64,000 bases of DNA. It comes from Crossaster papposus (taxonomy: Eukaryota; Echinodermata; Asteroidea; Velatida; Solasteridae). The stretch lies in contig JBAIAA010000518.1 of assembly GCA_037893245.1 (NCBI GenBank), positions 744,001 through 808,000 on the forward strand, in the 5' to 3' direction. The notes below the pieces were generated by a model. The model was not told the DNA's origin. It worked only from the letters and a program-made list of their open reading frames with translations, and made no database searches. Of the stretch, positions 1 to 64,000 are shown in pieces (within the stretch, counting starts at the first letter, position 1; the number at the start of each line of letters is the position of its first letter). Position numbers and translations under genes: made by a program.

Positions 1-17
1 TAAAAAGGAAGGAGGAG

Positions 18-53
<36 letters not shown>

Positions 54-222
54 GGCCGCCCGACACATCTTTAATTCGAGTCATGCCGTAAATATGTCAC
101 ATCTTATCTTCCAATTTAAAATTAAAACATGGTTCACCCACGATTAAACATTTAAATTCATGTGGGTCGATCAAGTATGCACTGTACATGACTACACATC
201 ACACCCTAGCCTTCCTATAAGG

Positions 223-345
223 AAACAAATATTTCCAGAGCATGTACACAGTGATGCTAAAGTCTAAAATACAATCTTAAAATTTTATTTTTTGGGGGGG
301 CCAAAATGGTCAAATTTATCATTTTTTTCAAAAAAAAAGAAAGAA
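223..345. repeat. Dispersed repeat, copy 1
   Basis: This stretch matches 60494-60612 in the same orientation: a shared block around 'ccagagcatgtacac', then 'agtgatgctaaagtc', 'cttaaaattttatt' and 'aaatttatcattttttt'. The two copies lie near opposite ends of the window, this one in the HSD17B14-like gene and the other in a KIF17 intron, so it is an interspersed element of unknown class. The rest of 1-477 is intron or low-complexity DNA (poly-T near 26-49), and I see no exon in it. Confidence 0.6.
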
Positions 346-477
346 AAAAAAGGAGGCGGCCCCCAAAAAGGAAGCGGGCGGTGACGCTAAACATGTTTTT
401 GTTTTTATTTGGCTTAATAATATGCATGAATCGACCCCACAGAACCAGCAGGTTATACCCACATAATAATCACGTAC

Positions 478-569
478 CTTGCTAAAAGTGAAATAACTAA
501 TTAGATTGAAGTTGATGAGCCACTTGAAATGCTCCACTGTGATGTCATCAATGGACTCCTCCGGGGGAT
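478..569 (-). CDS. HSD17B14: HSD17B14-like exon 5
   Basis: 92 nt, from a CACTGTAG acceptor to a GTACGT donor, phase 1 in and phase 0 out. It continues NNAGW with HPPEESIDDITVEHFKWL and ends in a helix ISYFTFSK. Later exons with the catalytic Ser-Tyr-Lys lie off the left edge. Confidence 0.9.
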
Positions 570-3500
570 CTACAGTGGGAAAATACACGGGTTGAAACTA
601 AGAAGGGACTCGGATAAGGAATATCTTGTAATAAGATCAGTGATCTGAAATTCGGTACCCTCTGGAGACCTGAACACAATGTGTATAATGGAGACAAAAG
701 GTCTCCGGAGGGTAAATTTATATAGATGAATAGGTCTCCATTGGGAATTTCACGAATTAGATTTTTGGAGTGTACTCAAATTACTCAAAAACTAGGATTA
801 GGATGTGGGTTAGGGTTAGTGTTTGGGTTAGGGTTAGGGTATAATATAGGGTATATTGGGTCAAAATTTCAACCCAGGAAATTAATTGTGGTTGAAATAG
901 GAGCATTTTGAAAAAGGTGCCCGACTTTTTAAGCAGTTTGTACAAGAGAACAAAGAGATGTCTCCACTAGGATACAAATTTGAGAGTTTGTGTTCCTTTT
1001 TTTTTTATTAGCAGGTTGGGTCGCTCCCAACCTTTTTGCCACTGTGCTAATATTACTTTTAGACCTTATGACCTGGATCCTGCATTATCCTTCAGTGGCA
1101 AAAACTCCCTAATGCCCTCATAATCCTGCAAATTCCTTCGACGCATCTACTTTCACTGCATGATATTTTGCAGGATTGATCAGTCCTGCAAAATCCTGCA
1201 AATTTGCAAAGAGGATTTTGTAGGATTTGGGATGGTTAGGGTTAATAAACAAATTGATGTATCAATGTAGGGGGGACTACTTTTTCTATTATAAATTATT
1301 TGTTGCATTTTATTTACTTACGCCAACCAGCATTGTTGACTAGGCAATCCAGACTCTTATATTTGTCCACTGTCTGCTCCACAGTTCTCTGAACAAAAAC
1401 AACCAAAAAACACAAAGAATAATTGCATGGAAAAAACAAAACTAACATGAACAATTGTTCTATTGACTGTAGTGTACAAGTTTGGAGACCTTGCCAATTT
1501 CAAGAGTGACAATTAATTTTATGATTTTCCTGAAAAATAATACTCGGTCAGTGTTAAAAATCTACAACCAACTATTTTCTTATCGTTATAAACCAGTTCG
1601 TGCCGCAGGGGGGATTATTTTGACATTGACCGGACCCAGGCGCGGGATTGTTCTTCACGAACATCGATCCCAGGCTGGTTCAGGCCGGCTGGCATATAAT
1701 CTGACGGGGCGCACACCCTGATATTTCTAGCTTTGCTCGCTGCGAGCCGGTCGTATAGCTTCTGGCCTCGCTCGTGACATATTTATTCGTTGTCCGTTTT
1801 GACAATCAGTTTTACAATTGAAAGTTTGACAATCATGGATGCCGAGGAAAACAAGAAAAACAGCGTTTGTTTCCAAACGGCGTTTGTTTTCAACCGGCGT
1901 AGGGCAGTGGTTCTTATGTTGTTCTTGTTTTTTTCGTAATCGCGGTCTGGTGATCGTAATTTTTTTTAATAAAGTCAGGAAAGAGACGTTCTGTGGTATA
2001 TTACGGTGGCACAAAACTAATTTTGTTTTGTCCTGTGGTAATTTGTGTGGTATCTAAGTAAATACCACAGGAATACCACAGGACATCTCTATCCTGTGGT
2101 ATATTACCACACAAAACCACTTTGTATGACTGTCCTGAGGTAATTTGTGTGGTATCTAAGTAATTACCGCAGGAATACCACAGGACATCTCTATCCTGTG
2201 GTATATTACCACACAAAACCACTTTGTATGACATACCCTGTGGTAATTTGTGTGGTATCTAAGTAATACCGCAGGAATACCACAGGACATCTCTACTCTA
2301 TCCTGTGGCATATATTACCACACAAAACCACTTTGTATGACATGCCCTGTGGTAATTTGTGTGGTATCTCACCGCAGGAATACCACAAGGCAGCGATGTC
2401 CTGTGCTACATGTACAAACCACACAAATTTATTCGGTATTTGACTGTCCTGTGGTAATTGTGTGATACCACAGAAATACCACAGGACGTTTTCGTAAGGG
2501 GTACTCGATTCCATAATCTGGAATCGGTTTCTGACATCATTTGTCGGGTACTTGAGTATCCGGTTCTGATGAACAGCCCTAACGCCTACTTCATGTATCT
2601 GAGCCACTCAGTTTAAACAAAGTAAGACTAAAAATGTGACCTGGCACCACGAAATGGGTGGAAAGTCGCAAAATAAAAAAATTCACATTATTACAATTCT
2701 AGAAAGGAGAAGTCCTCAGCTTTCAAATGATGTATTGTGTGTTGCTGTAGCTTATTCCTAGCCGCTGCTAAACCTTTTTTTTAAATAGCTGAAGTCATGC
2801 TCCTTTGTTTTGAGAAAACAGAGTTTAAAGTCTGTGAACCGTGCCAACTATACTATCACTCAGTGCTATTCAGCCGCAAAAAACACACTTTAGAGTTTTA
2901 ATTGAGCTATACAATTTTGAGATATGATAAAGAATGGTTTTATGTGTGTAAAAACGTTACAAACTCGAAACCGACCTCCCACTTGCAAAATTGACGTTTT
3001 GGCCAATATTAACTCGCTTTGGCAATGTGCTACTTTCCGCTCATTTCGTGGTACCAGGTCACAAATATTCACCTTGATCTCGTCTTCATTTTGGACGTCA
3101 CATTTAATGAAGACGCACTCTCCCGGCCCTGCCTTGTTGAGTTCAGATTCTAGCGATCTGCCTACCTCCTCTGAAAGAAATCACACACTTTAATTTGTTG
3201 CACACCAAGGGCAAAAAAAATATGATTAAGAGCGTAAATGCCAGTATTAGTTCCTCATTGCAGTGATTTACAGAGGTGTCTCTGGCCCCAATGCACCAGT
3301 CAAAGCGGGAGAAAGGGGGTTTCGGGACATCGGGGGTTTCGGGACATAGCTATCGATCGGGCTTCGCGTACTGATGGTGCAGACACTACGTCACAATATC
3401 TTGGATGTACCGATAAACCAGAACAAAATAGAGGCTCGCATGACGGTAAGCGCAGTGCGAGAAAATCTCTGTTTTTATATGATTACCAAAACCGATAAAA

Positions 3501-4721
3501 ATGAAATAAAAATCGAGTCACAATGGCAATTGACACTCTTTAACATTACCCAATTATAAACTTTGGGTGGAGTTTCCCCTTAAAGGTAGTATACACCATT
3601 GGTAATTGCTTGAATTATCATGAATGGGTAGATTTGGGTTGTTGTATTTTATAGTAAATATCGTTCAACTGAGCTGTCCAAAGTTTTAGAATCATGGATG
3701 CCGAGAAAAGCACGAAAAACAGCGGGTTTTTTTCAACCGGCGTCGAGCAGTTATTCTTATGTTATCTTTGTTTTTTCGCCGGACGGCGATCGCGAATTTT
3801 TCATTATAAAATTCTATTTTTCAGAATAATTACAGGATATCTAGCGCAATCATTTTGCTGGATGCCCAGAATCAACATTTACTTTCAGATGAGTAAGATA
3901 TTTCTTAATAATTCGGTAGTTAATATTTTCGATATCTGCCAATGGTGTATACTACCTTTAACCCTAGCCCTCCAGGGTATTTTGGCTAGAAACCCTGCCA
4001 GACGCAACAGAGTGCGTATACTTTGTCACATTGACTTGTGTGCAGAGTCCAGCAAGGTCAAACAGTCACCATAGATGGACTGTGCTGGATTTGGCAGGGT
4101 TAGGGTTAAGTACATTGTAGGCCTTATATGGTACAAACTTACCCCCTCTCGCACAAAATGCAACCTTTCCTCCTGCCTTGACTGAAACAAAGAAAAAGAA
4201 GAAATTTAGGCTTTAATAAAACTAAACAAAGCTGACTTTAAGTTATATACATTGTACCAGTGGCAGTAACATCATTTGCTGTTGTTGTAATTTTCAGATG
4301 ATAGCCTAGATAATATATAGCCGTTTAGTTTGTTCCCTCAGTAAACGAGCGAGTGGTGTAGCATCGAGCTGTATACTTCCGGGAACTGAGTTGGTATCTG
4401 AAAGGTTTCGTTGGCCCAATGATTAGGGATAATAATATTAAATGTAAAGCGCTTTGATCTTGTTTAAAGCGCTATAATAAAATGCCGTTATTATTATATT
4501 ATTATTAATGTTCTTTCTTGTAAATTCTATTTTTAAGTTGTAATTCATTTACAATATTTATCTGGGTTTTATATCATATGTCCATGTCTGTAAACTTTCC
4601 TTCGAGTAAGGTTTTATGAAAAATAAAACTTACCAAATTCCCTAACAATTCCTTCGCCAATTCCTTTCGATCCTCCAGTAACCAAGGCAACCTTGTCCTG
4701 GTATCTCAAATGACTGGCCAT
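478..4721 (-). CDS. HSD17B14: HSD17B14-like short-chain dehydrogenase (5' part, 5 exons)
   Basis: Classical NAD(P)-dependent short-chain dehydrogenase/reductase. The nearest family I recognise is 17-beta-hydroxysteroid dehydrogenase 14, a cytosolic enzyme acting on steroid or sugar alcohols. Coding exons on the minus strand are 4721-4634, 4181-4143, 3170-3073, 1388-1322 and 569-478; all have AG/GT borders and keep one frame for 384 nt (128 codons). The Rossmann motif TGGSKGIG is at residues 15-22. CDV, with the Asp that usually contacts adenine, follows the third beta strand. NNAGWHPPEES, the NNAG motif of the family, spans exons 4-5. The catalytic Ser, YxxxK and the C-terminus must lie beyond the left edge. 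The start is the ATG at 4721, the only Met just before the nucleotide-binding strand. The exact substrate cannot be read from sequence. Confidence 0.9.
797..842. repeat. Telomere-like TTAGGG stretch
   Basis: Interrupted GGGTTAG units in intron 4 of the dehydrogenase gene. Animals of this grade use TTAGGG telomeres; this is a short interstitial tract, not a chromosome end. The rest of the intron (843-1321) shows only AT-rich DNA and the TGCAAAATCC repeats listed next. Confidence 0.6.
1100..1240. repeat. Short direct/inverted repeats of CCTGCAAAATCC
   Basis: Several near-copies of 'cctgcaaaatcctgcaaat' and its complement cluster here inside intron 4. They look like the remains of a small non-autonomous element; class unknown. 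Confidence 0.4.
1322..1388 (-). CDS. HSD17B14: HSD17B14-like exon 4
   Basis: 67 nt, from a TTGTTCAG acceptor to a GTAAGT donor, phase 0 in and phase 1 out. It encodes RTVEQTVDKYKSLDCLVNNAGW; the NNAG motif stabilises the central sheet and lines the active site of classical SDRs. Confidence 0.92.
1588..1762. repeat. Half copy of 'ACCAGTTCGTGCCG' fold-back element
   Basis: Starts at 'aaaccagttcgtgccgc' and resembles the element at 58053-58290 ('gggattattttgacat', 'gctttgctcgctgc'). Only one terminal repeat is present here, so the copy is truncated. Confidence 0.5.
1797..1965 (+). repeat. Fragment of TTAA-MITE family B
   Basis: Contains the family's inner block ('atcatggatgccgagg', 'aaaaacagcgtttgttt', 'caaccggcg', 'cttatgtt') but lacks the TTAA-flanked termini. 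Full copies are at 3580-3961 and 46327-46682. Confidence 0.6.
2035..2490. repeat. Tandem repeat (~4 units) with inverted GTGGTAT motifs
   Basis: About four imperfect units of roughly 110-115 bp, each running from 'cctgtggtaatttgtgtgg' through 'accacaggacatctct' to 'ccactttgtatgac'. Each unit is itself partly palindromic (CCTGTGGTA and TACCACAGG). It lies in intron 3 of the dehydrogenase gene, and the open frames through it are repeat artefacts. Confidence 0.8.
2631..3069. repeat. Fold-back element, TGTGACCTG family (family D)
   Basis: The left end 'tgtgacctggcaccacgaaa' is mirrored by 'ttcgtggtaccaggtcaca' at the right end. The same TGTGACCTG...CACAAAATGAG/AAGTCG ends recur at 56790-57211, 57349-57773 and 62617-63235. 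No protein is encoded. The right end abuts the exon 3 donor of the dehydrogenase gene. Confidence 0.75.
3073..3170 (-). CDS. HSD17B14: HSD17B14-like exon 3
   Basis: 98 nt, from a TTTCTTTCAG acceptor to a GTGAAT donor, phase 1 in and phase 0 out. It encodes EEVGRSLESELNK and then FIKCDV, the helix and strand leading to the conserved Asp near the adenine pocket. A fold-back element ends a few bases inside the downstream intron, next to the weak GTGAAT donor. Confidence 0.9.
3580..3961 (+). mobile_element. TTAA-MITE family B, full copy
   Basis: Flanked by TTAA at 3580-3583 and 3958-3961, with termini AAGGTAGTATACACC and GGTGTATACTACCTT. The interior carries 'atcatggatgccgag', 'tttcaaccggcgtcg' and 'ggcgatcgcgaat', shared by all family B copies. 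About 380 bp and non-coding. TTAA target use is typical of piggyBac-type transposition; the transposase source is not in this window. Confidence 0.85.
4143..4181 (-). CDS. HSD17B14: HSD17B14-like exon 2 (39-nt microexon)
   Basis: A tiny exon between a TTTCAG acceptor and a GTAAG donor, phase 1 on both sides. It encodes VKAGGKVAFCARG, the second Rossmann strand, where related enzymes have a similar Gly-rich turn and strand. It is too short for ORF finding but joins cleanly to exons 1 and 3. Confidence 0.9.
4300..4620. repeat. Dispersed repeat with microsatellite, copy 1
   Basis: 'gatagcctaga...agccgtttagtttgttcc', then 'aaagcgctttgatc', an ATT microsatellite and 'aagttgtaattcatttac'. A second copy lies at 5490-5650. 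The 'aagcgctt' tail followed by ATT repeats is typical of SINE 3' ends. It sits in intron 1 of the dehydrogenase gene. Confidence 0.5.
4634..4721 (-). CDS. HSD17B14: HSD17B14-like exon 1
   Basis: Start codon at 4721-4719, then MASHLRYQDKVALVTGG and the glycine-rich loop; 88 nt, ending in phase 1 before a GTAAG donor (4633-4629). It encodes beta-1, the TGxxxGxG cofactor loop and helix alpha-A. Confidence 0.92.
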
Positions 4722-5160
4722 TTTTAACAAGTTCGCGCCGGAAGACGTGTGGTGTGACTGTGACACGCAAATTTGTGTCCGGAATTTCGGATAAACAAGT
4801 CGAGGGCGAATATTGAATAAGGCCGGAATCTGTCAGCGACCGTGCAGCGAGCGCGCGAGGCCGGGTGTGTTTCCCACTGATATTATTGGTCTGATCAACT
4901 CGATCCGCCCGGCAATCCGGCATAAACCACAGCGCCGGTGTGTCGTTCCTGACAAGTAAGTGGGCAGTTTGAACGAATTTTACTGTTTGAACTCTAGACC
5001 CGCGTCAACTCCACTCATCATCTCCAGCATGCAACACGGATCCGCCCGCCCGGGCGCCTGTTCCAGAATTCCACCGCGCCGGGTGCAAAGTTTCAAACCC
5101 GAATTTCAAACCTTGCGTACAATAACAATCCTGGTAATATGGGCAGCTCGGGCATGAGGC
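4722..5160 (-). promoter_or_regulatory. Upstream region of the dehydrogenase gene
   Basis: A GC-richer segment with many CpG dinucleotides lies directly upstream of the ATG at 4721, and the composition falls to AT-rich beyond about 5200. This is where a CpG-type promoter and 5' UTR would be expected. I cannot place a start site, and there is no clear TATA box. The open frames here look accidental. Confidence 0.35.
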
Positions 5161-5489
5161 TGAACATTGGCTACAAGTACTATAAATCATTGAGTGACTT
5201 TTGATGGTTCACTGATCAACAAGTCTCACAGTCCACAGTTCTATCTTGAGCGCAACTATCTCGTGGTTGATGCTCTGTCGTCGTCGTACGTACGTATGGT
5301 CGTAGTCCTCTAGATCTCGATCTTTGGCATTTACCACCACCTGATCAACACGTGACTTAAATTTAGGAATAGACTTGCTAAAGTCTTACATGTACGTTGC
5401 CAATATAGATCAGGTCAATCTTATCTATTAAAACAAGTCTAAAGAGGGCGCATTTTCTTCACCGCCCCCCTGCGATGCAGTGTGCATAT

Positions 5490-5650
5490 CTGATAGCCTA
5501 GTCCAGCTGTTTAGTTTGTTCCATTCAATGAATTGAACGAGCGAGTAGCGTATAGTAATGTTATTTCTAGTTTTTTAGTTTAAGTTGTAATTCCTTTACA
5601 ATGTGTAGTATCTAGGTTGTATGTTATCATTCGAGTAAGGATTGACAGGC
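5490..5650. repeat. Dispersed repeat, copy 2
   Basis: 'gatagcctag...ctgtttagtttgttcc', 'aacgagcgagta', 'aagttgtaattcctttac' and 'ttcgagtaagg' match 4300-4620. The rest of 5161-5735 shows no gene. Confidence 0.5.
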
Positions 5651-5735
5651 TTACGATAGGCCTATACCCAGCACGAATGAGTCCAATCATGGAGGAATAA
5701 TTGAAGGTCCAATGAATACGTGGCGTGTGCCATGT

Positions 5736-6098
5736 ACAGGCGCGGGTCTAGGATTTTTTTTAGACGGGGGAGGGGGGCACAACGAAAACTAGAAAAGTGC
5801 GAGCGCGAAGCGGATAACACCAATGTCCGCCCGGCCTCGCTCTCCCGCTGCGAGTACTAGAGACCCTGAGAGGGCTTCGTGTGCATGGACAATTTGAACG
5901 GGTGTGGGGTTCCATGGATTGATAACTCTTTTTAGTCAGTATTATATTAATATGCCAAGAATTAGACAGCAGATCCTCCGATCCGATCCTCCTCCCTTCC
6001 TTTTCTCCACCTCCCCTCTTTTCCCCCACCCCCATTTTCTTGTTATACTCATTTTATCCGGGAGGCACGTGCCCCCGCGGCCCACCCCTGGATCCGCG
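5736..6098. repeat. 'CAGGCGCGG' element, copy 1
   Basis: Matches 7719-8163 over a long block ('gcggataacaccaatgtccg', 'ggttccatggattgataact', 'ccaagaattagacagcagat', 'ggcacgtgcccccgcggccc'). Ends near 'aggcgcgggtctagg' and 'cacccctggatccgcgg', which are imperfect inverted repeats. Its right side is cut by the tandem array that starts at 6098. Confidence 0.65.
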
Positions 6099-7262
6099 GC
6101 TTTATTTTCCCTTCGTACAAAATCCAACAAAACCACAAAGTGGAAAAAGAAAATAACAAAAAATAGAAAAAAAAATAGAAAAAAATACTGAGGATTCGAA
6201 CCCACAACCTTTGGACAAGGAGGCTGGTACATTATCCATCAGAGTACCGCATATCGTTAACTTAATCCAATGAACTCCGTCTGATATCTACACACTACCA
6301 GATTCATTACAAGCTGCCGATTTTATTGTACAGTACAACCATTTTACAATCATGCACACCCTATATGCAACCAGAACACTCATACACAAAATTATACACA
6401 CATTATTTTGGTCCATAAATTCATCCACATTTACTTCCGCGTCAGTTTATTGGGCTTTATTTTCCCTTCGTACAAAATCCCACAAAACCACAAAGTAGAA
6501 ACAAGAAAATAACAAAAAATACAAAAAAAATATAAACAAAAAAAATACGGAGGATTCGAACCCACAACCTTTGGACAAGGAGGCTAGTACATTATCCATC
6601 AGAGTACCGCATATCGTTAACTTAATCCAATAAACTCCGTCTGATATCTACACACTACCAGAATCGTGAAAAGGCGAAGTATAATACACACATTTCCGTA
6701 CACATTTAGGTCCATAAATTCATCCACATTTTCTTCCGCGTCAGTTTTTTGGGCTTTATTTTTTCCCTTCGTACAAAATCCAACAAAACCACAAAGTAGA
6801 AAAAGAAAATAACAAAAAAGTAAAGAAAAAAACCCCGAAGGATTCGAACCCACAACCTTTGGACAAGGAGGCTGGTACATTATCCATCAGAGTACCGCAT
6901 ATCGTTAATTAGTCCAATGAACTCCGTCTGATATCTACCCACTACCAGATTCATGAAAAGCTGCTAAATTGTACAACCATTTACAACCATTGTATAATGC
7001 ACACCGTATATGCAACAAGATTTAACAACCGTACACAAAACTCCATACACATTTAGGAGTCCATAAATTCATCCACATTTACTTCCGCGTCAGTTTATTG
7101 GGCTTTTTTTTTCCTTCGTACAAAATCCAACAAAACCACAAAGTAGAAAAAAAAAAAAAATACAAAAAAAAAAAATACAAAAAAAAAAAAATACTGAGGA
7201 TTCGAACCCACAACCTTTGGACAAGGAGGCTGGTACATTACCCATATCGTTAACTTAATCCA
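6098..7262 (-). repeat. Tandem array of four SINE-like units
   Basis: Four units, roughly 290-360 bp each, start with 'ggctttattttcccttcgt' or near-copies (about 6099, 6453, 6752, 7103). Each has a tRNA-like head read on the minus strand: 'actctgatggataatgtacc' followed by the B box GGTTCGAATCC (heads near 6190-6250, 6548-6612, 6841-6900, 7197-7245). Unit edges are A-rich. The heads do not fold into a complete tRNA, so these are tRNA-derived SINE relics amplified in tandem. Confidence 0.75.
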
Positions 7263-7718
7263 ATGAACTCTGATATCTACACCTTGACATTACCAGAGTC
7301 AGGAAAAGGTTTCGTGTACACAAACCTCGCGAAAACTTTAACGGCGTGGGGTCCGGGGCCCCGGGAAATTTTGGATTCTACATGCTTTGTAGTGCAATCT
7401 GAGGCGATTCCTGACCTCTTTCCTCTAATTTTTTTTGCAATTTTTTTCAAGATGATATGGGATAACAAGGGAAATTATGCAGATTATAAAAATATTATAA
7501 ATATATTAAAGTTTATATATGAATGTGGGCCACACCCAAAACTGGAACATGCGAGAATATATATAAATATTTATAGCAAAACTGTCGCTAACAACCAACC
7601 AACTAACATTCTTACACAAGGTAGTGAACAAATTAAACATTCGTCCAGATATACTGCAATAAAATGGTAATTGGCGGGAGGGGACATTACTGCCAATTCA
7701 ATGGTCACATGCCCACCA

Positions 7719-8163
7719 GGCGCGGGATTATTTATCGAACCTCGATGCTACTGCCAGGTAGTCCGAGTATCCGAGGTTAACGGAGCCAGTGATACCATGG
7801 AGCTATAGCTCCATGGTGATACCAACGAGCGGCTAGATGCGCGCCAGGCGGGTTCAGGTTGTCCTCTGCGGATAACACCAATGTCCGTCCGGCCTCGCTC
7901 TCCCGCTGCTAGTAGAGACCATTGTGCATGGACAATTTGAACGGGTGTGGGTCGCCATCTGGGGTTCCATGGATTGATAACTCTTTTTAGTCAGTATTTT
8001 ATTAATATGCCAAGAATTAGACAGCAGATCCTCCGATCCGATCCTCCTCCCTTCCTTTTCTCCACCTCCCCTCTTTTTCCCCACCCCCCCATTTAATTTT
8101 TGTTTTACTCATTTTACCCGGGGGGCACGTGCCCCCGCGGCCCACCCCTAAATCCGCGCCTGA
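7719..8163. repeat. 'CAGGCGCGG' element, copy 2
   Basis: A second copy of the 5736-6098 element with both ends visible: 'ccaggcgcgggatta' and 'ctaaatccgcgcctg'. The inverted ends are imperfect. 7263-7718, to its left, is AT-rich with no convincing exon; a 135-codon open frame there has no recognisable domain. Confidence 0.6.
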
Positions 8164-8193
8164 TGTAGCAATGCTACATGCTACAAGAAGCAA

Positions 8194-8293
8194 TTAGCCC
8201 CCCCCCCCCACCCCCCCCCCACCCCCCCCCCCCCCCACCACCCCCCCCCCCCCCCCCCCCCACCCCCACCCCCCCCAAAAAAAAAAACCAAAC
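8194..8293. repeat. Poly-C / A-rich low-complexity tract
   Basis: Long C runs broken by single A or T, followed by A runs. Frames on either strand give only poly-Pro or poly-Gly. The tract could form G-quadruplexes on the minus strand. Confidence 0.9.
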
Positions 8294-8359
8294 ACACAAA
8301 AAAAAAAACCCAAAAAAACATTTGTGTTCAGTGTATAATAATAAGCCATTTGCGCGTGA

Positions 8360-8485
8360 CCCCGAGTTAAATTTAAATAATATCTGGTACACTGACTTGT
8401 TCACACAGCTTGGCACAGTTTAACTTTAAATTCTCCAGACCAAAGACACTGTTGCTATATCACGTGATTCGGGGCTTATTAATGG
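8360..8485. repeat. Half copy of fold-back family E
   Basis: 'taaatttaaataatatctgg', 'actgacttgttcacacagct' and 'cactgttgctatatcacgtg' match the left arm of the full element at 13031-13385. Only one arm is present. Confidence 0.7.
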
Positions 8486-8698
8486 CGGAGTTATGAGAGC
8501 CAAGGAATTGGGTAATTGAAGAAATATCGCACTGTAGTTCAGATCAGGCCCGGAGGGTGGGGCTTTTAATTCCGAGTATCGTTGCCATGTTCACGTGACT
8601 TTGTTTAATTACAAAAAGTCATGTATTTTCAACGTAGTACGCACGCACTAACTATCATAAACAATTACCAAATTGAAGGACTTTCTTCAGAAGAAATA

Positions 8699-9935
8699 GT
8701 CCAGGAAAAATACGTTTTGACCTCAAACAAATTGCAACAGATTGTTTTTCACCACAGTGCACTTCTATAAGGTCCCTAGAATGACATACTAAAAATCTAC
8801 AAAAATCCAAGTGGTGGAAATATGACTAATTTGCATAAATCGTTAATCCCTGCCGCGTAATATTATTATTCCCATATTTGGGTATATATATATTTGTTTT
8901 ATTTAAAAAAAAGTTTATTTTGGTGATTCTACTTAGATATCCTTACTTGAATAACATTTGCTAAAGCATATAAGTGACTGAATAATTATGAGAACATAGT
9001 AATTATCAAAAATGACAACTTCGTGACCCTATAAAATGTGCGCACATTACACTGTCTCCAGATATCATCAAGTAGTCAGTATTGGTGAGCTTCAAATTCA
9101 CCAAGTTGCTTACTGGCACAGTTATCATATTTAAACCTTATGAAAAATCATAGGAACAATGATAACATTGTGACATTTGAAGGAAAATGGTGTGTCCATA
9201 AATTGGGCGAAAAAGTAGTTAAAGGGTTGCCTAACATGGGAGACTTGAACAAGTTCAAGGAAATCCCCAAAATAAATTTTTAACGTAGATAGGATTATTG
9301 TAAGCAACAACAATCTTTAATTTGGGAGGTTTCCTTGAACTTGTTTAAGTCTCTCACCTTAGGCAACCCTTCATCTACTTGTTAGCCCAATTTAGGGACA
9401 CACCATTTTCTCCCAGTTTGTGTTTGCTGGGCTAAATATCACAATGTTATCATTGTTTTTATGATTTTCCATAAGGTTTTAATAGGATAACTGTGCCAGT
9501 GAGCAACTTGGTGAATTTGAAGCACGTCAATACTGACTACTTGATGATATATGGAGACAGTGTAATATGCGCACATTTATAGGGTCACGAAGTTGTTATT
9601 TTTGATAATTACTATGTTCTCATAATTATTCAGTCACTTATATGATTTAGCAAATGTTATTAAAGTAAGGATATGTAAGTAGAATCACCAAAATAAACTT
9701 TTCAAAAAATGAAAAATATATATATATACCCAAATATGGGAATACATATATTACGCGGCAGGGATTAACGATTTATGCAAATTAGTCATATTTCCACCAC
9801 TTGGATTTTTGTAGATTTTTAGTATGTCATTCTAGGGACCTTATAGAAGTGCACTGTGGTCAAAAACAATCTGTTGCAATTTGTTTGAGGTCAACAAAAC
9901 AAAATTATGTATTTTGACTGGACTAAAAAAGTTTG
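8699..9935. mobile_element. 1.2-kb fold-back element
   Basis: The left arm (about 8699-9275) is repeated in inverse at about 9312-9935, with a loop of some 40-60 bp. Matching anchors include 'tgacctcaaacaaattgc' with 'gcaatttgtttgaggtca', and 'aatccaagtggtggaaatat' with its complement near 9790-9810. Nearly the whole element could fold into one hairpin. No open frame of interest. The arms differ by scattered substitutions and small indels, so the insertion is old. Confidence 0.85.
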
Positions 9936-10076
9936 CACACTAATAACGGTATATATAGTAAATGCATTGAAGCGACAGAGATCATGACTATTTGGAAACC
10001 TAAAGCCCGGTTCACTTGACTATTATTATTGAATGGCGGCGCCCTGGAAAAATGCGCGTACCGTACGGGCAAGAAC

Positions 10077-10325
10077 CAGGGACCAATTTCATTAAACATG
10101 CAAGCACAAAAATGTGCTTAGCACAAAATTGTCTTGATCATTTAAAACAGATTATAAGCCAAAACTCCACGTGCTTTTCATTCAAAACAAAAACCAGCTT
10201 AATACCAGTCACAAACCATGCATGAACATCAACCGACATTTTGGTTTGTAACCCTGTTTTTTCCAAGGACGAATTTTCATGCTAAGCAAATGTTGGTGCT
10301 TACACGTTTTATGAAATTGGCTCCA
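10077..10325. repeat. Degenerate family C element
   Basis: Ends 'agggaccaatttcat' and 'atgaaattggctcc' with an inner 'tgatcatttaaaacag', as in the intact copy at 43622-43864. The termini have decayed and the 'agctgctaagc' motif is altered. Confidence 0.6.
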
Positions 10326-10398
10326 GTACGCACGCGCGTTGCGGACCTGATTGCATACAAATACTATATGCAGGATTCAAAGAATCTAGATTTGGCCG

Positions 10399-10451
10399 GG
10401 GGGAAGGGGGAGGGGGGAGGGGGGATGAGTGGGGTGGGGGAGGGGGATGGG

Positions 10452-10485
<34 letters not shown>

Positions 10486-10528
10486 GGGGGGAGAGGGGAG
10501 GGGGGAGGGGGATGGGGGATTGGCGGGG
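10399..10528. repeat. Poly-G tract
   Basis: More than 100 bp of nearly pure G with single A or T interruptions. The Gly-rich and Pro-rich open frames across it are artefacts. Confidence 0.9.
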
Positions 10529-11164
10529 GGTGCACCCAACTAACTCTTAAAGGACGCTTCATTGACTCAAAACACCATTATAAAGTCACAATGAAAAACA
10601 ACAAACGAGGTTGCTATATAGTTTTAATGATTATATTCTGCATGGTACTACAAATAAACGAGAAAAATAACTACCTATATTGAAGAACAACAAATCTGGT
10701 AGAAAAATAGGTAACTATATGATAAGAAGATTATTATTCAATACAGGAATAAAGCAACATTAGATAGGCCTAATTGTTTCTCTGGAAATGATTAACTTAA
10801 AGTCAAGTTTCAACCTTTTGCAGGTGCGTTTGTCAACTAAAAAGTCACTCGGATTTAAACGTAAACTGGTCACCATAACAAATATTAAACACTTATTCAA
10901 GTTCAAAAAGCGAGTTTCGAAAATTCAGTGGATATCTAGGTGTTTGTTTTTAGGCAATGAGATGAGTTTAACTGCTACATTATACAGGGTCACGGTGGCC
11001 CCGAAAAACCATAAGATGGCCAACGGACAAGCGTCGACTATTACACTATATACCCCGAGGTCAACTTAACGAAGAATGATACCAAGATATCTTGATTTGG
11101 GCTAGTAGTAGTTTTAGCTTCATATACTCTATTTTGTTAAGTCAAGTCAGTTGTCTCTTCGCAC

Positions 11165-11330
11165 CTAGTCTTGGTGCAAGACCTTCTCATTTGTGTTTGA
11201 TACACGATTCCTGCAAGAGGGCGCTATCGCCCACGAACCGCCTCGGGTCCACGAACCCACAGACATAAGGCACGAACCGCTCCCGTGTATCAAACACAAA
11301 TGAGAAGGTCTTGCACCAAGACTACTTCGC
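11165..11330. mobile_element. Small fold-back element with ~40-bp inverted ends
   Basis: The left end 'tagtcttggtgcaagacctt' continues to 'gtttgatacacg'; the right end is its near-perfect inverse ('aaggtcttgcaccaagacta'). The loop of about 80 bp holds 'cacgaaccg' repeats. Non-coding. Confidence 0.8.
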
Positions 11331-11705
11331 ACCGAGAAATAACTAAACCGCGTCATGGCGTGGTCTACGAGCGCTGTACACCCCGCGCGATTATTATGAC
11401 GTCTTCCAACAAGACTATAGTCTTGGGCTAGAGTTAGATTTGCAATCCCCTGTCTTCACAATGGCAATTAATTATCCAATAAATTCAGCCGAGTGACCTC
11501 TGGACCGCGAGCGCTTAAGCGAATATCGTTTTGGCTAAATCTATACCGTTTAGGATCTTACCGTTTGACCCTCAAGTAATTTGCATACAGTTTCTAAAAA
11601 GCTACATAATTAGTGATACCAAGATTATTATATTAATAATCTTGGTAGCATTTGTCTTGTAGAAAGATTATCCTTCCATTGGCGTAGGTATAATTTTTCT
11701 TTCTT

Positions 11706-11880
11706 CTGCAGGTAGGTTGGTACATAGTGTACATTTATTAGCCAATCAGAAGACATAATGGTGTTGACGTCATCGATGATGTTAGAGTTGTCTGGGTTAG
11801 GGGTCAAGGGTTAGGGGTTGTCCCAGACAACTCTTACACCATCTGTGTTCTGATTGGCTAATGTACCAACCTACCTGCAG
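11706..11880. mobile_element. Fold-back element with TTAGGG-like core, copy 1
   Basis: Ends CTGCAGGTAGGTTGGTACAT and its inverse, then inner inverted blocks 'gccaatcaga' and 'gatggtgttgacgtcatcg'. The core holds GGGTTAGG units. A sister copy is at 49741-49978. This copy sits about 105 bp beyond the stop codon of the profilin gene. Confidence 0.85.
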
Positions 11881-11986
11881 ACAAAAAAATTATCACCTCC
11901 GGGTAGTGGAAGTATATTCTTGTCCGTTTGTTATGGGCCACACTGTATAGACGATTTAAAGAAAGAAAAAACTAATCAGAAATAGA

Positions 11987-12409
11987 TTACAGACCCAAGG
12001 ATTCCAGATAATCAGCGATAACTCCTACACCTTTGTTAAGGTTACCCTGTTGACTGCCCTCTGGGGAGTGGCCAATGACAATGGCCGTTTGGGACGCCTG
12101 CAGAGTGAGGGCGCCATAACCCTTTTTTTTGGCATACACCACTTTGTCATCTTCTTCTCGAAGGAACTGATATTTAACACTTTCTGCTATTATCCCGTTG
12201 GCCATGAATGAAGTAAAGTCCTTGCTTTTGAATGCTTGGGCGATGTTGGCGCCCTCCGTGGCACTTAACTTCAAGGCGTTCGAGTGACCATCGGTCGTCC
12301 ATTTCGCTCCCCCGTCCAGTCCAATGATGCACGCTTTATCAGCGTGGGCGGTACCACTTGCATCTTTCGTCTGGGCGATCAGATTATCGATGTACGAATC
12401 CCACGATCC
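11987..12409 (-). CDS. Secreted profilin 1, exon 2 (profilin domain)
   Basis: 423 nt including TAA. It reads GSWDSYIDNLIAQ at the start and ends IADYLESLGL. Translation begins inside the exon only if a non-ATG codon is assumed; the domain is complete only when read from 12409. Confidence 0.9.
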   Translation of the reverse strand, partial: GSWDSYIDNLIAQTKDASGTAHADKACIIGLDGGAKWTTDGHSNALKLSATEGANIAQAFKSKDFTSFMANGIIAESVKYQFLREEDDKVVYAKKKGYGALTLQASQTAIVIGHSPEGSQQGNLNKGVGVIADYLESLGL

Positions 12410-13609
12410 CTTTATTTTAAAGGGACAAAAAGGACACGACTTAAACTAGTTGTACACAAGAAACCAATGACACAGAAGGCCAAAATATATGACACGATCA
12501 AGCCGAATCAGTCGGATGTCGGCGAATCCCAAAAATGCACTGTATTCTTCGTTCATAACTCGACAACAAAACATCGTACTATCAACATGGGGTTTTCAGT
12601 TTTTAAAACGTACAGATGCCCTCTTTGAAATTACATGAACACTCATTGGTTTGACCGGGGCCGACATCCGACTGATTTCGCTTGATCGTGTCACATATGC
12701 GTCTCCGACTCATTGCTTTGGCGGAACGACATGATCAAATTCACGCATTGAACCAGTTTCAAAAATTCACAAAAAAACCCTACATTTCTTAAGAAATCTT
12801 TATCTTCACTACCCTACCACTGCTATACGTGTATTAGAACTGAACTTATACTAGTGGAGTCATACGAACTGGAAACTCGGGTATTACGTTTTTCCAAACC
12901 CCAGCTTCCGTCTTCGTCCGGCTTGGTTAATGCGCGGCAGTGCGACAATGGTGATGGAGCCGAACGGAGCCCCAGAGCTTGGGTTCGGAAAAACGGCATC
13001 GTCTTTAACGACACGCAATTGACCATTATTTTGCGTGTGGAATTTAAATAATATCTGGTACACCGTACACTGACTTGTTCACACAGCTTGGCACAGTTTA
13101 CATTTAAATTATCCAGACCAAATACACTGTTGCTATATCACGTGATTCGGGGCAAGCTCTTGCATAGTTACGTTAGAGACGCTCAGCACCAATACATTGT
13201 TCACAATGGTTGAGAATGGTACAAAGACACCAGACCATTCTAGAGCCGGGGGTTGCTAGCGTAAGGCTTGCCCCGAATCACGTGATATAGCAACAGTGTC
13301 TTTGGTCTGGAGAATTTAAATGTAAACTGTGTCAAGCTGCGTGAACAAGTCAGTGTACCAGATATTATTCAAATTCCACACGCAAATGGCCAATAGGTAA
13401 AATATGTGCAGGAATTATTAGTTGTACACGAAACAACTTTACGGATAACTTACTCGGCGCGCGGGCTCGTCGCGTTGTGCTTTAACTTCAAGTCGATCAA
13501 GCACACGCTGCATGAGGTCATCCAGGGACTCACGCTGATCTCCCTGGTACCCGCTCACCAAGACATTGACGAACAAGGAAACAATAAGCAAAGACTTCAC
13601 ACCAAACAT
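11987..13609 (-). CDS. Putative secreted profilin 1 (signal peptide + profilin domain)
   Basis: Two coding exons, 13609-13454 and 12409-11987, joined in phase 0 give 192 residues. Residues 1-20 are a typical signal peptide (MFGVKSLL, then a hydrophobic run to VLVSG). Residues 21-52 form a charged spacer ending in the dibasic RR. Residues 53-192 are a complete profilin domain of the normal 140-residue length: WDSYIDNL (the N-terminal Trp/Tyr pair that binds poly-proline), GLDGGAKWTT, FLREED, AIVIGHSPEGSQQGN and a C-terminal helix with Tyr. Profilins normally bind actin and poly-proline ligands in the cytosol; export is inferred from the leader. The donor is GTAAGT and the acceptor is ATAAAG|GG. 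The profilin exon has no Met where profilins usually start, so an upstream exon is required. A separate Met-bearing exon for a cytosolic form remains possible. Confidence 0.75.
12472..12705. repeat. Fold-back element in profilin 1 intron
   Basis: 'gacacgatcaagccgaatca' then 'gtcggatgtcggc' is mirrored by 'gccgacatccgactgattt' then 'gcttgatcgtgtc'. It lies just upstream of the profilin exon acceptor. Confidence 0.75.
13031..13385. mobile_element. Fold-back family E, full copy
   Basis: The left arm from 'ttgcgtgtggaatttaaata' is inverted at the right end (ending 'ttccacacgcaa' at 13385). Both arms carry 'cactgttgctatatcacgtg' or its inverse. The half copy at 8360-8485 belongs here. It occupies the intron between the signal-peptide and profilin exons. 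Confidence 0.85.
13454..13609 (-). CDS. Secreted profilin 1, exon 1 (signal peptide, spacer)
   Basis: The ATG at 13609 opens MFGVKSLL plus a hydrophobic core; cleavage is likely after VSG. The spacer SLDDLMQRVLDRLEVK looks amphipathic and helical, and the exon ends DEPARR before GTAAGT (13453-13448). Just upstream, 'ttttcctcag|ataactgacaag' looks like an acceptor for a 5' UTR exon; the same arrangement precedes the second locus. Confidence 0.78.
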
Positions 13610-13754
13610 CTTGTCAGTTATCTGAGGAAAACATGGAAATAAGTGCATATTTCAATTTTAAAAGATCTAAATATAAATATTTCTCTCAAATATTGCATAA
13701 ATCCAACCTTAATTATAAAACAGCCAAAGGAAGAGACAGAGCCCAATACAAACA

Positions 13755-15600
13755 CAGCCACACTGTATACAACTCGATACAGAAAAAAGGTGTGGCAAAG
13801 GAATACCTCACGTGAAACAGAATACAAATGTTCACAGGTACGGTCCCGAGATAACCCCATCAGGGTAAGAGAGCCACAAACAAAACCTGGCACCCCAATT
13901 TAAAGGGTATCCGTTCCAAATGAGTAACCATTCCAAAAAGGAGGCCGAATTCCAATAGACAATCGTCTGATAAGTGGAATTCGGTCAATCGTGGGGAAAC
14001 AGAATTAGACTAAAAACATAAGGATTTCAAACAGTAGAAATATAACTCTGAAAATAAAGAATTTAGACACACCTGGCACTGCATTATGTAATCAGACACG
14101 TTACCGTAACATCACCACAGAAGATTGTTCATGCCAAGCTAATTTGTGTGCTTACATGTTTTATGAAACTGGCCCCATATCTCAGTTTCAAACCGTGTTG
14201 AAACCAACCCGGTTCCAACCCGGTTCAGCATGGGTTGTTTTCGACACGGATCACGAAGACGCAACGTTCACACTGTTCATGCCGCGAACCAGCCGCTAGT
14301 GAACCGTGTAACGTTCAATCCGGCTAGGGCCGCCGTGCATTCACACTACACATTTCTCAACACGGATCGCATTAAAAAAGGCGCGCTCATTGTGATGATT
14401 TTCCCGATCCCACAATGCTTATAATCCCGCCTCAAATTTGTTAATTTATGTGCCGTTTTGTCGTGGATTCCCTGACCTTCGAGATCCTCAAACATTTTCG
14501 TGAACACCTTATTTCTTGTCGTACGTGCCCGCCGTCCAGTTAAGTTGCGACTAAACCGCATCGTCCGACCAAATCGTCAACATGGCCTTTACTTCTTATT
14601 CCACGTTGGTCTTTCAGCTTTATTGTCGGTCTTTTTGGGACCCATTTTTTTCGAACAAAAATTGAAGAGAAATGCCTGGATGCGTGTTGTTGCTGTTGTG
14701 TTGGGGTTTGGTGAAGAACCACGTGTGTGCTATCGCTAGCGCATAATGCACAACATGCGTGACGTGCCAGTACATGTACAGTACGCATGTACATGTACAC
14801 CCGGTACCCCTGTGTGTACTGTACGCGTGTACAGTCACGTCGATCGCATGTATTGACCTTTGTACCGCGCGTCCGATTTCCGTAGGATTTCGCGCCACAA
14901 CTCAACACGGATCGGCGGTAAGCGAACTCAACTCGGGGCGGTTCACACTATCATTTTCGACACGGTTCACGCCGAAAAAGGCGATTTCAATCCGGATTGA
15001 GATTTTCAACCCTGGTCCCTACCAGGGTTGATTTCGATCCGGCTAGAGCCTGCTACCCGGGTTGGAACCGGGTTGAAATTTTAGTAGTGTGAAAAGGGTT
15101 GAAAAAAATCTCGGGGTTGGAACCGGTTCCAACCCCGAGATTTTGGACAGTGTGAAAGCGCCTTAAATGTACGTACCAGAAACACTGAATCTGTGACTGT
15201 AGCGTCGTAGTTTGCAAGCTCTTCTGGTTAAAGTGCGAAACGTATAGATGTGCCTCACTAACTTAGGTCAACACTTCTGATGCGAGTCAACACACAACTT
15301 ATTAAATATATAATCGGCCTAAATCTACGGTTGAAAAACTTTCAAAAGAATTTACCTTGGCCCAGTGACAATTAAACGATCCTTGTTCAATAATACAGGT
15401 GCGTACGCATCCTCGGTTGAAAAACATGGAAATGGTCCAGTGATTAAACTACCCTTGTGAGGTCACTCTATTTATAAAAGTGACAATTATTTATAATAAT
15501 GTAAGTGTAAATTCTTAAAAAGAATCTGCAGTATTAACTATACAATGTACATGTACATTATTTTGAACACCTACGACTCAAATGGCCATGGATGTGCGGC
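13755..15600. repeat. Segmental duplication, copy 1 (interrupted)
   Basis: 13755-14187 and 15170-15600 match 15946-16379 and 16383-16820: 'cacactgtatacaactcgat', 'tccgttccaaa', 'aggaggccgaattccaatag', 'gtgactgtagcgtcgtagtt', 'ttgaacacctacgactcaaa'. The copy is split by a 1-kb insertion at 14188-15169. Open frames in both copies share repeat-derived words and are not genes. Confidence 0.85.
14188..15169. mobile_element. Inserted element with fold-back ends in duplication copy 1
   Basis: Present in copy 1 but absent at the matching point of copy 2 (16380). The left part has 'aaaccaacccggttccaacc' and the right part 'ggttggaaccgggttg', an inverse. Repeated 'caacacggatcg' and 'tgtacatgtacac' words lie inside. 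No transposase seen, so probably non-autonomous. Confidence 0.65.
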
Positions 15601-15607
15601 AGCAAAT

Positions 15608-15806
15608 AACTATACCCAGCACGACATGTGGCAGAGCGGTACCCCCTCTTATCCCCATACCTTATACACACTAAACACTATTATTACCTAACCCATCCCC
15701 CCTTGAAACCTACACAAAATTCCTGTGATTCCGGGAACACAATGGTCAACACAAAAAAAGGTGGGGGGGGGGGGGGTTTCTCTGCCACATATCGTGCTTC
15801 ATATGC
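15608..15806. mobile_element. Small fold-back element with poly-G arm
   Basis: The left end 'tacccagcacgacatgtggc' is inverted at the right end ('gccacatatcgtgcttc'), with a G run at 15762-15775. It is absent from the equivalent place in duplication copy 2, near 16842. The 'atatcgtgct' end also occurs next to G runs at 25199-25212, 35889-35898 and 52122-52131. Confidence 0.6.
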
Positions 15807-15945
15807 AAATAACCTCGATATCCAGAGCATTTACGTTAAAAATAACCTTGAAATAACTGACCGTATTCAAGGTTTGCACCTTTTATTCCATTGTTTGGTA
15901 ATACATGTACCACGACCCCCCCCCCCCCCCCCCGTCACACCGGAC

Positions 15946-16820
15946 TGGCCACACTGTATACAACTCGATACAGAAAAAGGTGTGGCAACGGAATATACCT
16001 CACGTGAAACAGAATCAAAATGTTCACACGTACGGTCCCGAGATAACCCCATCAGGGCAAGAGAGCCGCAAACAAAACATGGCACTCCAATTTAAAGGGT
16101 ATCCGTTCCAAAATGGGTAACCATTCCAAAAAGGAGGCCGAATTCCAATAGACAATCGTCTGATAAGTGGAATTCGGTCAATCGTGGGGAAACAGAATTA
16201 GACTAAAAACATAAGGATTTCAAACAGTACAAATATAACTCGGGAAATAAAGAATTTAGACACAACTGGCACTGCATTATGTAATCAGACACGTTACCGT
16301 AACATCACCACAGAAGATTGTTCATGCCAAGCTAATGTGTGTGCTTACATGTTTTATGAAACTGGCCCCATATGGGGGACTATATGTACGTACCAAAAAC
16401 ACTGAATCTGTGACTGTAGCGTCGTAGTTTACAAGCTCTTCTGGTTAAAGTGCGAAACGTATAGATGTGCCTCACTAACTTAGGTCAACACTTCTGATGC
16501 GAGTCAACACACAACTTATTAAATATATAATCGGCCTAAATCTACGGTTGAACAACTTTCAAAAGCATTCACCTTGGCCCAGTGACAAACGATCCTTGTT
16601 CAACAATAGGGCCTACAGGTGCGTATAGCATACTCAGTTTGAAAAACATCGCCATGATCCAGTGATTAAACTACTATTGTGAGTTGTGAGGTCACTCTAT
16701 TTATAAAAGTGACGATTATTTCTAAAAATGTAACTGTAAATTCTGTAAAAGAATCTACAGTATTAACTGTACAATGTGCAATGTACATGTACATTATTTT
16801 GAACACCTACGACTCAAATG
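15946..16820. repeat. Segmental duplication, copy 2
   Basis: Partner of 13755-15600. It runs straight through the point where copy 1 holds the 14188-15169 insertion, so it serves as the empty site. Confidence 0.85.
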
Positions 16821-16876
16821 GAGGCGCGGCAGCAAATAACGTTGATATCCAGTGCATTCTATGGTGTTCCAAAGAC

Positions 16877-17187
16877 GACAGATCGCCGTCGCCGTCGACC
16901 GTCGCCGTCGACGTCGACCGTCGCCCGTCGACCGTCGACCGTCGCCGTCGACCGTCGACCGTCGCCGTCGACCGTCGACCGTCGCCGTCGACCGTCGACC
17001 GTCGCCGTCGACCGTCGCCGTCGACCGTCGACCGTCGCCGTCGACCGTCGCCGTCGACCGTCGACCGTCGACCGTCGCCGTCGCCCGTCGACCGTCGGCC
17101 GTCGCCCGTCGACCGTCGCCGTCGCCCGTCGACCGTCGGCCGTCGCCCGTCGACCGTCGCCGTCGCCCGTCGACCGTCGCCTCAAGA
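16877..17187 (+). repeat. GTCGACC/GTCGCC minisatellite, left arm
   Basis: Mixed 6- and 7-bp units (GTCGCC, GTCGACC, GTCGCCC) over 310 bp. All frames are open because no stop codon can arise from these units. Confidence 0.95.
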
Positions 17188-17778
17188 GGGCGCAAGTTAT
17201 TTTGTGTACATGCGGCTCTCCGATCTTGATTTGCGCGCGCTATCTTTTCTGCTGTTTAATATCCTGTTAATTTTAGGTTAAGTAAACAGACTCTTGTTTT
17301 GTAAGTACTTATAAACGCAACTTTAACATGTCAGGTTAACAATATTTGTAATAAAATTGCCACTGCCCCCCCCCCCCCCCCCCCCCATTTTTTTAATATA
17401 TTTGTATTATTAGTGCTGCATGTAGTATACTTTATGTCAGTCCTAACGAAGCTGGATAGAAGGAGTTTCACAGGTTTCTGTACAACTAATTTTGGTGACA
17501 CTTTTTAAAAGACAAGTTAACTTTATTCTTTTGCATACATGTAATTTGTGCCAGTCAAAAAGAAGTTAAAAAACATATCACTTGTATCCCAAAATGTGTG
17601 TATTTATATATTTTTTTTTTTAAAGTGAGTTTGACACGTTTCTGAACAAATTTTTTTTTGTGATTGCTGCTTCTGACCAAAAAAAGGCAAGCTAACCTTT
17701 GATTTTGTGTCAGTCCAAAAGAAGTACACAGGCTGTATAGTATTTGATTGATATTTTATATAGAAGAAGAGTTTGCCT

Positions 17779-17809
<31 letters not shown>

Positions 17810-18573
17810 GCTTAAAAGAGTATCACACGTTTCTATACAACTAAATTTTAAGATTGTTTTTGAAAGAAAAAAAAATCATGTACTTTGTGTCAGTCCAACT
17901 GAGGTTAAAAAGTCTGACGTGGGTTTTATTTCAAACAGTTTGTGTATAGTATTTTCTATATATTTTATACCGAACAAATGTTTATAACTGATACAAGTTT
18001 TACAATACATGTTTATATACAACTCTTTTTGGAAATTGTTGGTTGAAGGAAAAGAAAAAAAAAATTGTTTTTAGAATACGTGTCAGTCCAAAAGAAGTCG
18101 GACACGGGTTTTATCAAACAGTTGGTGTATAGTATTTATTTTATTTTTTGTATACAGAAGAAAAGTTTATAACATTTTGTTTTTAATCTGCAAAAAGGAG
18201 TTTGACACATTTATATACAACTCATTTTTGTTTTACAATATATGTACTTTGTGTCATTTCTAAAGTTTGAAACGGGCTTTGTTTTGCTTGTATTTATTTT
18301 GGATGTTAAAACTGTAGCTCATCGTAACCGTACTACCGGTAAGTTAGGCCAGCGTGGCCGGCAATAATGCATGTAGTCGATCCGCTTACGTTACGTTGAG
18401 TGTCGACCCACAAACAATTCGCTTTAGGAGGTCTCTCAACAGAGGAATTTTCGCCACAAAGTATATGTAAAGAAGGCGTGCAGGCAAGACGTACCTCAGG
18501 AGTCTTTGCCAAAATCGTTGTTACGTGAAGGGCGCCCCCATAAGTAACAAAACAAAAGCAGACTAAACAGCGC

Positions 18574-19017
18574 CCCCGGCGAGGGCGACGTCGAGGGCGA
18601 GGTCGACGGTCGACGGTCGACGGGCGACGGGCGACGGGCGACGGGCGACGGTCGACGGCGACGGTCGACGGGCGACGGCGACGGTCGACGGGCGACGGCG
18701 ACGGGCGACGGTCGACGGTCGACGGCGACGGTCGACGGTCGACGTCGACGGCGAGGTCGACGTCGACGTCGACGTCGACGGCGACGTCGACGGCGAGGTC
18801 GACGGCGACGGCGAGGTCGACGGCGACGCTTAGGCAGCGTCGCCGTCGCCGTCGCCCCTGAATATGTTTGTTTGTGCACAAGTCTATGGGCTAAGGGCGA
18901 CGTCGACGGCGACGGCGATATTAGCGTCGCCGTCGCCGTCGGCGTCGACGTCGCCTCTTCAGGGGCGACGTCGACGGCGACGTCGACGGCGACGGCGAGG
19001 TCGACGGCGACGGCGAT
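18574..19017 (-). repeat. GTCGAC/GTCGCC minisatellite, right arm
   Basis: Inverse of the left arm. It is interrupted at 18858-18897 by unrelated sequence that includes 'tttgtgcacaagtctatgg', the inverse of a stretch in the first monomer of the tandem array at 25452. Confidence 0.95.
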
Positions 19018-19339
19018 CTGTCGTCTTTGGAACACCATAGCATTCCGCGTTAAAAACAACAACACACCCTTATTTAAATAACTGACCGTATTCAAGGTTT
19101 GCACCTTTTTTTTCTTTCATGCTACTTCGCTTCGCTCATACGCATGAAAAATAGTTTCACACCCTTGAACAAACGGAACAGAGACATTATTTGAATCTCA
19201 AATATTTTATTAGCATGGGATTGGGGTTAGGCTCAGAGTGAGAGTACACTTGACTTAATTCATTCACAATTAATATTGTATGTAATTAGTTAATTAACAG
19301 TTATTTAGTATTAATAAATTGTTAATAATTAGTATTATA

Positions 19340-19760
19340 AAGATGCCAGGAATTGTTCCATCTTGGAACTTGGCCCTCTCGGCCCTTCGGACTCTGTCCG
19401 GTTATCTATTCCATTTCAGATCAAAACAAAAAATACATGAATACACAGAATACATGTAGTTTGCAATAATATCTTACGTTTTGTAACATAGCTTTCACTG
19501 CCTTTTAGACTTCCAGAACTTATTATTAACCTAGACAAATTAACATAGCAATTCTTTAAAACTTATCTTCCAAATGTTCCACTTTGGAAACCTGACCCTC
19601 TCGGCCCTTCGGACACTGTCCGGAACCATTATCAAATATATACTATTAATAATACATCGGACTAATTTTCATTTGTAATAAAATAAATATTCAAACATGA
19701 TACCATATCATTTTCACATTGAAACTCGGACCTTCTTGGCCTTACTCATTCTGGTTAATG
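19340..19760. repeat. Degenerate triplicate in 3' region of retroelement
   Basis: Three spaced blocks near 19361, 19587 and 19722 share 'ctctcggcccttcggac' plus 'ctgtccgg', progressively degraded. They lie in the non-coding 3' part and may be element-specific internal repeats. Confidence 0.5.
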
Positions 19761-19888
19761 ATAACGAGGCACATTGACCCATTACTGATACATGTACATA
19801 AACATTATAATATAAATCTCAAAGATTTTATGATAAATTAAGGTAACTTTATATATATTATGGCAGTAACTATAGTGTACATAGCCGG

Positions 19889-20848
19889 TTAAATTTCCTG
19901 AAGTATCTTTGAGACTTGTAGACGCTGGTCAACGTCTCTATGTATATACCTATTCTTAGCCTCTGTAGTTTTCCACCTTCCATGTTGTTGTATTAACTCA
20001 TCAGAAACACCACGATTAGCTAAATGTGAGGCACCCCCCGAGCGCATACTGTGAAGACCAAATCTATTAGGATTGGTTATTCCGATTTGTTTTAAGGCGT
20101 CTAGAAATATCTCTCTGCATCGTGAGTAACTTAGGGGTCTGTTCCTTAATGGAGTTTAAGATTTTGCTTTCGAATGAAACGATAGCGGAGTAAAGATATA
20201 AACGTCTTGTCCAATACAAAAGTTTCCCATTTTCAAGTATCTTTTAAGTATTTGGACAGGAGAGAAAAATTCCTTTGTATCTGAAATGTAAGCTATGTTT
20301 CCTTCCCTGAAGACGTCTGTTTTCGATCGAGGGATGAAAATGCTTGAACCGGAATCATCAGGCAGTTGTTATATGTGACTCGCCTTCATTTGTGCCATTT
20401 CGTCATGTCGGAAAAGAAGCGTAAATTTTAGGATAACATAACAAGCCGTTCTAAGTTGCATCAAATTGCAGTTAGGATTTGCGAAGAATCTTGCAATCGA
20501 TTGGATTATGTCAAAAGAAATTGGTTCTTTTTGCTGAGGTGGTTTGTGTAATTTACGCTTCTGACTAACAACAATATTTTGCACTATTGGGGTGTCGACA
20601 GGATTTGGAATACAGTTAACTAGTGAATGCAGCCATTTAATAGCCGATGCCGCTGTAATGATGGTGCTGTCTGATGTAGATACAGACGCCTTATCGACAA
20701 TATAAGTAGCAATGAATTCTTCTCTGATTGGTAACCTTACTGGAAATTCCATTCTTCTAAGCCACAATATAAATTCGCGACATTTATAAAGGTAAGAATT
20801 GACAGTGCCGTCTGCCTTGGCCATCAACATATCTCGAAAGATGCGCAT
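19889..20848 (-). pseudogene. Tyrosine recombinase, two in-frame stops
   Basis: From the ATG at 20848 the frame gives 319 codons to the TAA at 19889, broken by TAA at 20369-20371 and 20156-20158. The N-terminal SAM-like DNA-binding region is followed by the first catalytic Arg in LLFRHDEM; after the stops come the HSMRSGGAS box, the HGRW motif and a tyrosine (NRYIHRD). Such enzymes integrate a circular cDNA by site-specific recombination. All catalytic positions survive, so the stops are recent relative to the insertion. Confidence 0.85.
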
Positions 20849-20946
20849 CTTGGAACCTTGAATTTGCTGAGGAAATTCCGACCAAAAACTATGTTGTAAA
20901 ACTATCTAATACACACAAGAAAACAAAATAGAAGGTTTTCATTAGT

Positions 20947-23220
20947 TCAATGAAATGTATCAGCATTATTGAAATTAATATAAGCAGCTCCTACTTTGCT
21001 TTTGAATATACTGGAACCTATGAGAGAATTCTTGTTTCGTCCTAACGTGAGATTATTGTATCCTGACACTGAGATGAAGGCTTTAATACCCGCCTTGTAA
21101 GATGACCATAGTAAAGGCCAAAAGGGGGAAGAGGGCCACCAAGGAAAGACAAGTACTCCTTTGCCTTTACACATTAACAAGTGACGCAGAACACTAGGAA
21201 TAAGAAGTACTGGCGGAACTAAAAAACAGTTTTCGTTGGTCCAATTTTGTGAAAAAGCATCGACTCCAGAGGATCCAGGGTTCCAAAATCTAGAAAAGAA
21301 TTTAGGTAATTTGGCGTTATAATAGGTTGCGAAACAATCTACTGTAAATGGACCCCATAGATCGTTAATGGTGACGAAGAATTCTTCAGAAATTGACCAG
21401 TCATCCAAGTCAACTAGTTTACTGATGAAATCGGCTTGTTCATTCGCCGTTCTGGGAATCCACTGTACTTCTAATCTAATGTTATTATGAAGACAAATTG
21501 AAAATATATCTAAAGAAATCTTATGTAATTCTGGATTCATACTACCGACCTCTACAATGTGTGCTGCCGATTGGCTGTCTGTAAATAATTTAAGTTTAGA
21601 GTTTGATATTAGCGGCAAGAATGACATAAGGGCAAAAGAGAATGTGTTTAATTCTCGCCAAGTGGAGCTTTTGAGGGATTCGTTTTCTGTCCAATGCTTG
21701 TGAGCTACATGTACTTCGTTACAAATAATGGACCCAGCTCCTTTAGCACTGGCATCGCAGCACATGATCTTGTTGACTACATAATTCTGGAAAATATAGC
21801 GAACATTTAAGTTGGCGACATGAGTTTCCCAAAAATTGATTTCTGAATTACAAAACTCGTCTAATGTGATCTCTTGGTCTTCGTGTATACCACGAGCAAT
21901 GGCCATTTGGGAGTGACGAGTCATGAGCCTGGAAATGTTTCCTACTACTGGACCCAACGATATTATTTGGCCAACAAAGGAATGTAATTTCCGTATAGGA
22001 AGTAATTGTGTTAACTCGGACACTGTGCTTAATATTTTCTGTATACGTCTACCTAGTACCTGTAATGTTCCAGCTACGGTATCCCATTTCAAACCTAGCC
22101 ATTCACAACTTGTAGATGGAACCCAATTACTCTTCTGTATATTGTATACAAATCCAGCTTTGATCAAATCTGATTTAATTTGTTCAGCTACTTTCTGGGC
22201 ATGCTTTAAATTAGTAGAGTGATCAGAGGAAATGTTAGGTATAACACAAATTCCGTCATCCAGATAAACAGCAATTGAAATGCCGTTCATCCTCCAATGA
22301 GTTACAAGCGGTTTCAAGATCTTGGTGAAAATATATGGGGCACAAGAAAGACCAAATGGGAGAACATTAAACTCAAAGTACCTTATCACATTGTCAAAAT
22401 TCCATGAAAAACCAAGGTAATGTTGAAAATCGTTATCAATATCAATATGATGGTATCCGGACTTCAAATCAAAATTAATTAAATGGGCATTTTTAACCAT
22501 AAATTGAAGAGCTATTTTCCAATCGTCGAGTTTAAAGTGAGTCTTTTCAACAAATGCATTTAATCTACTCAAATCTAAAATTAATCTTCTCTTCCCTGAT
22601 GATTGAAAGGATACAGATAAGGGACTCACAATATACGACGGCTCTAGTTTTTCTGTAATTCTGCCCGAATGCAATAATTCTAATATAGCTTCGGTTACGA
22701 AAATGTGCTCTTGGAAAGCTGATCTATTATTTTTGTGAAACATTCTGGGAGGGATTTCTAGAAATGGTATTCTATAACCTTGATCTACTATTGAAAGGAT
22801 AAATTTAGAAGTACCAATATTTTCCCAAAATGTTCTGTGTTCTTTAATTCTTCCTTTGACCGACACAAGATCTGAAGAAAGATCATAAGGAACATCATGG
22901 TTATAATTGCATGATACCTGTAAGACGTCATCAAATTTATCTCGTAGCTGAACACGAATTGGTGAAGAATCACATTGAGGGGGTTGTACTTGAGCCTGGT
23001 CTTGCTGGGATGACCGAGGTATGTGCTGCGGGTGAGACGATTGGCATTTGCTGCTGGATGGTAGGGATTTGCCATGGTGTGCTTGAGTAGTAATTGGTGT
23101 ATGACGATCTGGCTGGATTATTTGCCCTTGCTCTACCCCCGAATGTGAAATGCTGGCGTCTCTGGAGAGGACATTCACGAGCCCAGTGTCCTGGTGCCTT
23201 GCAGGTATAGCAGAAATCAT
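20947..23220 (-). CDS. Reverse transcriptase / RNase H polyprotein (YR retroelement)
   Basis: A 757-codon open frame. The low-complexity N-terminal 100 residues overlap gag. The RT domain follows, with LILDLSRLNAF, the INFDLKSGYHHIDI block, the VLPFGLSCAPYIFTKI block and catalytic AVYLDDG. Next is an RNase H-like region (MCCDASAKGAGSI, LKLFTDSQSAAH, WIPRTANEQADFISK) and a C-terminal segment with TVDCFATYYNAKLP, common in DIRS-type polyproteins. The enzyme copies element RNA into DNA. The frame is unbroken here although the adjoining recombinase is dead. Host-gene origin is excluded by domain order. Confidence 0.88.
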   Translation of the reverse strand: MISAIPARHQDTGLVNVLSRDASISHSGVEQGQIIQPDRHTPITTQAHHGKSLPSSSKCQSSHPQHIPRSSQQDQAQVQPPQCDSSPIRVQLRDKFDDVLQVSCNYNHDVPYDLSSDLVSVKGRIKEHRTFWENIGTSKFILSIVDQGYRIPFLEIPPRMFHKNNRSAFQEHIFVTEAILELLHSGRITEKLEPSYIVSPLSVSFQSSGKRRLILDLSRLNAFVEKTHFKLDDWKIALQFMVKNAHLINFDLKSGYHHIDIDNDFQHYLGFSWNFDNVIRYFEFNVLPFGLSCAPYIFTKILKPLVTHWRMNGISIAVYLDDGICVIPNISSDHSTNLKHAQKVAEQIKSDLIKAGFVYNIQKSNWVPSTSCEWLGLKWDTVAGTLQVLGRRIQKILSTVSELTQLLPIRKLHSFVGQIISLGPVVGNISRLMTRHSQMAIARGIHEDQEITLDEFCNSEINFWETHVANLNVRYIFQNYVVNKIMCCDASAKGAGSIICNEVHVAHKHWTENESLKSSTWRELNTFSFALMSFLPLISNSKLKLFTDSQSAAHIVEVGSMNPELHKISLDIFSICLHNNIRLEVQWIPRTANEQADFISKLVDLDDWSISEEFFVTINDLWGPFTVDCFATYYNAKLPKFFSRFWNPGSSGVDAFSQNWTNENCFLVPPVLLIPSVLRHLLMCKGKGVLVFPWWPSSPFWPLLWSSYKAGIKAFISVSGYNNLTLGRNKNSLIGSSIFKSKVGAAYINFNNADTFH

Positions 23221-23401
23221 TTGGCAAGCCTGTGTGAATTATAAACAAAATATACAGCAAGCAAAATGGCTCGTATATAAGGGCGGGCGGGTGGGTGGGA
23301 AAGCAGGGACCAGCAAGGTAAGACAGTTGTGTACTCGGCGGTGAGCTAACCTGAACTGACATATAGAAAGGTAGTACGTCTCCAGGAAAGTTACGCATCA
23401 A
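22970..23401 (-). pseudogene. gag remnant with CCHC zinc knuckle
   Basis: Open frame of 143 codons carrying one nucleocapsid-type knuckle, CYTCKAPGHWAREC (C-x2-C-x4-H-x4-C), followed by a Gly/Arg- and Gln/Pro-rich tail. Gag of this class packages element RNA. The usual upstream capsid part is missing, since stops precede it, so it is truncated. It overlaps the RT frame by about 250 bp in another frame. Confidence 0.7.
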
Positions 23402-23563
23402 TGGTTCCTACTATAATTACAATGGACCTCCTGGTGGAGGAACGTATCTCTACTTTGCATGCTTACGTAAGACGAGTAATAAAAAGCATTCCCAAACCCT
23501 TTGTCAAGGGAGAGAAACCCCATATTGTTTGGTAATACCCCCCCCCCCCCCCCCCCCCCCCCC

Positions 23564-24220
23564 CGTCACACCGAACTGGCGTCCTTACTGCGTCCTAAAA
23601 TGGAGGAAGCCGATGGTCGCCGTGAGAACCCCATTGAATTAAAGGGATCGTATACGTTTGGTAACTACTCCTAAAAATTAGTGGCAATAAAAACTTACTT
23701 GGTAAGAAGTACAGCAGCTTTGGATAATATAAAGCATTTTTAAAAACTTTTCACTTCGAAGTACTGCGGTTATGGAAAAAGATATCACTTTTTATCTCAA
23801 CAAATTCGAATCTGAGAAGCGTTACTGTAGTGACGTTTCTCAGATTGTGTATTCCAATGCAGATTATTCTTCCTGCGTGGACATAACCGCTCCAGATTTT
23901 AGGCAATATCTCAAAATCGCTACCACCTTTTGAAATGAAATTTGTACAAGTTAGTTTTATGGTATTATCTACAACCATATAGGATTGAAACAAACAGTGG
24001 GTTCCAATTACCAAACGTATACGATCCCTTTAAACAAAAAGAAAACCAGATTTCGGGCACCTGTCACACCGGGGTCCTGTGCGTTTACACTGCGTCCCCA
24101 CGGCGTCTTTCTGCGTTCCCACCACGACCCCACTGCGTCTATGGCGTCCATGGCGTCCCTATGCCGCGTCCTGGGTCGCCGTATAGGAACGCAGTAAAGG
24201 ACGCCAGTCCGGTATGTGAC
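23564..24220. mobile_element. Fold-back element with MITE A inserted
   Basis: The left end 'gtcacaccgaactggcgtcc' is inverted at the right ('ggacgccagtccggtatgtgac'). Inside are many 'gcgtcc' words (24080-24180). Family A MITE 23639-24033 interrupts the left part. A C run at 23538-23563 precedes the element. Confidence 0.75.
23639..24033 (+). mobile_element. TTAA-MITE family A, full copy
   Basis: TTAA at 23639-23642 and 24030-24033; termini AAGGGATCGTATACG and CGTATACGATCCCTT. The interior shares 'ttacttggtaagaagtacag', 'cacttcgaagtactgcgg' and 'tcctgcgtggacataaccgc' with the copies at 42745-43139, 44457-44849 and 45897-46330. Non-coding. Confidence 0.9.
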
Positions 24221-25448
24221 CGGAGTATTATGACAAGCCATGCAGAAAGGTCAAATAAGCTTAAAACTAGCTAACACCACTGTTTAATTCTTCTCATATC
24301 TCGAAGTATTAGTTGAATGGGAATTGTTTGTTGAAATCTTGACAATAGGTGTACAAGGACGTATAGTGCAAAAAAGTGGAAATTCATTGACCGTATCCCC
24401 ATCTTCTTTGTGGTTGTCACTGTGCTTGCCGAATGCTGTGGTTGATAAGGAATTCTGTTAAGGTTTTTAGTTTGTGTGTGGGGAGGGGGGGGGGGGGTGC
24501 CTTAGGTAACAATAGTCTATATAGTGTAAAGGTATGGGGGACTAAAGTCGCGTTCGCATATTGGACTTATTATTGACAAAAGTTACCGTGTGTGATTGTC
24601 AAAGTTCACGGTGGTTATATTCTTCCAAGCGTCCGCCTTTGGATTAAACTCATAATCTAATGAGGGCGCCCTGCGCCTGACCTCCGACACCAGATGTGGT
24701 TTTGTAAAAAGCGCGCGCTAAATTTACACGAATAGCAGAAAACGGCAGAAATTCGGCTCAGAATTCGCTCAAAATTAAGTCAAGTCACATCATAGACATG
24801 AAAAAAAAAAAAAAATCTCCATGTCTATGGTCACATGGTGCAGTGCGCTTCATAATCATGTACACAATTACAAGTACCGGTACTGCAAGTGATAAGCGCG
24901 CGAAACCGCAGAGGTCATGCATTGGTGTGACCTCCAGACGGAAATCACGTAACCAAAATGTAGGTTTTATACGTGGCTTTTCGCACTTGACTTTTCAGCG
25001 ACGTAAAACATACAACGTAACTCCACCGCTAGATGCTTGGGCCTGTAGATCTACTGTTGTGAAGGGTAAAATAGACAATTTGACAAGGTTACGGCCTGTC
25101 CGCATTGGATTTAATTTGGTTAATTTGACAACAGTCTCCGTAGATTTTACCAACAAAAGTCCAATGCGGACACGGCTTTAGGGGGAGTCCCTCGATCTCA
25201 TATCGTGCTGGGTATTTTTCAATAGCGGCGTGTTGTTTACAATAACCATAATTACACTGGTTACTTTTTTTTTTACCTAAAGACGGATCAATAATTGTAT
25301 GTGAGTATTCCATACTTTTTTAATTTTTTTAAATTTATATATTACTTTTGTGTGTGTAATTTTTATTTTATTTTATTGCCAAACGTGTACATTATATGTA
25401 GACTGATCATGGCTATGTCACTGCCAATTATAATACAGTTACGACACC
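24221..25448. other. No recognised gene
   Basis: AT-rich DNA with a G run near 24481-24497 and a 95-bp mini fold-back at 25088-25182 ('acggcctgtccgcattggat' with inverse 'ccaatgcggacacggct'), related to the larger element at 40888-41339. No exon with coding signal was found. Confidence 0.5.
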
Positions 25449-26298
25449 AAAAGTGCTACTCCATAGACTTGTGCACAAACGAAATGTTACACAACGTAAT
25501 TCAGAGAAAGCGAAAAGGAAGGGGTTGTATCATGTAGCAAAACAGTTCTACTCCATTGACTTGTGCACAAACGAAATGTTACACAATACTACACGTGTAA
25601 TTCAGAGAACGCCAAAAGGAAGGGGTTGTATCATGTAGCAAGAAAGTGCTACTCCATTGACTTGTGCACAAACGAAATGTTACACAATGCTACACGTGTA
25701 ATCAGAGAACGCTAGGAAGGGGTTGTATATCATGTAGCAAAAAAGTGCTACTCCATTGACTTGTGCACAAACGAAAAGTTACACAATGCTACACGTGTAA
25801 TTCAGAGAACGCTAAAAGGAAGGGGTTGTATCATGTATCAAAAAAGTGCTACTTCATTGACTTGTGCACAAACGAAATGTTACACAATGCTACACGTGTA
25901 ATTCAGAGAACGCTAAAAGGAAGGGGTTGTATCATGTATCAAAAAAGTGCTACTTCATTGACTTGTGCACAAACGAAATGTTACACAATGCTACACGTGT
26001 AATTCAGAGAAAGCGAAAAGGAAGGGGTTGTATCATGTAGCAAACTAGGTGCTACTCCATTGACTTGTGCACAAACGAAATGCTACACGTGTAATTTAGA
26101 GAACACTAAAAGGAAGGGGTTGTATCATGTAGCAAAAAAGTGCTACTCCATTGACTTGTGCACAAACGAAATGTTACACAATGCTACACGTGTAATTCAG
26201 AGAACGCCAAAAGGAAGGGGTTGTATCATGTAGCAAGAAAGTGCTACTCCGGCATTGACTAAGTGTACAAACGAAATGTTACACAATGCTACACGTGT
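25449..26298 (+). repeat. ~105-bp tandem array (left part)
   Basis: About eight units built from 'gtgctactccattgacttgt', 'gcacaaacgaaatgttacac', 'aatgctacacgtgtaattca' and 'ggaaggggttgtatcatgta'. Each monomer starts TGCTAC and ends GTAGCA. The array resumes at 31589-31850, so it was split by the DIRS element. Open frames inside are repeat artefacts. Confidence 0.9.
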
Positions 26299-26349
26299 AA
26301 TTTACCCATCAAACGAGAGAAGTGAAGTTTGATGGGAATTCTACGAATC

Positions 26350-26490
26350 CATTACCGGAATGAGGAGTCACGTGAGATTGTATTGTTCGGTAGAACTGAG
26401 GTATGCTACTTATTTAAAGCAACAATAGAAATGAAGGACAGTCTGCCTATATAAGAGCCCTTTCCTTGCTCACTCGTCAGTCTTTCAAAG
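26350..26490 (+). repeat. DIRS inverted terminal repeat, 3' side
   Basis: Inverse of 31450-31560. The outer extension (26303-26349) differs from the other end and forms its own small hairpin (CCCATCAAAC and GTTTGATGGG). Unequal extensions are normal for DIRS. Confidence 0.88.
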
Positions 26491-26547
26491 CAGATTATCA
26501 CACTGGCTCAGAAATCACGGGAGGGAGAAAACTCCTGTATGGGAGGG

Positions 26548-26663
26548 CGTCACGTGACTCCTCATTCCGGTAATGGATTCGTAGAATTCCCATCAAACTT
26601 CACTTCTCTCGTTTGATGGGTAAATTCTACTTCACCATCACCTCCATTCGGAATCACGTGAGA
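26548..26663 (-). repeat. DIRS internal complementary region (circle-junction copy)
   Basis: 26548-26622 is the inverse of the left terminus and 26627-26663 the inverse of the right terminus, with AATT between. It therefore preserves the sequence made when the two ends are joined in a circle. Confidence 0.9.
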
Positions 26664-27141
26664 CTTCAAAGCTTCGCCAGTGTGACATATAGCAACAGAA
26701 CATATTGCAAACAAAATCTTGAAATATCAATAAACATGAAGAAAATTGGAAATACACTGTGTATTCTTCTCAAACTTAATTTAAAATAACAACACATTTT
26801 CTTCAAATATCTTTTACCATGGAACCTCCCTCCATGGTTTTACATTAATCATCTGTCATCCTCGAATGTATGAAGGTCGTTTTCCTTAAATAAACGTTCC
26901 TCCCAGGAAAGTTAAACACAGTAGGTGACGTGTATATACTCGTCAAAACAAGTTTACTGATTAAGTTCATAAATAAATGACCAAGAGCATGGTATATCAA
27001 CCTTGATCAAAACCAAAAACACGAAAATCTAAATATTTAACCATTCTGCGATTGGTCTAGTGACAATTATCAAACTAAGAGTAAATGAACCGCTTCAATG
27101 TTTAATGAGTAACGTTTATACAATTTTGAAGTTTCCAACAT
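26664..27141. other. DIRS 3' non-coding segment
   Basis: AT-rich sequence between the internal complementary region and the recombinase stop. No open frame. Confidence 0.6.
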
Positions 27142-28263
27142 TTAGACAGCATTGCTGAGAACCGATTGTGCAAATTCTTTTGCCACCGAATTGACGGTTG
27201 TCGGTTTATGATAAAATCGACCAAACGTGGACGCTCTCGTCCAACCGGCTGTTTTCATGATTGTGTCTATTGGTAGACCCTTGTTTGCGGCCGCTGAAGT
27301 ACATGCAGAACGGACACTGTGTCCTTTAAACACTGATGTATCAATGCCTGCTTCATGAAGTGATAGTTTAAGCCATCTCGATATGGTTGAGGCAGCAACC
27401 TCCGAATGCGGTGATGCGTAACTTAAAAACAGTTTTGTTTTGTTTTGTCGCCATTGCTTAGTTCGATTTACATAGGCTGCTAAAGTTCTGATGACGCACA
27501 ATGTTTCGTCAGTGGGATAAGCCGACAAGACAATAAGCGATTGTTTCTTACCAGTCTGGGCAGTCTTGGTCGGTTCTGTTATCCTAATTTGAACCGAGTC
27601 CAGTCCAATGGACATATTGTCCGTTGCAAACAAAGCCAACGTTTGGGCCCTTTGACCCGTTGTGATAGCGCACAAACATACGAGTTTGTAGGTGAGGCTT
27701 TTAATAGAGATTGACGAAACTGGCTCTAACGTAGATATGTACTTGAGCAAAATGTTTACATCCCATGTGTAAGAATATCGAGGTGTCTGTGGTCTTAGGT
27801 TAGATATTCCTTTCATAAATTTAGTTACCAACAGATGGCTGCCGAACTTTTGTTCCGCGCTGTCAGAGAGGCAGAGTAGAGCAGACAGAGCGCTCCTGGT
27901 CGTATTTATGGTGCTGTATTTTGCACCATTTTTAAACAGTTCTGTCAAGAAATTAAGAGCTTGGCCTATAGTTGGTCGAATCGAATGTACCGATCGTTTA
28001 CTGCAGAAACGTAGCCACCTTGATAAGGCCACGAAGTACTGTTTCTTTGTGGCTGGTCTCCAGGCTTCAATAATGATGTCGGCAGTGTCTTGTGAAAGCC
28101 CTCTTGAGCCAAGAGATTTCCGGATAAAAGTCCGGCACAGAGAGTCAGTCGACCCGCTAGAGGGTGACGTTCCCCTGGTCGATGCGGTAGGCACAACAGG
28201 TCGTCTGTCCGAGGTAGTATGATTGGTCGTTTTACGAGAAGACGCAAAAGTCTCGGAAACCAC
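27142..28263 (-). CDS. DIRS tyrosine recombinase
   Basis: An open frame of 373 codons to the stop at 27142, with no ATG at its apparent start, so the true start is probably internal or by splicing. An N-terminal SAM-like domain (AWRPATKKQYFVALSRWLRF) precedes the catalytic part: Arg in TTGQRAQTL, GHSVRSACTSAA (H-x-x-R), AGWTRAS and the nucleophile Tyr in GRFYHK. It integrates the circular cDNA without target duplication. It overlaps the RNase H frame by about 300 bp. Unbroken here. Confidence 0.9.
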   Translation of the reverse strand: MVSETFASSRKTTNHTTSDRRPVVPTASTRGTSPSSGSTDSLCRTFIRKSLGSRGLSQDTADIIIEAWRPATKKQYFVALSRWLRFCSKRSVHSIRPTIGQALNFLTELFKNGAKYSTINTTRSALSALLCLSDSAEQKFGSHLLVTKFMKGISNLRPQTPRYSYTWDVNILLKYISTLEPVSSISIKSLTYKLVCLCAITTGQRAQTLALFATDNMSIGLDSVQIRITEPTKTAQTGKKQSLIVLSAYPTDETLCVIRTLAAYVNRTKQWRQNKTKLFLSYASPHSEVAASTISRWLKLSLHEAGIDTSVFKGHSVRSACTSAAANKGLPIDTIMKTAGWTRASTFGRFYHKPTTVNSVAKEFAQSVLSNAV

Positions 28264-29180
28264 GTTTGCCTTGTCCAGTGCGGAAAGATCAGCACGATCG
28301 TTACTCCTTCGGACTCGGCCTTTTGCAGAACTCTGTTAATAAGGGCAAAAGGAGAAAAACAATAAGGAAAAAGGTTTTTCCACTGAATTGTAAATGCGTC
28401 ATATGACGCTGCCTCGGGGTCTGGGTGCCATGACACAAAAGGTTTTATCTGATAATTTAGTCTGGAGGCAAACATATCAATTGTTGGCTCAACATTAAAA
28501 TAAGATAGCACCAGCTGGAATATTTTCGAGCTTAGCTTCCATTCCAAACTGTCACTAAATGAACGTGACAAAAAATCGGCATCGGTATTAGATTTACCAG
28601 GAATATGATATGCTACTGGCCATATTTTATTTTGTAAACACCAAGTCCACAGTTGTCTCGATATTTTGTTAAGTTCTTTTGACTTGCAACCGCCCATATG
28701 ATTAAGATAGGCGGCAGCGGTTGTGTTATCAGTTTTCACTGTCACGGCTTTGCCGCGTATATGATGCACAAAGGATTTCATTGCATACAAAATTGCCAAA
28801 AGTTCTAAGCAGTTGATGTGCATATTTGACTCATCGACGTGCCATCTGCAGTTTGTTCGTAAATTCAAAGTTGGGCACGACGCTCCCCAGCCGCTGTTGG
28901 AGGCGTCGGTTTTTATCTCCACATAGGTCTTTTGTGATTTGTTAATTGTTCTAAAAGAACTAGACAAATTTTCGATCCACCATTTTAAGTCGCATATAGC
29001 TTGTGGCGGCAAAGTCATATGGGCCTTAAAATTACCCTGGTTTGTTTTTAGTGCCTCGTGTTTGGCCGTTTCTAGACTTCTATAATACAACGGTCCTAGA
29101 GGCACTGCGGGAAAACAAGATACTAATTTGCCAATAACCCGTGACACTAACTGAATAGTAGGGTTCCGCTGTTGCATCAA
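27966..29180 (-). CDS. DIRS RT thumb / RNase H segment
   Basis: An open frame of 404 codons continuing the polyprotein after a frame break near 29180-29187. The RNase H core shows VEIKTDASNSGWGAS, a Glu in NCLELLAI, and VKTDNTTAAAYLN; then HIPGKSNTDADFLSR and the DIRS-typical TIDMFASRLNYQ. The last ~90 residues run antiparallel to nothing useful and overlap the recombinase frame. Confidence 0.85.
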   Translation of the reverse strand: MMQQRNPTIQLVSRVIGKLVSCFPAVPLGPLYYRSLETAKHEALKTNQGNFKAHMTLPPQAICDLKWWIENLSSSFRTINKSQKTYVEIKTDASNSGWGASCPTLNLRTNCRWHVDESNMHINCLELLAILYAMKSFVHHIRGKAVTVKTDNTTAAAYLNHMGGCKSKELNKISRQLWTWCLQNKIWPVAYHIPGKSNTDADFLSRSFSDSLEWKLSSKIFQLVLSYFNVEPTIDMFASRLNYQIKPFVSWHPDPEAASYDAFTIQWKNLFPYCFSPFALINRVLQKAESEGVTIVLIFPHWTRQTWFPRLLRLLVKRPIILPRTDDLLCLPHRPGERHPLAGRLTLCAGLLSGNLLAQEGFHKTLPTSLLKPGDQPQRNSTSWPYQGGYVSAVNDRYIRFDQL

Positions 29181-29186
29181 ATAAGT

Positions 29187-30048
29187 TCAATTCTCAGCGA
29201 CACCGTGTATTTTACGAGATGGAAGGCGTACTGACATTTCCACCGTATTTATTTCAAAACCCAAATACTCCAATTTCTGAGCTGGAATTTTGCACGACTT
29301 TTTGTCATTAATAACAAACCCAAGGGATGTCAAGAGATTGCACGTTGCCTGTACATTCCTGAGACAATCATCCCTGGAATCTCCGACTAAAAGGGAGTCG
29401 TCAATATAGGTAGTGGACACATGACCCATATTACGTAACTTGGCCGTAACGGGTTTCATTACCTTGGTAAATATTCTAGGCGCACTTGTAAGGCCAAAAC
29501 ATAGACATGTAAATTGCCAAAGTTTACCCTGCCACATAAAAGAAAAAAAAAAACGTTCGGTGCTCACTGGCTATTGGTATAGTAAAATACGCATCTTTAA
29601 GATCAATCGATGCTAAAAAACAATTGCGACGTAAAAGCGTCAATGCGCCTTCGAAAGTTTCCATTTTAAAGTGATGGAATTTGACAAATTGGTTCAATTC
29701 TTTTAGGTTGATGATTGGTCGCATTGATCCGTCCTTTTTAGGACGAAGGAAAATATTCGAAAGAAAAGTAGAATTTGTATGGCCAATTGCTGGCTCGATT
29801 GCGCCCTTGTCCAACATGGCGCTTACTTCGGCATCTATAAGCCTTGATTCCGACTCGGACAACACAATGGGTGTCGGAGTGCGTGTTTGAATAGGGGTTT
29901 CTCTAAACTCAATGTGACAATGGGAAACTGTATCGAGTACCCAAGCATCAGTTGTTATGGCCATCCATTGTGATATAAAATATCGTAGCCTTCCCGCTAC
30001 AGGTAATGATGGAGAAACACAGTGGTACTTACAAGTACTTACATTCAC
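29187..30048 (-). pseudogene. DIRS reverse transcriptase, frameshifted
   Basis: Two overlapping frames: 30048-29524 carries FLRPKKDGSMRPIINLKELN and SIDLKDAYFTIPI, and 29567-29187 carries CFGLTSAPRIFTKV and catalytic TTYIDDSLL. The break falls at an A run (plus-strand 29541-29552), which suggests slippage or mutation. A second break separates this from the RNase H frame near 29185. Together they make one RT. Confidence 0.85.
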
Positions 30049-30080
30049 CGCTTCCTTGCGTTTTGTCTCACGCAGATCAT

Positions 30081-31299
30081 CTATCTTGGCTTTACGCTTG
30101 ACCCCTCCGACAGCTGAGGTGGTCCTGACCAGCGAGTTCGGCTTTGATACCGACGACCTCTGGTGCGATATTGAAATTGGCCGCGTTGATACCGGCCACG
30201 GTACGAATAGTCCCCCGACGGGTACGGGTGTGACATGCCGCGAAAGGGACCACGTTTGCGGCTACGGTTCGATATATCTGAACCATGCATTTTAGAGCCA
30301 AGTTTGTTAGTTTCTTGAATGGCTTTGCACGCCTGCACGAGGTCGTCGCCAAACAAGTAGTTCGTTCTTAATTCGGTTTGCGAGGAACATAAAGCCGCAT
30401 ATTTCGGGCTTAGGTCGGGGCGTAGCAAATCACGCCTTCGATAGTTCAGGAATGCATTGCCAGAGCCTAGCATAGCTGTGGCATCTACAAGCATCTTTAT
30501 GAGCTCAGCCAAATCAAGATTCGCCTTGTTTTTGGAATTTCTTGCATTCAGCAACTTATCAATGGTCATTGTGATGGCGGTGGCACTGTGCATGATGTAC
30601 TTTTGTACTTTCTGCCATTTTACGTCCCGTGCACGGGTCGCTGGCTTTAAAAAAGCCCAGATCTCGGGATTTACTTTGGTTATGGTCATGTTCTTACAAT
30701 TTTTCGGTTTGTCGTATTGCTTGACTTTTTGTTCAAGCTTTTCAGGAAGAATTTTTCCCTTTATCAAAGCATCGATTGTGCCAGCAAGCTGTTCATTAAT
30801 TGCTGGTCCAACTCTGTCGTCACCCTCAACGAGAGTGGCCATTTCAGTAAGCAAATCATCACTCTCAGTGTTTAGTAAATGATCAATATCGCCATCACAC
30901 ATACTATCGCCCGTTTCCGGTGCGCAAAATGAAACTTGTTCGCCCCTTTCGGGTACGAAGCAATTGCCTCCATGATTATCATCATCTGATATTTCGCCTT
31001 CGTCGCTAATTCGGGCCCGAGCGCAACAGATCGCTAGGTTGTGCAGTGGGCATGGCATTAAGCGCTATGGCATTGGTCAGAGACGCGACAGTTTTCTGTA
31101 AACTAGATACGGCTTCGCGCAGATCAGTATCATTCGCAGCGTGCGAGGTGCTAGGGTGCCCAGACGACGGTGCGTTGGACATTGCTGCAAAGCTTAAGTT
31201 TTTTCGCTTGCATTTAAGTTCGTTTCCCAGTCGCGGGCTTAGTGTATTCCTGAGTAGGTTGATACACAGTTTGCGCGAGGCCCGATAAGTCTTCGCCAA
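30081..31299 (-). pseudogene. DIRS gag-like ORF, one frame break
   Basis: 31299-31006 and 31058-30081 overlap in different frames and together make a Gag-like protein of about 400 residues: an acidic N-terminal part (EGEISDDDNHGG), a helical middle (NPEIWAFLKPATRARDVKW) and an Arg/Gly/Tyr-rich basic tail (RGRYQRGQFQYRTRGRRYQ) suited to RNA binding. No zinc knuckle, as is common in DIRS-1 Gag. Confidence 0.75.
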
Positions 31300-31588
31300 G
31301 CTGCGTCAGCAATTCGCTTTCGGCCGGATCAACATGTATTTCGACCTCGTCGGTCATATCGGCCACTTCACGTGGTCCGGAGGCAAAAAATGGCGTGAAA
31401 AAATATACCTCAGTATCCGCGGTGCACGCGATACTACCAAAAAATACACTGACGAGTGAGCAAGGAAAGGGCTCTTATATAGGCAGACTACCCTTCATTT
31501 ATATTGTTGCTTTAAATAAGTAGCATACCTCAGTTCTACCGAACAATACAATCTCACGTGATTCCGAATGGAGGTGATGGTGAAGTAG

Positions 31589-31850
31589 AATTCAGAGAAC
31601 ACCAAAAGGAAGGGGTGTATCATGTAGCAAAAAAGTGCTACTCCATTGACTTGTGCACAAACGAAATGCTACACAATTCTACACGTGTAATTCAGAGAAC
31701 GCCAAAAGGAAGGGGGTGTATCATGTAGCAAAAAAGTGCTACTCCATTGACTTGTGCACAAACGAGATGTTACACAATTCTACACGTGTAATTCAGAGAA
31801 CGCCGCCAAAAGGAAGGGGTGTATCATGTAGCAAAAAAGAAAATCGTGCT
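31589..31850 (+). repeat. ~105-bp tandem array (right part)
   Basis: Continuation of the array at 25449-26298 beyond the DIRS insertion, with two further units and a partial one. 31851-31930 is unassigned. Confidence 0.9.
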
Positions 31851-31929
31851 GCAAATGGATTACGAATCACGGTGTTTTATTATACTTTTGTCAATTCTGG
31901 CCAGCTTGAATTAGGTAGTTTTGTTTAGT

Positions 31930-32198
31930 CTAAAGGGATTGTATACGTTTGGTAATTGGAACCCACTGTTTGTTTCAATCCTAGTTATAGTTATATATCA
32001 TAAAACTAACCTGTAAAAATTTCATTTCAAAAGGTGGTAGCGATTTTGAGATATTGCCGAAAATGTGGAGCGGTTATGTCCACGCAGGAAGAACTGAATA
32101 ATCTGCATTGGAATACACAATCTGAGAAACGTCACTGCAGTATAACGCTACTCAGATTCAAATTTTTGGAGATAAAAAGTGATATCTTTTTTCTTAAC
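31930..32198 (-). repeat. TTAA-MITE family A, truncated
   Basis: Begins AAAGGGATTGTATACGTTTGG with the family A interior in inverse orientation, then stops at about 32198, where a different fold-back element begins. The other terminus is missing. Confidence 0.75.
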
Positions 32199-32755
32199 CT
32201 CCACCCGTGACGTCACCCTATTGTCCTACCGCTCCATTATTTTGAACGAATGGAGCGTTGGAGGCGATATCTCTTCATTCTTTTTGGAAGGTAACGCAAG
32301 TGAACAAAGAGGAAGTCACTGAAACTAACCAGTGTAGCGGTTTTCGTTGTATTTTTTAAGAAACCTATGTACTCCAATCCGATTTTCCCTTCAATCTTGT
32401 TCTATGGTTAAACTAACCCATACGAAAATGTGTCGAAGAAAAAGACAAACATTATCGATAGTCGGATTCGAACCACAGACCTTTCGATCCATAGCTCTCC
32501 TCTCTACCAACTATGCTATTGAGGAGTTGGTGAAAGAAGCTGTTCTTTATAATTCTTTATAGTTATTTAATGTATATGAGTTGCCATTGCTCTTTCTCAT
32601 GAATATTTTAATCACGAACCACCCAGCTCCTGGAAAAAAATATCACGAACCGCTACACCGGTTAGTATAAAGTGTCTTCTGAACAAAGACGCTCCATTCG
32701 TGCAAAATAATGGAGCGGTAGGACAATAGGTGGTGACGTCCCGGGTGGAGGTTAA
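32199..32755. mobile_element. Fold-back element enclosing a tRNA-like SINE
   Basis: Ends 'taacctccacccgtgacgtc' with 'ctattgtcctaccgctccat' on the left, mirrored on the right by 'atggagcggtaggacaatag' and 'gacgtcccgggtggaggtta'. The middle contains the minus-strand SINE 32333-32665. Confidence 0.8.
32333..32665 (-). repeat. tRNA-derived SINE, copy 1
   Basis: Read on the minus strand it has an A-box-like 'tagcatagttggtagagagg' and B-box GGTTCGAATCC (near 32464-32474). Outer ends 'ccggtgtagcggttcgtgat' and 'aaaaccgctacactgg' mirror one another. A plus-strand relative is at 33113-33330. Not a functional tRNA: the acceptor-stem halves do not pair. Confidence 0.7.
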
Positions 32756-32759
32756 GTCA

Positions 32760-32866
32760 GATAATGCCCTCGTTAACGCGCCATTCGTGGGTAATAATGT
32801 CCCTCGGGCTTCGCCCTCGGGACATTATTACCCACGAATGGCGCGTAACTCGGGCATTATCTATAA
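32760..32866. repeat. Near-perfect hairpin
   Basis: 'cgccattcgtgggtaataat' plus 'gtccc' is followed by a short loop (TCGGGCTTCGCCCTC) and the exact inverse 'gggac' plus 'attattacccacgaatggcg', with further pairing outside ('gataatgccc' and 'gggcattatc'). The stem is close to 50 bp. Confidence 0.85.
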
Positions 32867-32884
32867 CGTAACCGCAGATATCAT

Positions 32885-33010
32885 AATGGCGATACCGACC
32901 GAGTGTTACCACTTACCAAGGTTAAATACCACTAGCGCAGTGCGCGGCCACTTTCTCTTACCAGGAAGTTTGCCATTCTGACCCCGGTAATTGATAGGAC
33001 AGATGTATCC
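32885..33010. repeat. Dispersed repeat, copy 1
   Basis: Shares 'accgagtgttacca', 'ccaaggtta', 'ataccact' and 'aggaagtttg' with 35035-35170. Class unknown. Confidence 0.5.
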
Positions 33011-33112
33011 AGGACATATTGAAGATTTTCGACCTGAACAACGAACTCAGCCTTTGCAAAAAAAAAAAATGGTTTAATAACAGGAAGATCGAAGACTAGG
33101 CCTATACTAAAC

Positions 33113-33330
33113 CGGTGTAGCTGTTCGCGATTTTTTGTTCAGGAGCTGGGTGGTACGTAAATGTATGGCAACTCATACTTTAAAGAACTATAAAGAATTA
33201 TAAAGAACGGCTTTCTCAACCAACTCGCCAATAACATGCATAGTTGGTAGAGAGGAGAGCTATGAATCGAAATGTCTATGGTTCGAATCCGACAATCGTT
33301 AAATTATGTTTTCCTTTCTTCTTCCATATA
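33113..33330 (+). repeat. tRNA-derived SINE, copy 2
   Basis: Starts 'ccggtgtagctgttcgcgat', with 'gcatagttggtagagaggag' (A-box region) and 'atggttcgaatccgac' (B box). Same family as 32333-32665. Confidence 0.7.
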
Positions 33331-33334
33331 AAGT

Positions 33335-33655
33335 GCAAACTTCAACGATGTGAAGATCAACGCACTGCAGGATCACCACAAGAAGGTAGCTGTCGTGATC
33401 CTATTGTTGAGCCAGGAACACCGGGGCAAACCCCTTCTCTTAGCGATAAGTGTTACTGGGTTATTTTACGTGCATTACAATGATTATTATACAATACACG
33501 GGACCTACAGCTTTACGTCCCATCCGAAAGACGAAGCAATAGTGGTTTCAGTGCCTTGCTTAAGGACACAGGTGTCGAGGCCGAGATTCGAACTCACGCT
33601 CTGCGGAACAGAAAACCGAGTGCTTAACCGCTCGGCCACGACACTCCACACTTCC
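33335..33655 (-). repeat. SINE with tRNA-Leu/Ser-like head
   Basis: On the minus strand 'gtcgtggccgagcggttaag' and 'tgagttcgaatctcggcc' look like the A and B boxes of a leucine- or serine-type tRNA, followed by a conserved body ('cttaagcaaggcac', 'cttcgtctttcggatgggac'). Copies at 61365-61760 and 63745-64000 share this body. Confidence 0.75.
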
Positions 33656-33879
33656 TTTGACAAGGTTGAAGGAGAAACGGGTTAGGTACATGAGTGCCTT
33701 GAACAAATGCTGTCACCCAAAACAGCATAATTGCAAATTGGTATGGTAGTCCACAAAGGACTTCCTACATGGCTTATGCACACACTGTTACATGGTGAAT
33801 ACGATCATACATCGATACCCTCTCTTTATTATACCATCATTCTATATTTTTGACAATGTGGCTTATTATGTTAAATGAA

Positions 33880-34330
33880 CCCAACTCGGGGTGGGATTTG
33901 TAGGGTAATTGTTCCCATGCTTCTTTGTTTTGACACAGATTGGTCCATGATGAGTTAGATGAGGGTAATTGCAACCGGTTGGGTAGCACTTTGTGGAGGT
34001 CCGGCCACGCCTTCCCAATTGAATGAAAGTTTGTGAAAATAAAAAAAATTAAAAAAAGGAACTATCATAATACTTTCTTGTTGACAAAGTTTGGACCATG
34101 AATTAGATGGGGTGAAATCAACCGGCTGTGGGGGCGCTGTTGGGGCCCTTTGTTTAGGGGGGTCTGACTACACCTTTCCAACTAGATATTTCGTAATTTT
34201 TTGTTGTTGTTTGTGAATGTACCTTGATACTACATGTACTTTGTTTTGACAAAGTTTAGTCCATGAATGAGATGGGGTGAAATCAACCGTCTGGGGTGCA
34301 CCACCCTAATTGAAAGGAGAATTTCTACGC
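33880..34330. repeat. Degenerate tandem repeats (~3 units)
   Basis: Three divergent blocks share 'tttgttttgacaaagttt', 'ccatgaat', 'agatggggtgaaatcaacc' and a G-rich trailer. 33660-34870 otherwise shows no gene; a C run lies at 34345-34368. Confidence 0.55.
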
Positions 34331-34917
34331 GAGCTCATTAGCATGAAATGTGCCCCCCCCCCCCCCCCATTTCTTTTGAAAAAAGAATGCCGTTTGGTGA
34401 AAGAAATGGTGGGATTGTGTAAATATAGCATAGGATCAACTCCCTGGTTTTTGAGCTTCAATCTGAGGGCAGACTTGACAAAATTACGGTTGAAAATGGG
34501 TCCTCAATTGCCCTAGAACGTGGAGGGATGCCATTTGTAAAATGGCTGCTTGCAGGCTCGGGAAGTATCACTTTTCGGGAGGTGAGTTTCTTTTGGTGTG
34601 AATATTAAAAAATGTAATTGGCTAACCTACTACAAATTGAAAAGAAATGGAAAGATAAAGACCAAGACAATAATCTGATTGTTGTTTGAGAAACCCCAGT
34701 GATGTCGGTGTGCATAAAATTTGGTCGGCGTGAGCATTGTTGATTTTACACTGTTTTCAATGGGGCTTGAATTAGGCTGGTGCACCCTATGGGGTCACTT
34801 TTTAAGGGGGTCTGGGGTCCAGACCAAACCTTCTGGGTGAAATGGGGTGAAATCTTATGGAGCTATCTCTTAGACTATAATTGCCTTATACTACCACCTC
34901 TTGGCAGCTCATGACCA

Positions 34918-34949
34918 CCCCACCCCCCCCCCCCCCCCCCCCCCCCCCA
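34918..34949. repeat. Poly-C tract
   Basis: A long C run with little interruption. The Pro-rich open frame over it is an artefact. Confidence 0.9.
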
Positions 34950-35034
34950 TCCAAACCTAGATCCGCCTCTCAAAGTTGTACCATAGAGCAAGGAACATGT
35001 TGTACTCCGTCCCATCAGGCGATATCACATGCCA

Positions 35035-35170
35035 TTCTTAGGTGCCGGATACCGAGTGTTACCAAGGTTAGATACCACTATGGCGCGGTGCAACTTTCTC
35101 TTTTAGCAGGAAGTTTGACATTGTGACCCCCGTAATTATTGAGTGATCGGAAGGATGTATATCCAGGGCG
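35035..35170. repeat. Dispersed repeat, copy 2
   Basis: Partner of 32885-33010. Confidence 0.5.
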
Positions 35171-35490
35171 CACAGCCCGACGGTGTAACGTGACGTAGGC
35201 AGGAAAAGATAGTGTCAGGTTGCACAATTTTGGAGATAATGCGCATACGGGAAGTAGTGCGTGGGCAGATGATAAACAAGTTGCTTTTTGTCTTGCAGAC
35301 ACCATTTGTATAAACTACCAGTACCAGTTGTCCACACTCCTCACATTGATTTTGGTTGTTGGTGACACATCGTCATCATCACAACTCTGTTTTCTCACAG
35401 CTCGTCTAGTCTTATTTATAGTAGCTCGATCCTTGAGACTTTAAGACGTTGAACAATTAAGTAGCAGATATAATATTATATACATTGGAA

Positions 35491-35604
35491 ATGTTCCCCA
35501 AAAATACGATGTCAACAACTGCAGCTGTTCCGGATAAGCCGCCACTAGTACCAGAACAGAAAGATTCGGCTGTGGTGTACATGGTGAACGAAGGCCAGCC
35601 TGAG
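35491..35604 (+). CDS. Repeat membrane protein, exon 1
   Basis: 38 codons from ATG (MFPKNTMSTTAAVPDKPP to VNEGQPE), ending phase 0 at GTACGT. It encodes the short cytoplasmic tail if the protein is type II. An AT-rich stretch with TATA-like words lies just upstream (35470-35485), and 35200-35490 would be promoter/5' UTR. Confidence 0.65.
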
Positions 35605-38600
35605 GTACGTGTTGAGTCCATCTAAAGTCCTCACAAGTCCTAACAAGTCCTCACACTTAATGAATCAAGATGTGAGACGGAGGGAACCCCCCCCCCCTTT
35701 CTTTGTTGTGGTCATTGTGCTTGCGGAATTCTTTTTAGGTTGTTAGGGGGCGTTAGGCCAACATTCGTCTAGAGAGTGGATATGTATTGGGGGGAGGGGG
35801 GGGGGGGGGTGCGAGGGGAGGGGGGGGGGGGGGGGGTGCGGGGGGGGGGGGGGGGGGGGGGGTCCTAAGGGGAGAGTCCATCGGTCCCATATCGTGCTGC
35901 CATCTTCCCAAGTCGAGCTTTTAATTCCTTAAAGGTAGGATACGATACACATTGGTAAATTGCTTAAATTGTCACGAATAGGTGGATTTTTTAAATGTAT
36001 TTATTATTTTTATTTATTTATTATTATTATTATAAATTTTTTTTTAATTTTTTTTTTTAGTTTTCTTTTTTTGGGGGGGGGGATTTTATAGTAAATATCG
36101 TTTACCTGACCTGTCCAAAGTTTTACAATCATGGAGGCTGAGAAAAGCCAGAACAAAACGGCGTTTTGTTTTCAGTCGGCGTTGGGCAGTTAAGTTGTTT
36201 CTTATCGGCGATCTGGCGATCGATCGTGAATTATTTTAAATACAATTCTTTTTTCAGAATAATTACACAGAGTATCTATAGTGCAATCAATTTCTGCTGG
36301 ATGCCTACAATCCATGTTTACTTTCAAATAAGTAAGATATTTCTTAATATTGAAATTTCGGAAGTAACATTTGTCGATACCTGTAAATGGTGTACCCTAT
36401 ACTCCATTGCTCCTGTCATGGGCCTCACAATTGCAAAGATTGGGTTGCAACCGTTGTAGTTGCAATTCGAGTCACTCCACGTTATTCAAACAGTGTGAGC
36501 AATGCATTGCCCCTTTTAGTCAGGTTCATAATGTACATATTGAAAGTTTCGTTCACTTCTTTTGTAGATTTGCTAAACTATACATTTTTGGAAACGTTAA
36601 GATATACTCGACAGGAATACCAATGTTTACATTTGTTTTTAGGTTCATTTGAGAAAAAAATGGGGTGCCACACATTAAAGGTCCATTTTTTCAATGCCCC
36701 ATATCTCTGGAAGTATAAGTCCGATTGGGTTCAAACTTGGTATGAAGGTATGGCGGGATGTGTTATAGATATAAATTGAAGTGACATAATGATGACGTCA
36801 TCGTGTGATTTGTTATGATTTTGTTTCATTTTTGGACCTTTAAGCCATATCTCATCAACAGAACATAATAAATTCAACATTATTTTGTTATATGTTTATC
36901 GGGACATCGGGTCATAGACATATGCACACAATTGTGAAAAAATGTGTGACATCATCATAACGTCATCAAAATGCTATTCAAAAAATCCAAGATGGCCGCC
37001 ATAAAGAACCTAAGAGCAAATGTAAACACTGGTTTTCATTTTAAGTATATTCTAACGTTTCCAAAAATGTATAGTTTAGCAAATCTACACAAAAATTGAA
37101 CGAAAAAACATAAGAAACCTGCCTATTTGTTGGTCATAAGTACATGTAATATTGCAATAGTCCTGTGTACTGGGGCCAATTTGTATAAAACATGTAAGCA
37201 CAACAATTTGCTTAGCATGAAAATGCTTTTGGGCGAAAAACAAGGTTACAAACAAAATTTTCAGTTGATGTTTATTGTTTGTGACTGATATTCAACTGGT
37301 TTGAGCTTAGCATGAAAAACACATGGCATTTTGGCTGGTAACCTGGGGCCAATTTCACAGAGCTGCTAAGCAAACAAAAATGCTTAGCATGAACATTTGT
37401 TATTGGGAAAAACAATGTTACAGATCAAATTTTCACGTGGTGTTTATTGTTTGTTGTTGGTATTCAGCTGTTTTTTTTTGCTTAGCATGAAAAACACATG
37501 GCATTTTGGCTAGTAACCAGTTTTATTGAGCACGCTTTTTTTGTGTGCTGAGCAAATTTGTGTGCTTAGCAGCTCTATGAAATTGGCCCCTGTTTTTACT
37601 TAGCAAACAGAGAAAATGATTGTCGCGATCGCCGTCCCGCGATTCGTGCCGACAATCATTATTTACTTTCAAAGTATGTGTTATAGATTATTTATGGAAA
37701 AAGATTCCTGTGAAGTTCGGTTCAGTTCTTTTTTCCTTGTTCCCGGGTTCTCAATTTCAACTCTTTTGATTATGACAGGTTGATGTTGGTAATGACAGCA
37801 TAGGGCAGACTAAACGGGCCAAGATCTGCGCATGCACCGTTGTCATAACGACCCTGATCCTGGTAGCCGGCACATTGGGCGCAATCACCCTTGTCCTCCG
37901 GTTGCAGCAGGGAACCGGCGAGGCTTCCAGTGTCGTCTCCAAGGAGCCCCTTCTTAGCAACAACTCCCCTCTGGAGGAGGAGCCTATCTACGACCCCCCA
38001 ATCAAGATCGATGATGGCGGACTCTGGTTACCCAAGAATCCCGAGACCCCCGACCTCGTGGCCGTAGACGGCCAGGGAACGGTTGCCCTTTCCTCCAGCC
38101 CCAAACCGGACATCGATGGCATCGACATCGACCCCGAAGGAAACCCAGTGGTCGAGAACACCGTGACCCCAGACCTCGTGACCCCCGACCTCGTGGCCGT
38201 AGACGGCCAGGGAACGGTTGCCCTATCCTCCAGCCCCAAACCGGACACCGATGGCATCGATGCCGATCCCGAAGGAAACCCCATCTTCCAAGCGTCTTCC
38301 TCTTCATCTTCATCCGCCCCAGATCGCTCTTACCAAGGAAGGAACTATATCAGTTCCTCTTTCCCATACGACGGTTTCTACATGCGCGGCGGTACGGGTG
38401 ACCTACCACCATCTCTCCAAGAAGATTCGTCATCGGCAGAACCATCAGTAGGTTCTGGAGACATGGACAGTGATCTTGAAAGTTCCGGCGAAAACACAGT
38501 GACCCCAGACCTCGTGACCCCCGACCTCGTGGCCGTAGACGGCCAGGGAACGGTTGCCCTATCCTCCAGCCCCAAACCGGACACCGATGGCATCGATGCC

Positions 38601-39212
38601 GATCCCGAAGGAAACCCCATCTTCCAAGCGTCTTCCTCTTCATCTTCATCCGCCCCAGATCGCTCTTACCAAGGAAGGAACTATACCAGTTCCTCTTTCC
38701 CATACGACGGTTTCTACATGCGCGGCGAAACGGGTGACCCACCACCATCTCACAGCGAAGAGCCCTTATCGGCAGAACCGTCAGTAGTTTCTGGAAACAT
38801 GGACAGTGATCTTAAAAGTTCCGGCGAGAACACCGTGACCCCAAACCTCGTGACCCCCGACCCCGTGGCCGTAGACGGCCAGGGAACGGTTGCCCTATCC
38901 TCCAGCCCCAAACCGGACACCGATGGCATCGATGCCGATCCCGAAGGAGTTCCCATCTTCCAAGCCTCGTCCTCTTCCTCTGACGGCGGGTATTCATCCG
39001 ATCCAGAACAATCTTTCCCATACGACGGTTTTTACATGCGCGGCGGGGCGGTACGTGACCTACCACCATCTCTCCAAGACGATCCGTCATCGGCAGAACC
39101 ATCAGTACCTTCAGGAGACATGGACACTGATCTTGAAAGTTCCGGCGAGCCCCAGGATGTCCCGTCGGATTCTAACAGTTTATCCTTAAGCGACTTTTTC
39201 AGTTTCTCGTAA
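35491..39212 (+). CDS. Single-pass membrane protein with 112-residue repeats
   Basis: Two coding exons, 35491-35604 and 37779-39212, join in phase 0 (GAG|GTACGT donor, TATGACAG acceptor) to give 515 residues. Exon 1 has no signal peptide. Residues about 54-75 are a hydrophobic segment (ICACTVVITTLILVAGTLGA) preceded by TKRAK, which suggests a type II orientation with the long C-terminal part outside. That part is acidic and rich in Ser, Pro, Asp and Gly, and is built from a 112-residue repeat carrying DLVAVDGQGTVALSSSPKPD, a Ser run and FPYDGFYMRG. I do not recognise the family. A mucin-like or matrix-interacting surface protein is possible. Start choice: the first ATG (35491) is followed by a second Met 6 codons later, and either could serve. 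Confidence 0.72.
35790..35865. repeat. Poly-G tract
   Basis: Almost pure G for about 70 bp in the intron of the membrane-protein gene, next to an 'atatcgtgct' element end (35889-35898). Confidence 0.9.
35929..36403 (+). mobile_element. TTAA-MITE family B, decayed copy
   Basis: TTAA at 35929-35932 with AAGGTAGGATACGATACAC; the interior keeps 'atcatggaggctgagaaaag' and 'ttttcagtcggcg', and it ends near 'aatggtgtaccctat'. The right TTAA is lost. A T-rich stretch expands the copy at 36000-36070. Confidence 0.7.
36545..37100. mobile_element. Fold-back element in membrane-protein intron
   Basis: 'tagatttgctaaactataca' and 'tttttggaaacgtta' on the left are inverted at 37050-37090. The interior holds paired 'tgacatca' and 'tgatgacgtcat' words. 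Open frames here are not genes. Confidence 0.7.
37172..37344. repeat. Family C element, truncated
   Basis: Starts 'ggggccaatttgtataaaac' and stops at the next, complete copy. Confidence 0.7.
37345..37590. mobile_element. Family C fold-back MITE, full copy
   Basis: Ends GGGGCCAATTTCACAGAGCT and AGCTCTATGAAATTGGCCCC, with TTAGCATGAA/TTTGCTTAGCA inner inverted words. About 245 bp, non-coding. Other copies: 43622-43864, 52967-53218. Confidence 0.88.
37610..37690. repeat. Family B fragment before exon 2
   Basis: 'tgtcgcgatcgccgtcccgc' and 'cgacaatcattatttacttt' belong to family B. It ends about 90 bp upstream of the exon 2 acceptor. Confidence 0.55.
37779..39212 (+). CDS. Repeat membrane protein, exon 2
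   Basis: 477 codons plus TAA, open from the acceptor at 37778. It reads VDVGNDSIGQTKRAK, the transmembrane segment, then the repeats. Strongly GC-rich compared with the neighbouring introns, with a codon pattern typical of coding DNA. Confidence 0.82.
   Translation, partial: VDVGNDSIGQTKRAKICACTVVITTLILVAGTLGAITLVLRLQQGTGEASSVVSKEPLLSNNSPLEEEPIYDPPIKIDDGGLWLPKNPETPDLVAVDGQGTVALSSSPKPDIDGIDIDPEGNPVVENTVTPDLVTPDLVAVDGQGTVALSSSPKPDTDGIDADPEGNPIFQASSSSSSSAPDRSYQGRNYISSSFPYDGFYMRGGTGDLPPSLQEDSSSAEPSVGSGDMDSDLESSGENTVTPDLVTPDLVAVDGQGTVALSSSPKPDTDGIDADPEGNPIFQASSSSSSSAPDRSYQGRNYTSSSFPYDGFYMRGETGDPPPSHSEEPLSAEPSVVSGNMDSDLKSSGENTVTPNLVTPDPVAVDGQGTVALSSSPKPDTDGIDADPEGVPIFQASSSSSDGGYSSDPEQSFPYDGFYMRGGAVRDLPPSLQDDPSSAEPSVPSGDMDTDLESSGEPQDVPSDSNSLSLSDFFSFS
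38154..39150 (+). repeat. 336-bp coding tandem repeats
   Basis: Units begin at 38154, 38490 and 38826, exactly 336 bp (112 codons) apart. A partial unit precedes them (38041-38153) and the last is shortened. Units 1 and 2 are nearly identical at DNA level, so the array has been homogenised recently. Confidence 0.92.
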
Positions 39213-39603
39213 ACGAGATATCGTAGATATCGTCAGTGTATTGAACAGTGATCTTTTATACAATACCTTTTTTTCTGTAAAATAGTTGCTTCTATATCTA
39301 AATATTATTGAAATCAAATAAGTTAAAGAGGAGGGCCTAATATTTCGATCTTAACAGGATCTTCTTCAGAGATATAATGATGTCTACAAGAAACAAACAT
39401 AGGGCAACATACAGCATGATGCACATCATGGTTGGCGGGAGAAACACAAAAGAAAAAGCATGTACAGAGTCCAATAGAACAACAAAAAGAGGATTAGGCT
39501 GAGGGATTAAAGGAAAAGGTCAATGTGGGTAGGATCAAATTCAGACTAAAATTGCATTGTACTTTTTTTTTCTATGTTTAAAATGCAAAACACATTATTG
39601 TGT
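39213..39603. other. 3' flank with possible retroelement fragment
   Basis: 'aggagggcctaatatttcga' and 'caggatcttcttcagag' resemble short words often seen in dispersed retroelement remnants of marine invertebrates. That is memory-based and weak. No exon. Confidence 0.3.
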
Positions 39604-40290
39604 TAAAGGTATGATACACCATTGATAATTGCTTGAATTATCGTGAATGGGTGGATTTGGGGGTTGTATTTTATAGTAAATTTTGTTTAAAGGTAGTATA
39701 CACCATTTGCAGATATCGAAAATATTTACTACCGAATTATTAGGAAATATCTTACTCATTTGAAAGTAAATAATGATTGTAGGCATCCAGAAAAATGATT
39801 GCGCTAAATATCCTGTAATTATTCTGAAAAATAGAATTTTATAAAGAAAAATTCGCGATCGCCGTCCGGCGAGCGCGAAAAAACAAAGATAACATAAGAA
39901 TAACTGCTCGACGCCGGTGGAAAACAAACGCTGTTTTTCGTGCTTTTCTCGGCATCCCTGATTGTAAAACTTCGGACTATGAAATACAACCCCCCAAATC
40001 TACCCATTAATGATAATTCAAGCAATTACCAATGGTGTATCCTACCTTTAACTGACCTGTCCGAAGTTTTGTAAAATTATGTATGGCGAGAAAAGCAAGA
40101 AAAACAGCATTCGTTTTTAACCGGCGTCAGGCAGTGGTTTTTATGTTCTGGTTTTGGTTCTTCGCCATCACTGTCCGGCGAATCGTGCCGACAATCATTA
40201 TTTACTTTCAAATAAGTAATATATTTCTTAATAATTCGGTAGTAAACAAAATCGATATCTGCAAATGGTGTATCCTACCTTTAAAATGTT
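39604..40290. mobile_element. Family B MITE with another family B inserted
   Basis: The outer copy starts at 39604, breaks at a TTAA (39688) and resumes at 'TTAActgacctgtccgaag' (about 40049), ending 'ggtgtatcctacctttaa' near 40287. The inner copy (39688-40052) is complete and inverted. The inner insertion sits exactly in the outer element's internal TTAA. Confidence 0.85.
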
Positions 40291-40607
40291 AAGTGTTATA
40301 AATTCTTTATGGTAAAATATTCTTGTGCAGTTCGGTTTAGTTTAGTTTCCGGGTTCTTATTTCCGGCTTTTTTTGTTATAACAGCTGTCATAACACCGAC
40401 AGGTTGATGTTGGCAGGTTTTTTGTGTGCCTATGTTAAAATGCAAAACACAAGTTTAAAAACGTCACGATTGACACAAAAGTTGTTTTATTTTATCAATT
40501 AAAAATTGTACGTAAAAGTAAACACATCTAGCTTTAAAAGAAAAAGTTGTTAGTTTGTACTTACGTCTTTGTCCAAGGGGCGGTTTGTGTTATTATTATT
40601 TATTATT

Positions 40608-40870
40608 TCTGGTAATAAAACCAAGGATCCTTCAAAAGCGCTCTATAGGCACTGTAGCTCGCAAGCCTGAAGAAACCTGTAGAGAGAAGACAATGAGAAG
40701 AAGGTACAGTTTTAGAGGTGATGGGAGGAAAACCCCAGAAGAATATCGTGGAGAAAACCCACGCAATCAGGCAGGAACTGAAAACCCAATCCACATACTG
40801 GCCAGTGAGGGGTTCGAACCCGGGTCATAGTGGTGGAAGGCGAGGAAAGAACCGCTGTACGCCAACCTGA
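40608..40870 (-). repeat. tRNA-derived SINE
   Basis: On the minus strand 'ggttggcgtacagcggttct' and 'acccgggttcgaacccctc' resemble tRNA A and B boxes, followed by a body with 'tgggttttctccacg' and 'ggttttcctccca'. It ends in 'aaagcgctctatag', a typical SINE-tail word. Confidence 0.6.
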
Positions 40871-40887
40871 TCCGCACTATAAGCCTA

Positions 40888-41339
40888 AAGCCCTGTCCGC
40901 ACTGGACTTAATTTGGGCAAACTAACCGAGCCAATGGGTAACTTGCCCATTTCAAGTCCAGTGCGGACAGCCTGGGTAACTTTCCAAAGCAAAACCGAGC
41001 AAAAGGTGCCCAGGAAGACTGACCAGGAAGATTTAACCGAGCCAGAAAATCCAGTGCGGACGCGACGTCTCGGTTAAATCTTCCATCACCATGTAAGAAA
41101 ATAATGTTGAGAGCTAGCGTCGGGAACAGACGATCCGGTCGTCAAGTCGCGGTCATAGGTCACGCAGGGCGCCCTCTTTATTGTTTTGGAGCCAGCTCGG
41201 TTAGTTTACCCACCGTCTCGGCAATTCTACCCGCTTCAATTAAATCCAAGTGCGGACGGTGGGAAGATCAACCCATCGGAATGTTACCCGGCGTCATGGT
41301 CAAATTACCCAAAATGTTTATCCAGTGCGAACACGGCTT
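40888..41339. mobile_element. Fold-back element, 'CCGCACTGGAC' family
   Basis: The left end 'aagccctgtccgcactggac' is inverted at the right ('tccagtgcgaacacggctt'). Inside are further 'ccagtgcggac' copies at 40960 and 41055. The short relative at 25088-25182 has only the ends. 41340-41506 shows nothing notable. Confidence 0.8.
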
Positions 41340-41616
41340 AAGTCCCTTCTCGGCCAACGCCAAGGCCAACGCCTGCCGTTATGGGTGATCACGTCATAAG
41401 AAGGAATTTGTGACGAGTTTATACGTGAAACGCTGTGCCTTGGACTGCACCCCGGATGCCAGTCCTTCAATCTAAAAGACAGAGACGGGAACAGATTGTT
41501 GTCAACTTAACGGTGGGTACATCATTTGCAGATATCGAACATTTTTACAACCGAATTATTAAGAAATATCTTACTTTATTTAAAGGTAAGTATTGACTGT
41601 AGATACACTGAAAACC

Positions 41617-42545
41617 TCACTTAGTCAGTTGACTAAAAAAAAAATTGTCCTGTTTATGTTTAGTTTTATCAATCTTTAATTAGTCACCAAATCAAAAGAT
41701 TAGTCAACTCACTTCTTAATTGACTAATAATAATTAGTCTTTCAAAATGGTTTAGTTTTACAAATTGTTCTTGAGATTAGTCATCCTTGAAATTTAATTA
41801 GTAATGCAAGAAAATTAATTAGTCAAACAACAAAATGTATTAGTCTTTTAATTAGTCAAACAACAAAATGTACAGCTAAACAAGTAATTGTTTAGCTTCA
41901 GATCCAGAGGGAGGGGGGGGGGGGGGGGTCAATAATACACTGACCGATTTATATACCTTGGCAAGTTTTCTTCGGGCGGGCTGAGTGGGAAAACAAATAT
42001 CATTAGTATTTGGGCAATAAATTAGTCAATCGATTAGTAATTTAAAAATTAGTTCGTCATGTCCGATTGAGGAGACTAACCGCATTAGTAAATCAGTGAT
42101 GGGTTAATGCGCCGTATTTTTGGCCGCATGAGGGCGCTGTAAGACGCCATTTTCTGGGTACCCAACACAGGCAAAATCGCGTTTATTGAAGTAGTTTTAG
42201 TAACTTTACTTTTATCTAAAAATTGATTATTAGAAAACAATATACTTTGGAACTGTAAGAATATTTAGGCGGACGTGAATTATCTCCTAATCACTTTTAA
42301 TTATACCCCCAAATACCGTAAGCACAGCGCCCTCTACGTTCAATAATACGGCCTATAAGTCACACAGCAAAATCGGTATTACATCTAATAAAATTCGTGT
42401 TAGTCTTTGAACATTTTAAATTAGTACTTTATTTTGTTTAATTAGTCAACAGTATTTCCATTAGTATTTTAGATTAAACAATTAGTCAGACATTGAAAGA
42501 CTAATTTGTATTACCTTCTTGACTACTAGATTTTGTTTTCAGTGT
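41617..42545. mobile_element. CACTGAAAAC-ended element made of TTAGTC words
   Basis: The left end CACTGAAAACCTCACTTAGT and right end GTTTTCAGTG are flanked by TA on both sides, as in Tc1/mariner-like insertions. The interior is rich in TTAGTC/GACTAA words in both orientations. A G run lies at about 41911-41928. No transposase. Confidence 0.75.
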
Positions 42546-42744
42546 ATCCAGCAAGATGATTGCGCTAGATATCCTGTAATCGTTTCGAAAAATCAACTCG
42601 ACAGATAGTCGGGCGGCGATCGCGAAAAAAACCAAGAACAACATATTATGAAAGAACAAATGCCCGACGCCGGTTGAAAACAAACGCCTTTTTTTCTGTT
42701 GCTAGTTCTCAGCATTCATGATTGTAAAACTTCGGACAGGTCAG

Positions 42745-43139
42745 TTAAAGGAATCGTATACGTTTGGTAATTACTCCAAAAAATAATGGCAATAAAAACT
42801 TACTTGGTAAGAAGTACAGCAGCATTGGATAGTATAATGCATTTTCAGTAACTTTTCACTTCGAAGTACTGCGGTTATGGAAAAAGATATCACTTTTTAT
42901 CCAAAAAAATGTGAATCCGAGAAGCGTTACTGCAGTGACGTTTCTCAGACTGTGTATTCCAATGCAGATTATTCTTCCTGCGTGGACATAACCGCTCCAG
43001 ATTTTCGGCAATATCTCAAAATCGCTACCACCTTTTGAAATGAAATTGTTACAGGTTAGTTTTATGGTATATACATATAACTATATAGGATTGAAACAAA
43101 CAGTGGGTTCCAATTACCAAACGTGTACGATCCCTTTAA
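42745..43139 (+). mobile_element. TTAA-MITE family A inside family B
   Basis: TTAA at 42745-42748 and 43136-43139. The outer sequence reads '...ggtcagTTAA' and 'TTAAacgatatttac', matching an uninterrupted family B. Confidence 0.9.
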
Positions 43140-43228
43140 ACGATATTTACTATAAAATACATCACAACCAAATCCACCCATTCCTGACAATTCAAGCAAT
43201 TTTAGTCAATGGTGTATCCTACCTTTAA

Positions 43229-43572
43229 ATACACTAACGGATGGCTGAATAAGGCCACCGATTATCATTACAAAATTAATTATTGTTTTACTTTAATTGA
43301 TACGCAGGCCAATACCAGTCCTGTAGATTTAACATGCAAACGTGTAAATAATTAACCTTCAAAACTAATTGGACATGCATCCGACGCACTTTAAACAATT
43401 AAAAATGCAATTTGTTACACTGAGGTCAAGTCTAGAATCGATTTAATTTAATGCTTTTATTATAGATTTGCCCGGAGTACGTGACCGCAAGTTGGAATCA
43501 CTTTGCCGTGTATCAGGCCTAATACTATAAAGATATTGCAACCCAGTAATTGACATATTCAACCTAATAAGG
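43229..43572. other. No recognised gene
   Basis: AT-rich. 43237-43345 resembles 45597-45715 ('acaaaattaatta', 'gtttactttaattgatac', 'caggcc'), so a dispersed repeat is present. No exon seen. Confidence 0.4.
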
Positions 43573-43577
43573 AAAAT

Positions 43578-44153
43578 ATGTTACTCAGGTAATTTGTGAC
43601 ACTCTTGCACTCTTAACTTCTGGGGCCAATTTCATAGAGCTGCTAAGCACACAAATTTGCTTAGCACCAAAAAGTCTTGATCATTTAAAACAGGTTACCA
43701 TCCAAAATTCTACGGGTTTTTCATGCTAAGTCCAAAACCAGCTGATTATCAATCGAAAACAATAAAGATCACGTGAAGATTTGGTCTGTAACCTTGTTTT
43801 TGCCAAATACAAATGTTCATGCTAAGCAAATTTGTGTGCTTAGCAGCTCTATGAAATTGGCCCCTGATTTAGAGCGTGTAAGTTGACCTCGATGACATAC
43901 GATACTTCACGTCGAGAAACCTAACTTCCGGGCACATCGAAAGCGAGTTGTTTTCTTGAAATACTTTGTTTTGGCGCTGTTTCTTTTTACTGAAAGGTTG
44001 ATACAAAAACGTTTAAATACATATATATAACTATTGTTTTCGATGTGCCCGGAAATTCAGTTTCTCGTGAAGTTTTGTCAGCTCTCGCGAGGTCAACTTA
44101 CACGCTCTTAATAGTTAAGAGTGCAAGATTGTCACAAATTATCTGAGTAACAT
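43578..44153. mobile_element. Fold-back element interrupted by family C
   Basis: The left arm 'gttactcaggtaatttgtga' and 'cactcttgcactcttaa', then after the insertion 'gagcgtgtaagttgacctcg'; the right arm is the inverse up to 'attatctgagtaac'. Family C copy 43622-43864 splits the left arm. Confidence 0.8.
43622..43864. mobile_element. Family C fold-back MITE, full copy
   Basis: Ends GGGGCCAATTTCATAGAGCT and AGCTCTATGAAATTGGCCCC. Inserted in a larger fold-back element. Confidence 0.9.
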
Positions 44154-44456
44154 ATGTTACTTTATATTTGATAGGAAGAGGACCCCGAAACAAGAAAACA
44201 CAAAAACGGCCAGTTTTTGAGCATATATTTGTGGATGTTTTATATCTGTACTTTTCAATGCTCTTTCCGAATAACATCGTTTAAAAAAAACCTGCGCCTA
44301 GCCGAGTGCTGCCTTTGGGGCAGCAGGTTCCTTGGTTTTTGCTTAATAAAAAAAAGCTCCCATGCAGACATTGATACTCCAGAAATGCCTACCCTGGTAA
44401 GTTCCAAAAAGTACTGTATAGTCACTGAGTAGCACTTGTAAACAATCAGAAGAACT

Positions 44457-44849
44457 TTAAAGGGATCGTGTACGTTTGGTAATTGGAACCCACTGTTTGT
44501 TTCAATCCTATATAGTTATAGATATATGACATAAAACTAACCTGTAAACATTTTATTTCAAAAGGTGCTGGCGATTTTGAGATATTGCCGAAAATCTGGA
44601 GCGGTTATGTCCACGCAGGAAAAATAATCTGCATTGGAATACACAATCTGAAAAACGTCACTGCAGTAACACTTCTCAGATTCAATAGGGGGATAAAAAT
44701 TGATATATTTTTCCATAACTGCAGTACTTCGAGGTGAAAAGTTTCTAAAAATGCATTATACTATCCAAAGCTGCTGTATACTTCTTACAAAGTAAATTTT
44801 ATTGCCATTAATTTTTGGAGTAATTACCAAACGTATACGATCCCTTCAA
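44457..44849 (-). mobile_element. TTAA-MITE family A
   Basis: TTAA at 44457-44460; the right end has decayed to TTCAA. The interior is inverse to 42745-43139. Confidence 0.85.
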
Positions 44850-44929
44850 TGATAATTTACGATGTTGGATTGGTAACCAGCGAAGATTTGTGATGACAGA
44901 AGTGGCATCCACGGAGCAAATGACAGGGA

Positions 44930-45590
44930 AGATATATAGTCGATATATCCCTCTTATATACCGTGCAGTTACCATAGAGCTGTCAGACCTTTCAAAACCT
45001 TTCAAGTTTCCTGGACTAAAGGGTTCTGAAAGGTGAGAAAGCTGTCTGACAAAAGAAACCTATGAAAGATTTTGAAAGGTAAAACAACTCTCTGAACAAA
45101 CTGGTGTGAGGTTTTGGAAAGTCTGGCCGTTTTCTGATAGACTTCCTATACCTTTATCATAGGGGCATACCATACTAAATAAAAGTTGAAATGTTTTGAA
45201 ATGTTTAGCTGTTTTCTGTGAGAGATATTCTATATGATGTGCTGGGGAGTAATTCTACCTTTCAAAACATTTCAAAAGGTTTTGAAAGGTCAAACCATGT
45301 ATGCATAGCAACTGTACTGATATTTGGTTGAGCAATAGCTCCACCTTTCATTTTCTGGCCGTTTTCTGATAGACTTCCCATACCTTTACCCATGGAGGAA
45401 TTACCATAGGGCATACCATAGCCCAGTTTTTCTACCTTTCAATTCCTTTCAAAAGGTTTTGAAAGGTGTGGTAGTGTAGTAGCAACAAATTCTGGAGCGT
45501 TTTGAAAGGTTCATACTTTTTTATATCCATTTTGCCCAGTAAGCAGATTTTGAAAGGTTTTGAAAGGTGAAACCGTAGGAGGGATATAAT
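44930..45590. mobile_element. Element dense in CTTTCAAAACC / GGTTTTGAAAGG words
   Basis: At least ten copies of 'cctttcaaaac' or 'ttttgaaaggt' in both orientations. The ends 'atatatccctc' and 'gagggatata' are imperfect inverted repeats. A partial copy lies in KIF17 intron 4 (60360-60493). Confidence 0.65.
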
Positions 45591-45896
45591 ATACAATTAA
45601 AATACACCAACATATGGCTAAACAAGGTCACCGGTGGCATACAAATTATTACAAAATTAATTAATTTGTTTACTTTAATTGATACACAGGCCTATATACC
45701 TGCAGATTTAACAAAACGTGCAATAAACCTTCAAAGCTATAAAGCGATTGTATATAAAACCAGTAATCTGCTGTACAGAGAGCAAACAACAAACACATGC
45801 AACGGTCGTGAGCCAAGGGACCAACAGCCATACAACAAGAAGTGTTGACTTACCGCGCTTTGCAGTTTTATGTACGTATATTTTTTCAATAATCCA

Positions 45897-46330
45897 TTAA
45901 AGGGATCGTATACGTTTGGTAATTACTCCAAAAATTAATGGCGATAAAAACCTACTTGGTAAGAAGTAGAGCAGCTTTGGATAGTATAATGCGTTTTTAG
46001 AAACTTTTCACTTCGAAGTACTGCGGTTATGGAAAAAGATATCACTTTTTATCCCTAACAAATTTGAATCTGAGAAACGTTTAACGCTTCTCAGATTCAA
46101 ATTTGTTGGGATAAAAAGTACTGCAGTGACGTTTCTCAGAGTGTGTATTCCAATGTAGATTATTTTTCCTGCGTGGACAAAACCGCTCCAGAATTTCGGC
46201 AATATCTCAAAATCGCTACCACCTTTTTAAATGAAATTTTTACAGGTTAGTTTTATGGTATATATCTATAACTATATAGGACTGAAACAAACAATGGGTT
46301 CCAATTACCAAACGTACACGATCCCTTTAA
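45897..46330 (+). mobile_element. TTAA-MITE family A with internal duplication
   Basis: TTAA at both ends. A ~35-bp internal segment around 'tctcagattcaaatttgttg' is duplicated in inverse, lengthening this copy to 434 bp. Confidence 0.85.
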
Positions 46331-46682
46331 AGGTAGGATACACCATTTGCAGATATCGGAAATATTTACTACCAAATTGTTAAGAAATATCTTACTCATT
46401 TGAAAGTAAATAATGATTCTTTTAGGCATCCAGCAAAAACGATTGCGCTGTAGATATCCTGTAATTATTCCCGGACGGCGATCGCGAAAACAATAAAAAT
46501 AACATAGGAAAAACTGCTCGACGCTGGTTGAAAACAAACGCTGTTTTCGTTCTTTTCTCGGCATCAATGACTGTAAAACCTCGGACAGGTCAGTTAAACG
46601 GTATTTACTATAAAATACAACACCCTAAATCTACCCATTTATGATAATTCAAGCAATTACCAATGGTGTATCTTACCTTTAA
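46327..46682 (-). mobile_element. TTAA-MITE family B, full copy
   Basis: Shares its left TTAA (46327-46330) with the preceding family A copy and its right TTAA (46679-46682) with the next family B copy. Confidence 0.88.
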
Positions 46683-47150
46683 AGATAGAATAGGATACAC
46701 CATTAGGAGATAAATCGGGAAAGAAATACTACCGAATTATTAAGAAATATCTTACTTATTTGAAAATAAAGTATGATTCTAGGCATCCAGCAAAATGATT
46801 GCGCTAGATATCCTGTAATTGTTCCGAAAATTAAAATTGTATCACTGTAACATAATATTAGTCAAAATAGCGTAAATTAGTCATTATAAGGCATCATTTT
46901 GACTAATTTAGGTCAAAATGATGCCTTGTATTATTAATTTACATTTTTTGATTAATATTATGTTGACAGTGATGTGGACAAAAATATTACGATCGCCAGA
47001 CGTTGGTTGCGAACAAAAAACATGAACAAATTGCCCGACGCCGGTTTAAACGGATGCCGTTTTTGTTTTGTTTTTTATTCGGGATCCACGATTGTAAAAT
47101 TTAGGAAAGATCATTTAAACGATATTTACTTTAAAATACAACAACCTCAA
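46679..47150 (-). mobile_element. Family B copy, truncated, with CACTGT insertion
   Basis: Begins at TTAA 46679 and continues to about 47150 with interior family B blocks. 46848-46975 is an inserted palindromic element with ends CACTGTAACATAATATT and its inverse. Confidence 0.7.
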
Positions 47151-47177
47151 CAATTCACTAATTTCTACCAACTATGG

Positions 47178-47580
47178 CCTGCAGGCGAATTTTTTTTCCG
47201 TGGGTGGGTGAGTCAAAACTTATAAATAATTCAGTAGTTTGTATGAGAAGTTATGATTATTCATCAGAATAAAACATGACGTCGCAGCATTGTTGTAATA
47301 GTTAACTAGTTGCATTAAATCGCTTTAAAGAACAGCTGTTGTCGAGCTGCTATACGTAGTGTAGTGGATAGTGGGATGGGCTATGGATCAAAGATCCCTG
47401 GTTCAAATCCTGCTTTAGGTTATTTCTAGTCAAATTGATATCTTTGGAGTATTTTTAATTTAAGGGGAAAAAGAGACCTAGAACCTAAGTGTTGTACAGT
47501 GATCAATGCAACTACTGAATAATTCATGAATTTGGACTAACCCACCTACGGAAAAAAAATTCGCGGCATGCAGACCTCAT
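47178..47580. mobile_element. Fold-back element with tRNA-like core
   Basis: 'gaattttttttccgtgggtg' and 'aataattcagtagttt' are inverted at 47520-47575. The loop holds a tRNA-like 'agtgtagtggatagtgggat' and 'ctggttcaaatcctgc' (47352-47414). Confidence 0.7.
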
Positions 47581-47654
47581 AAACTATCGATTTATAGGCA
47601 TCAGCAATGCTGCATAAAAAAATAATACATGTACGGGGAAGGATTTGCATGGAA

Positions 47655-48376
47655 TAGGGTACGTGCAGGTAATATGGGACTGCAGGTAATATGGGACGCA
47701 TGAATTAAATTCGGCGCCTATTTAACTATAAAGCTTCAGAGACAAGAAATAGCGCTCTCAGTAGTTGCGATAACTCATTGCCATCGCTGCCAACATGGCT
47801 AATTTGTTCGGGAACGGAGATCTCGGTGAAGAAATAATCAAAATTTGACAAGGTATGTTAAGTTGACAGTATTTTTTTGCTCTGATCTAAAAATAGATAT
47901 TTCAGGGAATGTACTGATATTAAAAACTGACCAGAGGGTGAGCTGAATTCTTGACATATTTAGGATGCTTATGAAGTGTTTTGATTGTATTGAGGGTGTG
48001 GGGTCCTGTGTATAATTGTTTTAGGATTTATTATGCATTTAATGGGAGCTCCGGTAGCGCAACAAGGTGCAGGTAATATGGGACGCCATAGATGTGATAC
48101 AGCGGAATGAAATTGCATTAAAAAAAATTATATTATCATATAACCATACATCCCATATTACCTGCACTGCAGGTAATATGGGACCTTTGGTGATGACGTC
48201 ATAATTTGAATGTAACTGTCATAAATGGATACAACATGGTTTAAATTATATCATCAAAAGGAAGGGTAGTTGTTACTGATTCCAATAACCAATGTTTCTT
48301 TAGAATGGTTTTATCTATCTTTATGCAAATTATGCAAATGAGCTTAATGGGCCCATATTACCTGCACCTACCCTAC
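47655..48376. mobile_element. Fold-back element, CAGGTAATATGGGAC family
   Basis: The left end 'agggtacgtgcaggtaatat' is inverted at the right ('atattacctgcacctaccct'). Further 'gcaggtaatatgggac' copies are at 47680, 48068 and 48172. Non-coding. Confidence 0.8.
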
Positions 48377-48388
48377 CTTTCAAACTAA

Positions 48389-48705
48389 AATGTATTCATT
48401 TATTTATGTATTCGTTCGTTGGTTCGTTTGTTCGTTAGTTAGTTTGTTCGTTCGTTCATCTCGTCCATCTCGTTCATTTTGTTCATTTCATTCAGGCTTC
48501 ATGTATTCATTTATTTATTTATTCGTTCGTTGGTTCGTTTGTTCGTTGGTTTGTTTGTTCGTCCGTTCGTCCGTTCGTCCGTTCGTTAGTTAGTTAATTT
48601 GTTCGTTCGTTCGTTCGTTCGTTCATCCCGTTCAACTCGTTCATTTTGTTCATTTCATTCAGACTTCATGTATTCATTTGTTTATTCCGTGCATTTGTTT
48701 CAATA
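48389..48705 (+). repeat. TTCG-type microsatellite
   Basis: Runs of TTCG/TTTG/GTTA with two longer repeats of 'atgtattcatttattta'. The region would be in a 5' UTR intron of the second profilin gene. Confidence 0.9.
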
Positions 48706-48718
48706 GATAACCGACAAG

Positions 48719-48871
48719 ATGTTTGGAGTGAATTCTTTGCTTCTGTTTTTCTTGTTCATCAATGTCTTGGTGAACGGGTACGAGGAGAAGCAGCGCGGCT
48801 TCGGTGAGGCCCCCGTGGATATTCGCGCTCCACTCGAACAATCACCAGGCTTCAAACAAGTCCGCCAAGTC
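48719..48871 (+). CDS. Secreted profilin 2, exon 1
   Basis: 51 codons from the ATG, ending GFKQVRQV before GTAAGT (48872). 'tttcaatag|ataaccgacaag' directly upstream matches the first locus ('cctcag|ataactgacaag'), so a conserved 5' UTR acceptor precedes the ATG in both. Confidence 0.78.
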
Positions 48872-50494
48872 GTAAGTCATAATAGGCAGTGTCCGATCTA
48901 AATGGCTAAGGCTTAAAACCACACGAGTGTTTATAAAGGGCATGCAGCAGCTATCGTAAACTCGTGCGTAATGTTGAGCCGTAGTCAATTATTTCCGACA
49001 CGGCGTGAGCCGTAAACCAGCCTCTTTCGTGCTAAGTATATAGGCCGTGTCCGAAACGGGTGTCTAGAGCTACAGCTACGGCTATTGTCTGCGTCGGCCA
49101 TTGTGTAGCGCTGTCCGAAATGCCGTCTAGAGCTACAGCTACGGCTACAACGTCACAAAAATCTCGCCGTAAAAGAAGTTGTCTAGCTCAGGCAAAAGAA
49201 AATGCAAATTTTCGTTTATTTTTCAATGATAGTGCATTGATTTAAAACTAACGGATCGACAAATACGTCAATATCATCAGGTATTTCTACTGGCTCAAAC
49301 AAACATTGCGTATTACATTTACCTGACGATAATTGTTGTAAATTCTTACATCGTAATTTTGCAAACACTAATTCAAGCATCGCTTGGGGGCGCAATAACT
49401 AGCCGTAGACTCTATCGTAGCCACGTCCGAAAGTAGAAAAATCTTGATGTACCGTAGCAATTTGCACTCGAGCTGGAGCGCAATGATACAAAAACAACTT
49501 TTAACAAGGTGTAAAGGCTTGCGAATGCAGCCACCCCCCCCCCCCCCCTCCCCTAAATGTATTCGTATACAGTTCATGGTCTTCCTTCCAAATTCGATCG
49601 GAAAAGAAACTAACAATATTTTGAAAAAAGCACGGACAACACAACTTTAATTTGTAATTAACATTATAGGTCCATTCGAAAGTTCAAAAAATGAAAATGT
49701 TAGCTCACTTTCAATTTAACATGGCCGGCGATAATTTTTTCTGCAGGTAGGTTGGTACATTAGCGAATCAGAACACAGATGGTGTTGACGTCATCGATGA
49801 TGTTAGAGTCATCTGGGACAACTCTAACCCTAACCCTAACCCTAACCCTAACCCTAACCTTAACTCTAACCCCTAACCCCTGTCAGAGCCCAGACAACTT
49901 GAGCATTATCGATGACGTCAACACCATCTGTGTTCTGATTGGCTAATAAATGTACACTATGTACCAACCTACCTGCAGAAAAAAATTATCGCTGGCCGAC
50001 ACGTGAATAAAGCCCACGAGATTATAAGCACATTTTCCTGCATTTTTATATCCTTTTCTTCTTCTTCGAAGTCATCCTGGGATTCGTACATCGATAATCT
50101 GATCGCCCAGTCTAAGGACGCAAATGGTACCCCGCACGTCGACAAAGCGTGCATCATTGGACTGGACGGGGGAGCAAAATGGACGACCGACGGTCACCCT
50201 AACGCCCTGAAGTTGAGCGCGACCGAAAGGACCAGCATCGCCGGGCCGTTCAAGAACAGAAACTTCACCCCGTTCATGAACGACGGGATCACAGCGGAAG
50301 GAACCACCTACCGTTTCCTTCGAGAAGAAGATGATATTAAAGTGTATGCCAAACTGCGAGGGCATGGCGCTCTCAGTCTGCATAAGTCTAAGACGGCCAT
50401 TGTCATAGCTCACTGTCCCGAAGGCAGCCAGCAGGGGAATGCCAACAAGGCCGTGCGAGTTATCGCCGAGTACCTGATATCACATAACCTATAA
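48719..50494 (+). CDS. Putative secreted profilin 2 (signal peptide + profilin domain)
   Basis: Exons 48719-48871 and 50072-50494 join in phase 0 to give 191 residues. Residues 1-20 are a signal peptide nearly matching that of the 11987-13609 gene (MFGVNSLL, FINVLVNG). Residues 21-51 are a spacer (EEKQRGFGEAPVDIR and on) unlike that of the first gene and without a dibasic end. Residues 52-191 are a full 140-residue profilin domain: SSWDSYIDNLIAQ, GLDGGAKWTT, FLREEDD, AIVIAHCPEGSQQGN. By hand count it is about 70% identical to the first copy, and both are free of stops, which argues for maintained function. Donor GTAAGT; acceptor TTCTTCTTCGAAG. The profilin exon has no Met at its start. Actin and poly-proline binding is expected from the fold; secretion is inferred. 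Confidence 0.77.
48960..49440. repeat. Fold-back element in profilin 2 intron
   Basis: 'gtgtctagagctacagctac' and 'gccgtctagagctacagcta' are direct repeats; 'cgtgtccgaaa' and 'acgtccgaaag' bound inverted pieces. A C run at 49533-49551 follows. Confidence 0.55.
49741..49978. mobile_element. Fold-back element with telomere-like core, copy 2
   Basis: Ends CTGCAGGTAGGTTGGTACAT and its inverse; the core is (CCCTAA)n with about seven units. Sister of 11706-11880. It ends 93 bp before the profilin 2 domain exon. Confidence 0.88.
50072..50494 (+). CDS. Secreted profilin 2, exon 2
   Basis: 423 nt including TAA. The domain begins SSWDSYID at the splice site and ends YLISHNL. A pyrimidine-rich tract (50049-50067) precedes the acceptor. 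Confidence 0.9.
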   Translation, partial: SSWDSYIDNLIAQSKDANGTPHVDKACIIGLDGGAKWTTDGHPNALKLSATERTSIAGPFKNRNFTPFMNDGITAEGTTYRFLREEDDIKVYAKLRGHGALSLHKSKTAIVIAHCPEGSQQGNANKAVRVIAEYLISHNL

Positions 50495-50654
50495 ACATTT
50501 CCATTCAATCTAGTACCAGGCTGATTCGTCTGTTTAAATCGTTTATAATATAATTATAATATAGGTTTTCGCGGTCAGTTTACCAGCTCTGTATTTTAAC
50601 GTACGTAGCTAGATATAGCAGTAATTTGTTTGGGTTAACCATTATATCGAGATG

Positions 50655-50690
50655 TGCGCTATAACCTTCGAGAAGAAGATGGTATTAAAG
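50655..50690 (+). pseudogene. Profilin exon fragment
   Basis: 'ccttcgagaagaagatg' then 'tattaaag' repeats 50316-50342 of the profilin exon with one base changed. The family B end (AAAGGTAGGATACA) follows at once, so the fragment may have been duplicated with or beside a MITE. Confidence 0.6.
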
Positions 50691-50694
50691 GTAG

Positions 50695-51533
50695 GATACA
50701 TCATGTACCCGGTACCCGAGTTGTTGCCGAAGTTTATTGTTTGTATGTCGACTTTCACACAACATGTATAATTTTCTCATATTGCTTATTTTACTTCAAC
50801 ATTGCAGATACTTCAACGTTAAACAAACTAGACAAGAATTAAACTTGCCTAAGTCGTTTCCCTTTATTTTGAATGCAGAAAGTGCTAAATAGATTAGAAT
50901 GAGCAAAAATGAAAACGAAAATACGAATCGTATGCAAATAAGCCTTTATTACCAAACCGACTGCTACATTGAATGACCACTTTAATACCGACTGCCAAAA
51001 CTTCAACGTAGGATGAGTAAAACATGAATATATGTCGGGTATGAAATTGAATTTGAACGTCTGAAATCTAAATACGAACCACGGGAACGACAGCAGAGAG
51101 CTAATTTGCTTTCGGGCGATTCACAACTGTTCACAATGCATTGCGCCACCAAGCGTTCGACTCAAAAGAGCCACTTTTAAACTTTACGGTCGACTTCCGT
51201 CATCATTCATACTGTAGTTAAATATCTATTCTTCATTGTTTACGCGAGGTACAACACAAACATAAATGTACCCGGAAGCTTCGTTGATTAAAACATTGTT
51301 ATTTGCAGACAAAAAAAATTGAACTTTAATCATGCGCGTCCAAAAAGACGTAAAAACTGACGAATTCATGCAAAATAAATAGCCCTACCGTTTTTCAAAC
51401 CGATGTCGACTTTTTCCCATGATGCACGGCGGGTATAGCAGGATTTGCGCCTCCAACGGCAGCTTTTAGGTATTGTGAATCGCTCGAAAATCCGTACGGG
51501 AAACCTTTATTTGACGGTAATTTACAGAATGCT
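50695..51533. other. No recognised gene
   Basis: AT-rich. Loose inverted words 'gggcgattcacaac' (51115) and 'attgtgaatcgctcg' (51474) hint at an old fold-back element. No exon. Confidence 0.4.
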
Positions 51534-51862
51534 TAAAGGTTGGTACGCTATTGATAGTTGCTTGAATTATCAGGAATGGGTGGATTTAAATGGTTGAGTT
51601 TTATTTTTTATTTTTTATTTTTTAATGGCGTTCGTTTTCAACCGGCGTCGGCCAATTTCTCTTGTTTTTGTCGCGATTGTCAACTGTCGATCGGGATTCT
51701 TTTTTATGAAATTCAATTTGTCGGAACAATTACATAATTATTTATCGCAATCATAATTGCTGCATGCCTAGAATCATTATTTACTTTCAAATAGGTAAAA
51801 TATTTCTTAATTATTCGGAAGTAAAAATGTTAAAATATCTGCAATTGGTGTATCTTAGTCAT
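51534..51862 (+). repeat. TTAA-MITE family B, decayed copy
   Basis: Starts TTAAAGGTTGGTACGC and ends 'ttggtgtatcttag'; the interior keeps 'gcgttcgttttcaaccggcg'. The right TTAA is lost. C and G runs follow at 51976-52030 and 52094-52108. Confidence 0.7.
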
Positions 51863-52599
51863 TTGAATTTGCTGTAATAAAATTAAAAAATGGGTTTTTG
51901 GGGATTAGTATCGTATAGAAAATATTGTTACATTGACTTATTTGAAGGTTTGTGTTTGTAGATGCTTAACGCACACCCCCCCCCCCCCCCCTCCCCCCCA
52001 CCCCCCCCCCCCCCAACCTTGCACCCCTCCCACCCCCTACAAATCTGAACAGAATTCCTGAGAAACCACAACATTCCACGAACTCAATGCTCGGGGGGGG
52101 GGGGGGGGTTATCTTTGTATCATATCGTGCTTCTAATGTTGCAACGCGCGCATGAATGTAATAACATTTGGAAACGAACATAAAACATTCTCAATTTTTC
52201 TTCATGAAACTTTTAGAGAACTTATGCTAATTTATGCTAATACTTAGGCAATAAACTAAAAACAAAATAAGAAATTACTAAAGCCAAAGTTTATATATTT
52301 TTTAGAACATCAGATTCAATAATAATTCAAAGTGAATATTTTAAATAACTGAATTCTGATTACTATTATCAACAGATTATTTGGAATAGATAATATGACG
52401 AGTATTTTTGACGGCTTGATCGAGCCGATTGACGTAATCAAACTAAGGCAAAATGGCCGCCAAGTCAGTAAAAAACGCTGATCCGTTTTTGTAAAACCTT
52501 TGGATTTCTCACAATTTTAAAACAGGTTCACGCTTATATGGGGGAATGACAACTCTGTAGCGCTCCACTTTTTAATTGACTGTTCATTTAAGATCAATT

Positions 52600-52826
52600 T
52601 TACAGAGCTAGCTGATTTTGTTTGGGTACTTTGTTGACGTGATTTCTACCCAGCTGTGTCATCGACTTCGTCTTGTGTGCCGCCGCCGCGCCGGTGTTTA
52701 CGTCGTCGGTGTAGCAACCGCGAAGCTTGTTGAAGGTTGATCCGATCCAGTGAATATTCGTGCGGCGCGTCCGTTGTGTCGGTGGAGTACACAACTCATC
52801 GTTTGGATCGACATTAAGCTCGTCAG
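52600..52826 (-). CDS. Possible 3'-terminal exon, unrecognised
   Basis: Minus-strand open segment from a TTTTCACCCAG acceptor (52827) to TAA at 52600: 74 codons, phase 1 in. It reads ADELNVDPNDELCTPP, then a basic stretch QRTRRTNIHW and STFNKLRGCYTDDV. Base composition is richer in CpG than the flanks. I do not recognise it and find no convincing upstream exon between 52830 and 54000; a 'gttagt' donor near 53312 is weak. It could be the end of a small secreted or peptide precursor, or chance. Confidence 0.3.
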
Positions 52827-52966
52827 CTGGGTGAAAACAAATTCACTTTAATACTTCAACTTCTAGTTCTACAGCGGTACTCAGCAACGTCCATATAATA
52901 TATAGTTTGATACTACCGCCCGGCACATTTGGGTAATTTGTTACGTTAAATTAGGCCGTAGCCCCA

Positions 52967-53218
52967 GGGGCCAATTTCATAGAGCTGCTAAGCACAAACA
53001 TTTGCTTAGCATGACAATTAGTCCTTGGCAAAAACAAGGTATACAGACCAAATTTTCACCTGATCTTTATTGTTCTGGATTGATATTCAGTTGTTGTTTT
53101 GCTTAGCATGAAAAAGCACGTATAATTTTGGCTGGTAACCTGGTTTTATTGAGCAAGACTTTTTTTGTGCTATGCAATTTTTTTTGTTTAGCACTAGCAG
53201 CTCTATGAAATTGGGCCC
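52967..53218. mobile_element. Family C fold-back MITE
   Basis: Ends GGGGCCAATTTCATAGAGCT and AGCTCTATGAAATTGGGCCC, with the usual TTAGCATGA words inside. 53219-53845 shows no gene. Confidence 0.88.
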
Positions 53219-53845
53219 AGGAGTAGGACACAAAACTAGTGTAGCTTCAGATGATGTCCAAATGTTAAAAAAGCGATAACTAGAGTCCAGTATAAACTCG
53301 GAATACTAACCTCCCTACGTACGGAAGGGAGTCCAGGATACGAAAAAATTATGATGAAATTTTCAATATTTTGACCTCATTGTAGACAATAATTTCACCC
53401 TCACATATACTAATTACTATTCGTGTCCTTATCTATCGAGTATCGGACCGGGATGTTTAGAAATTTCATATGCTACGCTGGATGACGTTTTTCAGGAAAT
53501 TAAACGTCAAAAGCAACGTTAACTTGTAGACTCTCTTCATCAGTTTCATACCGACTCAAGTTTATATACGACGTGCGCTGTAAGCGCGATGCTGCGTTTC
53601 CGCTCAATATCAATGCAAGTTTAACGTTGTTTTTAGTTTATTTTCCTGAAAAAACGCCGGCCAGCGTAACATATGGAATTTCTTAACCCCCCGTTCTCTA
53701 TACAAGGACACATAGAATACATAGACAAGAAATTGACTTTTTTAACAAGGTAAAATATTAGGAGTGTTTTACGTGAAGGACTGATCAATCACACCAGCGA
53801 GGATCATACCATAAACGTAGCTAGAAGGGTGTTTGACAAAATTAC

Positions 53846-53930
53846 GCAGTAATTCATCAGGATTCGAACCTGTGTACCGTCGCGCATGAGTCGGAACACC
53901 ATACAACCATTGGACCACAACGCCCTGTTT
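53846..53930 (-). repeat. tRNA-like SINE head before KIF17
   Basis: On the minus strand 'gggcgttgtggtccaatggt' and 'acaggttcgaatcctga' resemble a tRNA A and B box. It sits about 90 bp upstream of the KIF17 start codon. The acceptor stem does not close, so a functional tRNA is unlikely. Confidence 0.55.
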
Positions 53931-54017
53931 TTATGCACAACGCCCCGTTTTTTATGCATATCGGCCTTGTTTATTCATGTCCGATCCTCCTGCTGTCCCT
54001 TTGCATCGTAGCCGAGA

Positions 54018-54242
54018 ATGGCCGAGGCCGTGAAGGTCATCGTGCGATGCCGGCCCATGAACGACAGGGAGAAGGGGCTGAGATGCAACGTGGTGGTGCA
54101 GATGGAGGGCGGTCGGGGCTACTGCTCCATTCAAAAGCCCAAGACCAAGGACCCACCGAAGAGCTTCACCTTCGACGGTGCGTACTACATTGACGCAACC
54201 ACAGAGACCATCTACAACGACATAGCTTACCCGTTGGTTGAC
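54018..54242 (+). CDS. KIF17: KIF17 exon 1
   Basis: 75 codons from ATG ([15 protein letters not shown] to NDIAYPLVD), phase 0, donor GTGAGT. Beta-1 of the motor and the FTFDGAYY segment. Confidence 0.95.
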
Positions 54243-56721
54243 GTGAGTACAACAATTGCGACCTCTATTCAATTCACGCTCGGTTCAGACAGGCGTTCCA
54301 CAGTCGCGCCGAAACAAATTGAAATCAAGTCGCTCCTGAGTTGATCTAACAGTAACAACTCCAGCAGTCGATCACACGTACAAACTTATCGCGGAAATTC
54401 CCATATGCAAATTAGGTGAACAGCGCCGCTCATTATGACGTCATCGTACGTTCTCGCTTTACGCGCGTCATCGCCTTCGGCCACTTCCGGGTACGGACTC
54501 GCTTCAGTTTTATGAATGAAATCATCATGCATCGGGTACTGCACATGCGTAGTGATGGTATGAGAAAAAGCTAAGATGGCCGCTGTCTAGTGCTGAAAAA
54601 AGCTTCCGAATCGGTGAAGTTTTGGGTGAGTTATGACAGTTAAAAACTTTTTGCGTCTTCCTTTTTTGGAACTCAAAGTTCTTACTGTCTCGGAGAGTCC
54701 ATATAATGTTATTCTTTCTCACAAAATTTCTTTGGAAATCAAGCGATTTAGTTCCGAATAGTTCATTTGTTTAGCTGTCGAATGGTGTTACACACGTGGG
54801 TGGTCGGATTGATAGCGCGATGGTCGCGAGCAATATGCATGGCCATTTTTAGATGAAACTCCCAAAATTTGACAATAATTCGGTCGACCCCCGCGTCGAT
54901 GCATTGTTATGGAAATTGAGCGGCGGCGCATCGTTAAAAATAGAATGACTGGAGGGGAATGACCAGCAAATTGGCGGGACAATCTTACGTCACAAAAGTC
55001 ACTGATAATTTTGGGCGTCAAATGAGTGCAAGTGCGCAGGCGTGAAAATTCCCGCATGATTTATGGGACAGGTTTGTACGTGGATCGTTCGCCGTCTGGC
55101 GCGCCTTGTCGCCCTTATTCGTTTCAGACGTCGAACTCAATTCACTCATTTGGTTCGGCGCGACTGTGGAACGCCTGTCTGAACCGAGCGTTACATAGTA
55201 GGATAGGTTAGAAAAATGGATACCAATTTCAAAAACAGTCGAGGTACGTTATTAACCAAAAACAGTCCAATAGGAACATCAATTCTTTTCGTACATTGCG
55301 TTATGGGGACAATCCATAGGGTTTGTGTGCTAAGGGAAATCTCTCTAAACTCAAACTCGGAACATACAGCAATTCTAAAATGTTTACCTAATTTGTCTTC
55401 TACATTTTCTTTCATTATACCCTATCCCAATTCCACCTCTAAACCTCTTTACTGAAGACCCAACGCGCTGTGGGGACTCGGAAATGTCCCCACTACTCGG
55501 TCTGTTTTTGTCTAAACAAAAGAACCTGTCCCCACAACTAGGTGGAGGCTAAAACAGTAGGAGATATCCTTTGGTGCAGGAGGTGTTGTAAATGCATTAA
55601 GCAGCCTGACCTTGAATATAGTGCTGCCAATGTGCGCTGGGCGGGCCACGCACGTACAAACCTGTCCCATAAATCATGCGGGAATTTGCACGCCTGCGCA
55701 CTTGCACTCATTTGACGCCCAAAATTATCAGTGACTTTTGTGACGTAAGATTGTCCCGCCAATTTGCTGGTCATTCCCCTCCAGTCATTCTATTTTTAAC
55801 GATGCGCCGCCGCTCAATTTCTATAACAATGCATTGTAAGTAACACTTTTTGTTGCTCTTGTCTTGCACGTGTTTTATCACGTGATCCTTTGAGAATTAT
55901 TGGCAAATTTTGGGAGTTTCATCTAAAAATGGCCATGCATATTGCTCGCGACCATCGCGCTATCAATCCGACCACCCACGTGTGTAACACCATTCGACAG
56001 CTAAACAAATGAACTATTCGGAACTAAATCGCTTGATTTCCAAAGAAATTTCGTGAGAAAGAATAACATTATTACAAATATGGACTCTCTGAGACAGTAA
56101 GAACTTTGAGTTCCAAAAAAGGAAGACGCAAAAAGTTTTTAAACTGTCATAACTCACCCAAAACTTCACCGATTCGAAAGCTTTTTTCAGCACTAGACAG
56201 CGGCCATCTTAGCTTTTTCTCATACCATCACTACGCATGTGCAGTACCCGATGCATAATGATTTCATTCATAAAACTGAAGCGAGTCCGTACCCGGAAGT
56301 GGCCGAAGGCGATGACGCGCGTTAAACGAGAACGTACGATGACGTCATAATGAGCGGCGCTGTTCACCTAATTTGCATATGGGAATTTCCGCGATAAGTT
56401 TGTACCGTGGTGTGCTGGGCGGGCCACAAAAGTGCCGTTGTCCGAACCAGCTTGAAGACGCAGCAGGTCAAACCTAAGAATGAGATGATCATCGCAAATC
56501 ACAAAAGAATGTTAGCAATGTCTTCGCAATGTCAATGATGTTTTTCTTCTCTGGTATAATTCAGGGTGTGTTGGAGGGCTACAATGGCACTATCTTCGCC
56601 TACGGACAGACTGGTTGTGGGAAGTCCTTCAGCATGCAGGGCATCACGGACCCAGCCGCCCAGCGGGGGATTATCCCACGGTCCTTCGAACACATCTTTG
56701 AGAGCATACAGGTAGGTTGAC

Positions 56722-56757
<36 letters not shown>

Positions 56758-59700
56758 TTAAAATTTGTAATGTTCTTTTTCCGTACAAATGTGACCTGTT
56801 CCAACGAAACCCGGACAAAGTCGCACAATGTGTTTTGTCACAATGTACTCCTGAAGTCATTTCGGGATGGATTTTACCATTTTGAGGTTTTAGATTTTCC
56901 TAAGTCACTCACTATTAATCTACAATCTCCTCAAATTTGAACAAAATCCGTCTACCAGAAGTGCGTTTTTTGTCAATTTTGTGAAAAATTTGTGTACAGA
57001 AATAATACGCTTTTTTGAACTTCAAAGCTGTTTATCTCATAATTAGGTTGTCAGGGTTTTATCACTAAATCCAGACCCCAGGGAAGATAGGGTGGGGGTA
57101 CATATGTAAATGATACATCATTTTAAAGCTGAGAACCTAGAGAATTTGAAAAAAGCAAAATCTGAAAAACTAAAAAGTCGACTTTGTCCGGGTTTCGTTG
57201 GAACAGGTCACAAATGATCAAAAGTTCATAAAATTGACCACATAAAATTGACCACATGTGACCGTCCACGACGAAAAGGCTGTAAAGTAGGCATCTTGAC
57301 GTTTTGAGATATTTAGAGATTTTATATATTTAGTAATTTTATATATTTGTGACCTGTCATCACAAAATGAGCGTAAAGTCGCACGGAGTGATTTCCCAGT
57401 ACGGCCACTCAAAGTCAAAATTTGAAGGGGTGGTCGATTTTGAGATTATATGTTTTTTTTAAAAACTAAATCCCCATCAATCAATTCCCAATTTTTCAGG
57501 ACGATCAGATAAAAACAAAATAAGTTTTTGAGACAATTTTGACTATGCCTTTCTATGCCTTTCACACAATTTCTCGCAAGAAATGCCCGTTTTCTCATAA
57601 TCTCTGTATTAAGACTCCAGACTAAAAAATAAAAAAAACAAATATATATTGAGTATCAAACCTCCAAGTGTTATATACCATTGGAAAGCTCTGTTTCCAC
57701 AGAATGTAGAAATACCCATATCTCAATTTTTGATTTTGCCGACTTTACGCTCATTTTGTGATGACAGGTCACATTTAGTAATTTTTTGTTGATATCTGCA
57801 ACAAAATGCTATTTTTCCTCCATTTTTTTGGTCGCTAGGTTACAGAAGGCGTCAAGTTTCTGGTTCGAGCGTCCTACTTAGAGATCTACAATGAAGACAT
57901 CAGGGATCTCCTCGGCAAAGATCACAAGGCCAAGCTGGAGTTAAAGGAGCATCCTGATAAAGGGGTGTATGTCAAAGGTCAGGGTCATCATTTTTTCGTC
58001 AGTGATTTGAGTACATTCGTATCCCTTCTCACAGACAGACCTATAGGGTTTTAACCAGTTCGCGCCGGGATTATTTTAACATCTCCGAGTCGAGGAGCGG
58101 GATTATTTTTAAGGAAACTCTATCCGAAGCGGGTTCAGGCCGATAGTGCCGGGAAGCACACCCACGCATTTCCGGCCTTGCTCGCTGCTGACAGACATTT
58201 CCGAACTTGAACCTGGCGTGTTTATGCGTCATCCGTTTTGAATTTGGGGAAAATTTGCATTTATATACGTCATCCGGCACGAACTGGTTAAAGGAAGGAT
58301 AGACCCTTAGTAATTGCTTGAATTATCAGGAATGGGTGGATGTAAAGGTAGGATACACCATTGGTAATTGCTTAAATTATCAGTAATGGGTGGATGCAAA
58401 GGTATGGGATAGACCCTTAGTAATTGCTTGAATTATCAGGAATGGGTGGATGTAAAGGTAGGATACACCATTGGTAATTGCTTAAATTATCAGTAATGGG
58501 TGGATGCAAAGGTATGGGATACACCATTGGTAATTGCTTGAATTATCAGGAATGGGTGGATGTAAAGGTAGGATACACCATTGGTAATTGCTTAAATTAT
58601 CAGTAATGGGTGGATGCAAAGGTATGGGATACACCATTGGTAATTGCTTGAATTATCAGGAATGGGTGGATGTAAAGGTAGGATACACCATTGGTAATTG
58701 CTTAAATTATCAGTAATGGGTGGATGTAAAGGTATGGGATACACCATTGGTAATTGCTTGAATTATCAGGAATGGGTGGATGTAAAGGTGGGATACAGTT
58801 TTGGAAATTGTTTGAATTATCAGGAATTGGTGGATGTAAAGGTAGGATACACCATTGGTAATTGCTTGAATTATCAGGAATGGGTGGATGTAAAGGTGGG
58901 ATACAGTTTTGGAAATTGTTTGAATTATCAGGAATTGGTGGATGTAAAGGTAGGATACACCATTGGTAATTGCTAGAATTATCAGGAATGGGTGGATGTA
59001 AAGGTAGGATACACCATTGGTACTTACTTGAATTATCAGAAATGGGTGGATGTAAAGGTATAGGATACACCATTGGTAATTGCTTAAATTATCAGGAATG
59101 GGTGGATGTAAAGGTGGGATACACCCTTGGTAATTGCGCCAATGCATGCGCACCAATGCATGCGCTAGCTGTAGCTAGCCGGCCATGAACATCGCGAATA
59201 AACACTATGTACATGGAATGGCACGATCCTATCTCTGCAATGCACGTGCGCGTAAATGTACTGTACATTGTACATGTACTGTACTAGTGAACAGTTGATC
59301 TGAGAAATCACATGTAATGTATTCAATATTTTAACTCGCCTGCCGGACGACTGAGGAAAGTTTTTTTAACCCGTCGTGGCTGTTTTCACTCGCATTTGGC
59401 GAGCGGGTGACAGCTAAGGGGAAACCTTGGGCGGATGTAAAGGTGGGATACAGCATTGGTAATTGTTTGACTTATCAGGAATGGGTGAAGGTTTTCTGAA
59501 CTTCAAAGCTGTTTATCTCATAATTAGGTTGTCGGGGTTTTAATTGTTATCACTAAATCCTTCCCCCTGGGGAGATAGGGTGGGGGTACATTATGTCAAT
59601 GATACTTCATTTTAAAGCTGAGAGCCTAGAGAATTTGAGAAAAAAACCCCTAAAATTGTCAACTTTGTTCGGGTTTCGTTGGAGCAGTGACCATCCACGA

Positions 59701-62700
59701 CAAAAGGGCCGTAAACTCGCCAGAGCTTATTTTAAGAAAAGGACCATTAAAATATGTGAAAAACAATAACCAACAAAGAATTTTCATATTCACTGTTACT
59801 TGTACATGTAGCTAACCATAAACACCAACTATGTCTTGTAAGCTTATTTCTTGTAGATTTCATTTCTCTAAATATCTCAAAAACATAAAGATGCCTACTT
59901 TACAGCCCTCTCGTCCTGGACGATCACATTATGCTTGAAACATTGGTAGTAAAAAACAAAAAATGCTAGCTTGTATTCATACGGCCCAATGTCTGGCCTG
60001 CAGATCTGACCATGCACATCGTTCACAACACGGCGGAGTGCGAGCACATCATGGACACGGGGTGGAAGAACCGCTCCACGGGATCTACGCTGATGAACGC
60101 CGACTCGTCGCGCTCTCACTCCATCTTCACCATCCACATCGAGCGCTGCGACATGGATGATTCCGGGGAGGACCACCTGAGGGCGGGGAAGCTCAACCTG
60201 GTGGACTTGGCCGGCAGCGAGAGACAGGCTAAAACTGGTAAGGGAACAACAACAAAAACACACCGATGAGACCGTGGATCTCATCGTTATTCCCTAACCT
60301 CAAACCTTGGCCTTAATTTCAATTATTTTAACCCTAACCCTTCTTTTTAACCCTCCTATATATAGGGCAGTTGCCATTGAATTGTCTGACCTTTCAAAAC
60401 CTTTCAAGTTTCCTGGACTGAAAGGTTTTGAAAGGTGAGAAAACTGTCTGACAAAAGGGACCTATGAAAGATTACGAAAGGTAAAACAACTCATTCCAGA
60501 GCATGTACACTACACAGTGATGCTAAAGTCAAAAATCCGAACTTAAAATTTTATTATCTTAAAAAAAAAAAAAAAAAAATGGGAAAATTTATCATTTTTT
60601 TCAAAATATTTTAGGGGCGACCGGTGATCGACTGAAGGAAGCCACCAAGATCAACCTGTCCTTGTCTGCCCTGGGTAACGTCATCTCGGCCCTGGTGGAT
60701 GGTAAATCCAAGCACATACCTTACAGAGACTCCAAGCTGACAAGACTGCTGCAGGATTCCCTCGGTGAGTGTCCAACATTCCCGAAGAACAACATTGCAT
60801 AGAGAGAGAACATTAGAGGACATGCTATTACTGTTGAAATGCTGCTATAACAAACGCCACAGGATCCACAGATTTTGTTCGGTATATTCATCGTTCGGTA
60901 TAGCGATTTTCAGCCGCCGTTCCATCAGGGCCCAATTTCTTGGCTCTGCTTACCGTTAGCGAAAAATCCCTGCTTACTGTAGCGGAAAGTTCCTGCTTAC
61001 AGTAGCAGAAAATTCCGTGCTTACGGTAAGCGTATTTCACGCGTTAGCGAGGAATTGTGGCTTCTGCGCATGCGTACAACTCGTAACTAAGGATTTTGTG
61101 GGTACAGGGTGTACACAGACTTTTTCTGCTCGCGCAGTTAGCACAAAATGGTGATTGTAAGCTCGGAGGTCTGTGGTTAGCAGACCCAAGTAATTGGGCC
61201 CAAGGTGCTAATTTTTCAAGATGGCGTGTGTCCTTGGTATAGTTAGGGAATTTAAAACGGCCAACATTTTTTATATAGCATTTCATATATTGGTACCCAG
61301 TGGATAAAAACAAAAAATAATTGGTTGACATATTTTCAACATCGATGTTTGGTATGCTTAGACACAACAATCGGGAGCAAACAATGTGGTGCACTTTGCA
61401 GCCACTGCCAGGAACATGCTGAGGGAAATTTTTCAACTCAAACTTTTTTCTTTCAATATATTCTAACCTTTATAGACCCCTTTTACTGGAGACCAAAAAT
61501 GTTATGGGGACACGGAAATGGCCCCCCAACTCTGTCAGCTTTTCTCAAAACCAAAGGACCTGTTCCCGCAACTAAATGTATGCTAGAACACCGGAGGAAA
61601 AACCCCTCCTCTTTAGCGATAAGTTTTACTGAGTTCTTGTACATGCATTACACAACGCACGGGGTCGAGTGCCTTGCTTAAGGACACACGTGTCAAGACC
61701 GGGACTCGAACCCACACTCTGCTGATCAGAAACAACCAGAGCTTGGCTCCGGTCCTCTTAATCCTGCGTCTTGGAGGATGCTGCCTTTGGGGCAGCAGTT
61801 TCTTTTGTTTTTTCTGAAAAAGCAAAAAAAAAGCGCCTCCATACATTGATGCTCCAGAAATGCCTACCCTGGTACTTGCCGAAAAGGACTGTGTAGTCAT
61901 GCCTATGAGAGCGTCCCATAGGGTTGTGTACAAACCTTCTTCCTGTTTGTTCATAATTGCTTCTACCGCAGGGTGTAAAGTACTTTGTCAATGACCCAGC
62001 TCCAGAAATGGGGTTGGGAAGAGTTCATGGGATCTTCCATTTAACTATTTAGACCCTTTGAGAAAGGATTGTGTACATGAGGCAAATGTATATACGCTGC
62101 AGGTGGAGCAAGCGCCGTGACTCGGCGCGCGCATGCGCCACTGTTGTACCATAACGCACCGTTTGTTTTTTGTGCAACCACCAGGTGGCAACACCAAGAC
62201 CTTAATGGTGGCCTGCCTCTCGCCGGCCGACAACAACTACGACGAGACGCTGAGCACGCTCCGTTATGCCAACCGGGCCAAGAACATCAAGAACAAGCCC
62301 AAGATTAACGAGGACCCGAAGGACGCCCTGTTGAGGCAGTACCAGGAGGAGATCAACAAGCTTAAGGCCATGCTGATGGGTCAGATGCCCATCCCTGCCG
62401 ATGGCTTCGAAGGTGAGTCGGACGGGATGACCGTGACGGACTGTGGTCCGGTAGTTACGGTAGTTGTTGGTCCGGTAGTTTACGTTGTTCAACTCGTGTG
62501 CGATGGTACACAGATTTTGAATCCTGACAGGAACATGGTTTTGAATTCCGACAGGAACACGGTTGCTTGTGTTCTCAAGCAAGACACTTTACTCCAATTG
62601 CCTCTCTCTCTACCCAAAATGAGAGTAAAGTCGGAAATATTGAAAATTTAGATATTGGTATTTTCAAATTCTTCAGAAAGAAAGCTTTCCAATGGTACAT

Positions 62701-63600
62701 AATTATCGCTTGGGGGTTTTGCGATAAATACTTTTTACAGCGCTCTAGAAAGTCATGGGTTTAACAAAACTTGTTTGTAAGAAAACTTACTTTAAACATC
62801 TTGAACAAAACACGCAAAAGATTACAAGACAGGACAAGTAAGGTTCGGTTGAGCATAGCAACGGCTATGTTCTAATCATTATTTCTTCTAGAAATTGTCC
62901 ACACATACAAACTATTGTATAAACAACAAACTATCAAAATTTCAAAAACGTGGGATACTTACGAGGATCTGATTTGCATATTTAATTACCACGTTAGTTA
63001 AACCACTGATGGACTTTAATCCAAACACTAACTACGCAAAATCGCGTAATTTAAGAGGTTTTCGATCATCTGATCTTACCCAAAAAATGGGAATATGTAG
63101 AGGAGGACTTGGGCTTTCCAAATTACGCAAAATCTCAAAATTGACCTCCCCTTCATATTTTGACTTGGGATGGCCATATCTCTGAATCACATTGTGCGAC
63201 TTTACTCTCATTTTGTGGTGACAGGTCACAAATAGGGTACCTGTGAAGGTAGATCATCATCTTCACTCGTACCCTGTTTTGTTTTGTCTCTCTCTCTCGT
63301 AACCCCTACAAGGATCCTTTAAGCCCCCGCAGCCCGCCGTCACCAATGCCGCCACCCCGGCCGACGGCAGCAGCAGCGTCGCCGGGGAGGCACCCAGGGT
63401 CTCCTCGGCAGAGATCACTGCCGAGATTGACGCCGAGAGGGAGCGCATCAGTCGAGAGTACGAGGAGAAGATCGCGGCCATGTCGGCCAAATACGAAGAG
63501 GAACAGTCCAACAAGAACAAGCTGCAGCTGGACATCGAGCAGATGAAGACGTACTACGAAGGCAGGCTGGCTGAGGTGCCCGATGCCGTCAGGCATAACG
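54018..63600 (+). CDS. KIF17: KIF17-type kinesin-2 motor (first 7 exons)
   Basis: Homodimeric kinesin-2 (KIF17/OSM-3), a plus-end microtubule motor of cilia and dendrites that carries intraflagellar cargo. Exons 54018-54242, 56565-56711, 57839-57977, 60004-60237, 60615-60764, 62185-62412 and 63313-63600 join in one frame (470 codons). Residues 1-335 are the motor: [12 protein letters not shown]-loop GQTGCGKS at 89-96, switch I NADSSRSH at 202-209, switch II DLAGSE at 238-243, then [20 protein letters not shown], the neck linker and neck coiled coil. [14 protein letters not shown] distinguishes KIF17 from KIF3. After a Ser/Ala/Pro linker a second coiled coil starts ([19 protein letters not shown]). 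The tail lies beyond the right edge. A pyrimidine tract and CGTAG just before the ATG suggest a 5' UTR intron. Confidence 0.95.
54275..56404. mobile_element. 2-kb fold-back element in KIF17 intron 1
   Basis: Long arms 54377-55082 and 55650-56404 are inverse copies ('acaaacttatcgcggaaatt', 'ttgacgcccaaaattatcag', 'tattcggaactaaatcgctt' in either sense). The right arm has an extra ~50-bp block at 55835-55895. An inner pair (54275-54330 against 55130-55195) carries 'cggttcagacaggcgttcca'. Part of 55200-55560 resembles 61480-61580. Confidence 0.88.
56565..56711 (+). CDS. KIF17: KIF17 exon 2
   Basis: 49 codons: [21 protein letters not shown] and [15 protein letters not shown]. Acceptor TATAATTCAG, donor GTAGGT. 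Encodes the ATP-binding loop. Confidence 0.95.
56717..56757. repeat. AAT microsatellite
   Basis: About 13 AAT units directly after the exon 2 donor region. Confidence 0.95.
56790..57211. mobile_element. Fold-back element, TGTGACCTGTTCC family (D)
   Basis: Ends TGTGACCTGTTCCAACGAAA and TTTCGTTGGAACAGGTCACA, with ACCCGGACAAAGTCG inside both. A partial copy at 59478-59690 keeps the interior and one decayed end. Confidence 0.88.
57349..57773. mobile_element. Fold-back element, TGTGACCTGTCATC family (D)
   Basis: Ends TGTGACCTGTCATCACAAAA and TTTTGTGATGACAGGTCACA, plus GAGCGTAAAGTCG inside both. It lies inside another sequence (57250-57838) whose relative is at 59690-59935. Confidence 0.88.
57839..57977 (+). 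CDS. KIF17: KIF17 exon 3
   Basis: 139 nt, phase 0 in, phase 1 out: [20 protein letters not shown] and [14 protein letters not shown]. The YLEIYNE motif is conserved in all kinesins. Confidence 0.95.
58053..58290. mobile_element. Fold-back element, ACCAGTTCG family
   Basis: Left end 'taaccagttcgcgccggga', right end 'ccggcacgaactggtta'. The half copy at 1588-1762 belongs to it. Confidence 0.8.
58291..59135 (+). repeat. Tandem array derived from a family B MITE end
   Basis: About 17 units, roughly 46-50 bp, of 'ggatacaccattggtaattg', 'cttgaattatcaggaatggg' and 'tggatgtaaaggt'. This is the first ~50 bp of family B (compare 3580-3640). Longer two-unit periods are visible. One more unit stands apart at 59432-59485. 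The repeat frames are open on both strands, but this is non-coding in KIF17 intron 3. Confidence 0.9.
60004..60237 (+). CDS. KIF17: KIF17 exon 4
   Basis: 234 nt, phase 1 both sides: helix alpha-3, switch I ([11 protein letters not shown]) and switch II ([10 protein letters not shown]). Acceptor CTGGCCTGCAG, donor GTAAGG. Confidence 0.95.
60360..60612. repeat. Two partial repeats in KIF17 intron 4
   Basis: 60360-60493 matches the start of 44930-45590; 60494-60612 matches 223-345. They abut without spacer just before exon 5. Confidence 0.7.
60615..60764 (+). CDS. KIF17: KIF17 exon 5
   Basis: 150 nt, phase 1 both sides: [20 protein letters not shown] and [16 protein letters not shown], the microtubule-binding face. 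Acceptor ATATTTTAG, donor GTGAGT. Confidence 0.95.
60927..61202. mobile_element. Fold-back MITE with GCTTAC words
   Basis: Ends 'gggcccaatttcttgg' and 'caagtaattgggccc'. The left half has three spaced 'cctgcttac' or 'tgcttacggtaagc' words. In KIF17 intron 5. Confidence 0.7.
61365..61760 (-). repeat. SINE, tRNA-Leu/Ser-like family
   Basis: Shares the body with 33335-33655 ('gccactgccaggaacat', 'ccttgcttaaggacacacgt', 'gaccgggactcgaaccc'). The tRNA-like head is at the right, on the minus strand. An internal block at 61480-61580 is extra. Confidence 0.75.
62185..62412 (+). CDS. KIF17: KIF17 exon 6
   Basis: 228 nt, phase 1 both sides: [20 protein letters not shown], the end of the motor, the neck linker, and the coiled coil [14 protein letters not shown]. 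Donor GTGAGT. Confidence 0.95.
62617..63235. repeat. Family D fold-back element, left end lost
   Basis: 'aaaatgagagtaaagtcgg' at the left and 'actttactctcattttgtgg' plus 'tgacaggtcacaaat' at the right are inverse. The outer left terminus is missing. In KIF17 intron 6. Confidence 0.75.
63313..63600 (+). CDS. KIF17: KIF17 exon 7
   Basis: 288 nt, phase 1 both sides. A low-complexity Ala/Pro/Ser linker, then a heptad-rich coiled coil to DAVRHN. Acceptor CCCTACAAG, donor GTGAGT. The next exon lies off the window. Confidence 0.9.
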
Positions 63601-63744
63601 GTGAGTGATTAGAAGCAGCTCTTATATATAACGCACGTATATCTACCAAGACTAGTTCTGGAGGCGCTCTGCGATTTTCAAGGACAGGTTAATAAAGTTT
63701 TATAACAATATGATACCCATTATGTAGCACCTTTTGTACGAGTT

Positions 63745-64000
63745 TTGTACTGCATTAAGGTGCTGCGGCGCATTTTGCAGCCACTGCCAGGAACACTGGG
63801 GCAAACTCCTACTCTTAGCGATGAGTGTTACTGGGTCCTTTCACTTGCATTACACAACACACAGGATCTACATGTTTACGTCCCATCCGAAAGACGAAGC
63901 AATAGTGGTAAAGTGCCTTGCTTAAGGACACACGTGTCAAGACCGGGACTCGAACCCACACTCTGCTGATCAGAAACACCAGAGCTTGAGTCCCCGTGCT
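63745..64000 (-). repeat. SINE, tRNA-Leu/Ser-like family, cut by window edge
   Basis: Same body as 61365-61760 ('gccactgccaggaacactgg', 'acgtcccatccgaaagacga'). The tRNA-like head continues past 64000. Confidence 0.8.

Follow-up and report, generated by a model that had tools for sequence, protein, structure and literature searches.

In the textbook view, profilin is a cytosolic protein that handles actin. Its presence outside mammalian cells is usually explained by release that involves no dedicated export signal, and the extracellular profilins of mammals and Toxoplasma are ordinary profilins released from cells. Vascular smooth muscle cells are reported to have extracellular profilin-1 as a ligand (PMC2963617), the profilin of Toxoplasma is described as an antigen for TLR11/12 (PMC6411707), a trophoblast study uses the phrase 'secreted profilin' (PMC5562808), and a sea-urchin profilin expressed in coelomocytes upon injury is cited (PMC9471872). 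Among the best matches of the longer literature lists, a set outside which most subscription papers lie, no animal profilin with a signal peptide was reported, and the main text of a paper on the sea-star adhesive footprint (PMC9382459) does not contain the word 'profilin'. Here we describe two profilin loci in a 64-kb stretch of sea-star DNA (the window, i.e. the whole stretch analysed). We consider it probable that the first of them, locus 1, belongs to an asteroid family of secreted profilins acting outside cells.

A signal exon and a profilin exon at locus 1

An earlier note on this DNA had described a signal exon with a phase-0 GTAAGT donor and, 1.04 kb downstream, a Met-less profilin domain beginning in phase 0. 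We reproduced both coordinates and phases, which gives the following layout for locus 1:

13610..13621, minus strand: 5′ leader of the signal exon, 12 nt (ATAACTGACAAG), behind an acceptor AG at 13623-13622
13609-13454, minus strand: signal exon, 52 codons, encoding MFGVKSLLIVSLFVNVLVSGYQGDQRESLDDLMQRVLDRLEVKAQRDEPARR and followed by the GTAAGT donor
13550..13609, minus strand: predicted signal peptide of 20 codons, with cleavage following residue 19 or 20; 52/60 nt identical to locus 2
13454..13549, minus strand: spacer, 32 codons, ending in ARR; helix predicted
12410..13453, minus strand: phase-0 intron of 1,044 bp, GTAAGT...AG, read from the sequence
11987..12409, minus strand: profilin domain exon, 140 codons and stop, by translation and Pfam match

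The domain matched PF00235 over residues 2-139 (E = 1.7e-29; 102.9 bits against a gathering score of 25). Its exon opens in phase 0 at the border ..aaataaag|GGA. Upstream lies an in-frame stop, no Met intervenes, and the domain has no Met before its Trp; a cytosolic profilin starts Met-(Ser/Ala)-Trp and is free of targeting sequence, neither of which holds for locus 1. The ATG of the signal exon sits 12 nt behind its acceptor (..cctcag|ATAACTGACAAG ATG). As this acceptor is retained at other family loci, the signal exon is probably exon 2, and a non-coding exon 1 probably lies upstream. The 12-nt leader is identical at the paralogues, except for one different base at locus 2.

Locus 2 lies in the same window on the opposite strand:

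48707..48871, plus strand: signal exon, 12-nt leader and 51 codons (MFGVNSLLLFFLFINVLVNGYEEKQR...KQVRQV), read from the sequence
48872..50071, plus strand: phase-0 intron, GTAAGT...AG, read from the sequence
50072..50494, plus strand: profilin exon, 140 codons and stop, 72% identical to locus 1

Upon alignment of locus 1 (13700-11901) with locus 2 (48601-50600), the two exons aligned and the introns did not, and similarity started at the acceptor in front of the 12-nt leader. The locus-2 spacer is quite unlike that of locus 1.

A multigene family with homologues in Patiria

Searching the genome (1.02 Gb, 1,841 contigs) with the profilin domain returned 13 matched pieces, namely nine signal-exon loci (the one on contig C118 in two pieces), two copies of the ordinary profilin and a divergent copy on C1186, around which no signal-exon match was found in the 7 kb examined. 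The ordinary Met-Ser-Trp copies (C195 and C955) differ by a dN of 0 and a dS of 0.011. With the 52-aa signal exon as the query, at least nine matches were obtained at E ≤ 1, a lower bound because the search scores the best candidates only, and each adjoined a profilin exon. Among the matches listed, the GTAAGT donor and phase-0 acceptor were present in 9/9 signal-profilin loci, and the domain frame was intact in eight of the nine. As judged from these matches, locus 1 is a member of a multigene asteroid family and not a lone oddity. At C118:280047-281571, the profilin frame is broken from domain codon 32 onward and the spacer is shortened. A signal exon common to other gene families was rejected, as each of the at least nine genome matches is a profilin locus.

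The best full-length database match was P0085, a 'profilin-like' protein of 191 aa from Patiria miniata, which matches the joined locus-1 protein over 100% of its length at 74% identity and whose N-terminus, MFGLKSLLLFSLFINVLVSGYQGEQRNSLEDLMRRVLDRLEAQRHERARQSA, is plainly the locus-1 signal and spacer. A second Patiria protein, P0124 (isoform X1), has a similar architecture. Both resemble locus 1 in carrying signal, spacer and domain in one chain, and differ from it in a spacer ending in RQ-SA or RQ-NP and in the presence of a sequon at position 64. Since every signal-exon match adjoins a profilin exon and the Patiria proteins share the architecture, the pairing of the two exons is real and exceeds chance. 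A chance open reading frame upstream of a profilin is ruled out by the 9/9 pairing among the matches listed and by the Patiria homologues. Among the best 120 of 564 database matches, none from Acanthaster or Asterias carried this signal, and the family may therefore be narrow.

A predicted export signal

The earlier note had proposed running a signal-peptide prediction on the joined protein. With a von Heijne-type matrix, a simple method, locus 1 scored 5.6 (cut after residue 19), above all 112 ordinary profilins of 138-142 aa (≤3.7). Locus 2, at 3.8, lies hardly above the best ordinary profilin, and peak N-terminal hydropathy separates better (2.84 for locus 1 and 3.00 for locus 2, against ≤1.58 for ordinary profilins). 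By the same simple matrix method, locus 1 has the hydrophobic core and the acceptable -3,-1 site of a cleavable signal.

Were the signal left uncleaved, it would act as an anchor, and the product would be a type II membrane protein, its helical stalk presenting the profilin on the lumenal or outer side. P0144 has such an anchor-like layout, an internal hydrophobic stretch followed by profilin, and the spacer could serve as the stalk, given the helix at residues 24-50 in the P0085 model. We nevertheless regard an anchor as unlikely at locus 1, where the hydrophobic run spans only ~14 residues and gives way to small ones that fit the -3,-1 rule with a cut after residue 19.

Two properties of the domain accompany the cleaved, exported product that we prefer. 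One or two cysteines were counted in 18/18 tabulated signal- or anchor-type domains (two bacterial-labelled domains and two with weak signals included), against 17/107 ordinary 140-aa profilins. Locus 2 and the two Patiria proteins carry the sequon N-F-[ST] at position 64, a feature of 3/107 ordinary profilins, and some sequon occurs in 17/107 of the latter; the locus-2 domain has two N-glycosylation sequons, at domain positions 18 and 64, and the locus-1 domain none. These counts are marks and not tests, as related sequences are not independent. Taken with the paralogues, the Patiria proteins and the signal-peptide score, the low cysteine count makes the exported profilin well supported as a predicted gene structure.

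It is quite improbable that the gene makes both forms, a cytosolic profilin from an alternative first exon and an exported one from the signal exon. The label isoform X1 on Patiria P0124 does imply another isoform. At locus 1, however, the domain has no Met and is preceded by an in-frame stop, the ordinary profilin is encoded by a separate gene, and a comparison of 13700-11901 with 48601-50600 aligned nothing but signal exon and domain, so that no conserved alternative exon showed in these stretches.

The spacer and its junction with the domain

At locus 1, the junction reads E-P-A-R-R|G, with Pro and not Arg at P4, where the furin consensus calls for Arg. Accordingly, a conserved R-X-[K/R]-R was not found before the mature domain, the locus-1 motif being PARR. 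The junction is ARR in five of the nine loci, ARQ in two and VRQV in the remaining two, and in Patiria it is RQ-SA or RQ-NP. Because the junction is not conserved and the P4 Arg is absent, the idea first put forward for this locus, that a furin-like protease releases the bare domain at RR, is not supported.

The same evidence bears on a different reading, in which the spacer peptide itself does the work, or else a profilin under propeptide control that a convertase frees. The dibasic RR of locus 1 would suit it, as would a helical spacer that locus 1 shares, in similar form, with its close copies and the two Patiria proteins. We give it little credence, considering that RR occurs in 5/9 loci only, that the locus-2 spacer is different, that the P4 Arg of a furin site is absent and that the signal-exon dN/dS of 1.24 between loci 1 and 2 counts against a spacer-peptide product. 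We favour export of the spacer and the profilin together. The structure model of P0085, the homologue of locus 1, places a helix at residues 24-50; a RasGAP_C match to residues 20-69 of this protein (17.1 bits against a cut-off of 26) was taken as chance, and an NCBIfam profile search yielded nothing useful.

Conserved residues and selection in the profilin domain

The structure model of P0085 shows the profilin fold. W3, Y6, W37 and Y134, which we take to be the aromatics of the polyproline groove, occur in both window loci and in 8/8 asteroid genes aligned, although their conservation may serve the fold instead of ligand binding. K79, K94, K95 and K96, presumably the G-actin binding lysines identified through yeast mutants, are all kept in locus 1, against one of four in locus 2. 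They are lost in most family copies, not in locus 1, and all four are also kept in the signal-peptide-like profilins of Mytilus galloprovincialis and Owenia. As marks of export in the family, the lost lysines and the sequon are therefore drawn from the paralogues of locus 1.

Between loci 1 and 2, the domain is under purifying selection (dN 0.19, dS 1.12, dN/dS 0.17; bootstrap 5-95% range 0.09-0.25, with a maximum of 0.40 of 199). The whole signal exon gave a dN/dS of 1.24 for the same pair, and over its first 20 codons (52/60 nt identical, dN 0.16, dS 0.12) no purifying selection shows between these loci. The dS of these codons is ~10x below that of the domain, suggesting conversion or a nucleotide-level constraint on the signal. 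Where computable, signal-exon dN/dS among locus-1-type copies was 0.08-0.58; domain dN/dS among recent copies of this type was ~0.4-0.9, indicating weaker constraint there. That the loci are dead or dying duplicates without function, as the domain frame broken from codon 32 on C118 and the dN/dS near 0.6-0.9 of some recent pairs might suggest, is hardly credible against a domain frame intact in 8/9 loci, a dN/dS of 0.17 between loci 1 and 2 and intact relatives in Patiria.

Profilins with export-like N-termini in other animals

Of 35 profilins above 142 aa in length, we scored 25 for signals (unscored: P0003, P0036, P0067, P0119, P0123, P0133, P0136, P0137, P0149 and P0150). This set is a lower bound, drawn from the best 120 of 545 and the best 120 of 564 matches, with 31 proteins from 217 candidates. 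The domain starts without Met in 12/25 scored proteins, and ten of these 12 score at least 3.8:

Named animals, score ≥3.8: Patiria (2), Antedon mediterranea P0140, Mytilus coruscus P0129, Mytilus galloprovincialis P0135, Owenia fusiformis P0096
Further proteins, score ≥3.8: P0090, P0147, and the bacterial-labelled P0040 and P0088

P0143 and P0144 likewise lack a Met at the domain start and have signal scores below 3.8. The other 13/25 retain their own start; P0071, P0138 and P0139 among them score above 3.5 and look like 5′ read-through. Judging by the Met-less domains that score at least 3.8, several phyla seem to have comparable exported proteins that go by the name of profilin. Those of Antedon, the two Mytilus species and Owenia are like the family in having an export-like N-terminus before the domain and one domain cysteine; their signals look unrelated by eye, and they have no spacer in common with it. 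P0135 is a secreted-looking multi-part protein, with a signal peptide and a segment with several cysteines preceding the profilin.

In a tree of 52 rows, the ordinary profilin of this genome grouped with the ordinary profilins of Patiria and Acanthaster (96/91) and locus 2 with both exported forms of Patiria (99/96); the Asterias profilin fell elsewhere. On the evidence of this one short tree, the genome probably belongs to a valvatid-like asteroid. The eight asteroid exported genes did not form one clade in the free tree. No clade constraint was rejected over the 139 alignment columns of the origin test, with AU p values of 0.35 for the eight asteroid genes as one clade, 0.23 with the crinoid added and 0.21 for all 12 named animal rows. 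Profilins in bacterial-labelled records were P0040, P0088 and L044-L046, of which P0040 comes from a 1.2-Mb contig and has an export-like N-terminus; these records may reflect contamination or gene transfer. A bacterial origin of the family was rejected: the two Calothrix profilins group with the scallop Argopecten (95/81), and the Hydrocoleum match spans 633 bases for 124 residues, as in an intron-bearing contaminant.

The gene structure of the exported profilin that the earlier note had proposed thus stands; its uniqueness does not, in view of the multigene family and the other phyla, and nor does furin release. Tentatively, several phyla (sea stars, crinoids, mussels and annelids) may have made profilin an exported protein, perhaps repeatedly, with fewer free cysteines, often a loss of part of the conserved lysines and the groove kept, and with a recombining, copy-variable family in sea stars reminiscent of secreted families in defence and reproduction. 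If so, extracellular profilin would be an evolved product and not merely leakage from dead cells.

A probable second haplotype and a switch of sequence within the locus-1 intron

Contig C1092, compared over bases 1-115,500 of its 187,027 save ~500, is colinear with the window in blocks of 85-99.9% identity, 85% being the search cut-off, and is probably its other haplotype. It carries four signal-profilin loci (at 35.6-36.9, 53.2-54.5, 62.3-64.0 and 92.2-94.0 kb) against two in the window. Per 100-bp bin, locus 1 is 98-100% identical to C1092 copy c from 14.2 to ~12.8 kb and 99-100% identical to copy b from ~12.7 to 11.3 kb, and the switch between the two paralogous sequences falls in the locus-1 intron, near 12.7-12.8 kb. 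This is the layout expected of unequal recombination inside the intron, such that locus 1 would be a fusion of the signal exon of copy c with the domain of copy b. A collapsed assembly may also account for it.

The locus-1 intron holds a palindromic insert at ~13030-13386, composed of 93-nt arms that are 96% complementary and 108 nt apart, plus 34-nt arms; copies a and b have hardly any aligned sequence across it. Inverted-repeat elements with a common CTGCAGGTAGGTTGGTACAT end and a CCTAACCC-rich core are placed directly 3′ of locus 1 (11697-11889) and in the locus-2 intron (49735-49984).

Other features of the window

20947-23238 and 27142-30261, minus strand: retroelement frames with reverse transcriptase (PF00078; above the cut-off in the former, below it in the latter) and tyrosine recombinase (PF00589), which we take to be a DIRS-like arrangement
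54012-62651, plus strand: exons of a kinesin motor gene; three frames carry PF00225 pieces, of which the first falls below the curated cut-off
37776-39212, plus strand: open frame of 478 aa that includes a hydrophobic stretch as well as repeated Ser/Asp/Pro-rich units, matching only DUF1439, below the cut-off
16794-17281 and 18333-19116: repeat arrays with several frames open on both strands and DRRPS/VDGRR-like units

Proposed route to the outside and comparison with known profilins

From sequence, we infer secretion, splicing in the sea star, ligand and role as follows. The presumed non-coding exon 1 would be spliced to the exon for the signal and helical spacer, and this in phase 0 to the single, complete profilin exon. 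The product would enter the ER and lose its signal through a cut near VLVS|G or VSG|Y; the remaining spacer-profilin of ~172 aa would be exported, with body fluid, mucus or a granule as its destination. Outside the cell, the protein would most likely act by binding a proline-rich partner, extracellular or on a surface, since the groove is kept and the lysines are lost in most copies; binding of actin, for instance actin spilled by wounded cells, would be optional and is perhaps retained in locus 1.

Wounding, defence and reproduction are candidate roles. Dedicated export genes, selected and expanded, would offer a genetic handle on extracellular profilin, with Patiria, a laboratory sea star, as the test system. 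Given that a sea-urchin profilin is reported to be expressed in coelomocytes after injury, as cited in PMC9471872, wounding would be a natural first context for an exported profilin.

Compared with ordinary animal profilins, such as the 140-aa echinoderm form, the family is alike over the whole domain (67-81% identity among the best 120 of 545 matches) and shares the four polyproline-pocket aromatics and, on P0085, the profilin fold. It departs from them in having a signal and spacer in place of Met-Ser, fewer cysteines, a loss of lysines in most copies, locus 1 excepted, and multiple copies with haplotype variation. The nearest functional parallels are mammalian profilin-1 and Toxoplasma profilin, which, in the parts of the papers drawn on here, act outside their cell as we propose for locus 1 and for which, unlike it, no signal peptide is reported there (PMC2963617, PMC6411707).
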